From an uncultured Draconibacterium sp. (GTDB taxonomy: Bacteria; Bacteroidota; Bacteroidia; Bacteroidales; Prolixibacteraceae), in the NCBI RefSeq assembly GCF_913060805.1, contig NZ_CAJXTC010000030.1:1-64000 (forward strand): a DNA stretch of 64,000 bases, given 5' to 3'. Positions within the stretch are counted from its first letter, which is position 1. Each line of letters starts with the position of its first letter. Positions 1 to 64,000 of the stretch are shown here, in pieces. Under the pieces are notes generated by a model. It had not been told where the DNA came from. It saw only the letters and a program-made list of their open reading frames with translations, and did not search any database. The position numbers and the translations under genes were made by a program.

Positions 1-71
1 GGTTAGCTCAGTTGGTTCAGAGCACCTGGTTTACACCCAGGGGGTCACTGGTTCGAATCCAGTACTCCCCA
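1..71 (+). tRNA. tRNA-Val (anticodon TAC), 5' end cut by the window
   Basis: The D-arm (GCTC/GAGC), the anticodon arm (CCTGG, loop TTTACAC, CCAGG; anticodon TAC), the T-arm (ACTGG TTCGAAT CCAGT) and the 3' acceptor strand ACTCCCC with discriminator A are all intact. Only about four bases of the 5' acceptor strand fall outside the window. CCA is not clearly encoded. A hairpin terminator follows ten bases downstream. Confidence 0.93.
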
Positions 72-80
72 CAAAAAAAA

Positions 81-107
81 GGTCGACGTTAGTCGGCCTT
101 TTTTTGT
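81..107 (+). terminator. Rho-independent terminator after tRNA-Val
   Basis: GGTCGAC and GTCGGCC form a 7-bp stem (one G-U pair) around a four-base loop, preceded by A8 and followed by T7. A near copy sits at 548-572, so the tRNA plus terminator unit appears to have been duplicated. Confidence 0.8.
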
Positions 108-111
108 TTTC

Positions 112-183
112 AAAAAGCTCGGTTGGTTCAGAGCATCCCGATTTGCATCGGGAGGGTCACCGGATGGAATCAATTACTCCCAG
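112..183 (+). pseudogene. Decayed tRNA gene
   Basis: The D-arm GCTC/GAGC is intact, with an anticodon-like hairpin TCCCG/CGGGA. The anticodon loop has eight bases instead of seven, and the T-arm (CGGATGGAATCAA) has lost the TTCGAAT loop. The 3' end still resembles the acceptor strand (ACTCCCAGCA). A degraded terminator-like GTCGAC plus T-run follows at about 192-220. The anticodon region reads TTGC, but no amino acid can be assigned safely. Confidence 0.7.
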
Positions 184-227
184 CAAGAATAGTCGACATT
201 TGGTTCGCTTTTTTGTATTTTAACCTC

Positions 228-473
228 ATGTATTTTTGCTACATACTATATTCTCAAAAATTGGACAAATTCTATATCGGTTCTACAGCTGATCTCGAAG
301 GCCGATTGCAACGCCATAATACTTCAAATAAAGGATTCACTTCAACTGGGAAACCATGGGAGTTAAAATATTATGAAACCTTTGATGAAAAAAGTGATGC
401 AATGAAACGCGAGATGCAACTTAAAAAATGGAAAAGTAGAAGTACAATTTTGAAATTAATAGAGGAGTTTTAG
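228..473 (+). CDS. Small GIY-YIG nuclease-family protein (81 aa)
   Basis: A single GIY-YIG domain of the small YhbQ/UPF0213 type fills the protein. Visible motifs are CYILYS (GIY position), FYIGST (YIG), GRLQRH with the catalytic Arg, and a Glu in KREMQLKKW. The family is built like a nuclease, but the cellular role of these short members is poorly known. I start at ATG 228 because the longer reading frame would translate the decayed tRNA upstream. The stop codon TAG at 471-473 is also the start of the D-arm of the next tRNA remnant, so the gene sits exactly between two related tRNA relics. There is no obvious ribosome binding site. Confidence 0.85.
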   Translation: MYFCYILYSQKLDKFYIGSTADLEGRLQRHNTSNKGFTSTGKPWELKYYETFDEKSDAMKREMQLKKWKSRSTILKLIEEF

Positions 474-540
474 CTCATTTGGTTCAGAGCATCCCGATGC
501 AATCGATAGGCTCACTGGTTCGAATCCAGTACTCCCCACA
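464..540 (+). pseudogene. tRNA remnant with intact T-arm
   Basis: The D-arm (GCTC 473-476 / GAGC 487-490), the T-arm (ACTGG TTCGAAT CCAGT) and the 3' acceptor ACTCCCC are intact and identical to tRNA-Val at 1-71. The anticodon stem (TCCCG against CGATA) no longer pairs, and the 5' acceptor strand is replaced by the last codons of the GIY-YIG gene. The stretch TTGGTTCAGAGCATCCCGAT also occurs in the decayed tRNA at 112-183. This is unlikely to be a working tRNA. Confidence 0.75.
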
Positions 541-547
541 AAAAAAA

Positions 548-572
548 GGCCGACTAACGTCGGCCTTTTTTT
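548..572. terminator. Bidirectional hairpin terminator
   Basis: GGCCGAC TAAC GTCGGCC is a perfect 7-bp stem with A8 before and T7 after. It can stop transcription from the left and also serve the minus-strand peroxidase gene ending at 600. Confidence 0.8.
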
Positions 573-599
573 GTTTTATAATCATATGTATCTCTGCAA

Positions 600-1136
600 T
601 TAATTTGTAACCCAGCTAATAATTTTAGTATCATCAGGTTTTACTTTTGGCTCAATTACCTCAACTAACTTCCCATTTTCGTCGATCAGGTATTTTTGAA
701 AGTTCCAACTAACTTCCGAGTCCTCTTTCCCGTTTTTACTTTTCTGGGTTAGCCACTGGTACACCGGATGCATATCATCGCCTTTCACTGATATCTTCGA
801 CATCATCGGGAAAGTAACTCCGTAATTCATCTCGCAAAATTCAACTATTTCGGCGTTGCTTTTGGGTTCCTGATTGGCAAAATTATTTGCCGGAAATCCA
901 ATAATGACAAAGTCATCGCCTCCGTATTGCTCAAACACACTTTGCAATTGCTCAAACTGCGGCGTTAATCCACATTTCGATGCAGTGTTTACAACCAATA
1001 CTTTTTTCCCTTTCAATGTGGAAAGGTCGAAATCATTTCCTTCAATGTCTTTCACGGTAAAATCGTGCAGCGAACTTTGCGCGAAAGCTGTAATTACAGC
1101 CAATAGTAATACGTTTATAAGAAATAGCTTTTTCAT
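600..1136 (-). CDS. Exported glutathione peroxidase / thioredoxin peroxidase (178 aa)
   Basis: Reduces hydrogen peroxide or lipid peroxides. A signal peptide (about residues 1-19, ending AFAQ) suggests export. The peroxidatic Cys is in NTASKCGLTPQF. The Gln of NQEP and the Trp-Asn of WNFQKYLID complete the usual tetrad. The common FPCNQF motif reads FPANNF here. A second Cys in EFCEMNYG sits where thioredoxin-dependent members carry the resolving Cys, so reduction by thioredoxin is more likely than by glutathione. ATG 1136 is chosen over an upstream TTG. The gene stands alone, with a bidirectional terminator behind it. Confidence 0.9.
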   Translation of the reverse strand: MKKLFLINVLLLAVITAFAQSSLHDFTVKDIEGNDFDLSTLKGKKVLVVNTASKCGLTPQFEQLQSVFEQYGGDDFVIIGFPANNFANQEPKSNAEIVEFCEMNYGVTFPMMSKISVKGDDMHPVYQWLTQKSKNGKEDSEVSWNFQKYLIDENGKLVEVIEPKVKPDDTKIISWVTN

Positions 1137-1250
1137 GTTTTTCAATTTATGTACAACTAAAGAACAGTTAGCCTATTCAAAAGTTTGTGGCACATTGTAA
1201 ATAATGAAAAGGATTGGAATAGCGACGAAAATTTCTATGTTGAATTCCTG

Positions 1251-1865
1251 TTATTTATTTTTCTTTTGTTCCAGTTCCTCGCGGGTTTTTGGTGTAGAAA
1301 AATAATCGTCCGATTGATCATGTTTTTTCCAACGGGTAAATAGTTTGCCAATATTTTCCGATGGAGAAAAACGGGCAATACTTATCGATGAGGCTTCGGA
1401 GCGCATATAATCATTGTTTTCAGTCATAATCGTAATAACCGGATCGGCCTCCTCTTGTGCCATTCGAAATTTAATTGGGGGACTGTATTCTTGCATAAAC
1501 GCAAGGTTTTCCTGGGCCTTGTCAGTTTCTGAAACCTGATCGGGCGACACAACAATTTCGGGAATGTCGACATTTTCGGAAACTAGCTCCACTTTCGGAT
1601 TAACCAGCAGCGAGTGCACCGAAACTATTTTTCTGAAATACGAAATATGCGAAAGTACCAGCGAATCGCTGGGCGATACCCATACTGAAAATACGCCGTT
1701 CTTTTGGCTGATATCTTTGTCGTGGTTATCGAGATTTACAATATAAACATCACTGACTGGATTGTCGTTTTGATCGACTACCTGTCCCTGAATCAGAAAA
1801 CGTTTGATTTGCCCAAACGAAGTGAGAAACAGAATCGAGAATAAAATTGTAAATAGCGTTTTCAT
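1251..1865 (-). CDS. Secreted CarboxypepD_reg-like domain protein (204 aa)
   Basis: A signal peptide (ends about LTSFGQ) is followed by one carboxypeptidase-regulatory-like beta-sandwich (GQVVDQNDNPVSDVYIVN, then KNGVFSVWV) at about residues 20-95. The remaining 110 residues are charged and unrecognised. Bacteroidota use this domain at the N-terminus of outer-membrane receptors and also in small stand-alone exported proteins like this one. ATG 1865 opens a good signal peptide, so the upstream TTG is not needed. It lies downstream of the SpoIIE-type gene on the same strand and may be co-transcribed, but a functional link is not evident. Confidence 0.7.
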   Translation of the reverse strand: MKTLFTILFSILFLTSFGQIKRFLIQGQVVDQNDNPVSDVYIVNLDNHDKDISQKNGVFSVWVSPSDSLVLSHISYFRKIVSVHSLLVNPKVELVSENVDIPEIVVSPDQVSETDKAQENLAFMQEYSPPIKFRMAQEEADPVITIMTENNDYMRSEASSISIARFSPSENIGKLFTRWKKHDQSDDYFSTPKTREELEQKKNK

Positions 1866-1984
1866 ATCCGGTCTTGTTTTAATTTTGAAAGAATCGTTAT
1901 TCAAATCATGGGGAAGACCCTCAGTAGTAGTACGAAATTCGGGCTGCTTTGTTCAAGCTATTCACCTTCTTCTTTGCCAATATT

Positions 1985-3184
1985 TTATACGTATTCAATT
2001 TTTACCTTTTTGAAGAATTTGTGTATCAGTAATTTAACAATGCGTTTTACTACAAATTTCCGAAGCTCCAATTCCAGCGGTTGTTCCGGATCCTGATGTG
2101 CCCAATTAATACGTGTTCCAACAATAATATCGATGCAGTCGTGTTGCAGTAAAAGCTTCACAATCTCTTCAGGCGTACTATCCGTAAGCCGCGTGTCGCT
2201 ATCGTAATTTTCCAGTATTTCTTCCACTTTTCCCAAGGTGAGAATTCCTTCAGTAACCATTTCAAAACCTTGCATTTTTGCCGTTGGAGGTAATTTCTCC
2301 AGGTTTTTGTTACCATGCTGAATTTCAACCGTAAGGTCAAGTTCGCGGGCAATAATTTCGGCAGTGGTTCCTCCGCATATAATTTTTTTTCCTTCGAAAC
2401 CCTGGATGCGACCAACAAAATCGTAGTCCTTTATTTTATAGAATGGCGGCCCGGTGATCAGCATAAATTTACGTGGCTCACGAAAATACATTACGCCGCA
2501 ACTTGTGTCATCTTTTACCGAAAACTGGTCGTTCATTACTGCCTGGTTGACAATTTTACGTGCCAGTTTTGTGGCCGAAATATCCGGCATTCGTTTTATC
2601 TGGTTCAGCGCAAAATCCTCGATGTTTTCCATTCCCCACCCAAGTGGATAACGCTGGTTTCCGAGGCCTGATTGTTCAACACCGTCCGACATAAAAATTA
2701 TTCGATCCTCTTTACGCGCAGTAAATTCTTTGCAGTGCAATACTTTGCCCCGGTTTTCTTCGCCCTCAATAGTTAAATTGTATTCTTTTCCCTGCATGGC
2801 CACTCCGTTTCGGAGCACCAAAATTCCCGGGTTGTCGTAATTTACTATTCGCACCTGTCCTTCGTCGTCCAGTTCAATAATGGTGAAGGTGGCATAGCTT
2901 TCTTTTCCGTCGCTGCTTTTTGGCAGAGTTTCCATAATTATGCGCGCGGCCACTTCTGGTTTGGTGTGCAGCAATGAATATTTTAAAGCCATGGTGGAAG
3001 TTAGTGTTGCTAAAACACTCGCTTTAATTCCGTGCCCGATGCCGTCGCTCAGTACTAAAATGGTGCGTCCTTCCTCGCGAATTATGCTCGACTGAAACAC
3101 ATCGCCACAGGCAATTTCGCCTTTCGGTCGCTTTTGCTGAAACTCTATTTCAACGTGGTAATCAGGATTTGTCGTCGTCACCAT
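1985..3184 (-). CDS. SpoIIE-type serine phosphatase with extra C-terminal domain (399 aa), hydrogenase locus
   Basis: A PP2C/SpoIIE-type protein phosphatase, expected to remove phosphate from a Ser or Thr on a regulatory partner. The N-terminal 220 residues carry CGDVFQ, the metal-binding DGIGHG (about residue 47) and SDGVEQSG (about 170). The following 150 residues (from KFMLITGPPFY, including CGGTTAEIIARE) form an additional domain I cannot name. There is no membrane or receiver domain. ATG 3184 overlaps the end of the PAS gene by 23 bases, so the two are probably translated together. The divergent hydrogenase operon encodes two HATPase proteins, one of them RsbW-like, that could supply the opposing kinase activity. 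Confidence 0.85.
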   Translation of the reverse strand: MVTTTNPDYHVEIEFQQKRPKGEIACGDVFQSSIIREEGRTILVLSDGIGHGIKASVLATLTSTMALKYSLLHTKPEVAARIIMETLPKSSDGKESYATFTIIELDDEGQVRIVNYDNPGILVLRNGVAMQGKEYNLTIEGEENRGKVLHCKEFTARKEDRIIFMSDGVEQSGLGNQRYPLGWGMENIEDFALNQIKRMPDISATKLARKIVNQAVMNDQFSVKDDTSCGVMYFREPRKFMLITGPPFYKIKDYDFVGRIQGFEGKKIICGGTTAEIIARELDLTVEIQHGNKNLEKLPPTAKMQGFEMVTEGILTLGKVEEILENYDSDTRLTDSTPEEIVKLLLQHDCIDIIVGTRINWAHQDPEQPLELELRKFVVKRIVKLLIHKFFKKVKIEYV

Positions 3185-4094
3185 AGCGATAGGTTTCAAT
3201 TATGGAGTTTAGCAATTCTTCGGTTTCGGCAGCATTTTCGCCGAGCAGAAAGGCGATTTTCTGCACCGTTTCAATATTTTGTTTGTTGATTTTTCGTGCC
3301 CGGTTAATGATCTCGTCTTGTACCAGCATTGGCGCCGACATATCGCGGAAAACAACGCCAACTACCTTGTTTTTGTATAGTGTTCGTACTGAAACGTGCA
3401 TGAGCTTATTGTTGAATTTTAAATCGCGTTCAGCCAGTTCGTCACCCGAAGTAAGAACGCTCGAAATCATTTTGTAGATCAGATCCGGTACCAGTCCTTT
3501 AACATCGGCACCGGTAAGTCCGGGAATGGTTTCGTACAATTCTTCCGTGTCTTCTCCCATCAGTTTGGCAAAATATTCATTGGAGTCTACAATTTTAAAA
3601 TTGCTGTCTACCATCACAATTCCAGACGATATTTTGTGGATCATTTGCGACGAAACCTGCATCGTTTCCTGCGCTTTTTCCAGGCGTTTCTCAGTTTTTT
3701 TCAATTCAGTTATATCGTTGATGGAGCCAACAATTCCAACGATTTTATTCTCGTTGTCGCGAATCACTGCTTTATTCAGAATAACGTGGTGAGATGTGCC
3801 ATCGCCATGACGAACCTGTGTGTTGTACACCTGAACATCAGGGTTAGCAATCAGTTCTTTGTCCTGCGCCAAATATTTATCGGCCATTTCTTTTACATGA
3901 ACTTCGTGTAAAGGTTTGCCCAGAATTTGCTCCTTCGTTTTGCCCGTAAATTTTTCGTGTGCGGCGTTGCACATCTGGTAAATTCCTTCGGTGTCGCGGT
4001 AAAAAATAGGTATCGGCAGCGCATCAATAATTTTCTGATGAATGGCCGGATCTTCAATATTGCTAGTCAGAAACGATTCTTTGTCGTAAATCAT
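3162..4094 (-). CDS. Two-PAS-domain sensor protein without output domain (310 aa)
   Basis: Residues about 20-130 form a PAS domain (ALPIPIFYRDTEGIYQMCN through a PAC segment ending NDITELKK). A short coiled coil follows (KTEKRLEKAQETMQ), then a second PAS domain (GIVMVDSNFKIVDSNEYFAKLMG through VVGVVFRDMSA). A helical tail of about 50 residues ends the protein. There is no kinase, cyclase or DNA-binding domain, so output must go through a partner, most likely the phosphatase encoded next. ATG 4094 is preferred over TTG 4109. The gene is divergent from the hydrogenase operon. The ligand is unknown; some PAS domains bind heme, flavin or Fe-S clusters, but no cofactor signature is visible. Confidence 0.85.
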   Translation of the reverse strand: MIYDKESFLTSNIEDPAIHQKIIDALPIPIFYRDTEGIYQMCNAAHEKFTGKTKEQILGKPLHEVHVKEMADKYLAQDKELIANPDVQVYNTQVRHGDGTSHHVILNKAVIRDNENKIVGIVGSINDITELKKTEKRLEKAQETMQVSSQMIHKISSGIVMVDSNFKIVDSNEYFAKLMGEDTEELYETIPGLTGADVKGLVPDLIYKMISSVLTSGDELAERDLKFNNKLMHVSVRTLYKNKVVGVVFRDMSAPMLVQDEIINRARKINKQNIETVQKIAFLLGENAAETEELLNSIIETYRYGDDDKS

Positions 4095-4300
4095 GTTTCG
4101 GTTTTTCAAGTTTTACTACTGAAAAATACGCAATTTACAAGGCATATAAAACCGCAGGCGCTTTATATTTCGAGGAATTGTTTAAAAACACTTTTCTGAA
4201 AAATTTTCCGACAGAAATACCGACGAATGTGGCTTGTTTTTATTCATTATAAATTCGGAATAACTTGACTTGCAGCAGTAAAAATAAGTAGTGGTAGAAT

Positions 4301-4308
4301 TATCTTTG
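4301..4308 (+). promoter_or_regulatory. Candidate Bacteroidota -7 box (TATCTTTG) for the hydrogenase operon
   Basis: TATCTTTG fits the TAnnTTTG consensus and lies 22 bases before the GTG start of the first operon gene. A clear TTTG -33 box at the usual spacing is not visible. The whole 4095-4330 interval is the only non-coding space between the two divergent arms, so it must hold both promoters. Confidence 0.5.
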
Positions 4309-4330
4309 TGCCAAGTTTTAAACTGACCAA

Positions 4331-4675
4331 GTGAAATTATCTAAGATTATTGATTTGACCAACGCAAAAGTGGTTGCCGGTGATACCGAAAAAGACCACA
4401 ATTTGCAGAGAGCTTTTAGTTCCGATCTGATGAGCGATGTATTAACGCTGGATACGGAGCATATACTTTTAATTACAGGACTGACCAATTTGCAAATTGT
4501 TCGCACAGCCGAAATGGCCGACATTGAAGTGGTGTTGCTGGCACGTAACAAAACTGCCACGCCCGAAATGATCGAGCTGGCCAACGAAACAGGTTTGGTG
4601 CTGTTGGAAACTCCATATTCTATTTATCGTTCGAGCGGGGTGCTGTTTAAAAACGGCTTAGACCCGGTTTATTAA
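4331..4675 (+). CDS. DRTGG-domain protein 1 (114 aa)
   Basis: A single small DRTGG domain, named after part of the phosphotransacetylase and CBS-protein families. Recognisable stretches are KIIDLTNAKVVAGD, the SDLMSDVL turn and the closing ETPYSIYRSSGVLF. These domains are thought to bind nucleotides or act as protein switches, but none in this context has a proven function that I know of. Translation starts at GTG 4331. It is the first gene of the hydrogenase operon, and its stop shares one base with the ATG of the next gene (TAATG). A second DRTGG protein occurs four genes on. Confidence 0.8.
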   Translation: MKLSKIIDLTNAKVVAGDTEKDHNLQRAFSSDLMSDVLTLDTEHILLITGLTNLQIVRTAEMADIEVVLLARNKTATPEMIELANETGLVLLETPYSIYRSSGVLFKNGLDPVY

Positions 4676-5085
4676 TGAAGTTGGAATTCGACATAGCGAG
4701 TGGCGATTTTAGCAAGGCCGGAAGAGCTTCGAGCCGAATAAAAAAGATGCTGAAACAATTGCAGGTTGATCCGAAAGTGATCAAACGAATTGTTGTGGCC
4801 ATTTACGAAGCCGAGGTAAATGTTGTTGCTCACTCTGTTGGAGGAAAAATGCTGGCCGAAATCGACGGCACAGGAATTACTGTGGTTGTTCAGGATAACG
4901 GACCCGGCATTGAAGATATTGAGAAGGCAATGCAGGAAGGCTACTCAACCGCTACCAAAGCCGTGCGAAATATGGGATTTGGCGCTGGAATGGGCTTGCC
5001 AAATATTAACCGAAACACCGATGAATTTACCATTGAAAGCGAGGTAGGAGAGGGAACAGTTTTAACTTTCAGAAATAATTTTTAG
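4675..5085 (+). CDS. RsbW/SpoIIAB-like anti-sigma-type ATPase (136 aa)
   Basis: A stand-alone HATPase_c domain. The N box is IYEAEVNVVAHSVGG, the G1 box VVQDNGPGIED, the G2 region GFGAGMGLPNI, and TVLTFRNNF closes the fold. RsbW-like proteins phosphorylate an antagonist on Ser or hold a sigma factor. No STAS antagonist and no sigma factor is encoded nearby, so the target may be one of the DRTGG proteins; this is inference. It is coupled to the previous gene by TAATG. It is the natural opposite of the SpoIIE-type phosphatase at 1985-3184. Confidence 0.85.
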   Translation: MKLEFDIASGDFSKAGRASSRIKKMLKQLQVDPKVIKRIVVAIYEAEVNVVAHSVGGKMLAEIDGTGITVVVQDNGPGIEDIEKAMQEGYSTATKAVRNMGFGAGMGLPNINRNTDEFTIESEVGEGTVLTFRNNF

Positions 5086-5088
5086 GAG

Positions 5089-6456
5089 ATGAAGGTTGTA
5101 GAAAAATATCATGCCATAACAGTTGACACGGATAAATGTACGGGCTGCACGCACTGCATGAAAGCCTGTCCAACCGAGGCAATTCGGATACGAGGGGGAG
5201 TGGCGAATATAAATTCCGACCGTTGTGTGGATTGCGGAAACTGCCTGCGTGCATGTCCGGTTGATGCTTTTTATGTAGAGCACGATAGTTTGGAACAACT
5301 AAATAAATACAAATACCGGGTGGTGCTTTTTCCGGCGGTAATGATCGGGCAGTTTCCCGAAATTTATACCGAAGGCAAAATTTACGAAGCCCTGTTGAAA
5401 CTCGGTTTTACCCATATTTTTGAGGTGGAGCAACCCATCGGGATGTTGATTAATGAGATTAAACGTGAAGTTGAAAAGTCGACACGTAAACCAATGATCT
5501 CATCGTTTTGTCCCGCCATTGTTCGTTTGATACAATCGCGCTATCCGTCGCTGGTCGATAATATTGTTCCGGTGAAAGCACCGCATGATTTGGCGGCTTG
5601 TCATGCTATCGAGTTACTGGCAAAACAAGGTGTTAAACGCGAAGAAATAGGCACTTTTTATGTGTCGCCGTGTTCGGCAAAAATGGCGGCTGTAAAGCGT
5701 CCTTTGGGCGAGGAAGTATCGGCTGTGGATGGCCTGATTAAAATGAGTGATTTATACAATCACATTATGCGGGTAATCGACAAGGAAGAAAAAACCGATA
5801 CGGCTCCGTTGCGCAAAAACCTAACGCTCGATGGTATTTTGTGGAGTCTTCCGCGTGGCGAAGCAAGGCACTTTAAACGCAATTCGATGGCGGTTGATGG
5901 CATCCACAATGTGGTTAAAATTCTGGAACGAATGGAAAATGATGAAGTTCCGGTGCTCGATTTTCTGGAACTGAAATCGTGCCACCAGGGATGTGCAGGC
6001 GGAATTTTGCTTACTGGCAACCGTTTTCTAACTGTTGAGCGTCTGCAAAAACGATCGAAACGTTATCCGCATGCTTCATCCATCGATATCTCGGCAGTGA
6101 GCTGCCTGGGAATAAAGGATAAAATGAAAGCCAATCCTATTGAACCGCGTTATGTTTTTGCGCTGGATACCGATCGACTTAAAGCACTGGAAAAAATGCA
6201 GAAAGTAGATCGGATTTTATGCCAGCTTCCGGGAATTGATTGCGGTAGTTGTGGCGCGCCCAACTGTCATGCACTTGCTGAAGATATGGTGCAGGGAAAA
6301 GCAAAAATGACAGATTGTATTTTCTTACAAAACAGGTACTTAAACGAGAATAAAATAAACATCGAAAAAGCGACAAAAAACCTGGAAAAAGCCTGGGGGA
6401 AAAATCGTTTTGACGCTGACTGTAACAGAAGAGGAGGTAGAAATGAAGGTTTCTGA
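5089..6456 (+). CDS. Sensory-type [FeFe]-hydrogenase homologue, HydS-like (455 aa)
   Basis: The N-terminus has two [4Fe-4S] ferredoxin motifs (CTGCTHCMKACP and CVDCGNCLRACP). A hydrogenase H-domain follows, in which the H-cluster cysteines survive: FCPA (about 141), SPCSAK (about 195) and SCHQGCAGG (about 297). The Cys that normally shuttles protons (first Cys of TSCCP) is Phe here. Near residue 384 a further four-Cys Fe-S domain (CGSCGAPNC with a later Cys) appears. Related proteins encoded upstream of bifurcating hydrogenases, such as the Thermoanaerobacter HydS, have very low activity and are regarded as H2 or redox sensors. The C-terminal 40 residues are charged and helical. The gene overlaps the next by 14 bases. 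Confidence 0.88.
   Translation: MKVVEKYHAITVDTDKCTGCTHCMKACPTEAIRIRGGVANINSDRCVDCGNCLRACPVDAFYVEHDSLEQLNKYKYRVVLFPAVMIGQFPEIYTEGKIYEALLKLGFTHIFEVEQPIGMLINEIKREVEKSTRKPMISSFCPAIVRLIQSRYPSLVDNIVPVKAPHDLAACHAIELLAKQGVKREEIGTFYVSPCSAKMAAVKRPLGEEVSAVDGLIKMSDLYNHIMRVIDKEEKTDTAPLRKNLTLDGILWSLPRGEARHFKRNSMAVDGIHNVVKILERMENDEVPVLDFLELKSCHQGCAGGILLTGNRFLTVERLQKRSKRYPHASSIDISAVSCLGIKDKMKANPIEPRYVFALDTDRLKALEKMQKVDRILCQLPGIDCGSCGAPNCHALAEDMVQGKAKMTDCIFLQNRYLNENKINIEKATKNLEKAWGKNRFDADCNRRGGRNEGF
6432..6437 (+). promoter_or_regulatory. Shine-Dalgarno site AGGAGG setting the start of DRTGG protein 2
   Basis: AGGAGG lies five bases before ATG 6443, inside the 3' end of the upstream gene. Such perfect sites are unusual in Bacteroidota, where translation often ignores Shine-Dalgarno pairing. 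It decides for ATG 6443 against the in-frame ATG at 6410. It may also be a trace of origin from another phylum. Confidence 0.65.
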
Positions 6457-6775
6457 ACTGGTTGAAAAATTTGGATTAAAAGTCTTTTCCGGCGAATCCG
6501 GACTTGAGAATGAAATTTCCGGCGGGTATGTTTCCGATCTGCTGAGTGATGTAATGGGAAATGCGCAGGAAGGGCAGGTGTGGATAACACTTCAAACCCA
6601 CCAAAATGTAATGGCTATCGCCTCGCTGAAAGAGCTCGCAGCAGTGATCCTGGTGAAAGGTTTTGAACCCGAAGAAGACACACTCGAGCGTAGTAACGAA
6701 GAAGGTATTCCTGTACTGGGAACCGACAAAGCCACATTCGAAATGGCAGGAAATTTATTCATCACCTTAACGTAA
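6443..6775 (+). CDS. DRTGG-domain protein 2 (110 aa)
   Basis: A second single-domain DRTGG protein. The order matches protein 1: KVSELVEKFGLKVFSGE, a SDLLSDVMG turn (compare SDLMSDVL in protein 1), a central hydrophobic strand AVILVKGF, and a closing hydrophobic segment. The two share the fold but little else, so they look like an old duplication. ATG 6443 follows a strong AGGAGG site and overlaps the end of the HydS-like gene by 14 bases, which suggests coupled translation. The function is unknown; a binding partner of the RsbW-like ATPase or a nucleotide sensor is plausible. Confidence 0.8.
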   Translation: MKVSELVEKFGLKVFSGESGLENEISGGYVSDLLSDVMGNAQEGQVWITLQTHQNVMAIASLKELAAVILVKGFEPEEDTLERSNEEGIPVLGTDKATFEMAGNLFITLT

Positions 6776-6779
6776 TCCG

Positions 6780-7520
6780 ATGCAAAAATTCAGGGCCGAC
6801 CTACATATTCATACCGTACTTTCGCCCTGTGCCGACCTGGAAATGGCTCCGCGTAAAATTGTGGAACAAGCCCGGGAGGCAGGATTGCATATTATTGGAA
6901 TCACCGATCATAATTCGACCTTAAACGCCAAAGTAATTCGCGATTTAGCGCACGAAAAGGGAATTCTTGCACTTACCGGCGTAGAAATTACTACCAAAGA
7001 AGAGGTGCATTGCCTGGCGTTTTTCGAGGATGACGAGAAGCTGGATAAATTCCAGCAGTATTTGGAACAGAACATTATGCATGTTCCAAATCCGGATGGA
7101 CACTTTGGTTATCAGCCGGTTGTTGATGAGGATGAGAAAGTGTTGGAACTGGTTCCATATTACCTCACATCAGCATTAAAAAAAGGTATTTCGTCGGTTC
7201 AAAAGTACGTGTACGAGCTGGGCGGAATTTTTATTCCGGCACATGTTAACCGGCCGTTGAACGGTTTATTTAGCCACCTGGGTTTTATTCCGAAAGACCT
7301 TGAATTTGATGCCATGGGAATTACTGGAAAAACCAGCGAAAAGCATGTTCGAAAACATTATGATTTAGGTGATAAAATTTCGTTAATTTATAATTCAGAT
7401 GCTCATTTTTTAGAACAGATTGGAACCCGATATTCTGTTTTTAATATTCAGGAATTAACTTTTTGTGAAGTTAAAATGGCTCTGAATCAGCAAGATGAAC
7501 GATTTGTTGAAATTATATGA
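6780..7520 (+). CDS. PHP-domain phosphoesterase (246 aa)
   Basis: A PHP metal-dependent phosphoesterase of the TrpH/YciV group. Metal-binding motifs are all present: DLHIHT at residue 7, GITDHN at about 40, the Glu of GVEIT at about 67, PAHV at about 155 and NSDAH at about 207. Relatives hydrolyse 3',5'-bisnucleotides (pAp) or trim short RNA from the 5' end. Its repeated presence in hydrogenase operons of other bacteria is known as a pattern, but its job there is not. It sits four bases after the DRTGG gene, and its stop overlaps the next start (ATGA). Confidence 0.88.
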   Translation: MQKFRADLHIHTVLSPCADLEMAPRKIVEQAREAGLHIIGITDHNSTLNAKVIRDLAHEKGILALTGVEITTKEEVHCLAFFEDDEKLDKFQQYLEQNIMHVPNPDGHFGYQPVVDEDEKVLELVPYYLTSALKKGISSVQKYVYELGGIFIPAHVNRPLNGLFSHLGFIPKDLEFDAMGITGKTSEKHVRKHYDLGDKISLIYNSDAHFLEQIGTRYSVFNIQELTFCEVKMALNQQDERFVEII

Positions 7521-8065
7521 AAACACTGTCCGAACATATTCTGGATATTGTGCAGAACTCGGTTAGCGCAAAAGCGACATTGATTGAAATCATAGTTGAG
7601 GAGGACAAAATAGCAGACCTTTGTTCATTAGTAATCAGAGACAACGGCTGCGGAATGAGCAAAGAAACGCTGGCCAAAGCCATAAATCCGTTCTTTACAT
7701 CGCGAACTACCCGAAAAGTAGGTTTGGGCATTCCGCTTTTAAAGCATAGTGCTGAGGCTGCCGGTGGCAGTTTTTCCCTCGAATCGGAGTTGAATGTGGG
7801 TACTGTTTTAACGGCCCGTTTTCAGCTGTCGAACATCGACCGACCACCACGTGGCGACATTGCAGAAACCTTGTACCTAACGTTTTTAAGCTACACCGAC
7901 GGGAATTTGGTGTACCGCCATAAAACAGAAAAGGGTGAGTTTCGGATAAGTTCCGATGAGTTGAAAGAAGTGCTGGGCGATGTTTCGTATCAGCAAAAGG
8001 AAATACGCGAAGGGATTTTGGAACTGATAAAATCGAATTTAGAAGAAATAGAGGCAACGAAGTAA
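7517..8065 (+). CDS. HATPase-domain histidine-kinase-like protein (182 aa)
   Basis: A sensor-kinase-type ATPase domain with no sensor or dimerisation domain. Boxes seen: N box HILDIVQNSVSA, G1 VIRDNGCGMS, F-like NPFFTSR, G2 KVGLGIPLLKHSAEAAGG, then GTVLTARF. The last 70 residues, after DRPPRGDIAET, form a small unrecognised domain. The N-terminal LSEHILDIVQNS resembles kinases found beside hydrogenases in Clostridia and Thermotogae. It overlaps the PHP gene by four bases. It differs clearly from the RsbW-like ATPase at 4675, so the operon has two different ATPases. Confidence 0.85.
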   Translation: MKTLSEHILDIVQNSVSAKATLIEIIVEEDKIADLCSLVIRDNGCGMSKETLAKAINPFFTSRTTRKVGLGIPLLKHSAEAAGGSFSLESELNVGTVLTARFQLSNIDRPPRGDIAETLYLTFLSYTDGNLVYRHKTEKGEFRISSDELKEVLGDVSYQQKEIREGILELIKSNLEEIEATK

Positions 8066-8085
8066 CGAATAAACGAGAAAACGAT

Positions 8086-8481
8086 ATGACTAAAATTAAA
8101 ACACTGGCTGATCTTCGGAAGATGAAAGAAGAAGCTCAGTCGAAAATCAAACTCAGGGAAAACAGTGCGAATCCCGATCAGGTTGTGCAGGTTAAAGTGG
8201 GTATGGCCACATGTGGAATTGCATCCGGCGCAAAAGAAACCATGAAATATTTTGTGGAAGAGCTGGAACAGGAAGCCATTGATGCGGTTGTTACTCAAAC
8301 CGGTTGTATGGGATACTGTTATGCCGAGCCCACTGTTGAAGTAAAATTGCCGGGAAAAGAACCGGTGGTTTACGGACACGTGAAAAAAGAAAAAGCCCGC
8401 GAAATTATCGACTCATACATTAAACGCGGCGAGCTGGTTGATGGAATTATTCCGGTAAGCTTTAAAACCATAGACGACTAA
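8086..8481 (+). CDS. Thioredoxin-like [2Fe-2S] ferredoxin (131 aa)
   Basis: A stand-alone thioredoxin-fold ferredoxin domain with cysteines in the NuoE-like pattern: ATCGIASGA and TGCMGYC, a three-Cys signature visible here. Residues 1-40 are helical and charged. In HydABC clusters such a small ferredoxin often precedes HydB and resembles the N-terminal domain of HydB itself (compare ICGGTGCKASE and GCFGFC in the next gene). It may pass electrons between the trimer and its partners, or serve the sensory protein. It lies 20 bases before hydB. Only three obvious cluster cysteines are seen, so a fourth ligand or a changed cluster is possible. Confidence 0.82.
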   Translation: MTKIKTLADLRKMKEEAQSKIKLRENSANPDQVVQVKVGMATCGIASGAKETMKYFVEELEQEAIDAVVTQTGCMGYCYAEPTVEVKLPGKEPVVYGHVKKEKAREIIDSYIKRGELVDGIIPVSFKTIDD

Positions 8482-8501
8482 AAACTTTAAACCTTTAACT
8501 T

Positions 8502-10295
8502 ATGACTGACTACAAAATGCATCTTTTAATTTGTGGTGGTACCGGGTGTAAAGCATCGGAAAGCGACGAAATTAAAAACAGGCTAAACCAATTGATTCAC
8601 GATCTTGGGCTCGAAGATGAAGTTCAGGTGGTGCTGACCGGTTGTTTTGGTTTTTGCGAAAAAGGACCCATTGTAAAAGTATTGCCCGACAACACTTTTT
8701 ACGTGCAGGTGTCGCCAAACGATGTTGTTGAAATTGTTGAGGAACACATTGTAAAAGGCCGGCCGGTAAAACGTTTATTATATACCGATCCCACTAACGA
8801 TAAACAAATCAGCGATTCAAAAGGCATGGATTTCTACAAAAAGCAAATCCGTATCGCTTTAAAGAATTGTGGTTTTATCAATCCCGAAAATATTGACGAA
8901 TACATTGCCCGCGATGGTTACCAGGCTTTGGGAAAATGTTTGTCTGAACTGACTCCCGAAGAGGTAATTAAGGAGGTGAAAGACTCTGGCTTACGTGGCC
9001 GCGGTGGTGGCGGTTTCCCAACAGGATTAAAGTGGGAGATCACAAAAAATGTGGAAAACGACCAGAAATATGTGGTTTGTAATGCCGACGAGGGCGACCC
9101 CGGTGCATTTATGGACCGCTCGATTTTGGAAGGCGATCCGCATTCGGTGCTGGAAGCAATGGCCATTTGCGGCTATTGTATTGGCGCCGACAAAGGACTC
9201 GTGTATATCCGGGCCGAATATCCGCTGGCTATTCAGCGTTTGAAAATCGCCATTAAACAAGCCGAAGAATATGGTTTGATCGGCGATGATATATTAGGAA
9301 CCGGTTTTAATTTTCATATTGAATTACGTTATGGAGCCGGAGCTTTTGTTTGCGGCGAAGAAACCGCGCTGATCCACTCGATGGAAGGTTTGCGTGGAGA
9401 ACCAACTTTTAAACCGCCGTTCCCATCCGTTTCAGGTTACATGGGAAAACCTACCAACGTAAACAACGTGGAGACTTTTGCAAACATTCCGGTAATTCTG
9501 AATAAAGGTGCTGAATGGTTTAGTAAAATCGGTACCGAAAAATCGAAAGGCACAAAAGTGTTTGCCCTGGCCGGAAAGATCAACAATGTTGGTTTGATCG
9601 AGGTGCCAATGGGAACAACACTACGCGAAGTGATCTACGATATCGGTGGCGGAATTAAAGACGGAAAAGAGTTTAAGGCCGTTCAAACCGGTGGCCCGTC
9701 GGGCGGCTGTTTAACGAAAGAAGATTTGGATATCCCGATTGATTACGATAACCTGCTGGCATCCGGTTCAATGATGGGATCGGGCGGAATGATCGTTATG
9801 GACGAGAACGATTGTATGGTTTCCATTGCGAAATTCTATCTTGATTTTACGCTGGAAGAATCGTGTGGAAAATGTACGCCATGCCGTGTTGGAAACAAAC
9901 GCCTTTACGAATTGCTGGATAAAATTACCCAGGGAAAAGGAGAAGAGCAAGACATTGAAAAGTTGAAAGATTTAAGTGTGGTAATTAAAGATACGGCACT
10001 TTGCGGTTTGGGACAGACTTCTCCAAACCCGGTGCTTTCAACCATAAATAATTTCGAGCACGAATACCATGCTCACGTGCACGACGGTAAATGTCCGGCG
10101 GGGCAGTGTAAATCGCTGTTGCGTTACGATATTGTAGAGGATCTGTGTACCGGTTGTACACTTTGTTTCCGCAATTGCCCGGTTGGAGCCATTTCCGGCG
10201 AGCGCCGTGCACCGCATTTTATCGATCAAACATTGTGTATTAAATGTGGCGTGTGTTACGAGAAATGTAAATTCAATGCAATAACCCTAACCTAA
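8502..10295 (+). CDS. hydB: Electron-bifurcating [FeFe]-hydrogenase subunit HydB, NuoF-like (597 aa)
   Basis: The flavin- and NADH-binding subunit. Domains in order: thioredoxin-like [2Fe-2S] domain (1-90; CGGTGC, GCFGFC), NADH/FMN-binding NuoF core (GRGGGGFPTG at about 165, CNADEGDPGAF, GAGAFVCGEETAL), SLBB-like part, [4Fe-4S] motif ESCGKCTPC (about 452), and a C-terminal 2x[4Fe-4S] ferredoxin domain (CTGCTLCFRNCP and CIKCGVCYEKC, from about 547). The extra N- and C-terminal domains mark the bifurcating type known from Thermotoga and Acetobacterium. The expected reaction is H2 against NAD+ and ferredoxin together. It is followed after 17 bases by hydA. Confidence 0.94.
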   Translation: MTDYKMHLLICGGTGCKASESDEIKNRLNQLIHDLGLEDEVQVVLTGCFGFCEKGPIVKVLPDNTFYVQVSPNDVVEIVEEHIVKGRPVKRLLYTDPTNDKQISDSKGMDFYKKQIRIALKNCGFINPENIDEYIARDGYQALGKCLSELTPEEVIKEVKDSGLRGRGGGGFPTGLKWEITKNVENDQKYVVCNADEGDPGAFMDRSILEGDPHSVLEAMAICGYCIGADKGLVYIRAEYPLAIQRLKIAIKQAEEYGLIGDDILGTGFNFHIELRYGAGAFVCGEETALIHSMEGLRGEPTFKPPFPSVSGYMGKPTNVNNVETFANIPVILNKGAEWFSKIGTEKSKGTKVFALAGKINNVGLIEVPMGTTLREVIYDIGGGIKDGKEFKAVQTGGPSGGCLTKEDLDIPIDYDNLLASGSMMGSGGMIVMDENDCMVSIAKFYLDFTLEESCGKCTPCRVGNKRLYELLDKITQGKGEEQDIEKLKDLSVVIKDTALCGLGQTSPNPVLSTINNFEHEYHAHVHDGKCPAGQCKSLLRYDIVEDLCTGCTLCFRNCPVGAISGERRAPHFIDQTLCIKCGVCYEKCKFNAITLT

Positions 10296-10312
10296 TCAGA
10301 AACCTGGAAATT

Positions 10313-12064
10313 ATGGATACAGTAAATCTTACGATAGATAATAAACCGGTTGTGGTAAAATCAGGGACCACAATTCTTGAAGCGGCATCGGGTGTTGGGA
10401 TGCATATTCCAACGCTTTGCCACATGAAACTTGATGATCTGAACATTGAAAACAAACCTGGTGGCTGCCGTATTTGTGTGGTTGAGGTGGAAGGACGAAG
10501 AAACCTGGCGCCGGCTTGTTGTACCGATGTGAGCGAAGGAATGAAGATCAATACCCACTCGATGCGGGTGATAAATGCACGCAGAACGGTAATGGAGTTG
10601 ATTCTTTCAGATCACCCATTCGACTGTTTGATTTGTGCAAAATCGGGTAACTGCGACTTGCAGGATATGGCGCACAATCTCGGAATTCGCGAAATTCATT
10701 ATAAAGGAGAGCAGTCGACCTACCGCGAAGATACTTCTCCGGCTATTATTCGCGAGGTGGACAAATGTATTATGTGCCGTCGTTGCGAAACCATGTGTAA
10801 CGAAGTGCAAACCGTAGGTGTTTTATCGGCCATTAATCGTGGTTTCGAATCGGTTGTTTCACCCGCTTTCGAAATGAACCTCGATCACTCGGTGTGTACG
10901 TATTGTGGTCAATGTGTGGCCGTTTGTCCAACCGGAGCATTAACTGAAGTTGACGAAACCGGAAAAGTGATTCGTGCGCTTTCCGACCCTACAAAAACTG
11001 TAATTGTTCAAACAGCTCCTGCCGTGCGTGCTGCATTAGGCGAGGAGTTTGGAATGGAAGCCGGATCTTTGGTAACCGGAAAGCTGGTGGCTGCTTTGCG
11101 CCGTCTAGGTTTCGATCATGTTTTTGATACCGACTTTGCTGCCGACCTTACCATTATGGAAGAAGGTACCGAATTACTGAATCGTTTGGGAAAACATTTG
11201 GCAGGCGATAAAGATGTTAAACTTCCAATACTAACTTCTTGCTGTCCGGCGTGGGTGAAATTCTTCGAGCACCAATTCCCGGAAATGAAAGATATTCCTT
11301 CAACAGCACGATCGCCACAGCAAATGTTTGGTGCAATTGCCAAAACTTATTTTGCCGATCAGTTGGGAATTAAACGTGAGGATTTGGTTGTTGTTTCGAT
11401 TATGCCATGTGTGGCAAAAAAATATGAGTGTGGCCGCGATGAGTTTAAAACCAACGACAACCCGGATGTTGATCATGCCATTACAACCCGCGAGTTGGCA
11501 GCACTGATCAAACTTTCGAATATCGATTTTACCGCACTTCCAAACGAAGACTTTGATAATCCACTGGGGGAATCTACAGGAGCCGGTGTAATCTTCGGAA
11601 CCACAGGTGGTGTAATTGAAGCGGCAGTTCGTACAGCGTATGAAGTTCATACAAAAAAAGAATTGCCAAAATTAGATTTTGATGAACTGCGTGGTATGGA
11701 AGGAATCCGTGAAGCGACCATCGATTTTGACGGATTACCAATAAAAATTGGAATTGCGCATGGTTTGGGTAACGCACGTAAACTGCTGGAAGATATTCAG
11801 GCAGGAAACAGCGAATTCCACGCCATTGAAATTATGAGCTGCCCCGGTGGTTGTATCGGTGGTGGTGGTCAACCTTATCACCATGGCGATGCGGGTATTC
11901 TGAAAAAGCGTCAAGCTGCCTTGTATACTGAAGACAAGAACAAGACGCTGCGCAAATCGCACTTGAATCCACATATTATTGAGTTGTATGAAAAGTTCCT
12001 GGGTGAACCGATGAGTGAAAAAGCACATCATCTGTTGCATACGGAATACTTTGATCGTACATAG
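10313..12064 (+). CDS. hydA: [FeFe]-hydrogenase catalytic subunit HydA (583 aa)
   Basis: Makes or oxidises H2 at the H-cluster. An N-terminal [2Fe-2S] domain (PTLCHM, GGCRICVVEV) is followed by a His/Cys3 cluster (HPFDCLICAKSGNC) and two [4Fe-4S] motifs (CIMCRRCETMC, CTYCGQCVAVCP). The H-domain has TSCCPAW (about 307), MPCVAKK (about 364) and MSCPGGCIGGGGQP (about 507). All H-cluster ligands and the proton-shuttle Cys are present. The usual MACPGGC has Ser for Ala. The extra C-terminal [2Fe-2S] domain of Thermotoga HydA is absent. Maturases are not in the window. Confidence 0.95.
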   Translation: MDTVNLTIDNKPVVVKSGTTILEAASGVGMHIPTLCHMKLDDLNIENKPGGCRICVVEVEGRRNLAPACCTDVSEGMKINTHSMRVINARRTVMELILSDHPFDCLICAKSGNCDLQDMAHNLGIREIHYKGEQSTYREDTSPAIIREVDKCIMCRRCETMCNEVQTVGVLSAINRGFESVVSPAFEMNLDHSVCTYCGQCVAVCPTGALTEVDETGKVIRALSDPTKTVIVQTAPAVRAALGEEFGMEAGSLVTGKLVAALRRLGFDHVFDTDFAADLTIMEEGTELLNRLGKHLAGDKDVKLPILTSCCPAWVKFFEHQFPEMKDIPSTARSPQQMFGAIAKTYFADQLGIKREDLVVVSIMPCVAKKYECGRDEFKTNDNPDVDHAITTRELAALIKLSNIDFTALPNEDFDNPLGESTGAGVIFGTTGGVIEAAVRTAYEVHTKKELPKLDFDELRGMEGIREATIDFDGLPIKIGIAHGLGNARKLLEDIQAGNSEFHAIEIMSCPGGCIGGGGQPYHHGDAGILKKRQAALYTEDKNKTLRKSHLNPHIIELYEKFLGEPMSEKAHHLLHTEYFDRT

Positions 12065-12114
12065 TATTAATATTTGTAAAGTATCTAATTGTCTAAAATC
12101 TAAAAGTCTAAAAG

Positions 12115-12597
12115 ATGCCAAAAATTAAATTAGCAGAGAATACAGTACAGCTCATAAAAGATATTTGTGTTGAATTTGAAAATAAGGAAAGCGAACTGAT
12201 AAATGTGCTTCACCAGGTGCAAAGTAAATTGGGTTATTTGCCCGCTGAGGTGCAGGAAGTAATTGCAAAAGAGCTAAAAACCTCGGTAGCAAAAGTGTAC
12301 GGTGTTGTAACTTTTTACAGCTTTTTCACGATGATTCCTCAGGGCGAGAATCCAATCTCGATTTGTATGGGAACCGCCTGTTATGTTCGTGGTGCCGAGC
12401 AGGTATTAAACGAATTCAAACGCCAGTTAAAAGTGGAAGTTGGAGAGTCGACCGAAGATGGTAAATTCTCGATTAACTGCTTACGCTGCGTGGGAGCCTG
12501 TGGTTTGGCTCCGGTGGTAACCGTTGGAGAAAAAGTCTATGGCCGTGTAGCACCAACCGATGTGAAAAAGATTATCGCAGAATACCATAACCGATAG
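12115..12597 (+). CDS. hydC: Electron-bifurcating hydrogenase subunit HydC, NuoE-like (160 aa)
   Basis: A small thioredoxin-fold [2Fe-2S] subunit that passes electrons between flavin and cluster chain. The helical N-terminus (LLxVQxKLGYLP-like: LHQVQSKLGYLPAEVQEV) precedes the four cluster cysteines, CMGTAC and CLRCVGAC. The length is typical of NuoE. The gene order hydB-hydA-hydC differs from the more common hydC-hydB-hydA. It is the last gene of the operon, 50 bases after hydA, and a hairpin terminator follows. Confidence 0.93.
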   Translation: MPKIKLAENTVQLIKDICVEFENKESELINVLHQVQSKLGYLPAEVQEVIAKELKTSVAKVYGVVTFYSFFTMIPQGENPISICMGTACYVRGAEQVLNEFKRQLKVEVGESTEDGKFSINCLRCVGACGLAPVVTVGEKVYGRVAPTDVKKIIAEYHNR

Positions 12598-12627
12598 GTT
12601 TTCGGTAGGATAAAACAAAATACAATT

Positions 12628-12669
12628 AACTGTTCTCGATGTGTATAGCACAGAGGGAGCAGTTTTTTT
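12628..12669 (+). terminator. Terminator of hydrogenase operon 1
   Basis: AACTGTTCTC pairs with GGGAGCAGTT (two G-U pairs) around a loop of 17 bases, followed by T7. It lies 30 bases after hydC, between converging genes. Confidence 0.7.
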
Positions 12670-12702
12670 GTGACTTATAATGTTGATGGAATGAGCGCCT
12701 GA

Positions 12703-13482
12703 TCAGGTTGACAGGCTTTTGATAAATTGTATGCTGCGTTCGTTAAAAATATCGGGTTGATCGATATTGCAAACATGGCCGCAGTTTTTTATAATTTCCA
12801 GTTTCGAGTTAAAATGATTTTTTACCAGATTTGATACGGTGGGTAAAAACATATGATCGCGGTCACCCATCAGGTAAAGAACCGGAGCCGATGCCTCTTT
12901 AATGAGGAATTCCTGTAAGTTACCCTTAATTTCGGTCGACATGCGCAGCCATTTTTTGAACTCTTTTTCGCCTAAACGAATCGCTTCTTTAATAAACAGC
13001 TTTCTCGATTCAATGTCTTTTTTATACGGGATCAAAATCCATGCATTGATTTTATACAACCACATGTACGGGAAAATCGTTTGCAATAATTTGGCCACCG
13101 ATACAAGCGCGTTAATTCGCGAGTTAAATTGTACTACCGCACCGCCCAGAATTATGGATTCAGCACGTCCCGGAGCCAGTTTATCCATGGCACGAATAAC
13201 AATGCATCCCAAAGAAATACCTACAAGGTGAGCCTTTTCAATATTGAGGTGATCCATTGTTTTGATTACATCCAGAGCAATCTCATCAAAGGCGTAAATC
13301 TCTTCGCGGGTGTATTCTTTTTTTGATTTTCCATGTCCGCGTAAGTCAACCAAAAGCACATTGAAATGCTTCTTGAATTCGCGTAGCTGTCTGAACCATA
13401 CGAGGTTACTGCCTCCGGCGCCGTGTACGAACACTACCCAGGTATCAGACGACTTATGTGGAAATACTTTGTGATACAGCAT
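12703..13482 (-). CDS. Alpha/beta hydrolase (259 aa)
   Basis: A cytosolic alpha/beta-hydrolase. Oxyanion motif VHGAGGSNLVW, strand LLVDLRGHGKS, nucleophile elbow VGISLGC (Ser about 92), acid residue in LMGDRDHMF (about 212) and catalytic His in KNCGHVCNIDQP. The triad is therefore complete. The substrate cannot be told; esterase, lactonase or thioesterase activity is possible. It stands alone and converges with the hydrogenase operon. The HydC terminator separates them. Confidence 0.87.
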   Translation of the reverse strand: MLYHKVFPHKSSDTWVVFVHGAGGSNLVWFRQLREFKKHFNVLLVDLRGHGKSKKEYTREEIYAFDEIALDVIKTMDHLNIEKAHLVGISLGCIVIRAMDKLAPGRAESIILGGAVVQFNSRINALVSVAKLLQTIFPYMWLYKINAWILIPYKKDIESRKLFIKEAIRLGEKEFKKWLRMSTEIKGNLQEFLIKEASAPVLYLMGDRDHMFLPTVSNLVKNHFNSKLEIIKNCGHVCNIDQPDIFNERSIQFIKSLST

Positions 13483-13585
13483 GCTGCAAAAATAGAATTA
13501 TTTCAATATAACAACAAGCCTTGTTGGAGGTTGACTATTTCTTTCAATTATTTTTAAGGATTATTAAGAGTTGTTTATGAATCTT

Positions 13586-14359
13586 TTAAAAATCGGAATA
13601 GCTGGTTGGGTGGCATAACCAGTTATCGATATGCGAAACAGTATTGGCGTATGCTTTATTGTTTTTTAATTCCTCCCATTTCGGATGTGCACCAAATGCT
13701 TCCCACAGTTTTTTATTTGTTTCGATGTCTTTAAACGAAGTCATGTAAATAAGGTTGGGCATATTTGCCCCGGCCAATACTTCGCCAAAAAACACGGCAT
13801 TAAAACCAAGGTCGTTAAACAGGGCAACTTCTCCGCCTTCGTTAAACATCTCAACTTTTTTATGATATAGTTTTTCGGTAGGTCCCTCATAACTTCGTAT
13901 CTGAAAAATCTGTTCCGCTTTTGGTGTGTCGAAAGCCGGTTTGTGGTAGTTCGGCATTTCCGAAAATGCTTTTAAAATAATGGTCTCAACGCGCTTAAAT
14001 GGCGGATTGTCGTGTGCGGCATTTATGTAGTCGTCATTTCCCGAATTCAATTCAAATTGAAGGAGTTGATCATCAATTTTTACAACGTCGTTCAGGTCTT
14101 CTAATGGAATAAGCACAAATATTTTTTTACCGTAATCCGGATCGGTTTCAATGGGTTTAAAAACGCCAACATTTTCGATTCCTGCTTCGTGTGCAGCTTT
14201 CAGAAAAGTGGTTTTTAAGTAATTGTCTACGCGTTCTTCCTGACCGGGATTGTCCAAACTATACACTTTTATTTGGTAATAGTTGCCGGCAAAAAGTTGC
14301 GAATAAGAAAACAGTGCAATTATAAAAACTGCGATTGAAAGAATTCGTTTAGATTTCAT
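13586..14359 (-). CDS. Exported protein with two NIPSNAP domains (257 aa)
   Basis: A signal peptide (residues 1-24, ending LFAG) is followed by two ferredoxin-like alpha/beta barrel halves of the NIPSNAP type: NYYQIKVYSLDNPGQEERVDNYLKT-type start near 25 and IFQIRSYEGPTEKLYHKKVEMF near 150. The second half has FNDLGFNAVFFGEVLAGANMPNLIYMTSF, the best preserved part. The function of bacterial NIPSNAP proteins is not settled; some sit beside sugar or carbon degradation genes. It is not obviously linked with its neighbours. Export to the periplasm is inferred from the signal only. Confidence 0.85.
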   Translation of the reverse strand: MKSKRILSIAVFIIALFSYSQLFAGNYYQIKVYSLDNPGQEERVDNYLKTTFLKAAHEAGIENVGVFKPIETDPDYGKKIFVLIPLEDLNDVVKIDDQLLQFELNSGNDDYINAAHDNPPFKRVETIILKAFSEMPNYHKPAFDTPKAEQIFQIRSYEGPTEKLYHKKVEMFNEGGEVALFNDLGFNAVFFGEVLAGANMPNLIYMTSFKDIETNKKLWEAFGAHPKWEELKNNKAYANTVSHIDNWLCHPTSYSDF

Positions 14360-14392
14360 TTTGAACGGTTTTTGGTTTACCGCTCTAAGGTA

Positions 14393-15580
14393 TTAATTTT
14401 TAGCTAATTTATATTCCGGCTGATACAAAGCCCGGTGAGTTTCGGTAAGTAGTTCCTTTAACGGAATATGCGCCGGAATTTTACGTGTATCTATTTTATC
14501 CAAATTGGGTTGAGTAGGTAATTCTCCCGGAAACCAGTGACTTTTTTCTTTAAAGGTTTTATAGCGGTATTTCGCAAAATCGATCATGTCGTACGATTTC
14601 CAAAGCCTGCGCAAACGCAATACTTCCGGAATGTTTATTCCCGACGGATCGTTTTGCATTTCGAAACCCTCGTATACGGAATATGGATCGTCGAATAAAA
14701 AGCTATCCAGTTTTAGTTTTGTTTCGTATTCCGTTTGGCTCCATGGCGATGTAGTTGGGAAAATGCCTTTCATTTCCTCGAAATGTTCCTTCTCTGTTAT
14801 GCCGAATGAGAGCGTGTGAATGGCCGGATTGTTTAAACAAAATCGCGCGTTCCACTGAATTGGTGTAAGCGGATAAGTGGCATCCTTTACCTTGGCTGAA
14901 GGATTAAAAAGCTGGCCGCCTTTATCGTTTGGCGAGATAATAAAAACGCCCATGTCTCGCACTTCTGCCATTTGTACCGCTGCTAAGTTTCGCTGGTTGA
15001 AGTAGTAATAATGTAGGTTCACGAACTCGAACAAACCGGTTTCAATAGCACGCACAATAACCTCCAACGGAGCGTGTGTGCTAAAACCAACATGCTGTAT
15101 TATGCCTTCTTCTTTTAGTTTTAGCAGGGCTTCAACCGCTCCTCCGCTTTTGCAACTTTGTTCCAGCAATTCGGGAGTGTTTATTCCGTGCCAGCCGTAA
15201 AAATCGAGGTAATCGGTTTGTAAATCGCGCAACTGATTTTCTACCATTTCGTAGGTGTCGTCAGCTGTCAGCGGGCTTCCTTTGGTCATTAAATGGTATG
15301 AAGTACGTGGAATGGCCAACTCTTCATTTAAAACTTTGCCATAAACGGTCTCGCTTTTTTTGTAGCCCCATGCGGTCTCAATGTGGTTAATGCCCGCACC
15401 GAATGCCATTTGAACCGAATTCAAACATTCTTCCAATGTATCCTCAGGAATTTCACGACGGGGATCATCCCAGCCATGTTTAAAACGCATGCCGCCAAGT
15501 GTTATGGTACTCAGGTGTTTTTCGGTTTTCCCAAAACGGCGGTATTGCATTCCCTCTTTTTTATTCAGAATCTTCGGCAT
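14393..15580 (-). CDS. Aldo/keto reductase family oxidoreductase (395 aa)
   Basis: An NADPH-dependent (beta/alpha)8 reductase, longer than usual at 395 residues because of a roughly 100-residue C-terminal extension (from PYSVYEGFEMQNDP). The N-terminal core starts YRRFGKTEKHLSTITLGG. The active-site tetrad reads Glu (IETAWGY, usually Asp), Tyr of the same motif, Lys in LMTKGS and His in FYGWHGIN. The Asp-to-Glu change may affect activity. There are no ferredoxin-type cysteines. ATG 15580 is chosen instead of TTG 15607; ATG 15550 (MQYRRF) is also possible. Confidence 0.85.
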   Translation of the reverse strand: MPKILNKKEGMQYRRFGKTEKHLSTITLGGMRFKHGWDDPRREIPEDTLEECLNSVQMAFGAGINHIETAWGYKKSETVYGKVLNEELAIPRTSYHLMTKGSPLTADDTYEMVENQLRDLQTDYLDFYGWHGINTPELLEQSCKSGGAVEALLKLKEEGIIQHVGFSTHAPLEVIVRAIETGLFEFVNLHYYYFNQRNLAAVQMAEVRDMGVFIISPNDKGGQLFNPSAKVKDATYPLTPIQWNARFCLNNPAIHTLSFGITEKEHFEEMKGIFPTTSPWSQTEYETKLKLDSFLFDDPYSVYEGFEMQNDPSGINIPEVLRLRRLWKSYDMIDFAKYRYKTFKEKSHWFPGELPTQPNLDKIDTRKIPAHIPLKELLTETHRALYQPEYKLAKN

Positions 15581-15873
15581 AAAATTGTTTCTTTTTAACA
15601 CGTGCAAAGTTTAGCATTTACAACTAGCCAGATAAACGATTGGTTTACCATTTTGCCTGAATTGACAAATAGTTAATGTTTTGCCTCTACAAGTTGGAGT
15701 TCGAAATGGATGTGCTAAGATGCAGAATTAAATGTCGACAGACAAATGTAACAACTAGTAGAGCTGATTAAGTGGTGGTCTGCGAAAAATTGAAACCGGA
15801 TGTTTGGAATGAATGATTTGTATTAATTTGCGATGATAGTACAAGATTATATTTTCTAATTATCTTTGCTCTC
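15581..15873. promoter_or_regulatory. Divergent intergenic region with a -7-like box before surE
   Basis: A 293-base gap between the reductase and surE. TATCTTTG at 15861-15868 matches the TAnnTTTG -7 box but lies only five bases before the surE ATG, which would give a leaderless or near-leaderless message. No convincing -33 box stands at the right spacing. The remainder has no repeat or ORF that I can support. Confidence 0.4.
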
Positions 15874-16647
15874 ATGCAAAAAAACGATTCTGAAAAACCA
15901 TTGATTTTGGTTACAAACGACGATGGAATTCATGCAAAAGGTTTGCGTGAACTGGTGGAGGTAATGCAATTTTTTGGCGATGTAGTCGTCATTTCATCCG
16001 AAGTTTCCATGTCGGGGAAAGCTTGTGGTATTACAGTTGATCAGCCGCTGCGGGCAGTGCCTGTAGAAAAGATTCACGGTGTGCCTACCTACAAATGCAA
16101 CGGTACGCCGGTTGACAGTGTAAAATTGAGTTTTAACAGCTTGTTCGAACGGACACCAGATTATGTGGTTTCGGGAATTAACCACGGTTCAAATGCGTCG
16201 ATAAGTGTAATTTACAGCGGAACAATGGGAGCTGCCATTGAAGGTGGTTTGCATGGTGTGCCGTCGATTGGTTTTTCGCTAGATGATTACGATTCAGAGG
16301 CAGATTTTTCGAAAGCCAAACTGGTTGTTGCCCGTGTTTTTCAGAGTGTAATTGAAAATGGAATTCCGGCGTTTACTTGCTTAAATGTGAATATTCCGAA
16401 GGGAAAACCAGAGGGTATAAAAGTTTGCCGGCAGGCGCACGGAAAATGGATGGAAGAGTTTGAAAAAAGAACCGATCCGCACGGAAGAGCATATCACTGG
16501 CTGTCAGGATATTTCCAGAATTTGGATGAAGACACCGAAGACACCGATATTTTTGCATTAGAAAATAATTTTGCCACTGTGGTTCCCGTTCGGGTTGATA
16601 TGACTTGCTACGAAACCATGGATCAAATTAAGTCGTGGAAGTTTTAA
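15874..16647 (+). CDS. surE: 5'/3'-nucleotidase SurE (257 aa)
   Basis: Removes phosphate from nucleoside monophosphates and short polyphosphates. The N-terminal motif LVTNDDGIHAKGL carries the metal-binding Asp pair, followed by SMSGKACGIT with the conserved Ser, and SGINHGSNASISVIYSGTMGAAIEG with the catalytic Asn/Gly loop. The length is typical. It starts a same-strand run with a small membrane protein and lpxB, an arrangement common in Bacteroidota. Confidence 0.95.
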   Translation: MQKNDSEKPLILVTNDDGIHAKGLRELVEVMQFFGDVVVISSEVSMSGKACGITVDQPLRAVPVEKIHGVPTYKCNGTPVDSVKLSFNSLFERTPDYVVSGINHGSNASISVIYSGTMGAAIEGGLHGVPSIGFSLDDYDSEADFSKAKLVVARVFQSVIENGIPAFTCLNVNIPKGKPEGIKVCRQAHGKWMEEFEKRTDPHGRAYHWLSGYFQNLDEDTEDTDIFALENNFATVVPVRVDMTCYETMDQIKSWKF

Positions 16648-16648
16648 T

Positions 16649-16951
16649 ATGCCAAAAAGCAAACAAAATAAATACGACAAAGTTGGGGTAGGCGTTTTAA
16701 CCGGACTGGTTTTACCGCTTATCATTTTTTTTATTGTTTACCTGGTTGGCGAAAACAATATGTCGTTCCTGGATTACCTTGCCGGAATGAGAAGAATGCA
16801 GGCGCTCGTTAAAATCGGAAGCCTGTGCGTTTTTACCAACGTTGGCGTTTTCTGGATTTTCCTGCGATTAAAATACGAAAAGGCTGCCCGCGGTGTGTTG
16901 GGAGCCACCATTCTTTATGCCATTGTGGTGTTAATTTCAAGAGCAGTTTAA
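16649..16951 (+). CDS. Small membrane protein between surE and lpxB (100 aa)
   Basis: Three predicted membrane helices: about 15-33 (GVLTGLVLPLIIFFIVYLV), 55-72 (LVKIGSLCVFTNVGVFWIF) and 82-98 (VLGATILYAIVVLI). The N-terminus is charged (MPKSKQNKYDK). It starts two bases after surE and ends two bases before lpxB, so it is part of the operon. I do not recognise a named family. A role in the inner membrane linked to lipid A synthesis is only a context guess. Confidence 0.8.
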   Translation: MPKSKQNKYDKVGVGVLTGLVLPLIIFFIVYLVGENNMSFLDYLAGMRRMQALVKIGSLCVFTNVGVFWIFLRLKYEKAARGVLGATILYAIVVLISRAV

Positions 16952-16952
16952 T

Positions 16953-18077
16953 ATGCGGTACTACATTATAGCTGGCGAAGCATCGGGCGATTTGCATGGC
17001 TCAAACCTGATGAAGGAACTGAAAGTTGCCGACAAGGAAGCCGATTTTCGTTTTTTTGGCGGCCATAAAATGCAGGCTGTTGGTGGCGAGCTGGTTAAGC
17101 ATTATCGCGAAATGGCCTTTATGGGTTTTGTGAATGTGATATTGAACATTCGGACCATAAAACGTAACATGGAGTTTTGTAAAAAAGACTTACTCAACTA
17201 CAAACCCGATGTACTTATTTTAATCGATTACCCAGGATTTAACCTGCGAATTGCCGAGTTTGCCAAACAAAACAATATAAAAGTTTACTATTACATTTCG
17301 CCAAAATTGTGGGCCTGGAAAGAATACCGTGTTAAAAAGGTGCGTGCTTTTGTTGATGAAATGTTTACCATTTTTCCTTTTGAAACGGCCTTTTACAAAA
17401 AGCATGGTATCGACGTAAATTATGTGGGAAATCCGCTGTTTGATTCGATTAAGGAATTTGAAAAAAATGCACAGTCGGCAGAAGAATTTAGAGCAAAAAA
17501 TAATTTAGATAATCGCCCGATTATTGCTCTGCTGGCCGGAAGTCGTGTACAGGAGATTAAAGGAACTTTGCCTGTGATGAAAAAGGCAGTTGAAGGCCGG
17601 AATGATTACCAGGTTGTGCTGGCCGGTGTTTCGTCGGTTGACAAAGAATTGTATTCAGGAATTTTGCAGGGGAGCAACATAAAAGTGCTTTACGAATCCA
17701 CCTACGATTTACTGAATAACGCGCATACAGCTTTGGTGGCCTCCGGAACGGCAGCTTTGGAAACGGCTTTGTTTCATGTGCCGCAAACCGTGCTTTACAA
17801 AGTTGAAGGCGGCGTGTTGGTGCATTACATTATGGCTGCCGTTTTAAAAATTAAGTGGGTGTCGCTACCTAATATCATTTTGGGAAAAATGGCGGTTAAA
17901 GAGCTGCTTCAAAAAGATATGACCGTTAAAAAAGTAACGGCAGAACTGGATCGTTTACTTGGCGACGAAAAATATCGCGAAAGGATTCTGTCGGATTACC
18001 GTGAAATGCAAAAGTTAATGGGCGAGCCGGGCTGCTCAAAACGGGCCGCTGAAAAAATGGTTTCGTTACTGCAATGA
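16953..18077 (+). CDS. lpxB: Lipid-A-disaccharide synthase LpxB (374 aa)
   Basis: Joins UDP-2,3-diacylglucosamine with lipid X to make the lipid A disaccharide at the inner membrane face. Typical motifs: IAGEASGDLHGSNLM at the N-terminus, YYISPKLWAWKEYRVKK, VGNPLFD and LLAGSRVQEI, and ATSGTAALE-like VASGTAALETALFHVPQTVLYK. The length is normal. The presence of this gene shows a Gram-negative outer membrane with lipid A. Its end overlaps the next start by four bases. Confidence 0.95.
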   Translation: MRYYIIAGEASGDLHGSNLMKELKVADKEADFRFFGGHKMQAVGGELVKHYREMAFMGFVNVILNIRTIKRNMEFCKKDLLNYKPDVLILIDYPGFNLRIAEFAKQNNIKVYYYISPKLWAWKEYRVKKVRAFVDEMFTIFPFETAFYKKHGIDVNYVGNPLFDSIKEFEKNAQSAEEFRAKNNLDNRPIIALLAGSRVQEIKGTLPVMKKAVEGRNDYQVVLAGVSSVDKELYSGILQGSNIKVLYESTYDLLNNAHTALVASGTAALETALFHVPQTVLYKVEGGVLVHYIMAAVLKIKWVSLPNIILGKMAVKELLQKDMTVKKVTAELDRLLGDEKYRERILSDYREMQKLMGEPGCSKRAAEKMVSLLQ

Positions 18078-18706
18078 AGAAATTATTCTATTTAAATAGA
18101 AGATGGAGTAATGCCGCCGGATTTTTTCTTTTTAACCTCGTGGTATGTTTTTTATTAATGATTGTTTTATCGGCATTTGCTGAGAATTTGAAACATTCAT
18201 ATTTGTGGTCGTTAGGTATCCTTTTGGGATTTGGTTTGATGATAAATGCTATTGTAATTACACTGCAAACTCAGGTAAAAGAAGTTGAAATTGAGAAGGA
18301 TTGTTTTATTCTTCATTTCTTTTTGCTCAATCAAAAAAAGTATAGGTTAGACCAACTCAAACAATATGCAACTGCCGTTTATGGAAATGGTCGCTACATT
18401 ATGGCTCATTCCGTAATTTTAGAGTTTGATGATGGGAAACGCTATCAGGTTGCCGATCCGATAATTGATAATTACAAGGATTTTTATGAGTTCATCAAGG
18501 CAAGGGAATTCGAATGTTTCGGGTATATTGGGCAAAATAACTGGAGAAAGAAAAATAAACCATTTTCAAAAAAATGGGTTGTTGAACGGAATGAAAAAGA
18601 ATTGATCAAAACCATTGAGAAAAAGAAAGGTGTGATAATTTTGTACATCTACGGAATAATTGCACTTGCAATGAATTATGCGATGGTGCGTTATCTTATG
18701 TTCTAA
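18074..18706 (+). CDS. Membrane protein of unknown function (210 aa)
   Basis: Helices at about residues 12-35 (NAAGFFLFNLVVCFLLMIVL), 43-65 (SYLWSLGILLGFGLMINAIVI) and 185-207 enclose a soluble middle. The middle, from VKEVEIEKDCFILHFF to the KKKNKPFSKKW stretch, has a PH-like pattern of alternating strands as in bacterial PH-domain membrane proteins. No family name is given with confidence. It overlaps lpxB by four bases, is the last but one gene in the run, and lies 15 bases before gldFG. Confidence 0.7.
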   Translation: MKKLFYLNRRWSNAAGFFLFNLVVCFLLMIVLSAFAENLKHSYLWSLGILLGFGLMINAIVITLQTQVKEVEIEKDCFILHFFLLNQKKYRLDQLKQYATAVYGNGRYIMAHSVILEFDDGKRYQVADPIIDNYKDFYEFIKAREFECFGYIGQNNWRKKNKPFSKKWVVERNEKELIKTIEKKKGVIILYIYGIIALAMNYAMVRYLMF

Positions 18707-18721
18707 TTAAAAGCAACAGAA

Positions 18722-21130
18722 GTGTATAGCTTATTTAAAAAAGAAATAAAAACTTTCCTCGGATCGCTGATCGGTTACCTGGCCGTGCTGGTTTTTTTAT
18801 TGGTTACCGGTTTGTTTCTGTGGATTTTCCCGGGCAATTACAATATTCCTGATAATAACTATGCAACGCTGCAAGGGCTTTTTACGCTGGCGCCGTGGTT
18901 GTACCTGTTTTTGGTGCCCGCCATTACCATGCGTATGTTTGCCGACGAAAAACGCAGTGGTACCATCGAAATTCTGCTTACGCGACCGCTGGCTGATTTT
19001 CAGCTGGTAATGGCAAAGTTTCTGGCCGGATTGGTGCTGGTTGTTTTCTCGTTGTTACCCACTTTGTTGTATTTCTTGTCAGTTTACTGGCTGGGAAATC
19101 CGGTTGGGAGCATCGATACCGGAGCAACCTGGGGATCGTTTATGGGGCTGTTTTTCCTGGCAACTATTTATGTGGCCATTGGTATTTTTGCCTCGTCGCT
19201 CACCGACAACCAAATCGTTTCCTTCATCTTCGGAATGTCGCTGTCGTTTATTTTTTACCTCGGTTTCGAGTTTGTGGCGTCGGCAGAAGTTCCGTATTTG
19301 CTGGAGCAACTTTTTTCGTGGTTAAGCATTAACGATCATTATCTTTCCATTTCGCGGGGAGTGGTTGATATGCGCGATATTCTCTATTTTATCGGTATGG
19401 CCTTTTTGTTTTTGTACGGCACTACGCTGATCTTGCGAAAAGGAAAACTCCGAAAAACAAAGGCAAAAGTTCGTGCGGTGGTTATTCCGGTTGTCGTTTT
19501 GCTCGTACTTGCGATTTCATCGAACTTTTTATACCGCATAGATTTGACTGCCGAAAAACGTTATTCTTTATCAGATGTAAGCAAACAAATGGTAAGCGGA
19601 TTGGAAGGTCCCGTGGAAGTGGAGTTGTATTTAAGTGGAGAACTGGAAGCCGGATTACGAAAAATACAAAACGAAGTACTGGAGAAAATTGCCGTACTGA
19701 ATGCTTACAGTACGGCGCCGATTCGGGTACGCATTTTTAATCCGTACAGCATCGGGAACATCGAAAAGCAGGAAGAATTTATTACCGACATCGTAAACAG
19801 AGGTGTGCCGCGAATTAATTTCGGGCATAAAACCGAGCAAGGTGTGAGTTCGCGTTTTATATTTCCGGGGGCCATTATTCGTTACCAGAACAAAGAGCTG
19901 GCGGTTAATTTCCTAAAAAATAACCCGTACACTAGTTACGAAAATAACTTTAATCATTCGGTGGAAACCATCGAGTTCGAATTGGTAAATGCATTTCATA
20001 AACTGATGCGAAAGAAAAAATCGGTACTGGCATTTTTGCAAGGACACGATGAGGCGAATCAATACGAAGTGGCCGATATAGCACGGGCACTTTCTGCCGA
20101 TTTTGAAATTGACATGATGGAAGCTGCCGACCTGAAAGATTCGGACGTTGATATTTTGGTGATTGCCAATCCTAAGAAGGAATTTCCGGAGACCTCTAAA
20201 ATTGCCATCGACCAATACCTGATGAAAGGTGGGAAACTAATGTGGCTGGTTGATCCGGTTCAGGTGAGTTTGGATAGTTTAAGCAAAGGATTTCAAACCT
20301 ATTCATTCCCAAACGATATGAATATTGGCGACCAGTTATTTCGCTACGGCGTTCGTTTAAACTACGAGTTGTTGCAGGATGTGAACTGTATTCAAATTCG
20401 GGTAAATACTGCGGCGCCGGGTAATCCGCCACGTTACACTTTACATCCGTGGTATTATTCGCCGTTGCTAACGCCCAACGATAATCACCCGATAAGCCGA
20501 AACCTGAACTGGGTAAAAACAGAATTTGTTTCGTCGCTCGATACGGTTTCTGCCAATTCAACCATCCGAAAAGAGGTAATTCTGAGTACATCGCCTTATG
20601 CCCGCCGGATAAAAGCACCGTCGTCGGTGAGTCTTGGAAACATTAATAATCCGCCGGCACGCGAGTTGTTTACGCAGTCGGATATTCCGGTTGGCGTTTT
20701 GTTGGAAGGCGTGTTTACATCGAACTACAAAAACCGGATGGTGGAAAACTACGGCTATTCTTCAGCCGACATAATTACCGAAAGTCAGCCCACACAAATG
20801 ATCGTGATTGCCGATGGGGGAATGATTACCAACAAAGTCAACTATTCTACCAATCCGCATAAAATTCAGGAACTTGGTTTCGACGAAGTGTCGGGGCAGG
20901 TTTTCGGAAATAAGGAGTTTTTGATCAATGCTATTTCGTACCTCGATGATAAGCAGGGAATTATGCAGTTGCGGGGCCGCTCGCTAAAATTACGTTTGCT
21001 CGATAAAGTAAAACTGCGCGAAGAAGCGGCTTTCTGGAAATGGTTGAATGTATTGCTGCCACTGCTTTTGATCACTGTTTTTGCACTGGTTTACAACCTT
21101 GTTCGTAAATACCGATACAATCGTTCATAA
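18722..21130 (+). CDS. Fused GldF-GldG ABC transporter permease and auxiliary protein (802 aa)
   Basis: Residues 1-245 are an ABC-2 permease with six membrane helices like GldF (starts KKEIKTFLGSLIGYLAVLVFLL, then MRMFADEKRSGTIEILLTRPL). From about residue 250 a membrane anchor (VVIPVVVLLVLAISSNFLYRIDLTAEKRYSLS) leads into a GldG-like extracytoplasmic part (DUF4350-like) ending in a C-terminal helix. In gliding Flavobacteria gldF and gldG are separate genes. Here they are one reading frame. The ATPase GldA is not in the window. Start is GTG 18722. The fused form could be an exporter of unknown cargo rather than gliding machinery. Confidence 0.88.
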   Translation: MYSLFKKEIKTFLGSLIGYLAVLVFLLVTGLFLWIFPGNYNIPDNNYATLQGLFTLAPWLYLFLVPAITMRMFADEKRSGTIEILLTRPLADFQLVMAKFLAGLVLVVFSLLPTLLYFLSVYWLGNPVGSIDTGATWGSFMGLFFLATIYVAIGIFASSLTDNQIVSFIFGMSLSFIFYLGFEFVASAEVPYLLEQLFSWLSINDHYLSISRGVVDMRDILYFIGMAFLFLYGTTLILRKGKLRKTKAKVRAVVIPVVVLLVLAISSNFLYRIDLTAEKRYSLSDVSKQMVSGLEGPVEVELYLSGELEAGLRKIQNEVLEKIAVLNAYSTAPIRVRIFNPYSIGNIEKQEEFITDIVNRGVPRINFGHKTEQGVSSRFIFPGAIIRYQNKELAVNFLKNNPYTSYENNFNHSVETIEFELVNAFHKLMRKKKSVLAFLQGHDEANQYEVADIARALSADFEIDMMEAADLKDSDVDILVIANPKKEFPETSKIAIDQYLMKGGKLMWLVDPVQVSLDSLSKGFQTYSFPNDMNIGDQLFRYGVRLNYELLQDVNCIQIRVNTAAPGNPPRYTLHPWYYSPLLTPNDNHPISRNLNWVKTEFVSSLDTVSANSTIRKEVILSTSPYARRIKAPSSVSLGNINNPPARELFTQSDIPVGVLLEGVFTSNYKNRMVENYGYSSADIITESQPTQMIVIADGGMITNKVNYSTNPHKIQELGFDEVSGQVFGNKEFLINAISYLDDKQGIMQLRGRSLKLRLLDKVKLREEAAFWKWLNVLLPLLLITVFALVYNLVRKYRYNRS

Positions 21131-21243
21131 AATCGGGTAAAATCAAGCCAAGCGCGATAGGGATAATTCCTGAAAGTTTGTATATTCGTATACTTAGATT
21201 AGTTGTAAATAAGACGAAAATTCAAAAAAATAAATCGAAATAA

Positions 21244-22371
21244 ATGAAGTTTGTAGTTTCAAGCACCGAATTACTGAGTCACCTTTCTGCAATTAGTAAG
21301 GTAATCAGCAGTAAAAGTACAATGCCAATTCTCGATAACTTCTTGTTTCAGTTAAGCGAAACAGAGTTAACCATAACAGCTTCCGATCTGGAGTCGACTT
21401 TAATTACCAGCCTCGAGTTGGATAATATTGAAGGCGAAGGTGCCGTTGCAGTTCCGGCCAAGTTGATCACCGATACGCTGAAAGAATTTCCGGAGCAACC
21501 ACTTACATTCCAAATCGATGGTGAGTCGTACCTTGTTGAAATTTATTCCGACAATGGTAAATTCAGCATTATGGGACAAAATGCCGAGGATTTTCCGGAG
21601 CAACCACAGCTGGATGAGGAAGGTGCTTCGTCGATCGATGTTAGCCACGTTGTACTTCAAAAAGGTATTGAAAAAACTTTGTTTGCTACTGCCGACGATG
21701 AGTTGCGCCCGGTAATGAATGGTATTTACGTGGAGCTAACGCCTGATTTTATGAGCTTTGTTGCATCGGATGCGCACAAGCTGGTACGTTACCGTCGTTT
21801 GGATGCAAAAGCTGAATTCGAGTCTTCGTTTATTTTACCTAAAAAACCGGCCAGTTTATTGAAAAACCTGCTGCCGAAAGAAGAGTTTGATGTAAAACTG
21901 GAATTCGACGATAAAAACGCCTTTTTTACGTTAAGCAACTACAAACTGATCTGTCGTTTGGTAGAAGGAAATTATCCAACCTACAACTCGGTAATTCCTA
22001 CAAACAATCCAAACAAAATGATCATCGACCGCCTGAATTTCTTCAACACCGTAAAACGTGTTTCAGTATTCTCGAACCAGGCGAGCAACCTGGTAAAACT
22101 GAATATTTCCGACAACCAGTTAGTGGTGTCGGCACAAGATATCGACTTCTCTATTTCGGCAGTTGAACGTATCAATTGCGAATACGAGGGCGAAGAAATT
22201 GAAATTGGTTTCAAATCAACGTTCCTGCAGGAAATTCTTACCAATATTTCAACCGGCGATGTGAAGGTTGAAATGAGCGATCCAACGCGCGCAGGTTTGT
22301 TACTTCCGGCTGAAAATGAGGAAGACGAAGACATGTTGATGCTGTTGATGCCAATGATGATAAACGTTTAA
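21244..22371 (+). CDS. dnaN: DNA polymerase III beta clamp (375 aa)
   Basis: Sliding clamp that holds the replicative polymerase on DNA. Three repeated domains of about 120 residues are recognisable; the N-terminus reads MKFVVSSTELLSHLSAISKVI, with SKSTMPILDNFLF and the C-terminal LLMPMMINV (peptide-binding groove). The length is normal. It has its own promoter region (113 bases) and a hairpin terminator behind it. The neighbouring exonuclease is functionally related (DnaQ-like). Confidence 0.96.
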   Translation: MKFVVSSTELLSHLSAISKVISSKSTMPILDNFLFQLSETELTITASDLESTLITSLELDNIEGEGAVAVPAKLITDTLKEFPEQPLTFQIDGESYLVEIYSDNGKFSIMGQNAEDFPEQPQLDEEGASSIDVSHVVLQKGIEKTLFATADDELRPVMNGIYVELTPDFMSFVASDAHKLVRYRRLDAKAEFESSFILPKKPASLLKNLLPKEEFDVKLEFDDKNAFFTLSNYKLICRLVEGNYPTYNSVIPTNNPNKMIIDRLNFFNTVKRVSVFSNQASNLVKLNISDNQLVVSAQDIDFSISAVERINCEYEGEEIEIGFKSTFLQEILTNISTGDVKVEMSDPTRAGLLLPAENEEDEDMLMLLMPMMINV

Positions 22372-22391
22372 AAATTTACGACGATAAACCG

Positions 22392-22431
22392 AAAAGGTAT
22401 CCGGGAACGCAGGTTTTAGGGTACCTTTTTT
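22392..22431 (+). terminator. Terminator after dnaN
   Basis: AAAAGGTA pairs with TACCTTTT, loop of about 22 bases, then a T-run. It lies 20 bases after the dnaN stop. Confidence 0.7.
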
Positions 22432-22445
22432 AATTCATACCCACC

Positions 22446-23252
22446 ATGAAGTTACATTTAAAAAACGCTTTGGTTTTTTTAGATCTGGAAACCACCGGAA
22501 TAAACATTGTTACGGATCGAATTGTGGAGATTGCTTTGGTAAAAGTTAATGTTGACGGCACCGAGGAAGAAAAACTGATGCGTATAAATCCTGAACAACC
22601 GATTCCGATTGAGGCTTCTTTGATCCATGGAATTTACGATGAGGATGTGAAAGATGCTCCAACCTTTAAAGAGGTGGCAAAAACGCTGGCAAAATTTCTG
22701 GAAGGATGCGACCTGGCAGGTTTTAATTCCAACCGTTTTGATATTCCGTTACTGGCTGAAGAGTTTTTACGCGCCGAGGTGGATGTTGATTTTAAAAAGC
22801 GCAAATTTATTGATGTGCAGGCTATTTTCCACAAAATGGAAAAGCGAACATTGGCAGCGGCATACAAGTTCTATTGTAACCAGGAATTAACCGATGCGCA
22901 CAGTGCCATGGCCGATACAAAAGCAACTTACGAAGTGCTGAAATCGCAGCTCGATAAATACAAAGATGTGGAGTATGAAGATGCCAAAGGGAAAAAATCG
23001 ACGCCGATTGAAAACGATGTGGATAAGTTAAGCGAATTCTCGTCGTATGATAGGAACGTTGATTTTGTAGGCCGTATTGTTTACGACGAAAATGGTGTTG
23101 AAGTATTCAATTTTGGAAAGAACAAAGGAGTGCCGGTTGAACAGGTTTTGCAAGAGCAACCCGGTTACTTTGGCTGGATATTAAATAGCGAATTCCCGCT
23201 GTATACAAAGAAAGTTTTAACACAGTTGAAACTAAAAATGATGAGTAAGTAA
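22446..23252 (+). CDS. 3'-5' exonuclease, DnaQ-like (268 aa)
   Basis: DEDDh exonuclease: FLDLETTGIN (Exo I, D and E), LAGFNSNRFDIPLLAEEF (Exo II) and the HSAMADTKATYEVL segment with the catalytic His and Asp (Exo III). The core takes about 170 residues; the following 90 residues contain a small domain (VDFVGRIVYDENGVEVFNFGKNKGVPVEQVL), also found in other Bacteroidota DnaQ-like proteins. It may proofread or degrade DNA ends. The position directly behind dnaN supports a replication-related role. Confidence 0.92.
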   Translation: MKLHLKNALVFLDLETTGINIVTDRIVEIALVKVNVDGTEEEKLMRINPEQPIPIEASLIHGIYDEDVKDAPTFKEVAKTLAKFLEGCDLAGFNSNRFDIPLLAEEFLRAEVDVDFKKRKFIDVQAIFHKMEKRTLAAAYKFYCNQELTDAHSAMADTKATYEVLKSQLDKYKDVEYEDAKGKKSTPIENDVDKLSEFSSYDRNVDFVGRIVYDENGVEVFNFGKNKGVPVEQVLQEQPGYFGWILNSEFPLYTKKVLTQLKLKMMSK

Positions 23253-23256
23253 AGCT

Positions 23257-23341
23257 TGTCATTTCGAAGGAGGGAAGACTGAAAAATCTGTTACTTCATT
23301 CTCTACATTGTTATAGATTTCTCGCTTTGCTCGAAATGACA
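23257..23341. repeat. Dispersed palindromic repeat, family A copy 1
   Basis: Begins TGTCATTTCGAAGGAGGG and ends CTCGAAATGACA, so the ends pair over about 10 bases; the middle contains AGAAAAATCTG/AGATTTCTC inner arms. A second copy lies at 53593-53671. This is a known Bacteroidota intergenic pattern, not a coding region. Confidence 0.75.
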
Positions 23342-23364
23342 TTGAAATTGAAAAGCTTTTTATC

Positions 23365-23979
23365 ATGAAAATAATTTGCATAGGAAGAAATTACGTGGCT
23401 CATGCCAAAGAGTTGGGAAATGACGTACCCGAAGAACCCATCTTTTTTATGAAGCCCGACACGGCCTTGTTGCGAAATAACGATCCGTTTTATATCCCGG
23501 ACTGGACCAACGAGGTGCACCACGAAATTGAATTGGTGATCAAGATAAATCGTATTGGCAAAAACATTGAGAAACGTTTTGCGCACCGTTATTACGATGA
23601 GGTGGGTTTGGGAATTGATTTCACTGCCCGCGATGTGCAGGCGCAACTCAAAGCAAAAGGACTGCCCTGGGAAAAAGCAAAAGCTTTTGATAAGTCGGCG
23701 GTATTAAGTAATACCTTCTTGCCAAAATCAATTTTCCCTGATCAGGAGGCCATTGGTTTTCGATTGGATATAAACGGTGATACCGTTCAGGAATCTCACT
23801 CGGGTTTGATGATCTTTGATTTTGACGAGTTGATCGCTCATATTTCGAAATACGTTACCCTTAAAATTGGCGATCTGATTTACACCGGGACACCGGCAAA
23901 TGTTGGTCCGGTTGCAATTGGCGATCGTTTGGAAGGGTATCTGGAAAACAAGAAATTGTTTGATTTCGAAGTGAAATAG
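23365..23979 (+). CDS. Fumarylacetoacetate hydrolase family protein (204 aa)
   Basis: A small FAH-fold enzyme of the YcgM / acylpyruvase type. Typical: MKIICIGRNYVAHAKELGN, IFFMKPDTALL, the metal-binding HHEIELVIKI (Glu pair), LGIDFTARDVQ and GLPWEKAKAFDKSA, LMIFDFDELIAHIS, and IYTGTPANVGP. Members hydrolyse acylpyruvates or tautomerise oxaloacetate. The substrate is not told by sequence. The gene is alone, with repeats on both sides. Confidence 0.9.
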   Translation: MKIICIGRNYVAHAKELGNDVPEEPIFFMKPDTALLRNNDPFYIPDWTNEVHHEIELVIKINRIGKNIEKRFAHRYYDEVGLGIDFTARDVQAQLKAKGLPWEKAKAFDKSAVLSNTFLPKSIFPDQEAIGFRLDINGDTVQESHSGLMIFDFDELIAHISKYVTLKIGDLIYTGTPANVGPVAIGDRLEGYLENKKLFDFEVK

Positions 23980-24000
23980 GAGCCTGATAAAAATATATAG

Positions 24001-24055
24001 CCCTGGCTTTTAAGCCGGGGTTTTTAGTAAAGTGTTACACCGGGCTTTAGCCCTT
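24001..24055. repeat. GGGCTTTAGCCC repeat, family B, acting as terminator
   Basis: CCCTGGCTT/AAGCCGGGG is a 9-bp stem with a two-base loop followed by T5, a fair terminator for the FAH gene. A second hairpin CGGGCTTTAGCCC follows at about 24041. Such GGGCTTTAGCCC palindromes recur in Bacteroidota genomes between genes. Confidence 0.7.
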
Positions 24056-24066
24056 AATCTTGAAGA

Positions 24067-24489
24067 ATGGAAAATCATCACTTTCAATTAGAAATGCAGG
24101 TGCGCGATTACGAATGCGACATTCAAGGCATTGTAAATAACGCTGTTTATCAGAATTACCTGGAACATACACGCCATAAATTTCTGAACCATGTTGGGCT
24201 CGACTTTGCCAAATTGCACGACGAAGGAATTGATGCAGTGGTTATAAAAGCTGAGTTGGAATACAAGTTTCCGCTGCGCCCCGGCGACGATTTTTTAGTT
24301 CGCCTGAAAATTGGGAAACAAGGCCGTTTACGAATTGTTTTTTTGCAGGAAGTAATTCGTAAAGCCGATGATAAGCTAATGGTAAAAGGCCGCATAACTT
24401 CAGTACTTACAAGAAATGGCCGACCACTTTCTCCCGAAATTCTGGAAAGTAAATTTGAAGAGGCAGGTATTGCTATTGAGGAAGTCTAG
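24067..24489 (+). CDS. Acyl-CoA thioesterase, YbgC/FadM type (140 aa)
   Basis: Hotdog-fold 4HBT thioesterase. The catalytic-site motif is VRDYECDIQGIVNNAVYQNYLEH (canonical D-x-D-xxG-xVNN-xxY; the second Asp is D in CDIQGIV). The length and the closing VKGRITSVLTRNGRP agree with the family. It hydrolyses acyl-CoA thioesters. Its stop TAG and the stop of the convergent gene share the tetranucleotide CTAG at 24486-24489. Confidence 0.9.
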   Translation: MENHHFQLEMQVRDYECDIQGIVNNAVYQNYLEHTRHKFLNHVGLDFAKLHDEGIDAVVIKAELEYKFPLRPGDDFLVRLKIGKQGRLRIVFLQEVIRKADDKLMVKGRITSVLTRNGRPLSPEILESKFEEAGIAIEEV

Positions 24490-25106
24490 TTGCTGCTGTT
24501 GAGTATGGTACTTAAATGATCGGTTTTCGTATCGCTCCCAAAATTTGAGATATAATCCTGTAATGAGGTCTTGGCTTTTTCGCAATTGGTATGCTCTTTC
24601 TGGCACTCGTAAATATAGCTGGCTGCCATTCCAAAAAGAGCATCTTTGTTACCGGGATTAACTTCTAAAACCCGGTTGAACTGAAATCTCGCGTTTTTAT
24701 AATGACTTTTATTTAACCATTCATAACCGGAGTCAAGCAAATAGTTGATTTGTTCGATTGTGATTTCAGTTTTTTGCTTCTCTACTTCGGAAACATAAGG
24801 ATGATAATTTCGTTGGCTGTTGCTAAAGAAAAATTGAAAAATTCCGAAAGTTATCAGCGGAATAATAATTATCAATGAAACAATTGTAATGGTTTGTGTA
24901 CGTTTTTGATCTCGCTCAATTTTCTTTCGGTATTTTGCTTTTAATTGGGCAAGTTTCTCGGGCGAAACTTGTTTTGAGACCAGCTTGTATTTGTTTTTGA
25001 AGATTCGTTTTTCGCCCTTGTCCCAGTCTTGATAAGCATGATGTTTGGGGCGCGCATTGGCGCGTAACGACTGTATCATTGCAAGAACCGATCCCCCAAA
25101 TCCCAT
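24486..25106 (-). CDS. Membrane-anchored TPR-like protein (206 aa)
   Basis: The N-terminus MGFGGSVLAMIQSLRANARPK is a pattern I know from conserved Bacteroidota hypothetical proteins. A charged region is followed by one membrane helix (about 72-94, TITIVSLIIIIPLITFGIF), then a TPR-like repeat (YEWLNKSHYKNARFQFNRVLEVNPGNKDAL) and a short second helix pair. The location of the C-terminus is probably outside the inner membrane. The function is unknown. It converges with the thioesterase and lies directly downstream of the YkgJ-like gene. Confidence 0.75.
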   Translation of the reverse strand: MGFGGSVLAMIQSLRANARPKHHAYQDWDKGEKRIFKNKYKLVSKQVSPEKLAQLKAKYRKKIERDQKRTQTITIVSLIIIIPLITFGIFQFFFSNSQRNYHPYVSEVEKQKTEITIEQINYLLDSGYEWLNKSHYKNARFQFNRVLEVNPGNKDALFGMAASYIYECQKEHTNCEKAKTSLQDYISNFGSDTKTDHLSTILNSSN

Positions 25107-25113
25107 AACCAGT

Positions 25114-25752
25114 TTATTTTATTAGTTTCTCTTCAATACGAAATTCCTTTGCTTCAATACCATTGGTTTTTAGCGCCGATTTAAATCCTTCGTTCATCAT
25201 TCGTCCCAGGCGCATCGGCATGTCCAAAAGGGCAGGGTAGGTGGTTTTGTCATCGGGCTGATTATAAAAGTGCACACAACTTTTTACATCCGACGAAAGA
25301 TAAATGCGGCAGGCCATTGGTCGCGCATCATAAGCCATGCAGGTTTTGTCTTTTAATAAAGGGCATGCGTATTTGGCATTCATCAATTCATCGCCTTTTA
25401 AGTTTCCGAGCTTGGCTTGCTTTTGTTTTGCTTTTTCGGCTACTTCGGAAATCGTTTCAGCATCAAAAGATTTCTCAATAAACGCCTTTAAATAATTCAG
25501 CTCATAATCCAACGCAAAAACCGGTTGATGGCAACACCAGCTGCAGCCTCGTTTACAATCGATACTTTGATTTTGCTGCCGGGCATAAACAAATAACGAA
25601 TCAATCAATCTGTCGATGGCAGCATACATTTCTTTTAAAGATTGATGCAATACTTCCTGCTCCATGTTGGCCTCAACAGCTTTCATGGCCAGTTGGTGCC
25701 CATCGTGGAAAAAGGCTTTTTCGAGTTGTTCAAATTGCGGGTTGGTGTTCAT
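25114..25752 (-). CDS. YkgJ-family cysteine-cluster protein (212 aa)
   Basis: A member of the Fe-S/zinc CxxxCxxCC protein family. Cysteines: DCKRGCSWCCHQP (about 73-80), KYACPLLKDKTCMAYDARPMACRIY (about 130-155) and a later VKSCVHFY. These fit the family's metal-binding pattern. The role of the family is not established; some members are thought to be involved in protein maturation. ATG 25752 is preferred over TTG 25770. Eight bases separate it from the downstream TPR-like gene, so the two form one unit. Confidence 0.85.
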   Translation of the reverse strand: MNTNPQFEQLEKAFFHDGHQLAMKAVEANMEQEVLHQSLKEMYAAIDRLIDSLFVYARQQNQSIDCKRGCSWCCHQPVFALDYELNYLKAFIEKSFDAETISEVAEKAKQKQAKLGNLKGDELMNAKYACPLLKDKTCMAYDARPMACRIYLSSDVKSCVHFYNQPDDKTTYPALLDMPMRLGRMMNEGFKSALKTNGIEAKEFRIEEKLIK

Positions 25753-25853
25753 AAGATTAATTTTTATCAAGATACAAAAACAAAAAAGAATCTTCCCATA
25801 TGTAAGAAGATTCTCCTGATTTTTTGAACATTGTTTATTTGTCGGGCGACAGG

Positions 25854-26264
25854 TTAACTCATTTGCGTTACTTTTCTTTTATCAATAATTTTTAGTCGGA
25901 AAATAAACCAGATTATGCCCGTTACAAGAAACAGGAATAATGAGTATAAAGGAGCGACTAGTGATGCTTTTAATCCGCCGGCAACAAGTGTTGGAGAAAT
26001 GTCGCTAGTGGTTTCCAGAACTGAAAAGGCATTATACATACCCATTGTCCGATAAAGTAAGGAAAGAAGTAATCCAAGTCCTCCGATAAAAAGGATGGTA
26101 GTGTTCAGTTTTTCCAGTTTCCGGTAATCGCATTTTGTTGAGCGAATATTCTTTACGGCACGAACCGAAAAGATGATTACCAGAATCCACATCAGGTAAT
26201 GAAGAGTCATAAACCCCGGACCTCCATCCATAAAGTTTTGTTTTAATAAATCGGCTACTGACAT
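25854..26264 (-). CDS. MotA/TolQ/ExbB-like membrane protein (136 aa)
   Basis: Three membrane helices at about 20-38, 55-75 and 102-125. The helix two/three region matches the ExbB/TolQ pore: LGLLLSLLYRTMGMYNAFSVL and VAGGLKASLVAPLYSLFLFLV. The proton-channel core is kept but shortened, with a very small N-terminal and cytoplasmic region. No ExbD or TonB partner is adjacent. It follows the slipin gene in a three-gene unit. Whether it makes an ion channel or just a scaffold is open. Confidence 0.75.
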   Translation of the reverse strand: MSVADLLKQNFMDGGPGFMTLHYLMWILVIIFSVRAVKNIRSTKCDYRKLEKLNTTILFIGGLGLLLSLLYRTMGMYNAFSVLETTSDISPTLVAGGLKASLVAPLYSLFLFLVTGIIWFIFRLKIIDKRKVTQMS

Positions 26265-26295
26265 TGTTTTTGGTTTTAGTTGATGTTGAAATTAG

Positions 26296-27177
26296 TTATT
26301 GTTCATTGCTTTTGGCAAGCGAAACCAGGCCCCCCATCGCTCCAAGATTCATGGAGTCGAGTGCTGAGCTGGGAACGATTACCATCGATCCTTTTTCCTT
26401 GAGTCCTTCGAAAAGCATATTCATCCCACGCAGTTGAAGTGCCACCGGATTGTTGACATATTTTCGACTGGCCTCTTCAAATTTTACGGCTATTTCGGTT
26501 TCGGCCGTTCCCAGAATTACTCGGGCCTGGCGTTCGCGCTCTGCCTGCGCTTGTTTACTCATTGCATCGGCAAGTGTTTTCGGAATTACAACATCTTTTA
26601 TTCCTACCGTTTGACAAGTAATTCCCCAGGGATTTGTGTGTTCATCGAGTGTAACCTGAAGATCTCCTGCAATTTTTTCGCGGTTTTGAAGAAGATCGGC
26701 TAACTCATGTTTCCCGATAATTTCACGCAGTCCGGTTTGAGCAATATAACTAACTGCGCGTATATATTCCTGAACTTCCAATGCGGCTTTTTCGACGTCC
26801 CAAACAGTCCAGTAAACCACGGCATCTACATTTACCGGAACGGTATCTTTAGTCAATGTTTCTTCGGCTTTAAAATCGGTTACTCTGATTCGCTGGTCGA
26901 TGTAGCTATCTACTTTATCAATTATTGGAATAATAATAAAAAGACCCGGGCCGCGTAATCCGGTGAATTTTCCCATGCGCAGAACTACTGCTTTTTCCCA
27001 CTGGTCGGCAATGTGTATCGACGATGCGATTAAAAAGGAGGCCACTGCCAGCACGATTGTCAAAATGAGATCAAGATTTTGCACGTAGTAAAGTGTTGCG
27101 GTGCCGAGTAGTAATACAATGAGAATTGTGGCGGAAATCGGATTGAATATCCGAAGGTTTCTGGAAACAGATTTCAT
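26296..27177 (-). CDS. Slipin / SPFH-domain protein (293 aa)
   Basis: A stomatin-like membrane protein. Two N-terminal helices (about 15-33 and 35-53) are followed by an SPFH domain (WEKAVVLRMGKFTGLRGPGLFIIIPIIDKVDSYIDQRIR) and a coiled coil (QAQAERERQARVILGTAETEIAVKFEEAS). The final part ends ALDSMNLGAMG. Such proteins make membrane microdomains and rings. The NfeD partner that often accompanies slipins is not seen; an ExbB-like protein takes its place. It lies 18 bases after the GntR gene. Confidence 0.92.
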   Translation of the reverse strand: MKSVSRNLRIFNPISATILIVLLLGTATLYYVQNLDLILTIVLAVASFLIASSIHIADQWEKAVVLRMGKFTGLRGPGLFIIIPIIDKVDSYIDQRIRVTDFKAEETLTKDTVPVNVDAVVYWTVWDVEKAALEVQEYIRAVSYIAQTGLREIIGKHELADLLQNREKIAGDLQVTLDEHTNPWGITCQTVGIKDVVIPKTLADAMSKQAQAERERQARVILGTAETEIAVKFEEASRKYVNNPVALQLRGMNMLFEGLKEKGSMVIVPSSALDSMNLGAMGGLVSLAKSNEQ

Positions 27178-27195
27178 GACGTAAAAATTTAAAGG

Positions 27196-27579
27196 TTATT
27201 GTTTTTTGTGGTTTTTCATATTTTTTAGCTCGTCGATGAGGTCGTCGTTGGTGAAGCCGTAGCTTGATGCGATGGTGAGAAATTCGCGGCAAATGCTGTG
27301 CAATTTGTCGTGTTTTTGTTTGGGCGTGATAGTTAAGTCGGTATCGCCAATAAAAGTTCCCGACCCGAGATGAGTCTCAAGAATGTTTTGGATTTCAAGC
27401 TCCTTGTAGGCTTTTGAAACGGTATTCAGATTTACCTTCAACTCTACAGCAAGTGCACGCACTGTTGGCAGCTGTTCTCCCACACTAAGTTTTCCTGTCG
27501 CAATACCGAATTTTATCTGATCGATGATCTGTCGGTAAAACGGAACGCCCGCTTTTGGATCTAATTTGAAATCTATCAT
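27196..27579 (-). CDS. GntR-family transcriptional regulator, YtrA-like (127 aa)
   Basis: A short GntR protein: winged helix at 1-75 (FYRQIIDQIKFGIATGKLSVGEQLPTVRALAVELKVNLNTVSKAYKELE-type) and a short dimerisation tail of about 50 residues instead of a ligand domain. This is the YtrA subgroup, which usually precedes ABC transporters. Here it controls a slipin/ExbB-like operon and itself. A palindrome at 27604-27627, just upstream of its start, is the likely operator. Confidence 0.88.
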   Translation of the reverse strand: MIDFKLDPKAGVPFYRQIIDQIKFGIATGKLSVGEQLPTVRALAVELKVNLNTVSKAYKELEIQNILETHLGSGTFIGDTDLTITPKQKHDKLHSICREFLTIASSYGFTNDDLIDELKNMKNHKKQ

Positions 27580-27603
27580 CTTGAAATAATGTTATAAAAA
27601 TAC

Positions 27604-27627
27604 ATTGTAATACTACAATAGTACAAT
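27604..27627. promoter_or_regulatory. Candidate GntR operator
   Basis: TACTA CAA TAGTA is a perfect 5-bp inverted repeat (27611-27623) inside outer arms ATTGTA and TACAAT. It lies 25 bases upstream of the gntR start codon, where autorepression is expected. Confidence 0.5.
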
Positions 27628-27708
27628 AATATTTCAGAAATAGCATCATCTTATTGAATGTTGTTCAGCATAAGGGAGTTGCAGGCCTTGAAAATAAAGG
27701 AAAGAAAA

Positions 27709-29085
27709 TTATTTGCTACTTAGTTTTTCCAGTTTTAACCGTGAGAAATAATCTTTAGCTGCTCGTTTTACATGTGGCGAAAGCAACATAGTTGTAATAA
27801 CAGTAGGGAAAGCCATCAGTGCAAAAGCAATGTCGATTAAGCCAATGATCGTGCGCAAATTGGCAACGGCGCCCAGTAAAATTACGGCAACAAAAAGGTA
27901 GTTGTAAATGTGCTGGTATTTGGTTCCGGCAACAAAACCGAGGCATTTTACCCCGTAATATGGAAAAGCAAACATGGTTGACATGGAAAAGAAAATTACA
28001 CAAGTAGCCAGAATGTATTTTCCGTAAACCGGAATACTGGCATCAAAAGCCTGAGCGGTAAGTGTAATTCCATCGGCGCTGCTTACCTGCCATGTGTTGG
28101 TGATGATGATCGCCAGGGCGGTCATGGTACAAACAAGAATCGTATCGATAATCGGTCCCAACATGGCTACCAGACCTTCGCGGATCGGCTCGTTGGTTTT
28201 GGCGGCTCCGTGTGCCATTGGTGCAGTTCCCAATCCTGCTTCGTTCGAGAATGCAGCACGACGAACACCGGTAATGATAATTGCGCCGAGTGATCCGCCA
28301 AGAACAGCATTTCCGGTAAATGCATCCTCGAAAATTGTTTTAAACGCAGGAACAATTTCTGAAGAGTTGGAAAAGATAATGTATAAAACGGTAACTGTAT
28401 ATACCACCACCATGGTTGGCACCAGGCGGCCGGTAACTTTTCCAATTCGTTTAATTCCGCCGATAACAACCAATCCCACAAGAATGGAAATAACCACACC
28501 GGTTAAAATATTGGAGGTAAAGTTGCCCTCAATTCCATTGGGAACCAAAACCACATCGCGCACCATTTGTGTTAGCTGGTTGGCCTGAAAAAGTGGCGAA
28601 ACACCGATCATAGCCATAATGGCAAAAAATACGGCAATGGGCTTCCACTGTTTTCCCAACCCTTCGGTGATGTAGTACATGGGGCCACCCTGAATTTCGC
28701 CGGCATCGTCTTTTCCGCGGAACATAACGGCCAGCGAACAGGTAAAGAATTTGGTACTCACCCCCAGCAATGCCGACACCCACATCCAGAAGATGGCTCC
28801 CGGGCCGCCCATGGTAATCGCTACGGCAACACCACTAACGTTTCCCATTCCTACCGTACCGGCAAGGGCTGTTGAAAGTGCCTGGTAGTGCCGCAATTGA
28901 CCTGCTTCGTTCGGATCGTCATACTTTCCTGTTAAAATGGAAATGGCGTGACCAATGTAACGCAGTGGTGCCAAACGCGAATAAACCAAAAAGTAAAAAC
29001 CGCCACCAAGTAGCAAAATTAAAATAGGAGCTCCCCAAATGCCATCGGAGATTTTTATAATGAGTTCACCAATATTTTCAAACAT
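27709..29085 (-). CDS. Sodium:alanine symporter, AGCS family (458 aa)
   Basis: Na+-coupled amino acid uptake in the inner membrane. About eleven helices. Family signatures: GAPILILLLGGGFYFL, RHYQALSTALAGTVGMGNVSGVA with the conserved N-x-x-G, MWVSALLGVSTKFFTC, YYITEGLG and RAAFSNEAGLGTAPMAHGAAKT. The length is normal. ATG 29085 is used; TTG 29112 would add nine residues. It is a single gene, divergent from the four-paralogue operon at 29269. Confidence 0.93.
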   Translation of the reverse strand: MFENIGELIIKISDGIWGAPILILLLGGGFYFLVYSRLAPLRYIGHAISILTGKYDDPNEAGQLRHYQALSTALAGTVGMGNVSGVAVAITMGGPGAIFWMWVSALLGVSTKFFTCSLAVMFRGKDDAGEIQGGPMYYITEGLGKQWKPIAVFFAIMAMIGVSPLFQANQLTQMVRDVVLVPNGIEGNFTSNILTGVVISILVGLVVIGGIKRIGKVTGRLVPTMVVVYTVTVLYIIFSNSSEIVPAFKTIFEDAFTGNAVLGGSLGAIIITGVRRAAFSNEAGLGTAPMAHGAAKTNEPIREGLVAMLGPIIDTILVCTMTALAIIITNTWQVSSADGITLTAQAFDASIPVYGKYILATCVIFFSMSTMFAFPYYGVKCLGFVAGTKYQHIYNYLFVAVILLGAVANLRTIIGLIDIAFALMAFPTVITTMLLSPHVKRAAKDYFSRLKLEKLSSK

Positions 29086-29199
29086 TCCGCTAAGAAATGT
29101 AAAACTTATCAATTATCAAACAGCAGAATGAAAGATAAAAGTCATGTTTTGTGATAAAATGATTGAAATACTATTGGGCATAAAGATGTTGTAAAAAAT

Positions 29200-29264
29200 G
29201 TAAAGAATACTTGACTTTTAAGGAAATGTAAAGTATGTTTGTCATATTGAACAGTAAAGTTTAC
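29200..29264 (+). promoter_or_regulatory. Promoter with repeated GTAAAG boxes ahead of the four-paralogue operon
   Basis: A -7 box TATGTTTG (29234-29241) and TTG at 29211 about 20 bases before it fit the Bacteroidota promoter pattern. GTAAAG occurs three times (29200, 29228, 29254), at spacings of 28 and 26 bases. The third copy extends to a perfect palindrome GTAAA G TTTAC (29254-29264), five bases before the ATG. These boxes are candidates for the XRE regulator encoded at the operon end. Confidence 0.55.
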
Positions 29265-29268
29265 ACTA

Positions 29269-29766
29269 ATGAGTATTGAAGAGTATATATACACAGGTGC
29301 ATTTTTTCTTTATCTGGGATTATCAAGTTTCTTGGTACGACGAAAAGCCTTTGCCAGCGATATAATGAGTATGAAACTTCGGTTTTTTCCTTATCTATTT
29401 AAGTGGATTGGAATAATTTTATGTGTGTTAATTCTTGCATTTGGAATAGTTTATTGGAACAAATATGAATACAGTAAAGAATTAACATTTTACTTCCTTA
29501 ATATTGGATTGTTTTTTATTGTTTTTTCAAAAGAAAGAATAGAGGATGAGTTCATTCATCAAATCAGATTAAAAGCGTTAATTGTTAGTTCTATAGGAAC
29601 TATAGCAGTTTTTGGAGGCCTTTTCCCAATGTATTTATTTTTAATTTTTGATATTCAACCATGGATAGCACGAGTCTCTGGCCTTATAATTATTACTTAT
29701 ATTCTGACGGTATACCTTTTTTACTTCTATTACGCGAAGCTTGCCTCAAATAACAGTAACGATTAA
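29269..29766 (+). CDS. Five-helix membrane protein, paralogue 1 of 4 (165 aa)
   Basis: Helices at about 8-23, 43-62, 70-86, 106-127 and 131-155. The cytoplasmic signature is FSKERIEDEFIHQIRLKA (86-103), shared in form with three following genes. A second shared motif sits before helix 2 (FFPYLFKWIGI). The first gene behind the promoter at 29200-29264. I do not know a function for this family; related single copies in Bacteroidota often lie beside an XRE regulator. No enzymatic residues stand out. Confidence 0.82.
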   Translation: MSIEEYIYTGAFFLYLGLSSFLVRRKAFASDIMSMKLRFFPYLFKWIGIILCVLILAFGIVYWNKYEYSKELTFYFLNIGLFFIVFSKERIEDEFIHQIRLKALIVSSIGTIAVFGGLFPMYLFLIFDIQPWIARVSGLIIITYILTVYLFYFYYAKLASNNSND

Positions 29767-29776
29767 TCTTATAATT

Positions 29777-30259
29777 ATGGAAGCCTACAGCATAATCGTT
29801 TTTTGTATTTACATCGGATTACTTTATTACATCATTCCATCCTCCGCTTTAAATTTTGATTTATATGAGCGTAAATTTCGATTGTTACCTCACTGGTTTA
29901 AACCGGCGGCCTTAATCTTTGCGGTTGTTGCTTTATTGGCAATATTCATTTTTCAAAACTCAATAGTAAACAAGAATGAAATGATAATTTCAGTTTTTAA
30001 CCTTGCATTATTCTTAGTGTTCTTCTCGAAACAAAAGACAGAAGATGAATTCTCGGAACAAGTTAGGTTTAAAGCCTTTTCCTATTCGTTTGTAGGTTTT
30101 GTTGCCATGTGTTGTGCATTAGGGGCTTCACAAATTAATGATTCCGGTAACAGAGACTGGAGTAATTTTATCATTCAGGCATTTATAGGAGGAGGATTGC
30201 TAATTGCCACACTCTACTTTTATTTTACCCTTTATAAACTGAGAAAAGAAAATAATTAA
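29777..30259 (+). CDS. Five-helix membrane protein, paralogue 2 of 4 (160 aa)
   Basis: Same plan as paralogue 1: five helices, LLPHWFKPAAL before helix 2 and FSKQKTEDEFSEQVRFKA after helix 3. The start is ATG 29777, ten bases after the previous stop; the longer frame from a TTG at 29741 would overlap the first gene and lacks support. It is the copy with the most alanine-rich helix 2 and the glycine-rich helix 5 (IQAFIGGGLLIATLYFYF). Sequence identity to the others is low outside the two motifs. Confidence 0.82.
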   Translation: MEAYSIIVFCIYIGLLYYIIPSSALNFDLYERKFRLLPHWFKPAALIFAVVALLAIFIFQNSIVNKNEMIISVFNLALFLVFFSKQKTEDEFSEQVRFKAFSYSFVGFVAMCCALGASQINDSGNRDWSNFIIQAFIGGGLLIATLYFYFTLYKLRKENN

Positions 30260-30261
30260 TT

Positions 30262-30750
30262 ATGAATGCAATATTAGGAACAATCATTATCATTAGTTAT
30301 TTGGTGATATTAGTACGAATGCTTCCGGTAGCAAAAAGTAATATGGATGTTTTTGAACGTATCCCTTTATTGTTACCCTTTTGGTGGAAATTTGTTGGAA
30401 TCGGGTGGCTTCTTTTTGTTTTTGGTTATTCTTTATATCAAGGTGATTTTAATCCCAGTACAAGTACCTTTCTACTTTCAGGGATGTATTTTGGTTTGAT
30501 ACAGATTTCTTTTTCAAAAGAAAAAAATGAAGATGAGTTTGCCGAACAGACAAGAACAAAAGCGATGTTTCTTTCAGTAATTTCCTTGTTTATGCTTGTC
30601 GGAATCTACTCTGCTTATGAAATTATTGAACCAAACTCATTTTCAGAGAACTCGTTTACCTGGTTTATGATGTTGTTAAATGCGACCCTAATCGTGTATC
30701 TTGGTTACTTCCATTTCACAAAATACCGATCACTTAAAAATCAGAATTAA
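30262..30750 (+). CDS. Five-helix membrane protein, paralogue 3 of 4 (162 aa)
   Basis: Helix pattern as in paralogues 1 and 2. Shared motifs read LLPFWWKFVGI and FSKEKNEDEFAEQTRTKA. The gene begins two bases after its neighbour's stop. The middle loop between helices 2 and 3 contains NPSTSTF and is the most polar of the four. As the motif EDEF and an Arg/Lys follow the same helix in all four copies, that cytoplasmic segment is likely the working surface. Confidence 0.82.
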   Translation: MNAILGTIIIISYLVILVRMLPVAKSNMDVFERIPLLLPFWWKFVGIGWLLFVFGYSLYQGDFNPSTSTFLLSGMYFGLIQISFSKEKNEDEFAEQTRTKAMFLSVISLFMLVGIYSAYEIIEPNSFSENSFTWFMMLLNATLIVYLGYFHFTKYRSLKNQN

Positions 30751-30752
30751 TT

Positions 30753-31238
30753 ATGGATACAAAACTATTACAAACACTATTGTTCGTAGTTTTCATTCTC
30801 TCTCTCGGACTATTTTCATTGCTTTTTAAAGAAAAGAATGAAGAGGCGGTGTTTAAGAAACTCAAATTACTTCCGCGATGGTTTAAATTTATTGGATTGG
30901 TAATTATTCTCTGTTCGGTTTCTTTGCCATGGATTTTTCAACGCTTATTGGTTGATGGGACTAACCATTTGGGAATGATATATGTAAATTTTGGATTGTC
31001 TGTTATCTGTTTTTCGAGAGACAAGGTTGAAGACGAAATGTCAAACCTTATAAGGCTAAAATCATTTTATCGTAGTTTTGTGGCAGGGATTGTAGGATTC
31101 TTTTTTCTAACCTGGATGGAAAATAGGGTTTCAGATGGTTTTAGTCAACTTTCAGCGGACACATTACTGGGAACTATTTTAGGAATATACTTAGTGAGTT
31201 ATTACGTTACAAAATCAAAAATACGAAGTGCAGAATAG
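30753..31238 (+). CDS. Five-helix membrane protein, paralogue 4 of 4 (161 aa)
   Basis: Most divergent copy: LLPRWFKFIGL before helix 2 and FSRDKVEDEMSNLIRLKS after helix 3, with EDEM in place of EDEF. It starts two bases after paralogue 3, and its end overlaps the XRE gene by 11 bases, so the regulator is translated from the same message. An N-terminal extra KEKNEEAVFKK links helix 1 and 2. Confidence 0.82.
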   Translation: MDTKLLQTLLFVVFILSLGLFSLLFKEKNEEAVFKKLKLLPRWFKFIGLVIILCSVSLPWIFQRLLVDGTNHLGMIYVNFGLSVICFSRDKVEDEMSNLIRLKSFYRSFVAGIVGFFFLTWMENRVSDGFSQLSADTLLGTILGIYLVSYYVTKSKIRSAE

Positions 31239-31428
31239 GCTTAAAATAGAACGTGCAATTAAAAACCTCACACAAGACGATCTGGCAAAATTAATTGGTG
31301 TTTCGCGCCAAACCATTAATTCGATCGAAAAGGGTAGGTATGTGCCGTCAACAGTTTTAGCCCTAAAAATCTCGAAAATATTTGAAAAGCCGGTGAATGA
31401 AATCTTTGAGTTGGATAATTCAGATTGA
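31228..31428 (+). CDS. Small XRE-family helix-turn-helix regulator (66 aa)
   Basis: A single HTH_3 domain (YozG-like): LTQDDLAKLIGVSRQTINSIEKGRYVPSTVLALKISKIFEKPVNEIFEL. No other domain. The start codon GTG 31228 overlaps the end of the fourth membrane gene by 11 bases. Small XRE proteins of this type sit next to membrane proteins in many bacteria and usually repress their own operon. The GTAAAG boxes at 29200-29264 are the obvious candidate target. Confidence 0.9.
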   Translation: MQNRLKIERAIKNLTQDDLAKLIGVSRQTINSIEKGRYVPSTVLALKISKIFEKPVNEIFELDNSD

Positions 31429-31439
31429 AAACATTTCTT

Positions 31440-31510
31440 TCAGATTACGCGGATTACGCAGAATCTTGTAGGAGACCTATCTGCGAAAATCAGCGTAATC
31501 TGCGAGAACG
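31440..31510. repeat. Dispersed repeat, family C copy 1
   Basis: The arms AGATTACGCGGATTACGCAG and CTGCGAAAATCAGCGTAATC pair imperfectly around a short centre, giving a long hairpin. A related copy is at 46301-46360. It stands between converging genes and could work as a terminator. Confidence 0.65.
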
Positions 31511-31514
31511 GTTC

Positions 31515-32348
31515 TTATTTCAACTGCAGTTGCACAAAAACCGGTAAATGGTCAGACGGCGACCGGCCTTCTTTGGTATCGCTGATGGCTGCGTATTCCA
31601 GCACCTTAATTTTGTTGTTCACAAAAATGTAATCGATGCGGTTATCGCCTTCGCTGCCCGGTTTAAAACCGTTGTAAGTTCCAACAGGTCCGTACGGTGC
31701 TTCCTTGGTAACTTCGCGGCTGTCGCTCATGTAACCTTTTATCAGTGCTATTGGTTCTGAATCCGGTCTTAAGTTAAAATCGCCTGTTAAAATTACCGGC
31801 AAACCCGATCCCGCTGTAAATTCTTCCATTTTCTCATGAATCAGTTTTGCTGAATTTTTTCGGGCTTCCACACCCACGTGGTCAAAATGGGTGTTAAAAA
31901 CGAAGAATTTCTTTCCGGTAACTTTCGATTTAAATTTTCCCCATGTAACAATTCGGTTACAGGCTGCATCCCAACCCAGTCCCGGTTCTTCGCAATTTTC
32001 CGATAACCAGAAGTGTCCTTTTTCTTCCAGAATCAATTTTTTCGGATTGTAGAAGATTGGCATAAATTCGCCGGCTTTATCACCATCGTCGCGGCCAACG
32101 CCAAACCATTTGTATTCGGGCAAACCTTTTTCAATGTCTAAAAGCTGACCGTATAAGGCTTCCTGTAAACCAAAAACATCGGGATCGTAAAAATGCAATA
32201 AGCCATTCACCATTTCAATACGGTTTGGCCAGGCATTCACGCCATCGCTAGCCGTATTCATTCGGATATTAAAGGTCATTACATTCATTTGCTGTGCAAA
32301 TAATATTGTTGGGAAGATTAAAAGTAGTCCTAAAATTAATCGTTTCAT
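31515..32348 (-). CDS. Exported endonuclease/exonuclease/phosphatase family protein (277 aa)
   Basis: A signal peptide (1-18, ending ILFAQ) precedes an EEP-fold metal-dependent phosphodiesterase. Motifs: MTFNIRMNTASDGVNAW, GLQEAL with the metal-binding Glu, FNTHFDHVG, ILTGDFNLRPDSEP and IDYIFV...PSDHLPVFV with the final Asp-His. The active-site residues are all present. Exported members act on nucleic acids, sphingomyelin or inositol phosphates; the substrate is not seen. It overlaps the next gene by four bases, so both are co-transcribed. Confidence 0.9.
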   Translation of the reverse strand: MKRLILGLLLIFPTILFAQQMNVMTFNIRMNTASDGVNAWPNRIEMVNGLLHFYDPDVFGLQEALYGQLLDIEKGLPEYKWFGVGRDDGDKAGEFMPIFYNPKKLILEEKGHFWLSENCEEPGLGWDAACNRIVTWGKFKSKVTGKKFFVFNTHFDHVGVEARKNSAKLIHEKMEEFTAGSGLPVILTGDFNLRPDSEPIALIKGYMSDSREVTKEAPYGPVGTYNGFKPGSEGDNRIDYIFVNNKIKVLEYAAISDTKEGRSPSDHLPVFVQLQLK

Positions 32349-33304
32349 TCTGAACAGAAATTATAAGTGGTGTATTTATCCGTGTTTTGTTTTCCTTCAA
32401 TGATTGTTTCGCGTTGCTCATCTTTCTTGTCGATGGCAAAATCCTTACAAAATTCAATAATCTCATCGAAATAATCCGTAATCGGTGTGATGTTTATTTC
32501 GTGACCGGCGCCGCAAGTTGTGTGCAACCAGTAAGGAGCGTCCAATTGCTCCATTTTTTCTGCAATAGTGTACGATCCGTGCAACAACCAGTAACCTTTG
32601 GCATCCTCATCGCAATAATGATGCGGAGCAGTTCCGTAAGGCACAAGGTTATCATCTGTTCCGTGGAATAACAGCGATGGGATTGCCGATTCATCGTACA
32701 ACGCCGTGGTATCGGGAATGGCTCCGGCCATGCCAATTACACCTACAAATGAAACCGGACCCGAGTCCAAACCATAACAATAAGGAGGCTGGTAAGCGGT
32801 GTACAACGCAGCTTCGGCTCCTGCACTACTTCCCGACAGAATAATCTGTTGTGGATTAATGGCATACTGATGACGGTTCTCGATAAGAAAATAAGCGGCA
32901 TCCAGTAAATCTTCATTGGCGGCATAAATGGTGTTCAGTTTTTCGGTAGCAGGGCAATCGCAACCAAAACCTTCTGGTTTTCCTTTGCGCGTTAAACGGT
33001 ACGAAATGGAAGCCACCACATAACCGTAATTAGCCAGTCGGGTGCAAAATGTTTTAATATTCTCTCCGTCTCTTTCGCCACCGCTAAAACCGCCGCCGTG
33101 CACATAAATAATCGTGGCACGTTCCTGCTCGTAATCGTTTTGCGGAAGGTAAATATCCATGTCCAGATTTTCGCCATCCTTGGTCGCGTAAGTAGCTGTT
33201 TCTACCCGTATTTCATCAAACAAGTCGGCTGTATATCGCTCCTGGGCAATCGAAATGCCAACCAGGAAGAACAACAGAACAACGAGGCTTAACTTTTTAT
33301 GCAT
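32345..33304 (-). CDS. Exported alpha/beta-hydrolase esterase (319 aa)
   Basis: Signal peptide (1-20, ending SIAQ), then an HSL/carboxylesterase-like hydrolase: oxyanion region YVHGGGFSGGERDG, nucleophile ILSGSSAGAEAAL (Ser about 163), acid Asp in LLFHGTDDNLVPYG, and His in CGAGHEI. The triad is complete. Cysteines CDC at about 118 and others may form disulfides outside the cell. Co-transcribed with the EEP protein; the pair may release and dephosphorylate a nutrient, but this is a guess. Confidence 0.88.
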   Translation of the reverse strand: MHKKLSLVVLLFFLVGISIAQERYTADLFDEIRVETATYATKDGENLDMDIYLPQNDYEQERATIIYVHGGGFSGGERDGENIKTFCTRLANYGYVVASISYRLTRKGKPEGFGCDCPATEKLNTIYAANEDLLDAAYFLIENRHQYAINPQQIILSGSSAGAEAALYTAYQPPYCYGLDSGPVSFVGVIGMAGAIPDTTALYDESAIPSLLFHGTDDNLVPYGTAPHHYCDEDAKGYWLLHGSYTIAEKMEQLDAPYWLHTTCGAGHEINITPITDYFDEIIEFCKDFAIDKKDEQRETIIEGKQNTDKYTTYNFCSE

Positions 33305-33538
33305 AAAATTTTTTGTGTGAATATAAGATATCTCAGACTTCCATCAAAAGAAAATGGAACCCAAAATTGAGCTCCATTTCTTAAGGTTAACTTTATCAGT
33401 TTCCTTATTTTTTATCTTCCTGATTTCGATAAGAAATGTGCAAACAGTATACCACAATCTTTAATGTGCAAGTATTCAGAGGTGTAGCATTTTTATAATG
33501 CTGAAGGAGTACTTCATTTTGGGACAATATTCCCTCAG

Positions 33539-34024
33539 TTAGAATAATCGGGTAGTAGAAGGCGTGTGCGAAAGTTCATGATTTAGTAGCCAGCGTTTGC
33601 GGTGTAAACCACCGGCATAACCGGTAAGTTTTCCTGAGCTTCCAACAATACGATGACAAGGAATTATGATCGGAATTGGATTTTTTCCGTTGGCCAGCCC
33701 AACTGCTCGCGTATTCTTTTCCGACCCGGATTGAATGGCAATATCGAGGTAGCTGGCCGTTGCCCCAAAATCTACTTTTTGCACCAGTTGCCAAATCTTT
33801 TGTTGAAATTCTGTCCCCTCAGGAGCCAATTGCAGGTTGAACTCTTTTCGTTCGCCGGCAAAATATTCATGTAGTTGACTTTCCGTCTCTTTTAAAATTG
33901 TTGGTTGAATATCTGAATCCTTAGTTTTTTCAGCATCAAAATAGATGGCCGTTAAATCCGTTTCTGTCGACTGAAGTTTGAGCCAGCCAACCGGAGAATC
34001 CATATATCGGGTAAATTGTGCCAT
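33539..34024 (-). CDS. ogt: Methylated-DNA-protein-cysteine methyltransferase (161 aa)
   Basis: Repairs O6-methylguanine in a suicide reaction. The active site PCHRIVGSSGKLTGYAGGLHRKRWLL is complete, with the nucleophilic Cys in IIPCHR (about 127). The N-terminal domain is short, as in Ogt/AGT. The start ATG at 34024 follows directly on the T-run of the hydrogenase terminator, so this gene needs its own promoter or read-through. Confidence 0.92.
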   Translation of the reverse strand: MAQFTRYMDSPVGWLKLQSTETDLTAIYFDAEKTKDSDIQPTILKETESQLHEYFAGERKEFNLQLAPEGTEFQQKIWQLVQKVDFGATASYLDIAIQSGSEKNTRAVGLANGKNPIPIIIPCHRIVGSSGKLTGYAGGLHRKRWLLNHELSHTPSTTRLF

Positions 34025-34027
34025 AAA

Positions 34028-34055
34028 AAATCCGGTACCAAAGATACCGGATTTT
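34028..34055. terminator. Bidirectional terminator between hydrogenase operon 2 and ogt
   Basis: AATCCGGTA and TACCGGATT form a perfect 9-bp stem with a seven-base loop, flanked by A and T runs. In the minus direction the T6 run ends directly at the ogt start codon. Confidence 0.8.
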
Positions 34056-34076
34056 ACTGTAAGTTAGGTTAGCAGG

Positions 34077-35867
34077 TTAATACCTTTCGCGTTTCGTATA
34101 TTTTGTATGCAATAAATGATGCGATACTTCACCAAGTGGTTCTTTCAGGAAATCTTTGTACAACTTCGTAATTTCATGATTCTCGTGCGATTTACGAATC
34201 GGCAATCCTTCGTCTTCGGCGTAAATCGCCTCGGCGCGTTTCTGCCGGATTTCCGGATTGGTAGGAATTGGCTGTCCACCACCACCGAGGCAACCGCCCG
34301 GGCAAGCCATAAATTCAACAAAATGATAATCGGCAGTTCCGGCACGCACTGATTCCATAACAGATTTGGCATTTATCAATCCGTGAGCAATGGCGCATTT
34401 TAGTTCAACACCATCTAGAAATGCCCACTCTTCAACCGGATTTTCAATTTTTATGGTTGCTTCGCGAATACCATCGCTTCCCCGTACCGGAGTAATATTC
34501 AGATTCTCAAACGGAACCTCACGGCCGGTAACAATCTCGTAGGCAGTACGCAAAGCGGCTTCCATAACGCCGCCGGTAGCTCCGAAAATTACTGCAGCTC
34601 CCGATGATTCTCCCATTAAACGATCGTATTTTGCCGGCTCCAGTTTATTGAAATCCAAACCGGCCTGTTTAATAAGGATCGCCAGCTCGCGCGTAGTTAA
34701 AACATAGTCGACATCGCGGTAGCCACTATCGTGCATTTCCGGCCGGAAGGCTTCATATTTTTTAGCGGTACACGGCATTATCGAAACCGAAACAATGTCC
34801 TCCGGTTTAATATTTCGAGCATTGGCGTAATAGGTTTTTACCAGCGCTCCGAACATTTGTTGCGGCGATTTGCAGGTCGACAGGTTTTTCAAATGTTCCG
34901 GGAACATGTGTTCAATGTATTTAATCCATCCCGGCGAGCACGATGTTGCCATTGGCAACGAAACCGATTCATCTTTATCGACTAACGCTTTTTTCAGGCG
35001 GGTAAGTAGTTCGGTTCCTTCTTCAATAATGGTAAGGTCGGCGGTAAAGTCAGTGTCAAGGACCGAATCGAATCCCAAACGTTTTAAAGCGGCCACCATT
35101 TTGCCGGTTATGCTTTTCCCGGGTTTCATTCCCAGCTCTTCGCCTAATCCCACACGCACGGCAGGCGCTGTTTGCACCACAACATGTTTGTTCGGATTGG
35201 CAATGGCTTCCCAAACTTCTTCAATGTAGTTTTTCTCAACCAGCGCTCCGGTAGGACAGTGGTTTACACATTGTCCGCAGTTGGTACAAACCACGTCGCG
35301 CATGGCTTTTTCGAAGAAGGTTGTGATCTTCATTTTATCGCCTTTGTGCGCCACAGTAAGCGCATTTACGCCCTGTAATCCGGCGCAGGTTCGCACACAA
35401 CGCTGGCAGCGAATACATTTGCTGTCGTCTTTAATTATCGACGGCGAATAAGCATCGATCGAGAAATGTTTTAAGGGAACCAGTTCGATAAAATCCTGGG
35501 TCATAATTTTATACTCCGAAGCAAGTGTTTGCAGTTCGCAGTTTCCGTTTCGGTAACATTTGGTACAATCGGCATTATGCTCGGCCAACAGCAGTTCAAT
35601 GATTTGTTTGCGCGAATTACGAACTTTTAAACTATTGGTAAGGATTTCCATACCTTCTTCGCACGGTGTTGCACAGGCCGCCGACAATCGGTTTTGCCCG
35701 GCTACCTCAACCACACAAACGCGGCAGTTTCCGGCAACGCACAAATCTTTATGATGACAAAGTGTTGGAATGGTAATTCCTTGTTCTTCTGCTGCTTCCA
35801 GAATGGTTTTTCCTGTTGTAATCTCAACCGGAAAACCGTTTATGGTGATGTTTACTTTTTTGCTCAT
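34077..35867 (-). CDS. Second [FeFe]-hydrogenase catalytic subunit, variant L1 motif (596 aa)
   Basis: Domains as in HydA at 10313: [2Fe-2S] (PTLCHHKDLCVAGNCRVCVVEV), His/Cys3 (HNADCTKCYRNGNC), two [4Fe-4S] motifs (CIRCQRCVRTC, CTNCGQCVNHCP) and the H-domain. Motif L1 reads TSCSPGW (about 307) where TSCCPxW is canonical: the first Cys, the proton shuttle, is kept, and the second, a ligand of the H-cluster cubane, is Ser. L2 is MPCTAKK and L3 is MACPGGCLGGGGQP, both normal. The DNA codons confirm Ser (TCG). It belongs to an operon with NuoE- and NuoF-like genes, order hydC-hydB-hydA. Confidence 0.93.
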   Translation of the reverse strand: MSKKVNITINGFPVEITTGKTILEAAEEQGITIPTLCHHKDLCVAGNCRVCVVEVAGQNRLSAACATPCEEGMEILTNSLKVRNSRKQIIELLLAEHNADCTKCYRNGNCELQTLASEYKIMTQDFIELVPLKHFSIDAYSPSIIKDDSKCIRCQRCVRTCAGLQGVNALTVAHKGDKMKITTFFEKAMRDVVCTNCGQCVNHCPTGALVEKNYIEEVWEAIANPNKHVVVQTAPAVRVGLGEELGMKPGKSITGKMVAALKRLGFDSVLDTDFTADLTIIEEGTELLTRLKKALVDKDESVSLPMATSCSPGWIKYIEHMFPEHLKNLSTCKSPQQMFGALVKTYYANARNIKPEDIVSVSIMPCTAKKYEAFRPEMHDSGYRDVDYVLTTRELAILIKQAGLDFNKLEPAKYDRLMGESSGAAVIFGATGGVMEAALRTAYEIVTGREVPFENLNITPVRGSDGIREATIKIENPVEEWAFLDGVELKCAIAHGLINAKSVMESVRAGTADYHFVEFMACPGGCLGGGGQPIPTNPEIRQKRAEAIYAEDEGLPIRKSHENHEITKLYKDFLKEPLGEVSHHLLHTKYTKRERY

Positions 35868-35888
35868 AATCTTTCTTTTTCCGGTTTA

Positions 35889-37073
35889 TTAATAAATCAT
35901 CTCTTCTCTAAAGTTCTCTACAATCGACGAGAACGAATTGGCCACCGATTGCCCCAATCCACACTTAGCCGTGTATTGCATCGTTTCGGTAAGACGCAAT
36001 AGTTTGTCGAGGTAGGAAGCAGGTTTTTCACCTCGTTTCACCGCTTTAATGCCCAGCAGCAATTGCTGGCATCCAACGCGGCACGGTGTACACTGGCCAC
36101 ACGATTCTTCGCGGAAAAATTCGAGGTAATTATCGAGCACATTAAACATCGAGCGCGAACTATTAAAAAGCATCATCGAGCCTCCGGTGGGCAGCGAAAT
36201 GCCCGTAAGTTTGCCTTTAAATCCAATGGCAGCATCTTTAAATTTTTTGCGCGGAACAAGAAAGCCTGAAGCTCCGCCAACCTGCACCGCTTTGGTATCG
36301 CCATCGCCAAATTCGTAAACAAAATCCTGCAAACTCATTCCCAGTTCCAACTCGTAAATACCCGGTTTTGGTGTATCGCCCGATACCGAGAACAACTTGG
36401 TGCCACGTGAGTACTGAACACCCAAATCGTAGAATTTTTTTGCACCGTATTTAAAAATAGTGAAAGTGTGCACCAACGTCTCCACATTGTTGATTACGGT
36501 AGGTTTTCCCTTGAAACCGGACTGCGTGGGAAATGGAGGTTTGTTACGCGGCTCGCCACGTTTGCCTTCCATCGATTCCATCAAAGCCGTTTCTTCGCCG
36601 CAAATGTAGGCACCGCTGCCCATAAAAATCGATATTTTGAAATCGAGATCCGTTTCTTTGCAGTAGTAGTCGAACTCGTCGATGACTTTGTTTAATTCGG
36701 GCAACAGAAATTTATATTCGCCCCGCAGGTAGATATAACCTCTTTTGGCTCCCGTAATATAACCGCAGATGGCCATGGCGGTAAGTACTTTGTACGGTAC
36801 GCGCGATAAAATCTCGCGGTCTTTAAAAGTGCCGGGTTCGCCTTCGTCGGCATTACAGATTACGTATTTTTCTTTTTCTTTTGATTCGGCGGTAAGTTTC
36901 CATTTTAGTCCGGTCGGGAAACCGGCTCCACCGCGTCCTTTTAACTCCGAACTGATCAGCTCGTTGATAAGATCTTGTGGTTTCTTTTTTAGTGTTGATG
37001 AGAGAATTTTTTCCCAGTCGTTTTCATTTCTGAAAATGAAATCTACACGTTTTAATTGATTTGAAGTTGCCAT
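35889..37073 (-). CDS. NuoF-like NADH-binding hydrogenase subunit (394 aa)
   Basis: Core NuoF only: GRGGAGFPTGLKW (about 48), CNADEGEPGTFKDREIL, GSGAYICGEETALMESMEG (FMN), SLBB-like middle, and the [4Fe-4S] site ESCGQCTPCRVGCQQLL with AKCGLGQS. It lacks both the N-terminal thioredoxin-like domain and the C-terminal double ferredoxin domain of HydB at 8502. Such short forms occur in NADH-linked hydrogenases that are thought to work without ferredoxin, e.g. in Syntrophomonas. There are 10 bases to the NuoE gene. Confidence 0.92.
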   Translation of the reverse strand: MATSNQLKRVDFIFRNENDWEKILSSTLKKKPQDLINELISSELKGRGGAGFPTGLKWKLTAESKEKEKYVICNADEGEPGTFKDREILSRVPYKVLTAMAICGYITGAKRGYIYLRGEYKFLLPELNKVIDEFDYYCKETDLDFKISIFMGSGAYICGEETALMESMEGKRGEPRNKPPFPTQSGFKGKPTVINNVETLVHTFTIFKYGAKKFYDLGVQYSRGTKLFSVSGDTPKPGIYELELGMSLQDFVYEFGDGDTKAVQVGGASGFLVPRKKFKDAAIGFKGKLTGISLPTGGSMMLFNSSRSMFNVLDNYLEFFREESCGQCTPCRVGCQQLLLGIKAVKRGEKPASYLDKLLRLTETMQYTAKCGLGQSVANSFSSIVENFREEMIY

Positions 37074-37083
37074 AATTGCCGGT

Positions 37084-37560
37084 TTAGTGATTCACATTTA
37101 CTTTCATATAACCCGTTAAAATCTCCCGCACTTTTTCTGGCGTGAGCTCGGTATAAATTTCATCGTTTATCAGCATTGCCGGTGCCTTATGACACCAGCC
37201 CAGGCAGTTGGTTTCAAGCAGCGTGAATTGTTTGTCGGGGGTGGTTTCCCCTAAACTAATTTTCAGCATGTCTTGTATGGCAAACAAAATCTGGTTTTTG
37301 CCTTTCATGGCACAGGTAATGGTTTTGCACACACGAATAATGAACTTTCCGGTAGGTTTGGTTTCAAGGAATGAATAAAAGGTGGCAGTTCCGTACACGT
37401 CGGCAGCCGGAATATCAATTTCCCGGGCGATCTCGATCATCGAACGTTCCGAAAGGAATTTTTCCTGTTCAACCACTCCTTGTAAAATGGGTAAAACACT
37501 CTCCCGGCTTCGACCATGTTTCTCCGCCAGGTCTTTAACTAACGTTTGGATTGGATCCAT
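37084..37560 (-). CDS. NuoE-like [2Fe-2S] hydrogenase subunit (158 aa)
   Basis: First gene of operon 2. Helical N-terminus (ESVLPILQGVVEQEKFLSERSMIEIAREIDIPAADVYGTATFYSFL-type) and four cluster cysteines, CKTITC and CLGWC. The second pair has a Trp where NuoE has Gly/Arg-type residues (compare CLRCVGAC in HydC at 12115). The size is normal. It probably transfers electrons next to the flavin subunit. It starts after the 444-base non-coding region at 37561-38004. Confidence 0.9.
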   Translation of the reverse strand: MDPIQTLVKDLAEKHGRSRESVLPILQGVVEQEKFLSERSMIEIAREIDIPAADVYGTATFYSFLETKPTGKFIIRVCKTITCAMKGKNQILFAIQDMLKISLGETTPDKQFTLLETNCLGWCHKAPAMLINDEIYTELTPEKVREILTGYMKVNVNH

Positions 37561-38004
37561 GAGGCAAGTTTTAGTTTTTAAAATTGGTTTTTAGTTGTTA
37601 TTGTTAAATAGAGCGCCGGCTAAGGCAAGATCAGTTGCTAGTTGTCGTATTGAATAAAGAAATAATTCTTTATTTTATTATAAACAAATGTAAGTAGTAA
37701 TCTCAAAAAAAAATAGTGCTTTTGTTTCATAACATGATGTTATTCAGCAGAAAACATAAATCGTAATTAAATCCGATTTTAAATAGATCGGATATCCTAA
37801 TATTTGTCATGTATAAATGTGTTCTATAAACGGTTCAAAAGGGTGAAGAATGCAATGTAGTCTAAATAAGGATAATTTTTTACTGCTACGATTTGAGATT
37901 CGTTAACAATTTATTTAAAGAAAATTAAAGGATGAAGCAACCTTTTTATGGTCTTTTTTGTCTAATTTTATAGAGCCATATAACAATTTAACAAGTTCAT
38001 TAAA
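37561..38004. promoter_or_regulatory. AT-rich divergent promoter region of hydrogenase operon 2
   Basis: A 444-base gap without any gene. It holds two inverted repeats: AATAAAGAA ATAA TTCTTTATT (37653-37674) and ATCCGAT / ATCGGAT (37771-37793). On the minus strand TTTG at 37688-37685 and TATTTCTT 20 bases on is a weak promoter. Nothing similar to a known redox-sensor site such as Rex (TTGTTAA-type) is seen. Confidence 0.5.
37653..37674. promoter_or_regulatory. Candidate operator of hydrogenase operon 2
   Basis: A perfect 9-bp inverted repeat with a four-base centre. It overlaps the suggested -7 box, 93 bases before the nuoE-like start codon. Confidence 0.4.
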
Positions 38005-38406
38005 ATGAAAACAGTATTAATCACCCATTTCGCATTGCTATTATTAATTATTCCCGGCATGAGTTGGGCCCAAATAGTAACCATAACAGGTTATGTTAAT
38101 AATGGTTCCAACGGAAAAGCAATGGAAAATGTAAGTATTTTTGAAAAGAATTCGGGAATCGGAACAATTACCAATCAGAATGGATTTTATAAGCTAATTC
38201 TCGATGAGGGCGATATTGATTTATCCATTACAAACGGTGGATTTAAATCGGTTTCGCACCATGTTGAAGCAGTTTCCGACACAACATTGGTAGTTAGTCT
38301 TCAGCCGCTGTTGAGCAGCAAAAACCGACAGAAGAAGAACGATCAGGTACATGCAGAGCTAAAACCTGAGAAGAAGAACGATCGAAAGGGATTAAAACTA
38401 TTCTAG
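38005..38406 (+). CDS. Small exported CarboxypepD_reg domain protein (133 aa)
   Basis: Signal peptide (1-22, ending MSWAQ), one regulatory-like beta domain (TITGYVNNGSNGKAMENVSIF ... GTITNQNGFYKLIL) and a Lys-rich C-terminal tail (NRQKKNDQVH, EKKNDRKGLK). Like the protein at 1251 it is a lone exported copy of a domain often found in front of outer-membrane receptors. The tail is unusually basic. No operon partner. The role is unknown. Confidence 0.75.
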   Translation: MKTVLITHFALLLLIIPGMSWAQIVTITGYVNNGSNGKAMENVSIFEKNSGIGTITNQNGFYKLILDEGDIDLSITNGGFKSVSHHVEAVSDTTLVVSLQPLLSSKNRQKKNDQVHAELKPEKKNDRKGLKLF

Positions 38407-38431
38407 CGATTTATATCGCCGACAGTTATTT

Positions 38432-40081
38432 TCATTTTCTTTCCACAATTTCTTTAATAATTTTTCCCTGGCACTTATCGGGTAACGGCACTGATATTAA
38501 TTCGGCCAGTGTTGGTACCAGGTCAACAGCGTTGTGCGTTGTGCTAATTGTTTGTGCTTTTATTCCTTTTCCCCAGATTACGATCGGAATCCGCGATTGA
38601 TCGGTGTAGTTGGCGCGTTTGTATTTATAACCGGGTTGCCAGCCTTCTTTTAAAGTGTAAATAAAATCGCCCGAGCGGTTTTTGTGGTAAGTATTATACA
38701 GTGGTTCGAACAATCCGTTTGCCGAACTTCCCTGTTCCAACTGGAAAGCGGGCATCGATACCTGCACCCCGGTAAACTGGTTAATGAAATTTGACGAAAC
38801 CTCGCGCAATTCATTCAAGGTTACATTATCGTTATTGCTAATAATATCGTGATCGAGATACAACTGAAGATTGGAATAATGTTCGATCCATTTCTCCTCG
38901 CCGTAGGTAATATTCAGATAAGAAGTTAGCAGCGCGATGGCACTCTCCACATTAAAATAATCAACCGTTAGGTGAAATTCCTCTTTCAGGTACTCAACTG
39001 GGTACGAAGCTGATGTGTTTGCCGTAAGGAAAAACAGTACATTGTCTTTTCCGAATTTCTGTTCGGCGGCATCAATCAATTCGCCAATGTACTGATCGAG
39101 ATACAGGTAAGTATCTTCCATTTCGAGCGATGCCGGACCGAATGAACCATTTTCATAATCCATACTTGAAAATACTGCCGTAACAAAATCGGTTACGTTA
39201 TCCGTTCCAATTTCCTCGTTTTCCAACAAACGCAGGGTAAAATCCTTTATCATCATATTGGCCGAAGGCGTTGTTTTAAACGGTCTGAAATCGTTGGTGC
39301 GGCTAATGTATTTGTTTATGGAATGCGGATAAGTATTAAACTCTCCAAAATAACCACGCTCGAGCAGGTAGTCGTCGCGCAGGCTTTCAGTGTATTCGGT
39401 TTCCGGAAGCAGCGTTGTCCAGGTGCGGTGACTATAAATATCAGCATAATTTTCGCTGTTGAACAAACGCACCCAGTCCGGGAATGTACTTACATAAAAC
39501 GAGCTCGAGATCATTCTTCCCGATTCGGTGTCGAACCAGTAAGCTCCGTCGGCAGCATGGCCGGCAGCAAAAATCGCCGATTCGCGGTTTAAAGCAGCGC
39601 TAAATATTTTAGCTTTTCCTCCGCTTAATATTTTCAAATTATCCGTAAGTGTTGTCGATAGCAGATTCTGAGGCGATGCGGCACCGGCTTTGGTATCGGC
39701 ACCAACCGTAAAATAGTAATCGTCTTCGGTGCTGTCAATTTCCTTTTTTTTCAGGCGGTCGTACCATGTATTCGAAACAATTCCGTGAATTGACGGATGA
39801 ACTCCGGTAAAAAGTGTTGCTGTTCCGCTGGCGTAGTTTTGTTCGTGCAGCGTAAGTTTTACATTCTGGCAAACTGCCCCCTGTGTATAGATTTTTTTAA
39901 ATCCGTTGGGCTGAAATTTGTCCCAATAACGTTGAATGTAATCGGGGCGCATGTTTTCAACAACAATACCAATTACTACTTTGGGTTTATCGCTATTAAG
40001 CGGTTCATTGTTTTGGGCCTGAGTTTGGCCACCATGAAATAAAAGAATAAAACCTAAAACTAGAACTACACCTGCCTTCAT
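38432..40081 (-). CDS. Alkaline-phosphatase-superfamily protein with lost metal ligands (549 aa)
   Basis: Signal peptide (1-22), then the fold of PafA-type alkaline phosphatases/NPPs (VENMRPDYIQRYW, HPSIHGIVSNTWYDR, MDYENGSFGPASLEMEDTYLYLD, IPIVIWGKGI, DLVPTLAELISVPLPDKCQG). The normal metal ligands are changed: first Asp is Glu 42 (VENMR), nucleophilic Thr is Tyr 83 (NYASGTAT), the H of DYxGH is Gly (DYENG), the late DH pair is Asn-Thr (LTANTSAS), and the last His is Lys. Only the Asp of DYENG remains. Probably a binding or structural pseudoenzyme in the periplasm. Confidence 0.88.
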   Translation of the reverse strand: MKAGVVLVLGFILLFHGGQTQAQNNEPLNSDKPKVVIGIVVENMRPDYIQRYWDKFQPNGFKKIYTQGAVCQNVKLTLHEQNYASGTATLFTGVHPSIHGIVSNTWYDRLKKKEIDSTEDDYYFTVGADTKAGAASPQNLLSTTLTDNLKILSGGKAKIFSAALNRESAIFAAGHAADGAYWFDTESGRMISSSFYVSTFPDWVRLFNSENYADIYSHRTWTTLLPETEYTESLRDDYLLERGYFGEFNTYPHSINKYISRTNDFRPFKTTPSANMMIKDFTLRLLENEEIGTDNVTDFVTAVFSSMDYENGSFGPASLEMEDTYLYLDQYIGELIDAAEQKFGKDNVLFFLTANTSASYPVEYLKEEFHLTVDYFNVESAIALLTSYLNITYGEEKWIEHYSNLQLYLDHDIISNNDNVTLNELREVSSNFINQFTGVQVSMPAFQLEQGSSANGLFEPLYNTYHKNRSGDFIYTLKEGWQPGYKYKRANYTDQSRIPIVIWGKGIKAQTISTTHNAVDLVPTLAELISVPLPDKCQGKIIKEIVERK

Positions 40082-40297
40082 ATTCTAAACTGATTTGAGC
40101 AGCCAAAAGTAAACAATTTGAATGCTTTCAACAAAGGATTTTCATAAAGCCAATAAAAAAATAGCTAACACAAAATATTGTTTGTCAGAAGATTGAGCTA
40201 ATGATCAAAAATAATTCTGAAAAAAGTGCGCAAAAGATTAGGGTGTGGGGATTCTGGTGCGGATTAGAGTTAGAAATAATCATTAAAATATAATGTC

Positions 40298-41344
40298 ATG
40301 AAAAAAATTATTGGATTTTCAGTTGTTGCATTAGCAATGTTCATGTTCTCGTGTAATACAAACACCGACGAAGGTATTGATATTCCTGAGATGAATGATG
40401 AACAGACCTTAAAATCGGCCGAAATTGCAGTGGCCGAAGTGCAGGCCGAAGCGGCAGTTACCGAATGTAATTACGAAGTTGAATTTTTTGCCAACGCCGA
40501 ACCTCTACTTACACGTTGGTGGCAAATGGGCAAATTTTTTGGATGGAGTAACAATCTGCGTTATTTCGAAAATCAGTGTCCGGATGTAACTATCGAAGAA
40601 GGTGGAGATACAGGTTATCCGCTAACGATTACGCTGAATTATGGCGATAGCACCGTGTTGAACAATGGCAAAGTGTTGAGTGGAGAAATTGTAATGATAA
40701 TCTCGGCGCCACGAAATAGCCAGGATTATTCACGATTTGTGAGCTTCAACGATTTTACGGTTGATTCGATGTTGATTTACGGAACCTCGGAAGTTGTAGT
40801 TGACAAACTGGATAGTACATTCCGCAAGTTCGAATCGGAAATGACTTTTGTTTATCCTGACGGAACCACCGTTACAAGAAGTGCCGACCGTGTTTGGCAG
40901 TGGCTGGAAGGACTTGATACACCAGAAATTCAAAGTGATGATGTTGTGATCATTACCGGCGAAGTTACCGGGTTAATTGTTTGGCCCGATGGAACCGAAG
41001 AAACCTACAGCAAAATAATTACCACTCCGTTAAAACGACTGGCAATGTGCCGATACATGGTTGAAGGTCTGGTTGAAGTTCAAGTTGGAGGCGATGTGGT
41101 TTCGTTACTGGATTACGGTTATAACGAAAGTGGCGAGGATTGCGACCATTATGCACAGCTGTCAACCGATGCCGGTAAAGAAGTTATCGACCTTTCGGAA
41201 AAAAATTATAACGGTCTGGCAAAACAGAATATGCATCAAAACCAACATCAGTATACTGGTGAAAACGGAAATCAAAATGGTAACCAGAATCAAAACGGGA
41301 ACCAAAATCAGAATGGAAACAATAACCATAACGGCAACGGATAG
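40298..41344 (+). CDS. Lipoprotein with Asn/Gly/Gln-rich C-terminus (348 aa)
   Basis: Lipobox MFMFSCN gives a lipoprotein signal with Cys 19. The body (about 60-300) contains paired segments of similar strand pattern (TLNYGDSTVLNNGKVLSGEI, and MTFVYPDGTTVTRSADRVWQWLEG with GLIVWPDGTEETYSK), suggesting a duplicated beta domain. The last 30 residues are almost only Asn, Gln, Gly and His (NGNQNGNQNQNG-type). I do not recognise the family. The following genes are an ECF sigma, FecR and a TonB receptor. A stem-loop at 41355-41397 separates it from them. Confidence 0.8.
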   Translation: MKKIIGFSVVALAMFMFSCNTNTDEGIDIPEMNDEQTLKSAEIAVAEVQAEAAVTECNYEVEFFANAEPLLTRWWQMGKFFGWSNNLRYFENQCPDVTIEEGGDTGYPLTITLNYGDSTVLNNGKVLSGEIVMIISAPRNSQDYSRFVSFNDFTVDSMLIYGTSEVVVDKLDSTFRKFESEMTFVYPDGTTVTRSADRVWQWLEGLDTPEIQSDDVVIITGEVTGLIVWPDGTEETYSKIITTPLKRLAMCRYMVEGLVEVQVGGDVVSLLDYGYNESGEDCDHYAQLSTDAGKEVIDLSEKNYNGLAKQNMHQNQHQYTGENGNQNGNQNQNGNQNQNGNNNHNGNG

Positions 41345-41354
41345 TGAGTAGTGG

Positions 41355-41397
41355 GAGATAATACCGGGATGTATTTCATGGTCTCCCGGTATTTCTC
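41355..41397 (+). terminator. Strong stem-loop after the lipoprotein gene
   Basis: AATACCGGGA pairs with TCCCGGTATT over 10 bp (41360-41393), with GAGA/TCTC outside. It has no T-run. It may be a protective 3' structure or attenuate read-through into the sigma factor gene. Confidence 0.5.
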
Positions 41398-41447
41398 AAT
41401 CCCGCAAATTGCTGTAACTTTAACTTTCTAATCATTGTTGCTGCGTT

Positions 41448-41939
41448 TTGACAAAAGAAGATTTCAAAAAGCTCTTTGATGAACATTTTAACCAGGTTCG
41501 TAACTATATGTTCTATCGTTCGGGAGATACCGAACTGGCTACTGATATTGCGCAGGAAACATTTCTGAAGATTTGGGAGAAGCAAAATAAAATTGACGAC
41601 GCGAGGGTGAAAGGCCTGCTTTTTAAAATTGCCAACAACCTGTTTGTGTCGTACTACCGAAAAGAAAAACGTTCTTTTGAATTCTTTAAAAATTATGAAC
41701 CGGAGGAGAAATCGCGCACGCCGGAAGAGGATTTGGTTTTCGAGCAATTGAAGGAAAATTACAGTCACGCACTGCAAAAAATGCCCGAAAAACAACGAAC
41801 CGTTTTCCTGATGAGCCGCGTTGATCAACTCACCTACAGCGAAATTGCCGAAATGGTTGGGGTAAGTGTAAAAGCCGTAGAAAAGAGAATGAAACTCGCG
41901 CTTCACTTTTTACGAACTAGTTTAAAAACAAATGAATGA
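41448..41939 (+). CDS. ECF RNA polymerase sigma factor (163 aa)
   Basis: Region 2 (FDEHFNQVRNYMFYRSGDTELATDIAQETFLKIWE) and region 4 (LQKMPEKQRTVFLMSRVDQLTYSEIAEMVGVSVKAVEKRMKLALHFL) are complete. It directs RNA polymerase to its own operon when released by the FecR anti-sigma factor. The start codon appears to be TTG 41448, because the next in-frame ATG lies inside region 2. It overlaps FecR by 8 bases. Confidence 0.92.
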   Translation: MTKEDFKKLFDEHFNQVRNYMFYRSGDTELATDIAQETFLKIWEKQNKIDDARVKGLLFKIANNLFVSYYRKEKRSFEFFKNYEPEEKSRTPEEDLVFEQLKENYSHALQKMPEKQRTVFLMSRVDQLTYSEIAEMVGVSVKAVEKRMKLALHFLRTSLKTNE

Positions 41940-42792
41940 TAAAAATAGACATAGCGATCCGTTAAACGATTTCGAAAAAGATCTTTTCGGAAAAGGAAAG
42001 ATAAACTGGGAGAAGTCGGAGGCTGATGTTTGGAATGAGCTTCAAAACAAGTTAGACGAAAAACCGGCTAAAGTGGTCTCTTTCCGACACGAATGGGTTC
42101 AGTGGGCAGCGGCTGCGGTAGTTCTGTTAATCTTAGGATTCGGGGCAGTCACTTCGTACTGGCAAAAAACCATTGAATGTTTACCGGGTGAACACCTGGT
42201 AGCCGAATTACCCGACGGATCGAGTGTAGATTTAAACGCAGCATCAAAACTGGTTTATCATCCGTTAAAATGGAAATGGCAACGTAAACTGGAATTCGAA
42301 GGAGAAGGTTTCTTTAATGTGGAAAAAGGATCAACTTTTACTGTTCAGTCTGATAATGGAACTACACAGGTGCTCGGAACATCGTTTAATATTTACGCCC
42401 GCGAAGAAAATTATCGCGTAACCTGCCTCACGGGCAAAGTGCAGGTAACATCGCCAAACGACGAAAAAGTAATTCTGCTGCCGCAAAATCATGTTGAACT
42501 GGAAGAAGGAAAACTGGTGGTTACCAAAATGTTTGAACCGGAAAAAGCGATAAGCTGGAAACAAAATTATTTCTATTTCACCGGACGTCCGTTAAAAGAG
42601 GTGATTGACGAAATTGAACGCCAGTACGCCGTAACTATAAAACTCGATCCGCAATTAAATAATCGTAACTTTGGAAGTAATTTTTCGAAACAGCACAGCG
42701 TTGAAGATGTGTTGGATTTTGTTTGCAAACCAATGAATCTGAAGTTTGAAAAACAATCGAATAATGTTTACATCGTGACAGACGAAAGTTAA
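41932..42792 (+). CDS. FecR-family anti-sigma factor (286 aa)
   Basis: The N-terminal 60 residues are cytoplasmic; one membrane helix (about 61-80, WAAAAVVLLILGFGAVTSY) leads to a periplasmic FecR domain (LPDGSSVDLNAASKLVYHP, VLGTSFNIYAREENYRVTCLTGKVQV) and a DUF4974-type C-terminal domain (FTGRPLKEVIDEIERQYAV ... NFGSNFSKQHSVEDVLDFVCKPMNLKF). It senses the TonB receptor and controls the sigma factor before it. It overlaps the receptor start by one base (TAATG). Confidence 0.92.
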   Translation: MNDKNRHSDPLNDFEKDLFGKGKINWEKSEADVWNELQNKLDEKPAKVVSFRHEWVQWAAAAVVLLILGFGAVTSYWQKTIECLPGEHLVAELPDGSSVDLNAASKLVYHPLKWKWQRKLEFEGEGFFNVEKGSTFTVQSDNGTTQVLGTSFNIYAREENYRVTCLTGKVQVTSPNDEKVILLPQNHVELEEGKLVVTKMFEPEKAISWKQNYFYFTGRPLKEVIDEIERQYAVTIKLDPQLNNRNFGSNFSKQHSVEDVLDFVCKPMNLKFEKQSNNVYIVTDES

Positions 42793-45338
42793 TGAACAAG
42801 TTAACCGTCGTGGTTTTAGTAATGCTGTTGACCGTAATGCAGTTGGCGGCACAAAACCAGGAAAAAATAGAAATCAACACACGCAAAACCCCGTTAAATC
42901 AGGTTTTAATCGATTTAAAGGAAAAGTATGGCTTTCAGTTTGCTTACGACAGCGATTTACTCTCCGGCTTTTTAGTGAGTGCCAACAACAAAACGTTCAG
43001 CAGCGATGAAGAAGCGCTGCGTTATCTTATCAAAGATTTTCCGCTTGAAATTGAACGCTCGGGCGATGTTTTGCTCATTATTCCAAAACGGGAACACAAA
43101 CCGGGGCTCACACAAATTTCAGGGCAGGTGTTGGAAGCCAACACTTTTGAGCCGCTTCCGTATTCATACATTCTTATTAACCGCCGGCCGGTACAATCCG
43201 ATATTCAGGGACATTTCAATTTTATAGCCTCTGCCGATACTTCCTATAATCTGCAGATTTCGCACCTCGGTTATTTTGTTTACGATACGGTTGTAACTCA
43301 AAGTCTCAGTCGTAATTTTTTGCTTTATCCGCAAATTGAACGTATCGAAGAAGTGCAGATTTACAGTAATCCCATCGAAAAATCAACGCTTATTGGCTAC
43401 AATGCCGGCCGAATGAAAATTAACCACCAAATTGCGCCCATTCTGCCCGGCTTTGGCGATAACTCGGTGTTTAACCTTTTGCGTTTAATGCCCGGAGTTA
43501 TGGCATCGGGCGAGCAATCCAACGACTTGCTTATTTGGGGTGCGTACGAAAGCCACAGCAAAATTCAATTTGATGGATTTACGGTTTTCGGACTGAAGAA
43601 TTTTAACGATAACATTGCCGTCGTAAATCCGTTGGTGGTAAAAAATATTGAAGTAATGAAAGGTGGTTACGAAGCCCGCTACGGCGACCGAGTTGGTGGA
43701 ATTGTGGATATTCAGGGCAAAGACGGAACCCTGTTAAAACCTACATTTACCTTTAGCATTAACTCGATTACAGTAAATTCGATGGTGCAACTGCCGCTTT
43801 CAAAAAAATCATCGTTACTGGCTGCCTACCGTCAAACCTACCACCAGTTGTACGATCCAACACGAATAAGTATCGTCTCAAGCGAAGAAATTCCGACATC
43901 AGGATCAGGCTACGGAAATTCTCATGGAGGTGGTTTTTCAACCAAACGCCTTACAGATGTGAAGCCCGATTTTGTTTTTCGCGATGCCAACCTGAAATAT
44001 ACGTTTAAAGGTGACGACGGAAGCCGGATTTCGCTGAGTTTATATGGTGGAGGAGATGACTTTAGCTATGATACGGATGCTCGTTTGACCAGGTTTTTAT
44101 GGACGCGTGAAGAGCAGGAAAAGAACAATCAGCTGGGCGGATCGGCGCAGTTAAATTATCCGTGGAACAATGGAGATGCAACGAATCTGACTTTCGCTTA
44201 TTCGGCTTTCGAGCGTCAGTTATATCAAAAAGGCCAGCTGGAAAGTACTCAAAACGGGGATGTCAGAATTTTAACTGATTTAGATTCGGAAAACACCGTG
44301 GATGAACTGAGTTTTAATGCAGAACATACTTTAAATTTTCGCGAGGGGCATCGCTTGCTGGTTGGTACCGGTGCAATTAATAACAAGGTTGAATTGTCGC
44401 GTTTTTCCGAAGGCGATCAGGAGATTGACATTAACAATCAGTCGCCCCGCATTTATTCCTATTTGCAGGACGAATATCCGCTTGGTGAGTTGCTGGAATT
44501 AAAAACCGGTGTGCGGGTTATTTATAACACCAAACCCGGTAAATGGTATTTTGAGCCACGAGTATCGGCATCGTTTTCTGTTTTCGACGACATGAAAATA
44601 AATGCTTCATGGGGGCTGTATAACCAGTTCTTATCGAAAACAACGGTTCTCGACAGTACAAATAATTACACCGAATTTTGGTCAAATTCCGATGATGAGC
44701 AAATTCCTGTTTTAAGTGCCGAACATTTTGTGGCCGGATTATCCTATAACAAAAATGGATTCACAGCAAGTGCCGAGGCTTTTTATAAAACAACCGATGG
44801 ATTGAGTCGCTATGTGGATGGCAATTTCCTTGTTCGTCAGGGTTTTTATCAGGGAAAGGCGAGAAGTAAAGGGCTCGATGTTTTTGTAAAAAAGGAGTAC
44901 AAGCGGAACATGGCCTGGATTTCGTACACCTTGAGTAATACCGAAGAGCGATTTCCTTATTTTCGGCTAAGCACCTGGCAGCCCGCGCCTCACCAGCAAA
45001 AACACGAGTTGAAATTTGCCGGAGTTTATAATTATCGATCGTTTTACCTGTCGGCCAATTACGTTTACGGCTCCGGCTTTGAACGTTACGATTTTGTGGT
45101 TGATAACGACTTAAATTTTGATAAAGCTTACAGCAGGCTGGATGCGGCTTTGGTTTATAAATTCAGACCGGGGAAAGTTAAGGCCGAAGCCGGAATTTCA
45201 GTACTTAATATTTTAAATACCGAAAATATTAAATACTCAAATATCAGGATTAGCACCATCGACGAAGTTAGTGTGCTTGGTGTTTATTCCGATGCGATTT
45301 CGTTTACTCCTGCCGTGTTCCTGAATATTGAGTTGTAA
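42792..45338 (+). CDS. TonB-dependent receptor with STN and regulatory domains (848 aa)
   Basis: Signal peptide (1-21), a secretin/TonB short N-terminal domain (TPLNQVLIDLKEKYGFQFAYDSDLL, 30-95) for contact with FecR, a CarboxypepD_reg-like domain (ISGQVLEANTFEPLPYSYILIN, 108-180), a plug (VFNLLRLMPGV, IEVMKGGYEARYGDRVGGIVDI) and a beta barrel to the end. No SusD partner gene follows, so the substrate may be a small ligand rather than a glycan. Last gene of the trio; a terminator follows. Confidence 0.92.
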   Translation: MNKLTVVVLVMLLTVMQLAAQNQEKIEINTRKTPLNQVLIDLKEKYGFQFAYDSDLLSGFLVSANNKTFSSDEEALRYLIKDFPLEIERSGDVLLIIPKREHKPGLTQISGQVLEANTFEPLPYSYILINRRPVQSDIQGHFNFIASADTSYNLQISHLGYFVYDTVVTQSLSRNFLLYPQIERIEEVQIYSNPIEKSTLIGYNAGRMKINHQIAPILPGFGDNSVFNLLRLMPGVMASGEQSNDLLIWGAYESHSKIQFDGFTVFGLKNFNDNIAVVNPLVVKNIEVMKGGYEARYGDRVGGIVDIQGKDGTLLKPTFTFSINSITVNSMVQLPLSKKSSLLAAYRQTYHQLYDPTRISIVSSEEIPTSGSGYGNSHGGGFSTKRLTDVKPDFVFRDANLKYTFKGDDGSRISLSLYGGGDDFSYDTDARLTRFLWTREEQEKNNQLGGSAQLNYPWNNGDATNLTFAYSAFERQLYQKGQLESTQNGDVRILTDLDSENTVDELSFNAEHTLNFREGHRLLVGTGAINNKVELSRFSEGDQEIDINNQSPRIYSYLQDEYPLGELLELKTGVRVIYNTKPGKWYFEPRVSASFSVFDDMKINASWGLYNQFLSKTTVLDSTNNYTEFWSNSDDEQIPVLSAEHFVAGLSYNKNGFTASAEAFYKTTDGLSRYVDGNFLVRQGFYQGKARSKGLDVFVKKEYKRNMAWISYTLSNTEERFPYFRLSTWQPAPHQQKHELKFAGVYNYRSFYLSANYVYGSGFERYDFVVDNDLNFDKAYSRLDAALVYKFRPGKVKAEAGISVLNILNTENIKYSNIRISTIDEVSVLGVYSDAISFTPAVFLNIEL

Positions 45339-45341
45339 TAA

Positions 45342-45390
45342 AAAAAGCTGCCTGCATACTTCCTTTTCGGAATTTGCAAACAGCTTTTAT
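45342..45390. terminator. Bidirectional terminator between the receptor and the NmrA-like gene
   Basis: AAAAAGCTG and CAGCTTTTAT form the outer stem, with TGCA/TGCA inside and loop of about 20 bases. A-run and T-run serve both converging genes. Confidence 0.65.
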
Positions 45391-45410
45391 TAAATGCTAT
45401 TTTGATCGAA

Positions 45411-46253
45411 TTATAATACGGCTTTTACTGCATCAGCCAATGGCGTTGTTGGTCTTCCAATCAATTTTGAAAGTTGTTTTGAGTCATCAAAAAGATCATC
45501 CTTTGACGCTCCTGTATCCCATCCGGCAATTGCATCAGCAAACATATCCGGCAAACCAACGCTTTTCAAAATTTTAGCGTACTCGCCTTCCGGAAGGTTA
45601 TTGTATGGAATATCCTTTCCTGTTTGTTTCGATATCTCTGCAGCAAGGTCGGTTAATGTATAACTTTCGTCGCCGGCCAACTCAAATTGTTTGCCTTTAT
45701 ATTCATCGTTTGTCAACACCACTGCAGCTGCTTCTGCAAAGTCGGCACGTGTTGCCGATGAGATTTTTCCATCACCTGCACTACCAACAAATGCTCCTGC
45801 TCCAAGTGCTCCTTCAATCGATCCGGTATAGTTTTCAGTATACCAACCGTTACGCAAAATTGTATGCTCAATGCCCGAGTTTTTCAATAATGCTTCTGTA
45901 GCCAGGTGTTCGCCAGCCAAACTTAACGATGAAGTATCGGCATGCAATAAACTGGTGTAAACGATCCAGCTGATATCGGCTTCTTTCGCAGCTTCAATAA
46001 CATTTTTGTGTTGTTGTTCGCGTTTACCGATCTCGCTTCCCGAAATCAATAATAAACGATCGATACCTTCTAATGCTCCGGCCAGTCCTTCCGGTTTTTC
46101 GTAGTCGAAAGCGCGTGCTTCAACGCCAAGTCCTGCAGCTTTTTCGGGTGTGCGCACTAGTGCTACTATATTTTCTGCTGCTGTTTTTTGTTTCAATTGT
46201 TCAACAACTAATTGTCCTAATTGACCTGTTGCTCCTGTTACTCCTATTTTCAT
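45411..46253 (-). CDS. NmrA-like NAD(P)-binding oxidoreductase (280 aa)
   Basis: Atypical SDR of the NmrA / QorB / azoreductase group. The nucleotide-binding motif MKIGVTGATGQLGQLVVEQL is at the N-terminus, with DYEKPEGLAGALEGIDRLLLISGSE typical of QorB. It has no YxxxK catalytic pair, so it probably acts as NADPH-dependent quinone reductase or redox sensor. It lies 115 bases before the YgiD-like gene, with a family C repeat between the two. Confidence 0.9.
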   Translation of the reverse strand: MKIGVTGATGQLGQLVVEQLKQKTAAENIVALVRTPEKAAGLGVEARAFDYEKPEGLAGALEGIDRLLLISGSEIGKREQQHKNVIEAAKEADISWIVYTSLLHADTSSLSLAGEHLATEALLKNSGIEHTILRNGWYTENYTGSIEGALGAGAFVGSAGDGKISSATRADFAEAAAVVLTNDEYKGKQFELAGDESYTLTDLAAEISKQTGKDIPYNNLPEGEYAKILKSVGLPDMFADAIAGWDTGASKDDLFDDSKQLSKLIGRPTTPLADAVKAVL

Positions 46254-46300
46254 CTTATTAAAATTTTAATTGTTTATACTTAAATTATTCCTTTTTGTTT

Positions 46301-46360
46301 CTCGCAGATTTCGTTGATTTTAGAAATTCAAATTCTGCGAAAATCTGCGCAATCTGCGTG
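46301..46360. repeat. Dispersed repeat, family C copy 2
   Basis: Contains CTCGCAGATTTCG and, on the other arm, TCTGCGAAAATCTGCGCAATC, closely like 31440-31510. It lies between two same-strand genes. Confidence 0.65.
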
Positions 46361-46367
46361 CAACGTT

Positions 46368-47252
46368 TTATCCGATTTTTACGGAAGTCATTGCTAATGA
46401 TCCTCCAACCGGTTCATCATTAAAAATACTAATTTCATCTTTTTTGTCCTGCAATGCCAGTGCATAAAGCAAAGGCAAATAGTGCTCCGGTGTTGGTATC
46501 GACAACTGGAAAGCCCTGCCTAGTTTTGAATAATTGATCAAATCCTGGTGATTGCCGGCCAGTATCAATTCCTTCATTTTTTCGTTGGCTTCATTGGCCC
46601 AATCAAAACCGAAGTTTTCGTTGAGTTTACCCCAGTGTACCATCCGTAAATTGTGCACATTGTTACCACTGCCCACGATCAAAATTCCTTTTTCGCGTAG
46701 TTTATTCAGCTCTTGCGCCAGTGCATAATGTTCCTGCGGTGTTTTTCGGTAATCAAGGCTCAACTGTATCACCGGAACATCGGCCTCAGGGTACATGTGT
46801 CGGATTACCGACCAGGCACCGTGATCGAGGCCCCACTTATCATCGAGATGAACTGGAGTATTCTGAACCATGTCTTTTACTTCCTGTGCCAATTGTGGCA
46901 TTCCCGGTGCGGGATATTGCACCTCGTAAAGTTCCTGTGGGAAACCACCAAAATCATGAATGGTTGATGGTTGTTCCATCGCGGTAACTCTTGTTCCCTG
47001 TGTTTCCCAGTGTGCCGACACTACTACAATTGCTTTTGGCTTTTCAATTTCGGAAGAAACTTTTCTGAATCCCTGAACAAATTCGTTCTCAGTGATTGCA
47101 TTCATCGGACTTCCGTGCCCAAGAAAAAGCACCGGCATTTTTGGAGTATTCTCCAACGATTCTGTTATTTTATTTAATGCGTTGAGTTTCATACCTGCAA
47201 CTGTTAGAGGCACTGCTGCCATTACTGTTTTTAAAAATTGTTTCCGTTCCAT
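46368..47252 (-). CDS. YgiD-like extradiol dioxygenase (294 aa)
   Basis: LigB-type 4,5-DOPA dioxygenase family. It carries a twin-residue-free signal-like N-terminus (MERKQFLKTVMAAVPLTVAGM). Metal-binding motifs: LFLGHGSPMNAI (His), SAHWETQG (His), DHGAWSVIRHMYPEADVPVIQLS (His), GSGNNVHNLRM (His). All typical of YgiD. It opens aromatic diols; the physiological substrate is unknown. ATG 47252 is used; TTG 47270 is an alternative. Confidence 0.92.
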   Translation of the reverse strand: MERKQFLKTVMAAVPLTVAGMKLNALNKITESLENTPKMPVLFLGHGSPMNAITENEFVQGFRKVSSEIEKPKAIVVVSAHWETQGTRVTAMEQPSTIHDFGGFPQELYEVQYPAPGMPQLAQEVKDMVQNTPVHLDDKWGLDHGAWSVIRHMYPEADVPVIQLSLDYRKTPQEHYALAQELNKLREKGILIVGSGNNVHNLRMVHWGKLNENFGFDWANEANEKMKELILAGNHQDLINYSKLGRAFQLSIPTPEHYLPLLYALALQDKKDEISIFNDEPVGGSLAMTSVKIG

Positions 47253-47333
47253 GTTTTCGTGTATTAGCAATTGTTTTCGGGCCCGTCGGCTGTTATCTCA
47301 AAACCGATAAATGCCTCACATTGTTCTTGCGCA

Positions 47334-47897
47334 TTAAAGTGCAAGAGAGATATCGAGCGTAAAAATGTCGTTAATCGCTTTGTCTCCCAGGTTATCGAAG
47401 AACGAGTTTGATCCGTAACGTACATCAAATTTCGATCGGTCAACTTCAACTTCTGCGTTGTAAGTGTTTCCGTTTTTTACCACATCGAAAGTAACTTCCT
47501 CGGTGTTTTCTTTGATGGTCAGTTTTCCGGTTACGCTGGCTTTACCATTTTCAAATTTTGTTGCTTTGGTAACCACAAATTTTGATGTCGGGTATTTTTC
47601 AATGCCAAAAAAATCATCTGATTTTAAGTGACCCACCAGTTTTTGGTTGTACTCTTCGTTATCAAGGTCTTTATTAACGATGGAGCTCATGTCGATTACT
47701 ACTTCGCCACCAACGATTTTGTCGTTTTTGAATTCGAAATACCCGCTTTTTACATCGATCTCGCCATGGTGAGAACCGCCAATTTTTTTACCGGTCCATT
47801 TTACAACCGACGCTTCTTGTTTTACTTCTTTTTTCTGTGCAAATGTTGCTACACTCGCTGCTAATACAAGCACTGCTACTAATCCTAATTTTTTCAT
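47334..47897 (-). CDS. YceI-family exported protein (187 aa)
   Basis: Signal peptide (1-20, ending ATFAQK) and a lipocalin-like YceI barrel (SVVKWTGKKIGGSHHGEIDVKSGYFEF, VVIDMSSIVNKDLDN, HLKSDDFFGIEKYPTSKFV). The YceI fold binds isoprenoid lipids such as polyprenyl-quinones. Its start overlaps the end of the preceding gene (ATGA), so both are translated together. Confidence 0.92.
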   Translation of the reverse strand: MKKLGLVAVLVLAASVATFAQKKEVKQEASVVKWTGKKIGGSHHGEIDVKSGYFEFKNDKIVGGEVVIDMSSIVNKDLDNEEYNQKLVGHLKSDDFFGIEKYPTSKFVVTKATKFENGKASVTGKLTIKENTEEVTFDVVKNGNTYNAEVEVDRSKFDVRYGSNSFFDNLGDKAINDIFTLDISLAL

Positions 47898-48289
47898 TGT
47901 TCTAAATTTTTATTGTTGTTATAAATTAATTCGTTAATAATTTGTCCGTCGCAATTCCACTGCTGCACTGCAATGTGGGTGTATTTACGGTCGCCCCATT
48001 CTTCGTGGCAGAAATCAAATTCCCATTCCACCACCGAAACTTTCTCGCCAATAATTACATTTTTTACATTGGCTTTTCTGAACGCTGTTATGCCGGTAAC
48101 CAGGTTTTCTTCCTGTAAACGACAGGCATTTTTTCCTACAACTGCTTCGTCGTTTTCTTTTCGAACGACATCATCGGCATAAAACTTTTCGAATGCTTCT
48201 AAAATGTGTCCTCCAAGGATCATGTCGTTTAGCTTTTCGACTCGCTCCTGAACTGATAATTTTTTTGGATCTATTTTTCGCATCGTCAT
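47894..48289 (-). CDS. SnoaL/NTF2-like protein (131 aa)
   Basis: A small alpha+beta barrel of the NTF2/SnoaL type: VEKLNDMILGGHILEAFEKFYADDVVRKEND, then KVSVVEWEFDFCHEEWGDRKYTHIAVQQWNCDGQIINELIYN. Members may be hydrolases, isomerases or only binding proteins; the active site is not clear. I prefer ATG 48289; a GTG-started longer form would add a weakly composed N-terminus. It shares an operon with yceI and probably ygiD and the NmrA-like gene. Confidence 0.8.
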   Translation of the reverse strand: MTMRKIDPKKLSVQERVEKLNDMILGGHILEAFEKFYADDVVRKENDEAVVGKNACRLQEENLVTGITAFRKANVKNVIIGEKVSVVEWEFDFCHEEWGDRKYTHIAVQQWNCDGQIINELIYNNNKNLEQ

Positions 48290-48430
48290 TTGTTTTAATT
48301 GTACGATACAAAAGTAGGGCACAGGCATGCCTCGCACACTTGACCTATGTTAAGAAATGAAATTGATCTAGGTTAGTTTAATATTGGTGGATTTGTTGAA
48401 AGTCCTTTAAAATCAATATGTTTAAGCCTG

Positions 48431-48497
48431 AATCCCTAAAGGGAGCTCGATTGATTTTTAGGATTTCTCCCTTTAGGGATGGGGTAAAAATCCTAAA
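48431..48497. repeat. Dispersed repeat, family D copy 1 (CCCTAAAGGG)
   Basis: TCCCTAAAGGGAG on one side and CTCCCTTTAGGGATGGGG on the other; within is GATTTTTAGGATTTCTC. The same set of pieces occurs at 59290-59380. It makes a compound hairpin between divergent genes. Confidence 0.65.
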
Positions 48498-48556
48498 AGT
48501 TGTATAGGAGAAATAATTTTAAAGTTTGAATTATTCGAGATGTATTCAGTGTTGAT

Positions 48557-49141
48557 TTAGTGTTTCTTACGTATCCGGCTCAGACTTTCGGGCGTAATTC
48601 CAAGATATGAGGCGATGTAAACCAAAGGCACGCGTTGGAAAATATCGCCATGTTCTTTTAGCATGTCGTTATACCGGTCAACTGCCGATTCCCACATTGT
48701 AGCATTTAACCGCTCCAATGCATTAATGTATGCCTTTTGGAAAAGTATTCGAAAGTAACGTTCCAGTTTTGGTACTTCGTCATAAAGTTGCTCCAGCCGT
48801 TCGTATGAAACGCGTAGCAGTTGCGAATCTTCCAAGGTTTCGAGGTAATATTTCGAGGGGCGTTGCGAAAAGAAACTTTCCAGGTCGCTTATCCAGCTGT
48901 TGTCTAATCGAATCTGGTAGATATGTTCGATTCCTTTGGCATCAACGTAATACGAGCGCAAACAACCTTTAATCACGAAATAAATGTATTTACAGGTTTC
49001 GTCGGGTTCCAACAGGTCTTTTTTCTTTTTTACTGTAATCGGTTCGAAAGCGGAAAGAATCAACTTCTCATCGTCTTCAGAAATGTTTTTTACCCATTTT
49101 TTTATGTAGTAAATCAGTTTGTGATCTGTTGGTGCTGTCAT
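48557..49141 (-). CDS. Crp/Fnr-family transcriptional regulator (194 aa)
   Basis: Cyclic-nucleotide-binding-like N-terminal domain (EPITVKKKKDLLEPDETCKYIYFVIKGCLRSYYVD) and a winged HTH at the end (VPLVYIASYLGITPESLSRIRKKH). The cAMP-contact motif RxxE/S of Crp is not clearly present and there are no Fnr-type Fe-S cysteines. It belongs to a Bacteroidota group that often controls neighbouring oxidoreductase genes; the run at 45411-48289 is a candidate target. Confidence 0.9.
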   Translation of the reverse strand: MTAPTDHKLIYYIKKWVKNISEDDEKLILSAFEPITVKKKKDLLEPDETCKYIYFVIKGCLRSYYVDAKGIEHIYQIRLDNSWISDLESFFSQRPSKYYLETLEDSQLLRVSYERLEQLYDEVPKLERYFRILFQKAYINALERLNATMWESAVDRYNDMLKEHGDIFQRVPLVYIASYLGITPESLSRIRKKH

Positions 49142-49269
49142 GTCTGTTTTGCTTTCGCTTCAAATTTAACGCTTACATTTCAACCTTTGTTCTTTCTGTT
49201 GAAGAAAATTAGTTTTTGGTAAAAAGAAGAAACATAAAAACTATGTTTAGCACCTGATGTTATGAAAGT

Positions 49270-49821
49270 ATGAAAACGTATGTAGCCATTTTGCGCGGAA
49301 TAAATGTTAGCGGGAAAAACAAAATAAAGATGGATGCGCTGAAATCCTCTTTTTCCAGTCTTGGATTCGAACAGGTACAGACCTATATTCAAAGCGGGAA
49401 TGTGGTTTTTAAATATCAAGAGATGAGTAGCGAAGATTTAGCAGAACTGATAAACAAACAAATTCTGGATGACTTTGGATTTGATGTACCGGTTTTAGTT
49501 TTGGATTCCGTGCAGTTGGAGACAATTGTTAAAAACAATCCTTTTGTTGGCGACGAAAGTAAAGAAGTTCAGTTCCTGCATGTTACTTTCTTGAAGGAAA
49601 CTCCGAAAAATGTGAATAACGAAAAAATCAACTCGTATGTAAAAGCCGAAGAGGAATTTGAGGTTTCCGAATGTGCAGTTTATTTGTATTGTCCGCACGG
49701 TTATGGAAAAACCAAACTCAACAATAACTTTTTTGAAAGTCAACTGAAAGTGACTGCAACTACTCGCAATTGGAAAACTACCTTGAAGTTGTTGGAAATG
49801 GCGAATAAAACTGAAGTTTAA
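49270..49821 (+). CDS. DUF1697 protein (183 aa)
   Basis: Typical DUF1697: MKTYVAILRGINVSGKNKIKMDALKSSFSSLGFEQVQTYIQSGNVVF at the N-terminus and a CPHGYGKTKLNNNFFESQLKVTATTRNWKTTLKLLEM end. The family has a ferredoxin-like fold and no known function. The gene's stop shares TTAA with the convergent CHAD gene at 49818. Confidence 0.9.
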   Translation: MKTYVAILRGINVSGKNKIKMDALKSSFSSLGFEQVQTYIQSGNVVFKYQEMSSEDLAELINKQILDDFGFDVPVLVLDSVQLETIVKNNPFVGDESKEVQFLHVTFLKETPKNVNNEKINSYVKAEEEFEVSECAVYLYCPHGYGKTKLNNNFFESQLKVTATTRNWKTTLKLLEMANKTEV

Positions 49822-50798
49822 TCGTCGTCACAATTGCATTGAATGTCATTCTTTGTTTTGCGGCTTCTAAAAAGCTTGAGATGATTTTTATGCATCACCG
49901 AATTTTCCCAGTTTTTGAAAATGCGCAGGGCAAAAGCGTCGCTGCTTTCTGCAAAACATTGTTCGCCAAGCGCCTGAACACGTTTTCTTAAAACCGATCG
50001 ACGGTTATACAAATAACGCATCAGCTTTTTGCGCGAATCTTTATCGGTAATTGAAATGCTATTGTATTTAATCGCCTCGTGAAATAAATCCAGGTCGTGC
50101 AAATTTCCAAGGGTGCTTCCCAATAAACTCAAATCGCTAAGGTAGACCCGAATGGAATTTGGCCAGGCTTTGTTGAGTAGCATTAAATGGTAGGTCAGGT
50201 ATTTTACCTGCTTCCGCCAGTAATGGTAAATTTCGTCGTCATTCAAAAATTCAGTAGTTTCAAATGCACCTCGCGCACGTTTATAAATATGTTGCAGACT
50301 TTTGAGAATAAAAAATTCCGGATCGCCTGTAAAATTCAGGCTGTGTATCAATTGCTGAAGACTCAGTATCATTTGCTTTATATCTTCGGCATGCCCTGTC
50401 TCCTTAAAATGGTCAAATGCTTTTTTCCTGTTTCGCCGGTGTTGGGAAATAATTTTATCGAGCGCTTTTGTAACTGCCGGATTACGTAGTTTTACTTTTA
50501 TTTCCTGTAGAAGTTCAATTTGCGAAGTATCGTCGCGCAAAGGAGCAACTTCCAATGCAAGATCACGATAATGGCCGTTCATTTCATTGTAGCTGTCTTC
50601 CCCGATTTCGTGACGAAGCAAACGCAACAATCCGCGTATCTTTTTAACATTGGTGCGAACTTCGTGAATGTAGTAATGCTGTCGATTGGTATGAACAATA
50701 AATCTGGCAGAATCGGAATGTAGTTTGTCGAGCACACGAAAAATGCCCTCTTCAAAATATTCACGTTCTTTTATTTCCAGACTAAAATCTTCACTCAT
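49818..50798 (-). CDS. CHAD-domain protein (326 aa)
   Basis: An all-helical CHAD domain, with a conserved His-rich first segment (SARFIVHTNRQHYYIHEVRTNVKKIRGLLRLLRHEIG), RNRKKAFDHFKETG and HYWRKQVKYLTYHLMLL near the middle, LGNLHDLDLF and RKLMRYLYNRRSVLRKRVQ later. The domain binds polyphosphate through basic residues in other bacteria. No CYTH domain is attached. It stands alone in an area with no polyphosphate kinase in view. Confidence 0.87.
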   Translation of the reverse strand: MSEDFSLEIKEREYFEEGIFRVLDKLHSDSARFIVHTNRQHYYIHEVRTNVKKIRGLLRLLRHEIGEDSYNEMNGHYRDLALEVAPLRDDTSQIELLQEIKVKLRNPAVTKALDKIISQHRRNRKKAFDHFKETGHAEDIKQMILSLQQLIHSLNFTGDPEFFILKSLQHIYKRARGAFETTEFLNDDEIYHYWRKQVKYLTYHLMLLNKAWPNSIRVYLSDLSLLGSTLGNLHDLDLFHEAIKYNSISITDKDSRKKLMRYLYNRRSVLRKRVQALGEQCFAESSDAFALRIFKNWENSVMHKNHLKLFRSRKTKNDIQCNCDDD

Positions 50799-50881
50799 TC
50801 TTTTCGCTTTGAACTATTGACACTACCATCAGACTGCTTACAGATAAACGAGTTCGGTATAAAAAGGTTAACCGCTGTAAG

Positions 50882-52000
50882 TTATGCCGTTTTCCGGTAA
50901 CGCCAAATAGCAAGGCTTAAGAATGTAATGCCTAAAATCGACAGGGAAACGAGTTCTTGTAAAAGGTCGGTAATGTTGGAGCCTTTTAAAACGACCATAC
51001 GCATTACCCGCATAAAATAGTAGATCGGGTTGAGCCGGTCGATGGTTTGTGCCCAGTTGGGCATACTTTCTACCGGAGTGAAAATGCCTCCCATCAATAC
51101 AAAAATCATCATAAAGAAAAAGCTGACAAACATTACCTGCTGTTGTGTATCAGCTAAAGTTGAAATAAACAGTCCGAGACCAAGCACCCCGATGAGGTAT
51201 ATGCCAGCCATAAAAAACAGGGTGAACAAACTGCCAACAATTGGGAGGTCGAAAACCAGCCAGGCGATGGTTAAACCAAAAGCCAGGTCAAACAGACCAA
51301 TTATCCAAAACGGAATAAGTTTACCAATGATAAACTGGTATTTTTTTAGCGGTGTTACGTTCAGTTGCTCGATGGTGCCGATTTCTTTTTCGCGCACCAG
51401 GTTCATCCCCGACATAAACATTCCGATAATGGTAACAAGAATCGCCAAAATACCGGGCGCCATAAACCATTTGTAATCAAGCTCGGGATTGTACCAGTAA
51501 TTCTCTGTAATTTCAACTTTTGTAGGGGGTGTAAATTCCGGAATTCCTTTCCATTCGGCAATTATGTCTTTGTTAAAATCGCTGATGATGTTTGCGGAAT
51601 AAGCATAAATCAGTTGTGCCGAGTTGCTTTCGATGGCATTTATCAAAAGTTGCACTTTTGTCTCGTCGTCACGAATAAGGTTACGTTCAAAATTAACCGG
51701 GAAAACAAGAATAGCATCTGCTTCATCGTTCAATAATTTGTCTTCGGCCAGCTTTTCTGATTGCTCTAAATGATGCACATGAAAAAACGGAATTCCATCA
51801 AATTTGGCGATCAGCTGCCGCGAGTTTTCGGACATATCGTGGTCGACCACAACCAAATCGATACGTTTCATATCGTAAGTGGCCGCAAATACTAAAATCA
51901 GCATTTGCATGATCGGCACAACAAAGATCATCGGCAGGATGGTCTTGTTCCGAAATATTTGGCGGAATTCTTTTTGCAGTAGGTATAGTATTGTTTTCAT
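50882..52000 (-). CDS. ABC-2 type permease, YhhJ/YbhR-like (372 aa)
   Basis: Membrane half of the efflux ABC transporter. The N-terminal helix (FRNKTILPMIFVVPIMQMLILVFAATYD) is followed by a large periplasmic domain (35-170) and five further helices with the family signature (MSGMNLVREKEIGTIEQLNVTPLKKYQFIIGKLIPFW). The last gene in the operon. It partners the second permease at 52468 and the two ATPases beyond, but a four-helix-bundle gene separates the two permease genes. Confidence 0.92.
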   Translation of the reverse strand: MKTILYLLQKEFRQIFRNKTILPMIFVVPIMQMLILVFAATYDMKRIDLVVVDHDMSENSRQLIAKFDGIPFFHVHHLEQSEKLAEDKLLNDEADAILVFPVNFERNLIRDDETKVQLLINAIESNSAQLIYAYSANIISDFNKDIIAEWKGIPEFTPPTKVEITENYWYNPELDYKWFMAPGILAILVTIIGMFMSGMNLVREKEIGTIEQLNVTPLKKYQFIIGKLIPFWIIGLFDLAFGLTIAWLVFDLPIVGSLFTLFFMAGIYLIGVLGLGLFISTLADTQQQVMFVSFFFMMIFVLMGGIFTPVESMPNWAQTIDRLNPIYYFMRVMRMVVLKGSNITDLLQELVSLSILGITFLSLAIWRYRKTA

Positions 52001-52030
52001 AGTGAGCTTCTGGCTTCTAGCCCCGAGCTA

Positions 52031-52387
52031 TTAGCTTTGTTTTAAATTCTTTTGAAGTCCGGTGATCATTCGTTGTTCTTCATCCAGACTATTTATAATT
52101 TCTGAAAAATCTTTATCAGAAATAAAATTCAATCTTTTTGCAATTGTTAGCTGTGTTTCTAACTCAAATGATGAACCTAATGCGATGTCTAAAAATCGAT
52201 TAAAATCTTTATCGGAGCCTCTCCCAGATCCTTCTGCAATATTTGAAGGAACAGAGATTGCTGAACGTTTTATCTGGCTCGTCAAACCATACAATTCTTC
52301 TTTAGGAAATGTGTTGGTGCTTTTGTAGATGTCAACCACCAGTTCAATTCCTTTCTGCCATACTTTTAACTTTTTGAAGTTCTTCAT
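52031..52387 (-). CDS. Four-helix-bundle protein, S23/intervening-sequence family (118 aa)
   Basis: Signature helix 1 (FKKLKVWQKGIELVVDIYKST), then FPKEELYGLTSQIKRSAISVPSNIAEGSGRGSDKDFNRFLDIALGSSFELETQL, the typical region of this family. Members were first found inside 23S rRNA inserts and as accessory proteins near diversity-generating systems. Here no reverse transcriptase is near. The gene is inserted between two ABC permease genes and is flanked by AGCTATTAGCT-like sequence (52026-52037 and 52445-52471). Confidence 0.9.
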   Translation of the reverse strand: MKNFKKLKVWQKGIELVVDIYKSTNTFPKEELYGLTSQIKRSAISVPSNIAEGSGRGSDKDFNRFLDIALGSSFELETQLTIAKRLNFISDKDFSEIINSLDEEQRMITGLQKNLKQS

Positions 52388-52467
52388 CTTTTTTGTTATT
52401 AAGGTTAATATTTATATGTATTAATTCTTATTTCATTTGCTCGCGGCTATAAGCTAATGGCTATCAG

Positions 52468-53574
52468 CTATTCTAATCTAATCTTAAACTTCTTCACACT
52501 TACCGCAATAAAAAACAATGTCATGCCAATCAAAACTGCTGTCTCTTTCCAGATAAAAAAGATACCGGTTCCCTTGAGCATGATAGTTCTTACAATCGTT
52601 ATGAAGTATCGGGCGGGCATTATGTGACTGAAATATTGCAGCACCACTGGCATATTTTCGATAGGAAAAATAAAACCTGATAATAAAATGGTGGGCAGCA
52701 TTAATCCGATCATTGAGATAAACATGGCTGCCATTTGGTTTTTTGCCGCCGTCGATATCAGAATTCCCAGGCAAAGTGCCATCATGATGAAAAGAATGGT
52801 TTCCAGCATGAGCAAAATGAAACTGCCGCTCACCGGTACGCCAAACACAAAATGCCCGATCAGCACAATGATAAAAGCATTGGCGATTGACAATAAAAGA
52901 TAGGGAAGTACTTTGCCAACAATAATTTGAACGGGGCGAAGTGGTGAAACCAAAAGAATTTCCATTGTTCCCAATTCTTTTTCGCGGGTTATGGAAATGG
53001 AAGTCATCATGGCTGAAATGAGCATTAGAATCAGTGCCATCACTCCCGGAACAAACATGTAAGCACTTTTCATTTCTTCGTTAAAGTACATACGTACTTC
53101 AGGAGTAATTTGCATGGGTAACTGCATTTCGGGATACAGTTTTCGGATGTAGTCGTTTACGATGGCAGTTGTGTAGGATATAGCCAGCTTAGCAATGTTC
53201 GGATCGGAAGCATCGGCTATCAGCTGCATTTTTGCAATGCCTTCTTTTCCGAGAGTTTGCCCGAAGTTGTTTTCAAAAACAATCACCTCGCGCACTTTGC
53301 CTTTCCGGAAAATGGCATCGATATCGTCGAGGTTGTCAAGGTTTTCATCTAACAGGAAATAGCCCGATGACAGCAATTTATTAGTTATTTCCTGTGTGGT
53401 TTCATCTTTTGACTGGTCATAAATGGCAATATGCACATCTTTGATCTCGCTTTTAATCACCGTTCCGAAAACCAGCAGTTGCACGACCGGTATACCAAAT
53501 AGAATCAGCATCGTCCGCGCATCACGAAAAATGTGGAAGAATTCTTTTTTTATGAATGATCTTAGTTGTTTCAT
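52468..53574 (-). CDS. ABC-2 type permease, YhhJ/YbhS-like (368 aa)
   Basis: Same fold as the permease at 50882: N-terminal helix (FRDARTMLILFGIPVVQLLVFGTV), periplasmic domain, and five more helices with SISITREKELGTMEILLVSPLRPVQIIVGKVLPYL. Together the two would form the heterodimeric exporter channel. It lies downstream of the ATPase genes; a family A repeat stands between (53593-53671). Confidence 0.92.
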   Translation of the reverse strand: MKQLRSFIKKEFFHIFRDARTMLILFGIPVVQLLVFGTVIKSEIKDVHIAIYDQSKDETTQEITNKLLSSGYFLLDENLDNLDDIDAIFRKGKVREVIVFENNFGQTLGKEGIAKMQLIADASDPNIAKLAISYTTAIVNDYIRKLYPEMQLPMQITPEVRMYFNEEMKSAYMFVPGVMALILMLISAMMTSISITREKELGTMEILLVSPLRPVQIIVGKVLPYLLLSIANAFIIVLIGHFVFGVPVSGSFILLMLETILFIMMALCLGILISTAAKNQMAAMFISMIGLMLPTILLSGFIFPIENMPVVLQYFSHIMPARYFITIVRTIMLKGTGIFFIWKETAVLIGMTLFFIAVSVKKFKIRLE

Positions 53575-53592
53575 TTTTTATTAATTACCAGT

Positions 53593-53671
53593 TGTAATTT
53601 CGAAGGAAGAATGACTGAGAAATCTATTTCATTGGTTACAGATTTCTCCTCGCAGGCTCGTCGAAATGACA
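53593..53671. repeat. Dispersed palindromic repeat, family A copy 2
   Basis: TGTAATTTCGAAGGAAGAAT at one end, TCGTCGAAATGACA at the other, and AGAAATCT/AGATTTCTC inside, as in 23257-23341. It sits inside the efflux operon between an ATPase gene and a permease gene. Confidence 0.75.
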
Positions 53672-53685
53672 TTGTTCTGTGGCTT

Positions 53686-54411
53686 TCATCTCGCTATCTT
53701 CAAAAACACTTCGTCCATGTTTGTTGCATTGTATTTTTCTTTCAGTTTTGCCGGCGTGTCGAGTGCCTCAATTCTACCGGCATTCATTATCGATACGCGG
53801 TCGCAATATTCAGCTTCATCCATGTAATGAGTAGTCACAAAAACGGTGATACCGTTGTGGGCTGCTTCGTAAATTAGGTCCCAGAATTTACGTCGTGTAA
53901 CCGGGTCAACACCTCCTGTTGGTTCATCGAGGAATACAATTTTCGGATCGTGAAAAATAGCCACCGAAAAAGCCAGCTTTTGTTTCCATCCCAGCGGTAA
54001 ATCCCCAATGAGCTTGTTTTTTACATTTTCCAGCTCCAGTTTTTTTAGCAATTCCGATTCTTTTTCTTTGCGCTGCTTTCTGCTGATTCCATAAATTCCT
54101 GCATACAACTTAATGTTCTCCAAAATGGTCAGGTCTTCATAAAGCGAAAACTTTTGGCTCATATAACCGATGTTCTTTTTTATTTTTTCGGTTTCACGAT
54201 AAATATCAAAACCTGCAACTTCCACCTCGCCCGATGTTGGTGATGACAGTCCGCAAAGTATACGAATAGCTGTAGTTTTACCTGCTCCGTTAGCTCCCAG
54301 AAATCCAAAAATTTCACCCTTTCTTACCTCAAACGACAGGTTGTCGTTTGCCGTAAAATGACCAAAGTTTTTGACCAGGTTTCTTGCTGAAATGATTGTT
54401 TCTCTTTCCAT
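53686..54411 (-). CDS. ABC transporter ATP-binding protein (241 aa)
   Basis: One nucleotide-binding domain: Walker A GANGAGKTTAIRIL, Q-loop GYMSQKFSLYEDL, a degenerate signature LPLGWKQKLAF in place of LSGGQ, Walker B PKIVFLDEPTGGVDPVTR and switch His VTTHYMDEAEYC. The changed signature (GWKQK) is typical of YbhF-like exporters. It drives the two-permease efflux system. It lies 151 bases from the second ATPase gene. Confidence 0.92.
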   Translation of the reverse strand: MERETIISARNLVKNFGHFTANDNLSFEVRKGEIFGFLGANGAGKTTAIRILCGLSSPTSGEVEVAGFDIYRETEKIKKNIGYMSQKFSLYEDLTILENIKLYAGIYGISRKQRKEKESELLKKLELENVKNKLIGDLPLGWKQKLAFSVAIFHDPKIVFLDEPTGGVDPVTRRKFWDLIYEAAHNGITVFVTTHYMDEAEYCDRVSIMNAGRIEALDTPAKLKEKYNATNMDEVFLKIAR

Positions 54412-54427
54412 ATTAGATAGTTTGCAG

Positions 54428-54565
54428 TCTCAGTATTCAGTCTCAGTTACAGTTAAAGAATCGGGGTACTTCCGAGAACTTTTTTGATATACTATTAAAC
54501 TTTTAAAATCCATACTGTTTATTTTATTTTTACTGAAAGCTGAGACTGTCAACTGCGACTTCTTA
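54428..54565. repeat. Degenerate ACTGAGACTG repeats between the ATPase genes
   Basis: A CTGAGACTGAA-type motif occurs at about 54430-54447 (as reverse) and near 54536-54560, within a 151-base gap that carries no gene. The same word recurs at 61610-61640 and 62408-62432. Confidence 0.45.
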
Positions 54566-55465
54566 CTGCTCCATTAAGTTCATAAATACATCTTCAATAC
54601 CGGCAGGAATTTCTTCTACAAGTATTTTTTCATGCCCCAGGTTTTGAAGATAATTATCGAGCTCGTTCGTTTCCACTTCATCATTCAGTCCCGTAAAATG
54701 GGCGTACTGTCCAAAAGCATAAACGGCTTCGGCTTTATCGTAAGCACGTAAATCGTTGATCAGTTGATACATATTTCGGGCGCCTACCTGAATGATCTTT
54801 CGTGGAAATTTTTCGGTTATCTGTTTTGGAGAATCCACATCCAGTATCTGTCCGTTTTGGATTAATGCTACCCTGTCGCAAAGATCGGCTTCGTCCATAT
54901 AAGGTGTCGACACCAAAATGGTAATTCCTTTTTGCTGAAGGTTTTTTAGCATCTCCCAAAACTCTTTTCGCGAAACAGCATCTACTCCGGTTGTTGGTTC
55001 GTCGAGTACCAATATTTTGGGTTTATGGATTAGTGCACACGAAAGCGCCAGTTTTTGTTTCATCCCACCCGACAGTTTCCCTGCACGGCGGCTTTTAAAG
55101 GGCTCGATCTGGTAAAAAATGTCACGAATCAAATCGTAATTCTCCTGAACCGTGGTGCCAAAAACAGTCGCAAAAAAGTTCAGGTTTTCTTCCACGCTAA
55201 GATCCTGATACAATGAAAAACGCCCCGGCATATAGCCGACCATTTTGCGGATCTTCTTGTAATTTTCAACCACATCCAGATTATCTAATTTTGCTTCACC
55301 AGAATCGGGTAAAAGCAGCGTCATAAGAATGCGGATCAAAGTTGATTTCCCTGCTCCGTCAGGACCGATCAATCCAAAAAGTTCTCCTTCATTCACATGC
55401 AGGTTGATACCCGAAAGTGCCATGGTTTCCTTGTACGACTTTGTTATGTTGTTAATCTCGATCAT
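54563..55465 (-). CDS. ABC transporter ATP-binding protein, second (300 aa)
   Basis: Nucleotide-binding domain with Walker A GPDGAGKSTLIRIL, signature LSGGMKQKLALSCAL, Walker B PKILVLDEPTTGVDAVSR and VSTPYMDEADLC, where the usual His of the switch is Pro-Tyr-type (STPYMDEA; normally STHYMDEA). The C-terminal 80 residues are an added domain (KIIQVGARNMYQLINDLRAYD). ATG 55465 is used; TTG 55492 overlaps HlyD. Loss of the switch His suggests one of the two ATP sites is weak. Confidence 0.9.
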   Translation of the reverse strand: MIEINNITKSYKETMALSGINLHVNEGELFGLIGPDGAGKSTLIRILMTLLLPDSGEAKLDNLDVVENYKKIRKMVGYMPGRFSLYQDLSVEENLNFFATVFGTTVQENYDLIRDIFYQIEPFKSRRAGKLSGGMKQKLALSCALIHKPKILVLDEPTTGVDAVSRKEFWEMLKNLQQKGITILVSTPYMDEADLCDRVALIQNGQILDVDSPKQITEKFPRKIIQVGARNMYQLINDLRAYDKAEAVYAFGQYAHFTGLNDEVETNELDNYLQNLGHEKILVEEIPAGIEDVFMNLMEQ

Positions 55466-55482
55466 GAAATACTTGACATTGA

Positions 55483-56364
55483 TTAGTTCCAACGAACTTC
55501 CCCGGGCATTCCGATTTTTAATGTTCCATCGTTTTTTACTGTTACTTTAACAGCGTAAACCAGCTTTACACGTTCTTCTTTGGTTTGGATGATTTTAGGT
55601 GTAAACTCCGCTTCCGATGAAATCCAGGTAATGGTTCCTGTGAAATGTTGATTTTCGGCAGCATTCTGATCGACCAAAACATCGAGCTGCTGACCGATTT
55701 TTACATGTGGAAGTTGAGCACCGCTTACATAAACTTTAAGTTCCAGTTCGCTGATATCTGCAATTTTGAAAAGCGCTTTTCCGGCAGTAGTTAATTCTCC
55801 TTGCTCAGCGTATGTTTCAAGAATGGTTCCTGAAACCGGTGATTTTATAGTACAGCGGCTTAACTGATCGGCAACCGAAGCTTTTTGCGCCTCCAAAACT
55901 TCCTGCTCTTTGCTGACGAGTGTGAATTGTGTTTTGGTATTGGCAATCTGTTTGTCGATTACACTAATCTGCCCCTGAATATCGTCAAGTTGTTTTTGTG
56001 TGGCAGCTCCGTCTTTCAGCATCTTTTTTATGCGTTCTTCGTTGATCTTCAGATTTGCTTTTTGCTCTTCGAACACAGCAATTTGCGACTGAATCGACTG
56101 ACGTTTGGCCACGACGGCAGTTTGTTGAGCATCAAGTTGCAACAGTTGCAAATGGAGTTGAACCGTGTCGATAAGAGCTGTAGGATAACCGGCATCAATC
56201 TTGTCTCCTTTGTCAACATTTAGTTCAAGGATCTTGCCCGGAGTTTCTGCTGAAACAATAACGGTTTCCGCCTCGAAATTGCCATACGCGTCGGCCGCAT
56301 CGTTATCCGATTGGCAGGCGATAAAAAGTAATGGCAGCGAAATAATGTAAAGTATCTTTTTCAT
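55483..56364 (-). CDS. HlyD-family membrane fusion lipoprotein (293 aa)
   Basis: Periplasmic adaptor of the exporter. Lipobox LFIACQSD (Cys 17 when ATG 56364 is used; ATG 56382 is six codons upstream). Then a biotinyl-lipoyl-like strand pair (AETPGKILELNVDKGDKIDAGYP), a long coiled coil (VAKRQSIQSQIAVFEEQKANLKINEERIKKML to QKASVADQLSRC) and the beta barrel. It bridges ABC and TolC parts. It precedes the ATPase gene by 17 bases. Confidence 0.92.
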   Translation of the reverse strand: MKKILYIISLPLLFIACQSDNDAADAYGNFEAETVIVSAETPGKILELNVDKGDKIDAGYPTALIDTVQLHLQLLQLDAQQTAVVAKRQSIQSQIAVFEEQKANLKINEERIKKMLKDGAATQKQLDDIQGQISVIDKQIANTKTQFTLVSKEQEVLEAQKASVADQLSRCTIKSPVSGTILETYAEQGELTTAGKALFKIADISELELKVYVSGAQLPHVKIGQQLDVLVDQNAAENQHFTGTITWISSEAEFTPKIIQTKEERVKLVYAVKVTVKNDGTLKIGMPGEVRWN

Positions 56365-56390
56365 GGTAATCTTGTTTTTCATGCGTTTAT

Positions 56391-57668
56391 TTAGTTCTGT
56401 GTTGATGTGCCCGTTATTGTTTTTCCTTTTATCAGGACGTATTTCTCGCGGGCTTCGTTGAGCTGAATCTTGTGCACTTCTTGTTTAAGTTTTGCTACTG
56501 TTTCTGCTTGTAATTCCTGAACATAGTCGGAAGTTGTAATGGTTTCGTTTTCCAATTTTGAGGCGGCTGCTTTGGTAATCCCGGCACGCAGTTCAACCAG
56601 GTTTTCGTCGTTCGTAATTAATTGTTCCAGCTTCCCGATTTGTTCTTTTTGTTGAATGAGCAACAGGTTGAGGTTTTGTATAAATGTGGCTTCCTGGCTT
56701 TGAAGCATTTCTTGCTGAAGTTGCAAAACTTGTCTTTGTCGCGAAGTTTGTTTCCAGTCGAAGGCATTCCACGAAACGCTCACACCAAAAAGGTAGTAGC
56801 CTTTAAATTCGTCGAGTAGCATGTTTAATCCCGGTTTGCCATAACCCAGCTGTCCAAATCCAAAAAGCTTTGGGTTTCTTGTTTTCGAAAGCAAATCGCT
56901 TTGAACGGCCAATTGCTCTCGTTGAACGCCCAGTAATTGTAATTCAGGACGTAGCAATTCCGAATTGAAAGAAAAGTTTGTTTGATAGGTAAATGTTTCC
57001 TTTTCATCAAACTGTTTTCCGGTAAGCAATTCGAGCATTTGACGCGATGCACTTTTTGCCGCATCCAACTCAACAATATTTTGCTCGAGGTTGATTCGCT
57101 CGGCTTTTAACACCAAAGCTGCCGAAGGTTCGGTAACGCCATTTCTTATACCCGATTCTACACGGCTCAACTGTTCTTCAATTGTTTTTACCTGCGCTAG
57201 AATTACTTCTTTTTGCTGATCGACAACCAGAGCTGTAAAAAAGGCCTGTGCAACCTGCTCATTCAGTTTGTAAAGTTCAACTTCAAGTTGACTGAGATTG
57301 CTGTTCAAAATGGCCGTTTCCAGTGTTTTGTTGACTTTGGTAATTCCACCATCCCAAATGGTTTGCTGCAACTCGGCATAAGCGTTGTAACGATCTTTCG
57401 ATACGGTTGGTATGGTAACTCCCGGCATCGAAACCGGCACCTCGGTTACAGCCGATTGATAAGTGGCTTGCCCGTTTAATGACACCTGAGGCAAATAATT
57501 GGTTTCGTGGTTTTGTATGGAAAGCGAATTGATCTCTTTCCACAATTCCGACTGTTTCAGATTGGGATAGTTTTGTCGCGCCCACACATAACAACTATCC
57601 AATTGTATGCTGTTTTGGGCAACCGCTAACTGAAACGGAAATAGCAATAGAATTAGAATCTTTCTCAT
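56391..57668 (-). CDS. TolC-family outer membrane efflux protein (425 aa)
   Basis: Signal peptide (1-18), duplicated TolC helical hairpins with the usual alternate Leu/Gln pattern (QLDSCYVWARQNYPNLKQSELWKEINSLSIQNHETNYLPQVSLNGQAT-type start, second repeat from LRPELQLLGVQREQLAVQS). The outer-membrane channel of the exporter. It starts at 57668 and overlaps the TetR gene by four bases. Confidence 0.92.
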   Translation of the reverse strand: MRKILILLLFPFQLAVAQNSIQLDSCYVWARQNYPNLKQSELWKEINSLSIQNHETNYLPQVSLNGQATYQSAVTEVPVSMPGVTIPTVSKDRYNAYAELQQTIWDGGITKVNKTLETAILNSNLSQLEVELYKLNEQVAQAFFTALVVDQQKEVILAQVKTIEEQLSRVESGIRNGVTEPSAALVLKAERINLEQNIVELDAAKSASRQMLELLTGKQFDEKETFTYQTNFSFNSELLRPELQLLGVQREQLAVQSDLLSKTRNPKLFGFGQLGYGKPGLNMLLDEFKGYYLFGVSVSWNAFDWKQTSRQRQVLQLQQEMLQSQEATFIQNLNLLLIQQKEQIGKLEQLITNDENLVELRAGITKAAASKLENETITTSDYVQELQAETVAKLKQEVHKIQLNEAREKYVLIKGKTITGTSTQN

Positions 57669-58279
57669 TTTATTAGGATTGAGTGAAGGATAAATTCCTT
57701 GATAGTTACTTTTCTTTTTAGAATAAATTCGTCGTAGTTCGCTTTGTCCTTCTCGAAAAACATTTCCGAGAGAAGTGGTTTTCCGGCAATTGGGAAAACG
57801 CTCAGGCTTATGATATTAATGATGAGGTCGCGCGGATCCATTTTTCTGATCTTTCCGCTGTCCATTTCCTGCTTAAACATGGTTATGATTTGCTGTGGAT
57901 TAATCCCACTTTCTTTAATCATTCCGGCAAGAAATTCAGGATCGCGATGGATTTCTTTTAAAATGAATGTTGGTAGAAAAGGGTTTATCGTTAAAATATC
58001 GATGTAGTTTTCGATAAAGGCGCCAAGCTTATCCTCAATTGGTTTGTCGGAATTTACCATGAGCATTACATTGGGCATAATCTTTCCAAAAACACTTTTG
58101 AAAATGGCTTCGAACAGTTTCTGTTTCGACCGGAAATAGTAATGAAGCAATGCTTTGTTGATCCCGGCTTCGTCGGCGATTTCCTGCATGCGGGCGCCGT
58201 CCATACCTTTATGGATAAACACATTGCGGGCAGCGGACAGGATCTTTTCTTCGGTATTGTCTTTATTTATGGCTGTCAT
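57665..58279 (-). CDS. TetR/AcrR-family repressor (204 aa)
   Basis: N-terminal HTH (ILSAARNVFIHKGMDGARMQEIADEAGINKALLHYYFRSKQKLFEAIF) and a helical ligand domain (PIEDKLGAFIENYIDILTINPFLPTFILKEI). It is the first gene of the efflux operon, so drug or metabolite binding would free the operon. Two 33-base direct repeats with palindromes lie upstream (58289-58382). Confidence 0.93.
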   Translation of the reverse strand: MTAINKDNTEEKILSAARNVFIHKGMDGARMQEIADEAGINKALLHYYFRSKQKLFEAIFKSVFGKIMPNVMLMVNSDKPIEDKLGAFIENYIDILTINPFLPTFILKEIHRDPEFLAGMIKESGINPQQIITMFKQEMDSGKIRKMDPRDLIINIISLSVFPIAGKPLLSEMFFEKDKANYDEFILKRKVTIKEFILHSILIK

Positions 58280-58288
58280 GAATTTGAA

Positions 58289-58382
58289 TTAACTAATTAG
58301 TTTAACCAGTTGGTCAAAATTAGAGCGTTGAATTCAATTATCCAAGAAAATAACCAATTAGTTTAACCAGGTGGTTAATTTT
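58289..58382. promoter_or_regulatory. Twin operator of the TetR regulator
   Basis: Two similar 32-base blocks start at 58290 and 58351 (61 bases apart). The first has the palindrome AACTAATTAGTT, the second TTAACCA GG TGGTTAA. Both share the core AATTAGTTTAACCAG. They sit in the divergent gap between the repressor and the DUF1080 lipoprotein gene and may control both. Confidence 0.6.
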
Positions 58383-58441
58383 TGTTCTTTTCAATATTGT
58401 TTTATCTTTACTTTATAACTAAATCAATTAAAATTTCAGTA

Positions 58442-59260
58442 ATGACAACAACTTATAGATTCTTTGGAATTGCCCTTCTGGCGTGCGCTTTGGTTTTATC
58501 GGCGTGCAATTCAAAACCCAAAACCCAACAATTAACAGAAAAATCCGGAGAAGAATGGATTCAATTGTTTAATGGAAAAGATTTAGACGACTGGACCCCA
58601 AAGTTTACAGGCTACGAGTTAGGTGTCAATTACAAAAATACGTTCCGGGTTGAAGATGGTATTCTTCGCGTGTCGTACGACAATTGGGACGAGTGGAATG
58701 GCGAATTCGGGCACTTGTTTTACAAGGATGAATTTTCGCACTACCGTTTGCGGGTGGAGTATCGGTTTGTGGGGCCACAATTAAAAAATGCGCCGAACTG
58801 GGCATTTCGAAATAACGGTTTGATGATTCATGGCCAAACCGCAGAATCTATGGAATTGGATCAGGCATTTCCAACATCAATAGAAGTGCAGTTGTTAGGC
58901 GGCGTTACCGGACAAGGCGAGCGTCCTACTATGAATCTTTGTACTCCGGGAACAAACGTAGTGATGAATGGAGAATTGATAGAGCCGCATACGATTAATT
59001 CAAGCGCAGAAACTCAATACGATGACAAGTGGGTGACTGTTGAAGCAGAAGTGCATGGTGGAGATTTAATCCGTCATTTTGTTGATGGACTAGAAGTATT
59101 AAGTTACGAAAAACCACAGCTTGATCCGCGCGATCCAACTTACGAAAAACTTCTTCCGGCCGATGGAAACAAGATGCTTACAAAAGGCACCATCTCCATT
59201 CAGGCGGAGGGCCACAGCACGGATTTTAGAAAAATTGAATTACTGGTTTTGGATGAGTAA
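58442..59260 (+). CDS. DUF1080 / 3-keto-disaccharide hydrolase-like lipoprotein (272 aa)
   Basis: Lipobox LVLSACNSK, then one concanavalin-like beta-sandwich (WIQLFNGKDLDDWTPKFTGYELG ... FSHYRLRVEYRFVG ... IHGQTAESMELDQAFPTSIEVQLLGG ... STDFRKIELLVLDE), the DUF1080 fold; recent work on related proteins shows hydrolysis of 3-keto-glycosides. Starting at ATG 58442 gives a normal lipoprotein signal; the TTG at 58382 would lie in the operator region. The substrate is unknown. Possibly controlled by the TetR box. Confidence 0.9.
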   Translation: MTTTYRFFGIALLACALVLSACNSKPKTQQLTEKSGEEWIQLFNGKDLDDWTPKFTGYELGVNYKNTFRVEDGILRVSYDNWDEWNGEFGHLFYKDEFSHYRLRVEYRFVGPQLKNAPNWAFRNNGLMIHGQTAESMELDQAFPTSIEVQLLGGVTGQGERPTMNLCTPGTNVVMNGELIEPHTINSSAETQYDDKWVTVEAEVHGGDLIRHFVDGLEVLSYEKPQLDPRDPTYEKLLPADGNKMLTKGTISIQAEGHSTDFRKIELLVLDE

Positions 59261-59289
59261 TTCTGCTTTCGCAGATAACTCTCCAATAT

Positions 59290-59380
59290 GATTTTTAGGA
59301 TTTTTACCCCGCCCCTAAAGGGTGAATTCTAAAAATCAATCTGCTTCCCTTTAGGGATTAGGGTAAAACAGATTGATTTT
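59290..59380. repeat. Dispersed repeat, family D copy 2
   Basis: ATTTTTAGGATTTTTACCCC, CCCCTAAAGGG, AAAAATCAATCTG, CCCTTTAGGGATTAGGG and CAGATTGATTTT give nested arms as at 48431-48497. It lies between converging genes. Confidence 0.65.
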
Positions 59381-59412
59381 GTGCACAATTTAATGAATCT
59401 GTTAAAGCAGAA

Positions 59413-60342
59413 TTATTTCTGTTCTTTTTGGGCGGCCAGTTTTTGCTCTCTTCGGTTAGCATAGTTAAGGCTAATCAAGGAAATCGCAATAACTATCATT
59501 CCGATAATTGACGGGAAATCAGGTTTTTCGTTGCTCAATAAAATCCAGCTGAGTGCGGCCCCGGAAACGGGAATCAGAAACTTCCACACATTCAGTAACG
59601 AAACTTTTACGCCCGGCCGTTTAAGCAATGAAAACCAGATAGTAATGGCGGCTGCCGATAAAAAGCTGAGCCAGGCCAAAGCATACCAGTATTCAGGAGG
59701 AAATGGTCCCAGGTGAATGCCTTCAACAGGAATAGAAACAACGGACAGCATCAAACCACCAATAATCAGCGAAGTGGAACTTAATACTACCGGCGAAATT
59801 CCTTTTGAGTGTTTCGAAACCAGCACGTTGGCATAACCTGATACAATATTGTTAACCAGTAATATGGCAATGCCAATATATTCCAGGTAGCCACTCATCT
59901 CAACTTTTGTGCGCCCCAATGTGATAATTGCAATTCCGGCAACGCCAATTAAAATACTAAATGTTTTTAGCGGCGTCATTTTGTCGTTATTAAACGAGAA
60001 GTGAGCTACCAGTGCTATAAAAAGTGGTTGCGACCCAACGATCATTGCCGACAATGAACCGGGAAGTAAATTTAATCCGCTGTAAAACAGTGCGTATTGT
60101 GCAAATATCTGCACTACAGAAAGTAGTAGTATAAATTTCAGGTTGTGTTTTAATTCTGAAAAATAGCGTTTGGGTTTCCCAAAGTACAAAAACATAAGTA
60201 TTCCGGAAATGGTAAACCGAATGCCGGCAAACTGGAACGGAGTATGATATTCCAGCCCTATTTTTACTCCCGCAAAAGCGGTCGACCATAAAAGGCAGGC
60301 AACAATTGCCAGGAATGTTGTTGTTCGGAAAAGATTTCTCAT
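59413..60342 (-). CDS. EamA-family drug/metabolite transporter (309 aa)
   Basis: Ten membrane helices in two EamA halves. First half: TFLAIVACLLWSTAFAGVKIGLE and PFQFAGIRFTISGILMFLYFG; second half: YLEYIGIAILLVNNIVSGYANVLVSK. It exports or imports small metabolites such as amino acids; the specificity is not visible. It is the only gene of its strand here. The gap of 229 bases to maoC contains no gene. Confidence 0.9.
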   Translation of the reverse strand: MRNLFRTTTFLAIVACLLWSTAFAGVKIGLEYHTPFQFAGIRFTISGILMFLYFGKPKRYFSELKHNLKFILLLSVVQIFAQYALFYSGLNLLPGSLSAMIVGSQPLFIALVAHFSFNNDKMTPLKTFSILIGVAGIAIITLGRTKVEMSGYLEYIGIAILLVNNIVSGYANVLVSKHSKGISPVVLSSTSLIIGGLMLSVVSIPVEGIHLGPFPPEYWYALAWLSFLSAAAITIWFSLLKRPGVKVSLLNVWKFLIPVSGAALSWILLSNEKPDFPSIIGMIVIAISLISLNYANRREQKLAAQKEQK

Positions 60343-60571
60343 GCGATAAATTGAAATGCAAAGGTGACTATTTTCTGATAAAAACCGGACGAGTAAGTCT
60401 GAAATCTTTAATATAAGTTCACAGTCCTTTTAAAAATAGAACATAAAGTATTAAAATTCAGTAAGTCTTTATGAAAGCTTTATAAAATAGGGGTATTCAT
60501 CATGCTGTAAGCTGCTATTCTTGCGGAAAAAGGATTAACTTGGCACATCATTTACCAGAATTATTTTTTCA

Positions 60572-61036
60572 ATGGAAAAACGAATTATCAACAACTACGA
60601 AGAGTTTGAAGCCCTTTTGGGGCAGGTTATAGGAGTTTCAGATTATGTACAGATAACTCAGGATCAGATCGATAAGTTTGCAGATGCCACGCTTGATTAC
60701 CAGTGGATTCACACCGATCCGGAGCGTGCAGCCAAGGAGTCGCCGTTTAAAACAACCATCGCACACGGTTATTTATCGTTGTCGATGTTAACTTACCTGT
60801 GGTACAATGTTGTTGATGTACGAAATGTAAAGATGATCGTGAATTACGGTATCGAGAGTTTGCGTTTTCAGCAACCGGTAAAAGTGAACGATAAAATACG
60901 TGCAACAGTATCGTTAAACGACATTAAAAACCTGCGCGGAATTGCCAAAATTCAGGTGAAAATTGTGGTTGATATTGAAGGCGAGCGCAAACCGGCCTAC
61001 GATTGTTTGGTAAATTTCCTTTACCACTTCGAGTAA
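60572..61036 (+). CDS. MaoC-family dehydratase (154 aa)
   Basis: Hotdog hydratase 2 domain of the (R)-specific enoyl-CoA hydratase type. Motif DYVQITQDQIDKFADATLDYQWIHTDPERAAKESPFKTTIAHGYLSLSML has the Asp and His (HTDPERA) of the active site. The size is that of PhaJ-like enzymes. It has a private terminator overlapping the converging PTP gene. Confidence 0.92.
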   Translation: MEKRIINNYEEFEALLGQVIGVSDYVQITQDQIDKFADATLDYQWIHTDPERAAKESPFKTTIAHGYLSLSMLTYLWYNVVDVRNVKMIVNYGIESLRFQQPVKVNDKIRATVSLNDIKNLRGIAKIQVKIVVDIEGERKPAYDCLVNFLYHFE

Positions 61037-61054
61037 AAAAACTTCATATATATG

Positions 61055-61091
61055 AAAAGATCTTAGTGGAATTTCTACTCAGATCTTTTTG
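61055..61091 (+). terminator. Terminator after maoC
   Basis: AAAAGATCT and AGATCTTTTT make a 9-bp stem with a loop of 17 bases. The second arm lies inside the last codons of the converging phosphatase gene. Confidence 0.6.
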
Positions 61092-61560
61092 TTTCAATAT
61101 CTTCCAACAGCCCCTCGCATGCATCTTCCAACAGATCGAGGACCAGCTCAAAACCTTCTTCACCACCGTAATACGGATCAGGCACTTCATCGTAGTTCCA
61201 CTCTTTGCTAAAATCTGTCATTTTGTGCAGCTTTTGCAGGTCGCTGCCGCTGCGGGCCATACTTTTTAAGTTCTGCATGTTGCTGTCGTCCATCCCGATG
61301 ATGTAATCGAAATAATCGAAATCGGAATTTGGATCAAACTTCCTTGAAAGTGATGTTAAATTATAATCGCGACGTATGGCATGCGATTGCATCCTTTTGT
61401 CGGCAGGTTCTCCGGCATGCCATCCTGAAGTACCGGCAGAATCCACTTCGAAGTTCTTGCTTAAACCTGCTTTTTTTACAACGCCGTTAAAAACTGCCTC
61501 CGCACTTGGCGAGCGACAAATATTTCCCAGACATACGAAAAGTACTTTTGTTTTATCCAT
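61075..61560 (-). CDS. Low-molecular-weight protein tyrosine phosphatase (161 aa)
   Basis: Active-site loop VCLGNICRSPSAEAVF (Cys 10 and Arg 16) and general acid in PDPYYGG (Asp about 127). The length is normal. Such enzymes control capsule synthesis or sugar sensing. Here no tyrosine kinase or capsule gene is near. Next to aroE on the same strand but with an 84-base gap. Confidence 0.94.
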   Translation of the reverse strand: MDKTKVLFVCLGNICRSPSAEAVFNGVVKKAGLSKNFEVDSAGTSGWHAGEPADKRMQSHAIRRDYNLTSLSRKFDPNSDFDYFDYIIGMDDSNMQNLKSMARSGSDLQKLHKMTDFSKEWNYDEVPDPYYGGEEGFELVLDLLEDACEGLLEDIETKRSE

Positions 61561-61604
61561 GATTTTTAGTTGCGAGTTACGAGTCGCTGGTTTCGAGTTT
61601 TATA

Positions 61605-61640
61605 AACGCTTGAAAACTGAATACTGAGACTGATTACTGA
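61605..61640. repeat. ACTGAATACTGAGACTG-type short repeat
   Basis: AACTGAATACTGAGACTG is followed by TTACTGATTTCTTACTCC. The same family words are at 54428-54565 and 62401-62432. It occupies the gap between aroE and the phosphatase. Confidence 0.45.
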
Positions 61641-61644
61641 TTTC

Positions 61645-62394
61645 TTACTCCTCCGAGTTCCAGATTTCATAAGACTTCTTAGCCTGATTCAGCAACATTT
61701 CGTAACCGTTTTTAACAATGGCTCCTTTGACTTGTCCTTTGGCCATAAACTGCGTTACTTCAGGATTGTAAACCAAATCAAAAAGCAAATGTTTGTCAGT
61801 TATAAATTCGTAAGGAATATTCGGGAAAGTCTCAACTTTTGGATAGGTTCCTAGTGGTGTCGCATTAATGATTAAGAGGCGCTCGCTTATTAACTGCTCG
61901 TCGATGTCTTCGTAACGGATCTCATTTTCCTTCAACTCTTCAATCGAAGCCGAAATATATTCGATACCCAATTTATTGAGCACATATTTTAATGCTTTCG
62001 AAGCACCGCCTGTTCCCAAAATCAGTGCTTTTTTATGATGATCTTTTAAAAGCGGCTTCAACGAAGACTCAAAACCAAAAGTATCGGTATTAAAGCCTTT
62101 TAAATGCACACCGTTTTCAGTTCGTGTTACACGAATGGTATTAACAGCACCAATTTCTTTTGCCGAATCATTCAGTTCATTCAAATAAGGAATTACCTGT
62201 TCTTTGTATGGAATTGTAACGTTAAATCCGATCACTTCCGGATTGTCTTTTACCACATCCGGGAATTTGGTTATCGAATCGATTTCGAAATTGTCATAAG
62301 TTGAATCTATCTTGTCCGTTTCAAAACGTTCGGTAAAATAGCGTTTCGAGAATGAGTGGGTGAGTGGGTAGCCTAATAATCCGTATCTTTTCAT
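61645..62394 (-). CDS. aroE: Shikimate dehydrogenase (249 aa)
   Basis: Reduces 3-dehydroshikimate with NADPH in the aromatic amino acid pathway. Substrate motifs GLLGYPLTHSFSKRYF and NVTIPYKEQVIPY, catalytic Lys in PYKE, nucleotide loop ALILGTGGASKALKYVL. The length is short but normal for Bacteroidota. Other aro genes are not nearby. Confidence 0.94.
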   Translation of the reverse strand: MKRYGLLGYPLTHSFSKRYFTERFETDKIDSTYDNFEIDSITKFPDVVKDNPEVIGFNVTIPYKEQVIPYLNELNDSAKEIGAVNTIRVTRTENGVHLKGFNTDTFGFESSLKPLLKDHHKKALILGTGGASKALKYVLNKLGIEYISASIEELKENEIRYEDIDEQLISERLLIINATPLGTYPKVETFPNIPYEFITDKHLLFDLVYNPEVTQFMAKGQVKGAIVKNGYEMLLNQAKKSYEIWNSEE

Positions 62395-62400
62395 GTTTTG

Positions 62401-62432
62401 ATTTTTTACTGAGTACTGTAAACTGAGACTGC
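62401..62432. repeat. ACTGAGACTG-type short repeat
   Basis: TTTTTACTGAGTACTGTAA followed by ACTGAGACTGCTTAC, in the gap between aroE and the DUF368 gene. Confidence 0.4.
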
Positions 62433-63368
62433 TTACTTTTTTAGTTTCTTTCCAATTCCTTCAACAACAAAAATGAGTGCAAATCCGGCAACTGCCAATA
62501 GAATTGCTCCCAATAACCAGGCTTCGTGACCTGTAATTTGCTCGTAAGTTCCGGGTAAAATATTACGTTCTGCAATCGGTTTTAATTCGCCATGACGATC
62601 AATAATGGTTTCTGTAACTTCTTTCCATGGCCATACTTTGTTTAGCGATCCCACCATAAAACCTGCCAGAACTGCAATGGTTGTGTTGTGGTATTTTTTT
62701 AATAGCCACGACAACACATTCGAAAAAGCAATAATTCCAACTGCAGCGCCAACAAGGAAAGTGAGGATAACCGCAATGTTCATATCGCCAACTGCCGAAA
62801 GAATAAATTTGTACATGCCCAGCAGTACCAAAATAAAACTACCTGAAATACCGGGCAGAATCATGGCGCAAATGGCAATGGCTCCCGACAGAAAAATAAA
62901 CCAATAGCTGGTGTTCGCTTCGGCAGGTGTAATAACGGTAATCAGGTACGCAATTACAATTCCGGCCAAACCGCCTATAATGGTATCGGCTTTCCACCGT
63001 TTAATGGAGCGCGCCACATAAATTGCCGATGCAACAATCAGCCCGAAAAAGAACGACCACACTAAAATAGGATAGTGGTGAAGTAGGTACTCCAATCCTT
63101 TTGCCAGCGAGAAAACACTGATTCCAACTCCGATAAAAACACTGATAAGGAAAGTTCCGTTAATGGCTTTCCAGAACTCGGCAATTTTAAAACTGAGAAG
63201 AAGTTTAATTGCGGTTAAGTTGATTGATTTTATCGAGTTAATTAATTCTTCGTAAATACCCGTGATAAAGGCAATTGTTCCTCCGGAAACGCCCGGTACC
63301 ACATCGGCAGCGCCCATTCCCATTCCTTTTAATACCAGTGTAAAATAATCTTTTGCTGATCTGTTCAT
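62433..63368 (-). CDS. DUF368 membrane protein, PopT-like (311 aa)
   Basis: About eight membrane helices. Family signature at the N-terminus: FTLVLKGMGMGAADVVPGVSGGTIAFITGIYEELI, repeated in part as AICAMILPGISGSFILVLLGMYKFIL. Proteins of this family (PopT) are reported to return undecaprenyl phosphate across the inner membrane for cell-wall synthesis. The gene is next to aroE on the same strand, 38 bases apart. The PGVSGG and PGISGS pair suggests an inverted internal duplication. Confidence 0.9.
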   Translation of the reverse strand: MNRSAKDYFTLVLKGMGMGAADVVPGVSGGTIAFITGIYEELINSIKSINLTAIKLLLSFKIAEFWKAINGTFLISVFIGVGISVFSLAKGLEYLLHHYPILVWSFFFGLIVASAIYVARSIKRWKADTIIGGLAGIVIAYLITVITPAEANTSYWFIFLSGAIAICAMILPGISGSFILVLLGMYKFILSAVGDMNIAVILTFLVGAAVGIIAFSNVLSWLLKKYHNTTIAVLAGFMVGSLNKVWPWKEVTETIIDRHGELKPIAERNILPGTYEQITGHEAWLLGAILLAVAGFALIFVVEGIGKKLKK

Positions 63369-63476
63369 CTTTTTAATATTTATCGGAGTATAGGAATTTC
63401 AATAAAATATTCAACTTTAATATCAAAAGTCCTACAAACAAGCTGCTAAAATATCAAATAAAGTTTAAGGTCGGTT

Positions 63477-64000
63477 TTATAATCCGATAGAAATGGTAAC
63501 TAAAAACTGTCGTGGGCGAATGGAATAAGTATTTTTAGTTAAAGAGATATCACTATTGTAATAGCGCTTAATTTCAGAATTATTAAAAATGTTAAGCACT
63601 TCCAGTTTGTATTTGAATTTACCTTTTGTAGGTTTTAAGTGATAAGAGAAATCCGCGAAAAGATTGTTGGACTTATCCTGACCACTCTGTTTTATTGTGT
63701 AATATTCGAAAGAAAAGCCCAGTAAGTGTCTTTTTTCAGGCGTATAGAATAAGTTGCCTTTATGTTTCTGATTTGTAATTGAGATTGTGGCTTGTTGAGA
63801 GTTTTGCTTAATAAAATGTAACTGGTAGCTGTAAGCTACATCCACTTTTCTCCAGCGATTTACAGTTATTCCCGGATAAAAGGTGTAAACACTGTTTGTT
63901 AACCATCCCGGTTTCTCGTTTAGCAAATATTCTTTTTTATTACGATTGTAGTTGGCTTTAAAATCAATAGTTGCCCGCCAGTTTAGTATGTATTGGTTAA
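63477..64000 (-). CDS. Outer membrane beta-barrel protein, C-terminal fragment
   Basis: The frame is open from the window end to the stop at 63477, so this is the last 174 or so residues of a longer protein. It has the alternating pattern of a beta barrel (VDVAYSYQLHFIKQ, KHLLGFSFEYYTI-like strands, LEVLNIFNNSEI) and closes with RPRQFLVTISIGL, as in TonB-dependent receptor-like or OMP_b-brl_3 barrels. An internal TTG is not the start. The N-terminus lies beyond the window. Confidence 0.75.
   Translation of the reverse strand, partial: NQYILNWRATIDFKANYNRNKKEYLLNEKPGWLTNSVYTFYPGITVNRWRKVDVAYSYQLHFIKQNSQQATISITNQKHKGNLFYTPEKRHLLGFSFEYYTIKQSGQDKSNNLFADFSYHLKPTKGKFKYKLEVLNIFNNSEIKRYYNSDISLTKNTYSIRPRQFLVTISIGL

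Follow-up and report, generated by a model that had tools for sequence, protein, structure and literature searches.

That H2 can be sensed through kinases and phosphatases encoded beside sensory [FeFe]-hydrogenases has already been published. Among the enzymes of the sensory groups C and D, TmHydS and TamHydS have been characterised. TamHydS, of group D (M2e), lacks a PAS domain, carries two Fer4 motifs and a C-terminal Cx2Cx4Cx16C motif, and is encoded upstream of HydABC and near a GHKL ATPase (PMC8163306). In the pair HfsB-HfsC, the first protein is described as a hydrogenase with a PAS domain and the second as a homologue of serine phosphatases (PMC11837493). Two further systems are comparable on the side of kinase and phosphatase, namely the RsbR-RsbS-RsbT(-RsbU/X) systems, in which a small RsbT-type GHKL kinase is encoded directly after a small partner (~115-130 aa) with sensor and PP2C genes near, and the SpoIIAA-SpoIIAB-SpoIIE system.

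The window analysed here, i.e., the whole stretch of 64,000 nucleotides from an uncultured Draconibacterium sp., contains a locus of similar layout, with a small RsbT-type kinase (HATa) directly after a small protein (DRT1). It differs from the RsbRST stressosome in that the partner is a DRTGG and not a STAS protein, the sensor is an [FeFe]-hydrogenase and the PP2C phosphatase belongs to another unit; the RsbT-type kinase is present, whereas the STAS proteins RsbR and RsbS were not found in the genome. With SpoIIAA-SpoIIAB-SpoIIE the locus shares the SpoIIAB-like boxes of the kinase HATa and a SpoIIE-type PP2C fold, but a stand-alone STAS antagonist was not found in the genome, and there is no sigma partner in the cluster. 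A preliminary description had read the SpoIIE, PAS, HATPase, DRTGG, HydS-like and PHP genes as a single signalling module. Open reading frames and Pfam confirm this gene set, all of whose members lie at or near the positions given there, and gene order is kept far beyond chance in the Bacteroidales loci that we fetched. The single-module reading was not kept, because the phosphatase and the PAS protein form a unit of their own, whose origin lies with sensory hydrogenases of group-C type. The window thus holds two separable units, DRT1-HATa-HydS and PAS-SpoIIE, and the earlier interpretation as a whole is partly supported.

In its minimal form, the first unit consists of the DRTGG protein DRT1 (4331-4675, forward strand, 114 aa), the RsbT-like kinase HATa (4675-5085, forward strand, 136 aa) and a PAS-less HydS (5089-6456, forward strand, 455 aa). 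DRT1 lies directly 5′ of HATa in 123 of the 128 loci and is fused to it in two more (125/128 in total), while HydS is the next gene after HATa in 119/128. The natural fusions, found in the genomes of L140 and L141 (the latter by Pfam), are evidence of linkage and no proof of an interface. In 8/128 loci a second DRTGG protein, DRT2, and not HydS, comes directly after HATa, so that HydS cannot be the sole input everywhere. DRT2 otherwise belongs with a PHP protein and a second ATPase (HATb), outside the minimal unit. Of 92 long loci, 13 carry none of DRT2, PHP and HATb, and several of these 13 are also without HydA or HydB within reach, so that the unit is more than a mere component of the enzyme operon.

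HATa is assigned by Pfam (HATPase_c_2) and by its homologues. Its ATP-binding boxes (E45, N49, D74-x-G76-x-G78 and GFGAGMGL) are intact and, across 70 clusters, conserved to at least 95%, as befits a putative GHKL Ser/Thr kinase of the RsbT/SpoIIAB type. The preliminary description had called it RsbW-like; the likeness to RsbW/SpoIIAB stands (phmmer E 1.1e-5 against SpoIIAB, 1TIL), with the correction that HATa is equally RsbT-like, sharing 38% identity (67.8 BLASTP bits) with the RsbT-like kinase of a STAS module. The next homologues of HATa are RsbT-like proteins with STAS genes directly 5′ of them, and DRT1 here occupies the slot held there by a STAS protein.

Given these relatives, HATa could take part in ordinary partner switching, acting on a STAS protein or sigma factor elsewhere, with the DRTGG neighbours incidental. 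Its relatives in the PDB are indeed SpoIIAB anti-sigma factors, and some related genomes have separate STAS/RsbT modules. We nevertheless regard this as very improbable: DRT1 keeps its place beside or within the kinase in 125 loci, 15 of the 67 HATa-bearing genomes have no STAS match, and the two STAS matches in the genome studied here both fall in SulP-type ORFs. A profile search of this genome gave no stand-alone STAS gene at the cut-offs used, and STAS_2 gave nothing above cut-off. The preliminary description, which had seen no STAS gene at the locus and had considered that one elsewhere might be the true target, is in this respect borne out genome-wide for stand-alone proteins at those cut-offs. 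Its statement that no sigma gene is present holds for the cluster, within which there is no candidate for a sigma or transcription-factor output partner. What we take to be an ECF sigma/FecR/TonB set, at 41448-45338 of the window, looks unrelated to the cluster.

As to the candidate switch, DRT1 scores 24.0 bits with the Pfam family DRTGG (PF07085), just below the cut-off of 25.2. An AF2 model (pLDDT 94.6) predicts the DRTGG fold, matching the DRTGG structure 2IOJ (Z 17.5, rmsd 1.8, 113 residues) as well as 3L2B (Z 14.6, rmsd 2.2, 108 residues). DRT1 would thus share its fold with CBS-DRTGG pyrophosphatase, AF1212 and the HPr kinase N-domain; in contrast to these, DRT1 and DRT2 are stand-alone proteins of 110-114 aa with an SDLxSD motif. 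DRT2 (6443-6775, forward strand, 110 aa from the ATG at 6443) reaches 31.3 bits, above the same cut-off, in a longer reading from 6410, and is a paralogue of DRT1 (hhalign probability 99.5). The preliminary description had proposed to look for conserved Ser/Thr in both proteins, and these are found. Counted on sequences clustered at 80%, a Ser or Thr stands at positions 35 and 49 in 100% of both DRT1 (86 clusters) and DRT2 (71 clusters), and at position 31 in 98% and 97%, respectively; neither paralogue shows variation at Ser35 and Thr49, and DRT2 of the window has S31, S35 and T49. Five DRT1 sequences from outside the order sample (L160-L164) all retain Ser35 and Thr49, and three retain Ser31, which is replaced by Ala or Cys in the other two. 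Apart from these two proteins, the genome has a single DRTGG match, within a Pta-like protein, which by eye has a counterpart of Thr49, none of Ser31 or Ser35, and no SDLxSD motif.

This invariance fits a phospho-site and equally fits a binding pocket. In the DRT1 model, S35 and T49 sit where a helix begins and a strand ends, and D32 is invariant, S31 nearly so, with R58 and K74 conserved too. These features would suit an arrangement in which DRT1 is no phospho-switch and DRT1-HATa-HydS is an ATP-dependent complex, whose DRTGG pocket, lined by the invariant Ser/Thr, has a metabolite or nucleotide as its ligand and regulates how the hydrogenase works or is assembled. The kin of the DRTGG fold, which besides the pyrophosphatase and the HPr kinase N-domain include the MurE/MurF N-domains and comprise some ligand-binding enzymes, point the same way, as do fusions of HATa to two CBS domains in L160 (by Pfam) and likewise in L161 (by sequence). 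The presence of HydA in 66/67 HATa genomes as against 64/131 others (raw genome counts, kinship ignored) also agrees with such a complex, as it does with the reading favoured below. However, HATa keeps the boxes of a kinase and is closest in sequence to RsbT-like kinases, and the 13 long loci without DRT2, PHP and HATb, several of them without HydA or HydB, speak against it, such that we hold a pure ligand-binding complex to be unlikely. A DRTGG protein as phospho-switch is plausible, if unproven.

HydS has the motifs of group D (M2e), with two Fer4 domains, the H-cluster cysteines and a C-terminal Cx2Cx4Cx16C, and a Pfam scan of the window protein gave no PAS. C141, C195, C298, C302 and the Cx2Cx4Cx16C motif are found in 75/75 clusters, and the Fer4 cysteines are kept at 95% or more. 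At the position equated by hand with CpI M497, the 75 clusters have R (67), K (5), F (2) or N (1), with Lys in the window, and at the position likewise equated with M353 they have T (63), S (11) or G (1), with Ser in the window. The commonest pair, Arg/Thr, and the pair of the window, Lys/Ser, thus differ from the Leu/Ser of TamHydS, a residue set that is that of one enzyme. That HydS senses H2 would be an assumption common to the literature. One might ask whether the locus is of the published kind only, with genes for a kinase and a phosphatase clustered around a sensory hydrogenase of group C/D and the DRTGG proteins as accessories. HydDB class C3 is labelled 'phosphatase-linked (putative)' (PMC5037454), and in Thermoanaerobacter genes for a histidine kinase and for a group-D-like hydrogenase are reported upstream of bifurcating hydrogenases (PMC3608648). 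In the portions of these two papers that were available, however, no DRTGG protein is named, and a literature search on DRTGG with hydrogenase gave no relevant paper; we consider it improbable that nothing beyond the published kind is at work. For the pairing of a DRTGG protein with a kinase, the search likewise found no paper.

Downstream of HydS, DRT2 is followed on the forward strand by the PHP-domain protein (6780-7520, 246 aa, Pfam PHP 4e-10), a probable phosphoesterase, in which D7, H9, H11, E69, H77, H155, D207 and H209 are kept at 95% or more. These positions resemble a PHP metal site. HATb (7517-8065, forward strand, 182 aa) is a histidine-kinase/MutL-like GHKL ATPase (Pfam HATPase_c 1.2e-14, HATPase_c_3, and a MutL-type match) in which the Pfam scan gave no HisKA. 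The bifurcating hydrogenase genes (8086-12597, all on the forward strand) encode a 2Fe-2S protein (8086-8481), HydB (8502-10295, named from sequence and homology across loci), HydA (10313-12064; NF040763, 903 bits, above cut-off) and HydC (12115-12597).

The second unit lies on the reverse strand, separated from DRT1 by a divergent intergenic region (4110-4330) in which the promoters of both units are presumed. Its SpoIIE-family phosphatase (1985-3199, 404 aa, Pfam SpoIIE 4e-15) matches the PP2C fold 3pu9 (Z 22.8, rmsd 3.4, 217 residues) and has a conserved C-terminal domain (residues ~240-404) that matched no Pfam family. Of the two PAS domains that the preliminary description saw in the PAS protein (3162-4109, 315 aa), the first, N-terminal one scores well in Pfam and the second weakly. 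The region behind the first is homologous to the C-terminal PAS and helix of group-C-type HydS, residues 99-315 sharing 38% identity (166 bits) with the C-terminus of the hydrogenase-PAS protein of L114; Pfam finds no hydrogenase domain in the window protein. It thus corresponds to a sensory hydrogenase reduced to its C-terminal half, with an extra PAS, and the unit is a sensory hydrogenase-SpoIIE pair without its hydrogenase half here, which was probably lost and not gained elsewhere. Directly 5′ of the SpoIIE gene stands a PAS-only gene (20) or a group-C-type HydS (21, and another that is truncated where its contig ends) in 42/45 loci. The Fer4-H-domain-FeS-PAS protein of these relatives, directly 5′ of the same SpoIIE family, recalls group C3 and HfsB-HfsC. 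A hydrogenase-PAS protein next to a PP2C, as in C3, is found in 21/45 of the relatives' SpoIIE loci and not in the window, whose clade, likened to HfsB-HfsC by description, lacks the hydrogenase part and has an extra PAS instead.

The two units are statistically coupled. DRT1 has the genes for hydrogenase-PAS and SpoIIE directly 5′ of it and in the same direction in L085, L114, L126 and L192, and the SpoIIE family occurs in 53/67 HATa genomes versus 21/131 others, or, among HydA-bearing genomes, in 53/66 with HATa versus 20/64 (raw genome counts throughout, kinship ignored). RsbT binds and activates RsbU, and HATa, being RsbT-like in sequence and strongly co-occurring with the SpoIIE family, might do the same to the SpoIIE phosphatase, with DRT1 as a clamp on HATa and its phosphorylation secondary or absent. 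We find this quite unlikely, since the evident partner of SpoIIE is the PAS protein or C-type HydS directly 5′ of it, L178 keeps PAS-SpoIIE beside hydAB in a genome with no HATa match, and 14/67 HATa genomes lack the SpoIIE family (6/67 lack any SpoIIE match). In L057 SpoIIE is split over three ORFs and the first unit is intact. The same 14 genomes indicate that the phosphatase is no obligate eraser, which makes the phosphatase step the weakest link of the scheme below.

Linkage, fusions, invariant residues, a genome search that gave no stand-alone STAS protein, the homology of the PAS protein to the tail of hydrogenase-PAS proteins and the statistical coupling of the two units are what is observed; beyond these, we infer H2 sensing, binding of HATa to DRT1, phosphorylation, its site at Ser35, the loss of the hydrogenase half and the target of the phosphatase. 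In the reading that we favour, to which we give a probability of roughly 0.4, a single bifurcating hydrogenase is served by two sensory units, and HATa phosphorylates DRT1 under the control of HydS. HydS would read H2 or the redox state of ferredoxin via its H-cluster and FeS chain and gate HATa, which would bind DRT1 and phosphorylate it, most likely at the invariant Ser35. DRT1 would then be to HATa what the STAS protein RsbS is to RsbT. DRT2 may work in a parallel sub-unit with the PHP phosphoesterase and HATb. PAS-SpoIIE would descend from group-C-type sensory hydrogenase/phosphatase pairs, with PAS now replacing the hydrogenase half, and the phosphatase, where present, would be the strongest candidate for returning DRT1 or DRT2 to the initial state. 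The fuller version is doubtful: here DRTGG would replace STAS as the switch of an RsbT-type kinase, with HydS as sensor, DRT1 and perhaps DRT2 phosphorylated at Ser35, a PP2C from another sensory hydrogenase pair resetting them where present, and the parallel DRTGG/GHKL/PHP arm possibly making or destroying a small-molecule signal.

Comparative genomics thus points to the likely immediate partners of a sensory hydrogenase, an RsbT-like kinase and a DRTGG protein, which are adjacent in nearly every case and sometimes one protein, and a single invariant serine is left as the residue to test. If phosphorylation is shown, a well-known bacterial switch would have gained a new variant. The logic by which kinases and phosphatases govern stress response and sporulation could then run on a partner other than STAS, and the DRTGG proteins near hydrogenase genes would gain a function.

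All genes named in the preliminary description are present in the window. The SpoIIE phosphatase gene (1985-3199, minus strand) lies downstream of a gene for a PAS protein (3162-4109, minus strand), the two forming what we call unit 2. Divergent from this pair runs DRT1, encoding a DRTGG protein (4331-4675), followed on the same plus strand by the RsbT-like HATPase HATa (4675-5085), the hydrogenase-like HydS (5089-6456), a second DRTGG protein, DRT2 (about 6443-6775), a PHP protein (6780-7520) and a second ATPase, HATb (7517-8065). After HATb, a 2Fe-2S protein, HydB, HydA (903 bits to NF040763) and HydC follow in this order on the plus strand up to 12597. The genome carrying the window has 5.48 Mb on 79 contigs and is 99.5% complete; its close relatives include Draconibacterium, and the kinase is 98% identical in one related locus (L060). 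A second trimeric hydrogenase set lies at 34077-37560 (minus strand), with a HydA of 596 aa that matches NF040763 and proteins of 394 and 158 aa that were named HydB-like and HydC-like by eye. In some relatives (L053, L100, L103, L107 and L112 among others), a hydrogenase set whose HydB measures about 400 aa is found directly upstream of DRT1. Three adjoining genes at 41448-45338, which we take to be ECF sigma-like, FecR-like and TonB-receptor-like, are apparently unrelated to the hydrogenase-side units.

The smallest recurring unit in our gene maps (106 + 20 + 10 loci) is DRT1-HATa-HydS, here termed unit 1. The neighbours of HATa, measured on domain ends, were counted in 128 loci with 127 distinct kinase sequences, leaving out L062, L063, L083, L086, L169, L058, L165 and L166 as duplicates or STAS/RsbT modules. 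DRT1 lies directly before HATa in 123 of these loci, and in two more (L140, L141) both are a single protein, for which Pfam reports HATPase_c and, slightly below the cut-off, DRTGG (3.1e-5) in the case of L141. At L160 (7992-8924) and L161 (7479-8408), DRT1 precedes a gene in which the RsbT-like kinase carries an N-terminal CBS pair (Pfam CBS 1.4e-26 for L160, by sequence for L161); these two were scored as "other" upstream because the CBS part begins the same ORF as the kinase. The remaining locus, L155, has no upstream room. The CBS pair hints at an adenine-nucleotide input to these kinases. The next gene after HATa is HydS in 119 of the 128 loci (117 within 300 bases, with L092 and L155 slightly farther), DRT2 in eight, and in one (L090) the contig ends.

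Of the loci that exceed 15 kb, 92 in number, DRT2, the PHP protein and HATb occur together in 74 and are all absent from 13; HydA or HydB is present in 74. The DRT2-PHP-HATb block can also lie upstream of unit 1 (L121, L133, L152, L154). No clear output gene emerged among the recurrent neighbours of unit 1, where unlabelled families reach at most 15 of 129 loci. HATa-like matches occur in 9 of 395 genomes of the phylum sample, and two of these (in genomes G436 and G297) are STAS/RsbT modules. The contig scan kept the best 80 of 560 relatives, all of them Bacteroidales or Bacteroidota by title, and the direct comparison of loci is one within these groups.

HATa keeps the GHKL boxes E45, N49, D74-x-G-x-G78 and GFGAGMGL (70 clusters), and its clear matches in the PDB are to SpoIIAB (E 1e-5). 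The next homologues in the phylum search are frames of 142 and 155 aa with 38% identity (66.6 and 67.8 bits), directly preceded by a STAS protein of 129 or 122 aa. According to Pfam, an RsbR-like STAS protein comes first at these loci, followed by the small STAS protein, the kinase-like frame and a SpoIIE-type protein, an RsbR-RsbS-RsbT-PP2C arrangement. In that arrangement a small STAS protein stands before the kinase, whereas in the window DRT1 fills that slot.

Is a STAS partner encoded elsewhere? The genome has two PF01740 matches, each inside an open frame of 560-576 codons, and PF13466 gave no match above cut-off. The two STAS-matching ORFs (546 and 563 aa) read as transporters of the SulP type with a STAS tail, and thus profile searches with PF01740 and PF13466 found no stand-alone STAS protein in the genome. 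The earlier statement that there is no STAS protein, made for the window, is thereby extended genome-wide for stand-alone STAS, and, as these two profiles found none, we reject the reading of HATa as an ordinary RsbW-type anti-sigma factor whose STAS partner is encoded far away. Our order sample consists of 198 genomes from the order of the window, each no less than 90% complete; HATa is found in 67, and of these 15 are without a STAS match, 6 without a SpoIIE match and 2 without either. STAS in itself shows no association with HATa, its matches occurring in 52 of the 67 HATa genomes versus 110 of the 131 others. Separate STAS/RsbT-type modules exist in some relatives (L058, L165, L166).

The preliminary description had proposed a DRTGG protein as a possible switch in place of STAS, and both DRTGG proteins indeed have conserved Ser/Thr residues. 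DRT1 and DRT2 are paralogous (hhalign 99.5%), and every cluster (100%) of DRT1 (86) and of DRT2 (71) has Ser/Thr at positions 35 and 49, with position 31 being Ser/Thr in 98% and 97%, respectively. Of seven further rows, namely the two fusions and five DRT1 rows that lie outside the order sample, all seven keep Ser35, Thr49 and Asp32, and five keep Ser31. The sole further DRTGG match in the genome lies within a 700-codon Pta-like frame; judged by eye it has a counterpart of Thr49 and lacks Ser31 and Ser35, and the profile match is not significant. In the predicted structure of DRT1 (pLDDT 94.6), Ser31 follows a strand (27-30), Ser35 lies in a short helix (34-37) and Thr49 ends another strand (45-49). 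The model superimposes on 2IOJ (Z 17.5, rmsd 1.8, 113 residues) and on a CBS-DRTGG pyrophosphatase (Z 14.6, rmsd 2.2, 108 residues), and fits HPr kinase and the N-domains of MurE/MurF less well; sequence searches of the PDB with the DRT1 and DRT2 profiles gave weak partial matches only. STAS was absent from the best 50 matches of either DRT1 fold search, from which no exclusion follows. Conservation and predicted fold would suit a phospho-switch just as well as a pocket for a ligand. The main rival to a switch is a DRTGG complex that binds a ligand without phosphotransfer.

HydS has C141, C195, C298, C302 and a C-terminal Cx2Cx4Cx16C in 75/75 clusters, with each of the eight Fer4 cysteines conserved at 95% or above, and a Pfam scan found no PAS domain in the HydS of the window. 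The third H-cluster motif is usually CxxxC. Many HydS proteins of group C type, a label which like group D is used here by architecture and not as a HydDB assignment, read CxxC (e.g., YCEGC), as in L114 (6094-8121), L085 (6339-8207), L126 (6313-8205) and L192 (3075-4979); CxxxC is retained in L185 and L123.

TamHydS of group D (M2e) is reported to be encoded ahead of a bifurcating hydrogenase, next to a histidine kinase-like ATPase (PMC8163306), and HydS matches the architecture given there (Fer4, H-cluster cysteines, Cx2Cx4Cx16C, no PAS). The active-site residues of TamHydS, with positions equated by hand, differ from those of HydS in most clusters. In Thermoanaerobacter, a histidine kinase together with a group-D-like hydrogenase is reported upstream of bifurcating genes (PMC3608648), and C3 hydrogenases are entered in HydDB as "phosphatase-linked (putative)" (PMC5037454). 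HfsB is described as an [FeFe]-hydrogenase with PAS, and HfsC as homologous to serine phosphatases (PMC11837493); deletion of hfsB raised ethanol yield and adhE transcripts, whereas deletion of hfsC did neither (PMC5707799).

The PAS protein of unit 2 is not an unrelated sensor, a reading ruled out by the fact that most of the protein matches the tail of group-C-type HydS. Its residues 99-315 are 38% identical to the end of the 676-codon frame of L114 (166 bits, the figure to use, as the E of 8e-50 refers to a seven-sequence database). In that frame, Fer4, hydrogenase and FeS parts are joined by a PAS of weak Pfam score; in the hydrogenase-PAS proteins of L085 and L147, PAS is above the Pfam cut-off. 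Among 45 loci (without L058, L060, L061, L062, L063, L083 and L086), the gene directly upstream of SpoIIE encodes a hydrogenase-PAS protein in 21, a copy cut by the contig end in 1 and PAS alone in 20. In the remaining 3 the script found no partner, although a hydrogenase-PAS gene does lie immediately upstream at L123, and L108 is truncated by the end of the locus. All 20 PAS-only phosphatases cluster together (100/100) and sit on a long branch, in a tree that is midpoint-rooted with no outgroup, carries a long-branch warning and an unsettled bootstrap, and additionally omits L108, L123 and L057. Because the PAS matches the hydrogenase-PAS tail and the PAS-only phosphatases group together, the hydrogenase half was probably lost in the window's clade, likely in a single loss, with a further PAS now in its stead. 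The C-terminal domain of SpoIIE (1985-2482, minus strand) has conserved GPP, TTxE, TEGILT and GTRINxAHQDP stretches and no Pfam match; in the fold search with SpoIIE, the matches listed were taken up by the PP2C part.

Full-length members of the SpoIIE family occur in 74 of the 198 genomes of the order sample, in 53/67 with HATa versus 21/131 without (odds ratio 19.8, uncorrected for relatedness). This co-occurrence is partly explained by HydA, which accompanies nearly all of both (66/67 HATa genomes and 73/74 SpoIIE-family genomes). Within the 130 HydA-bearing genomes, the family is found in 53/66 with HATa versus 20/64 without (odds ratio 9.0, again uncorrected for relatedness). At four loci (L085, L114, L126, L192), both units adjoin in the same direction. 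An obligate partnership of SpoIIE with HATa is nonetheless ruled out, since 14 of the 67 HATa genomes lack the family. Together with the retention of PAS-SpoIIE beside hydAB at L178 (G019, a genome of the same genus with no HATa match) and a SpoIIE in pieces at L057, this makes the phosphatase a frequent companion of unit 1 and not a fixed part. At L057 (genome G029), SpoIIE is split into three ORFs (255, 101 and 70 codons), by decay or assembly error, and unit 1 is intact.

That group C and D hydrogenases sense H2 via kinases or phosphatases is an idea already published. For DRTGG together with hydrogenase, the open-licence literature yielded only PMC10102598, where the AAA-DRTGG protein concerned belongs to lactate growth and is unrelated; nothing was found there for DRTGG, hydrogenase and PHP domain combined. 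What we establish is the linkage, the fusions, the conservation, the homology of the PAS protein and the lack of a detectable stand-alone STAS protein; sensing, binding, phosphorylation and dephosphorylation by these units we infer. In the mechanism that we consider most likely, HydS would gate HATa, and HATa would phosphorylate DRT1 at Ser35. Where unit 2 is present, it would supply the phosphatase.
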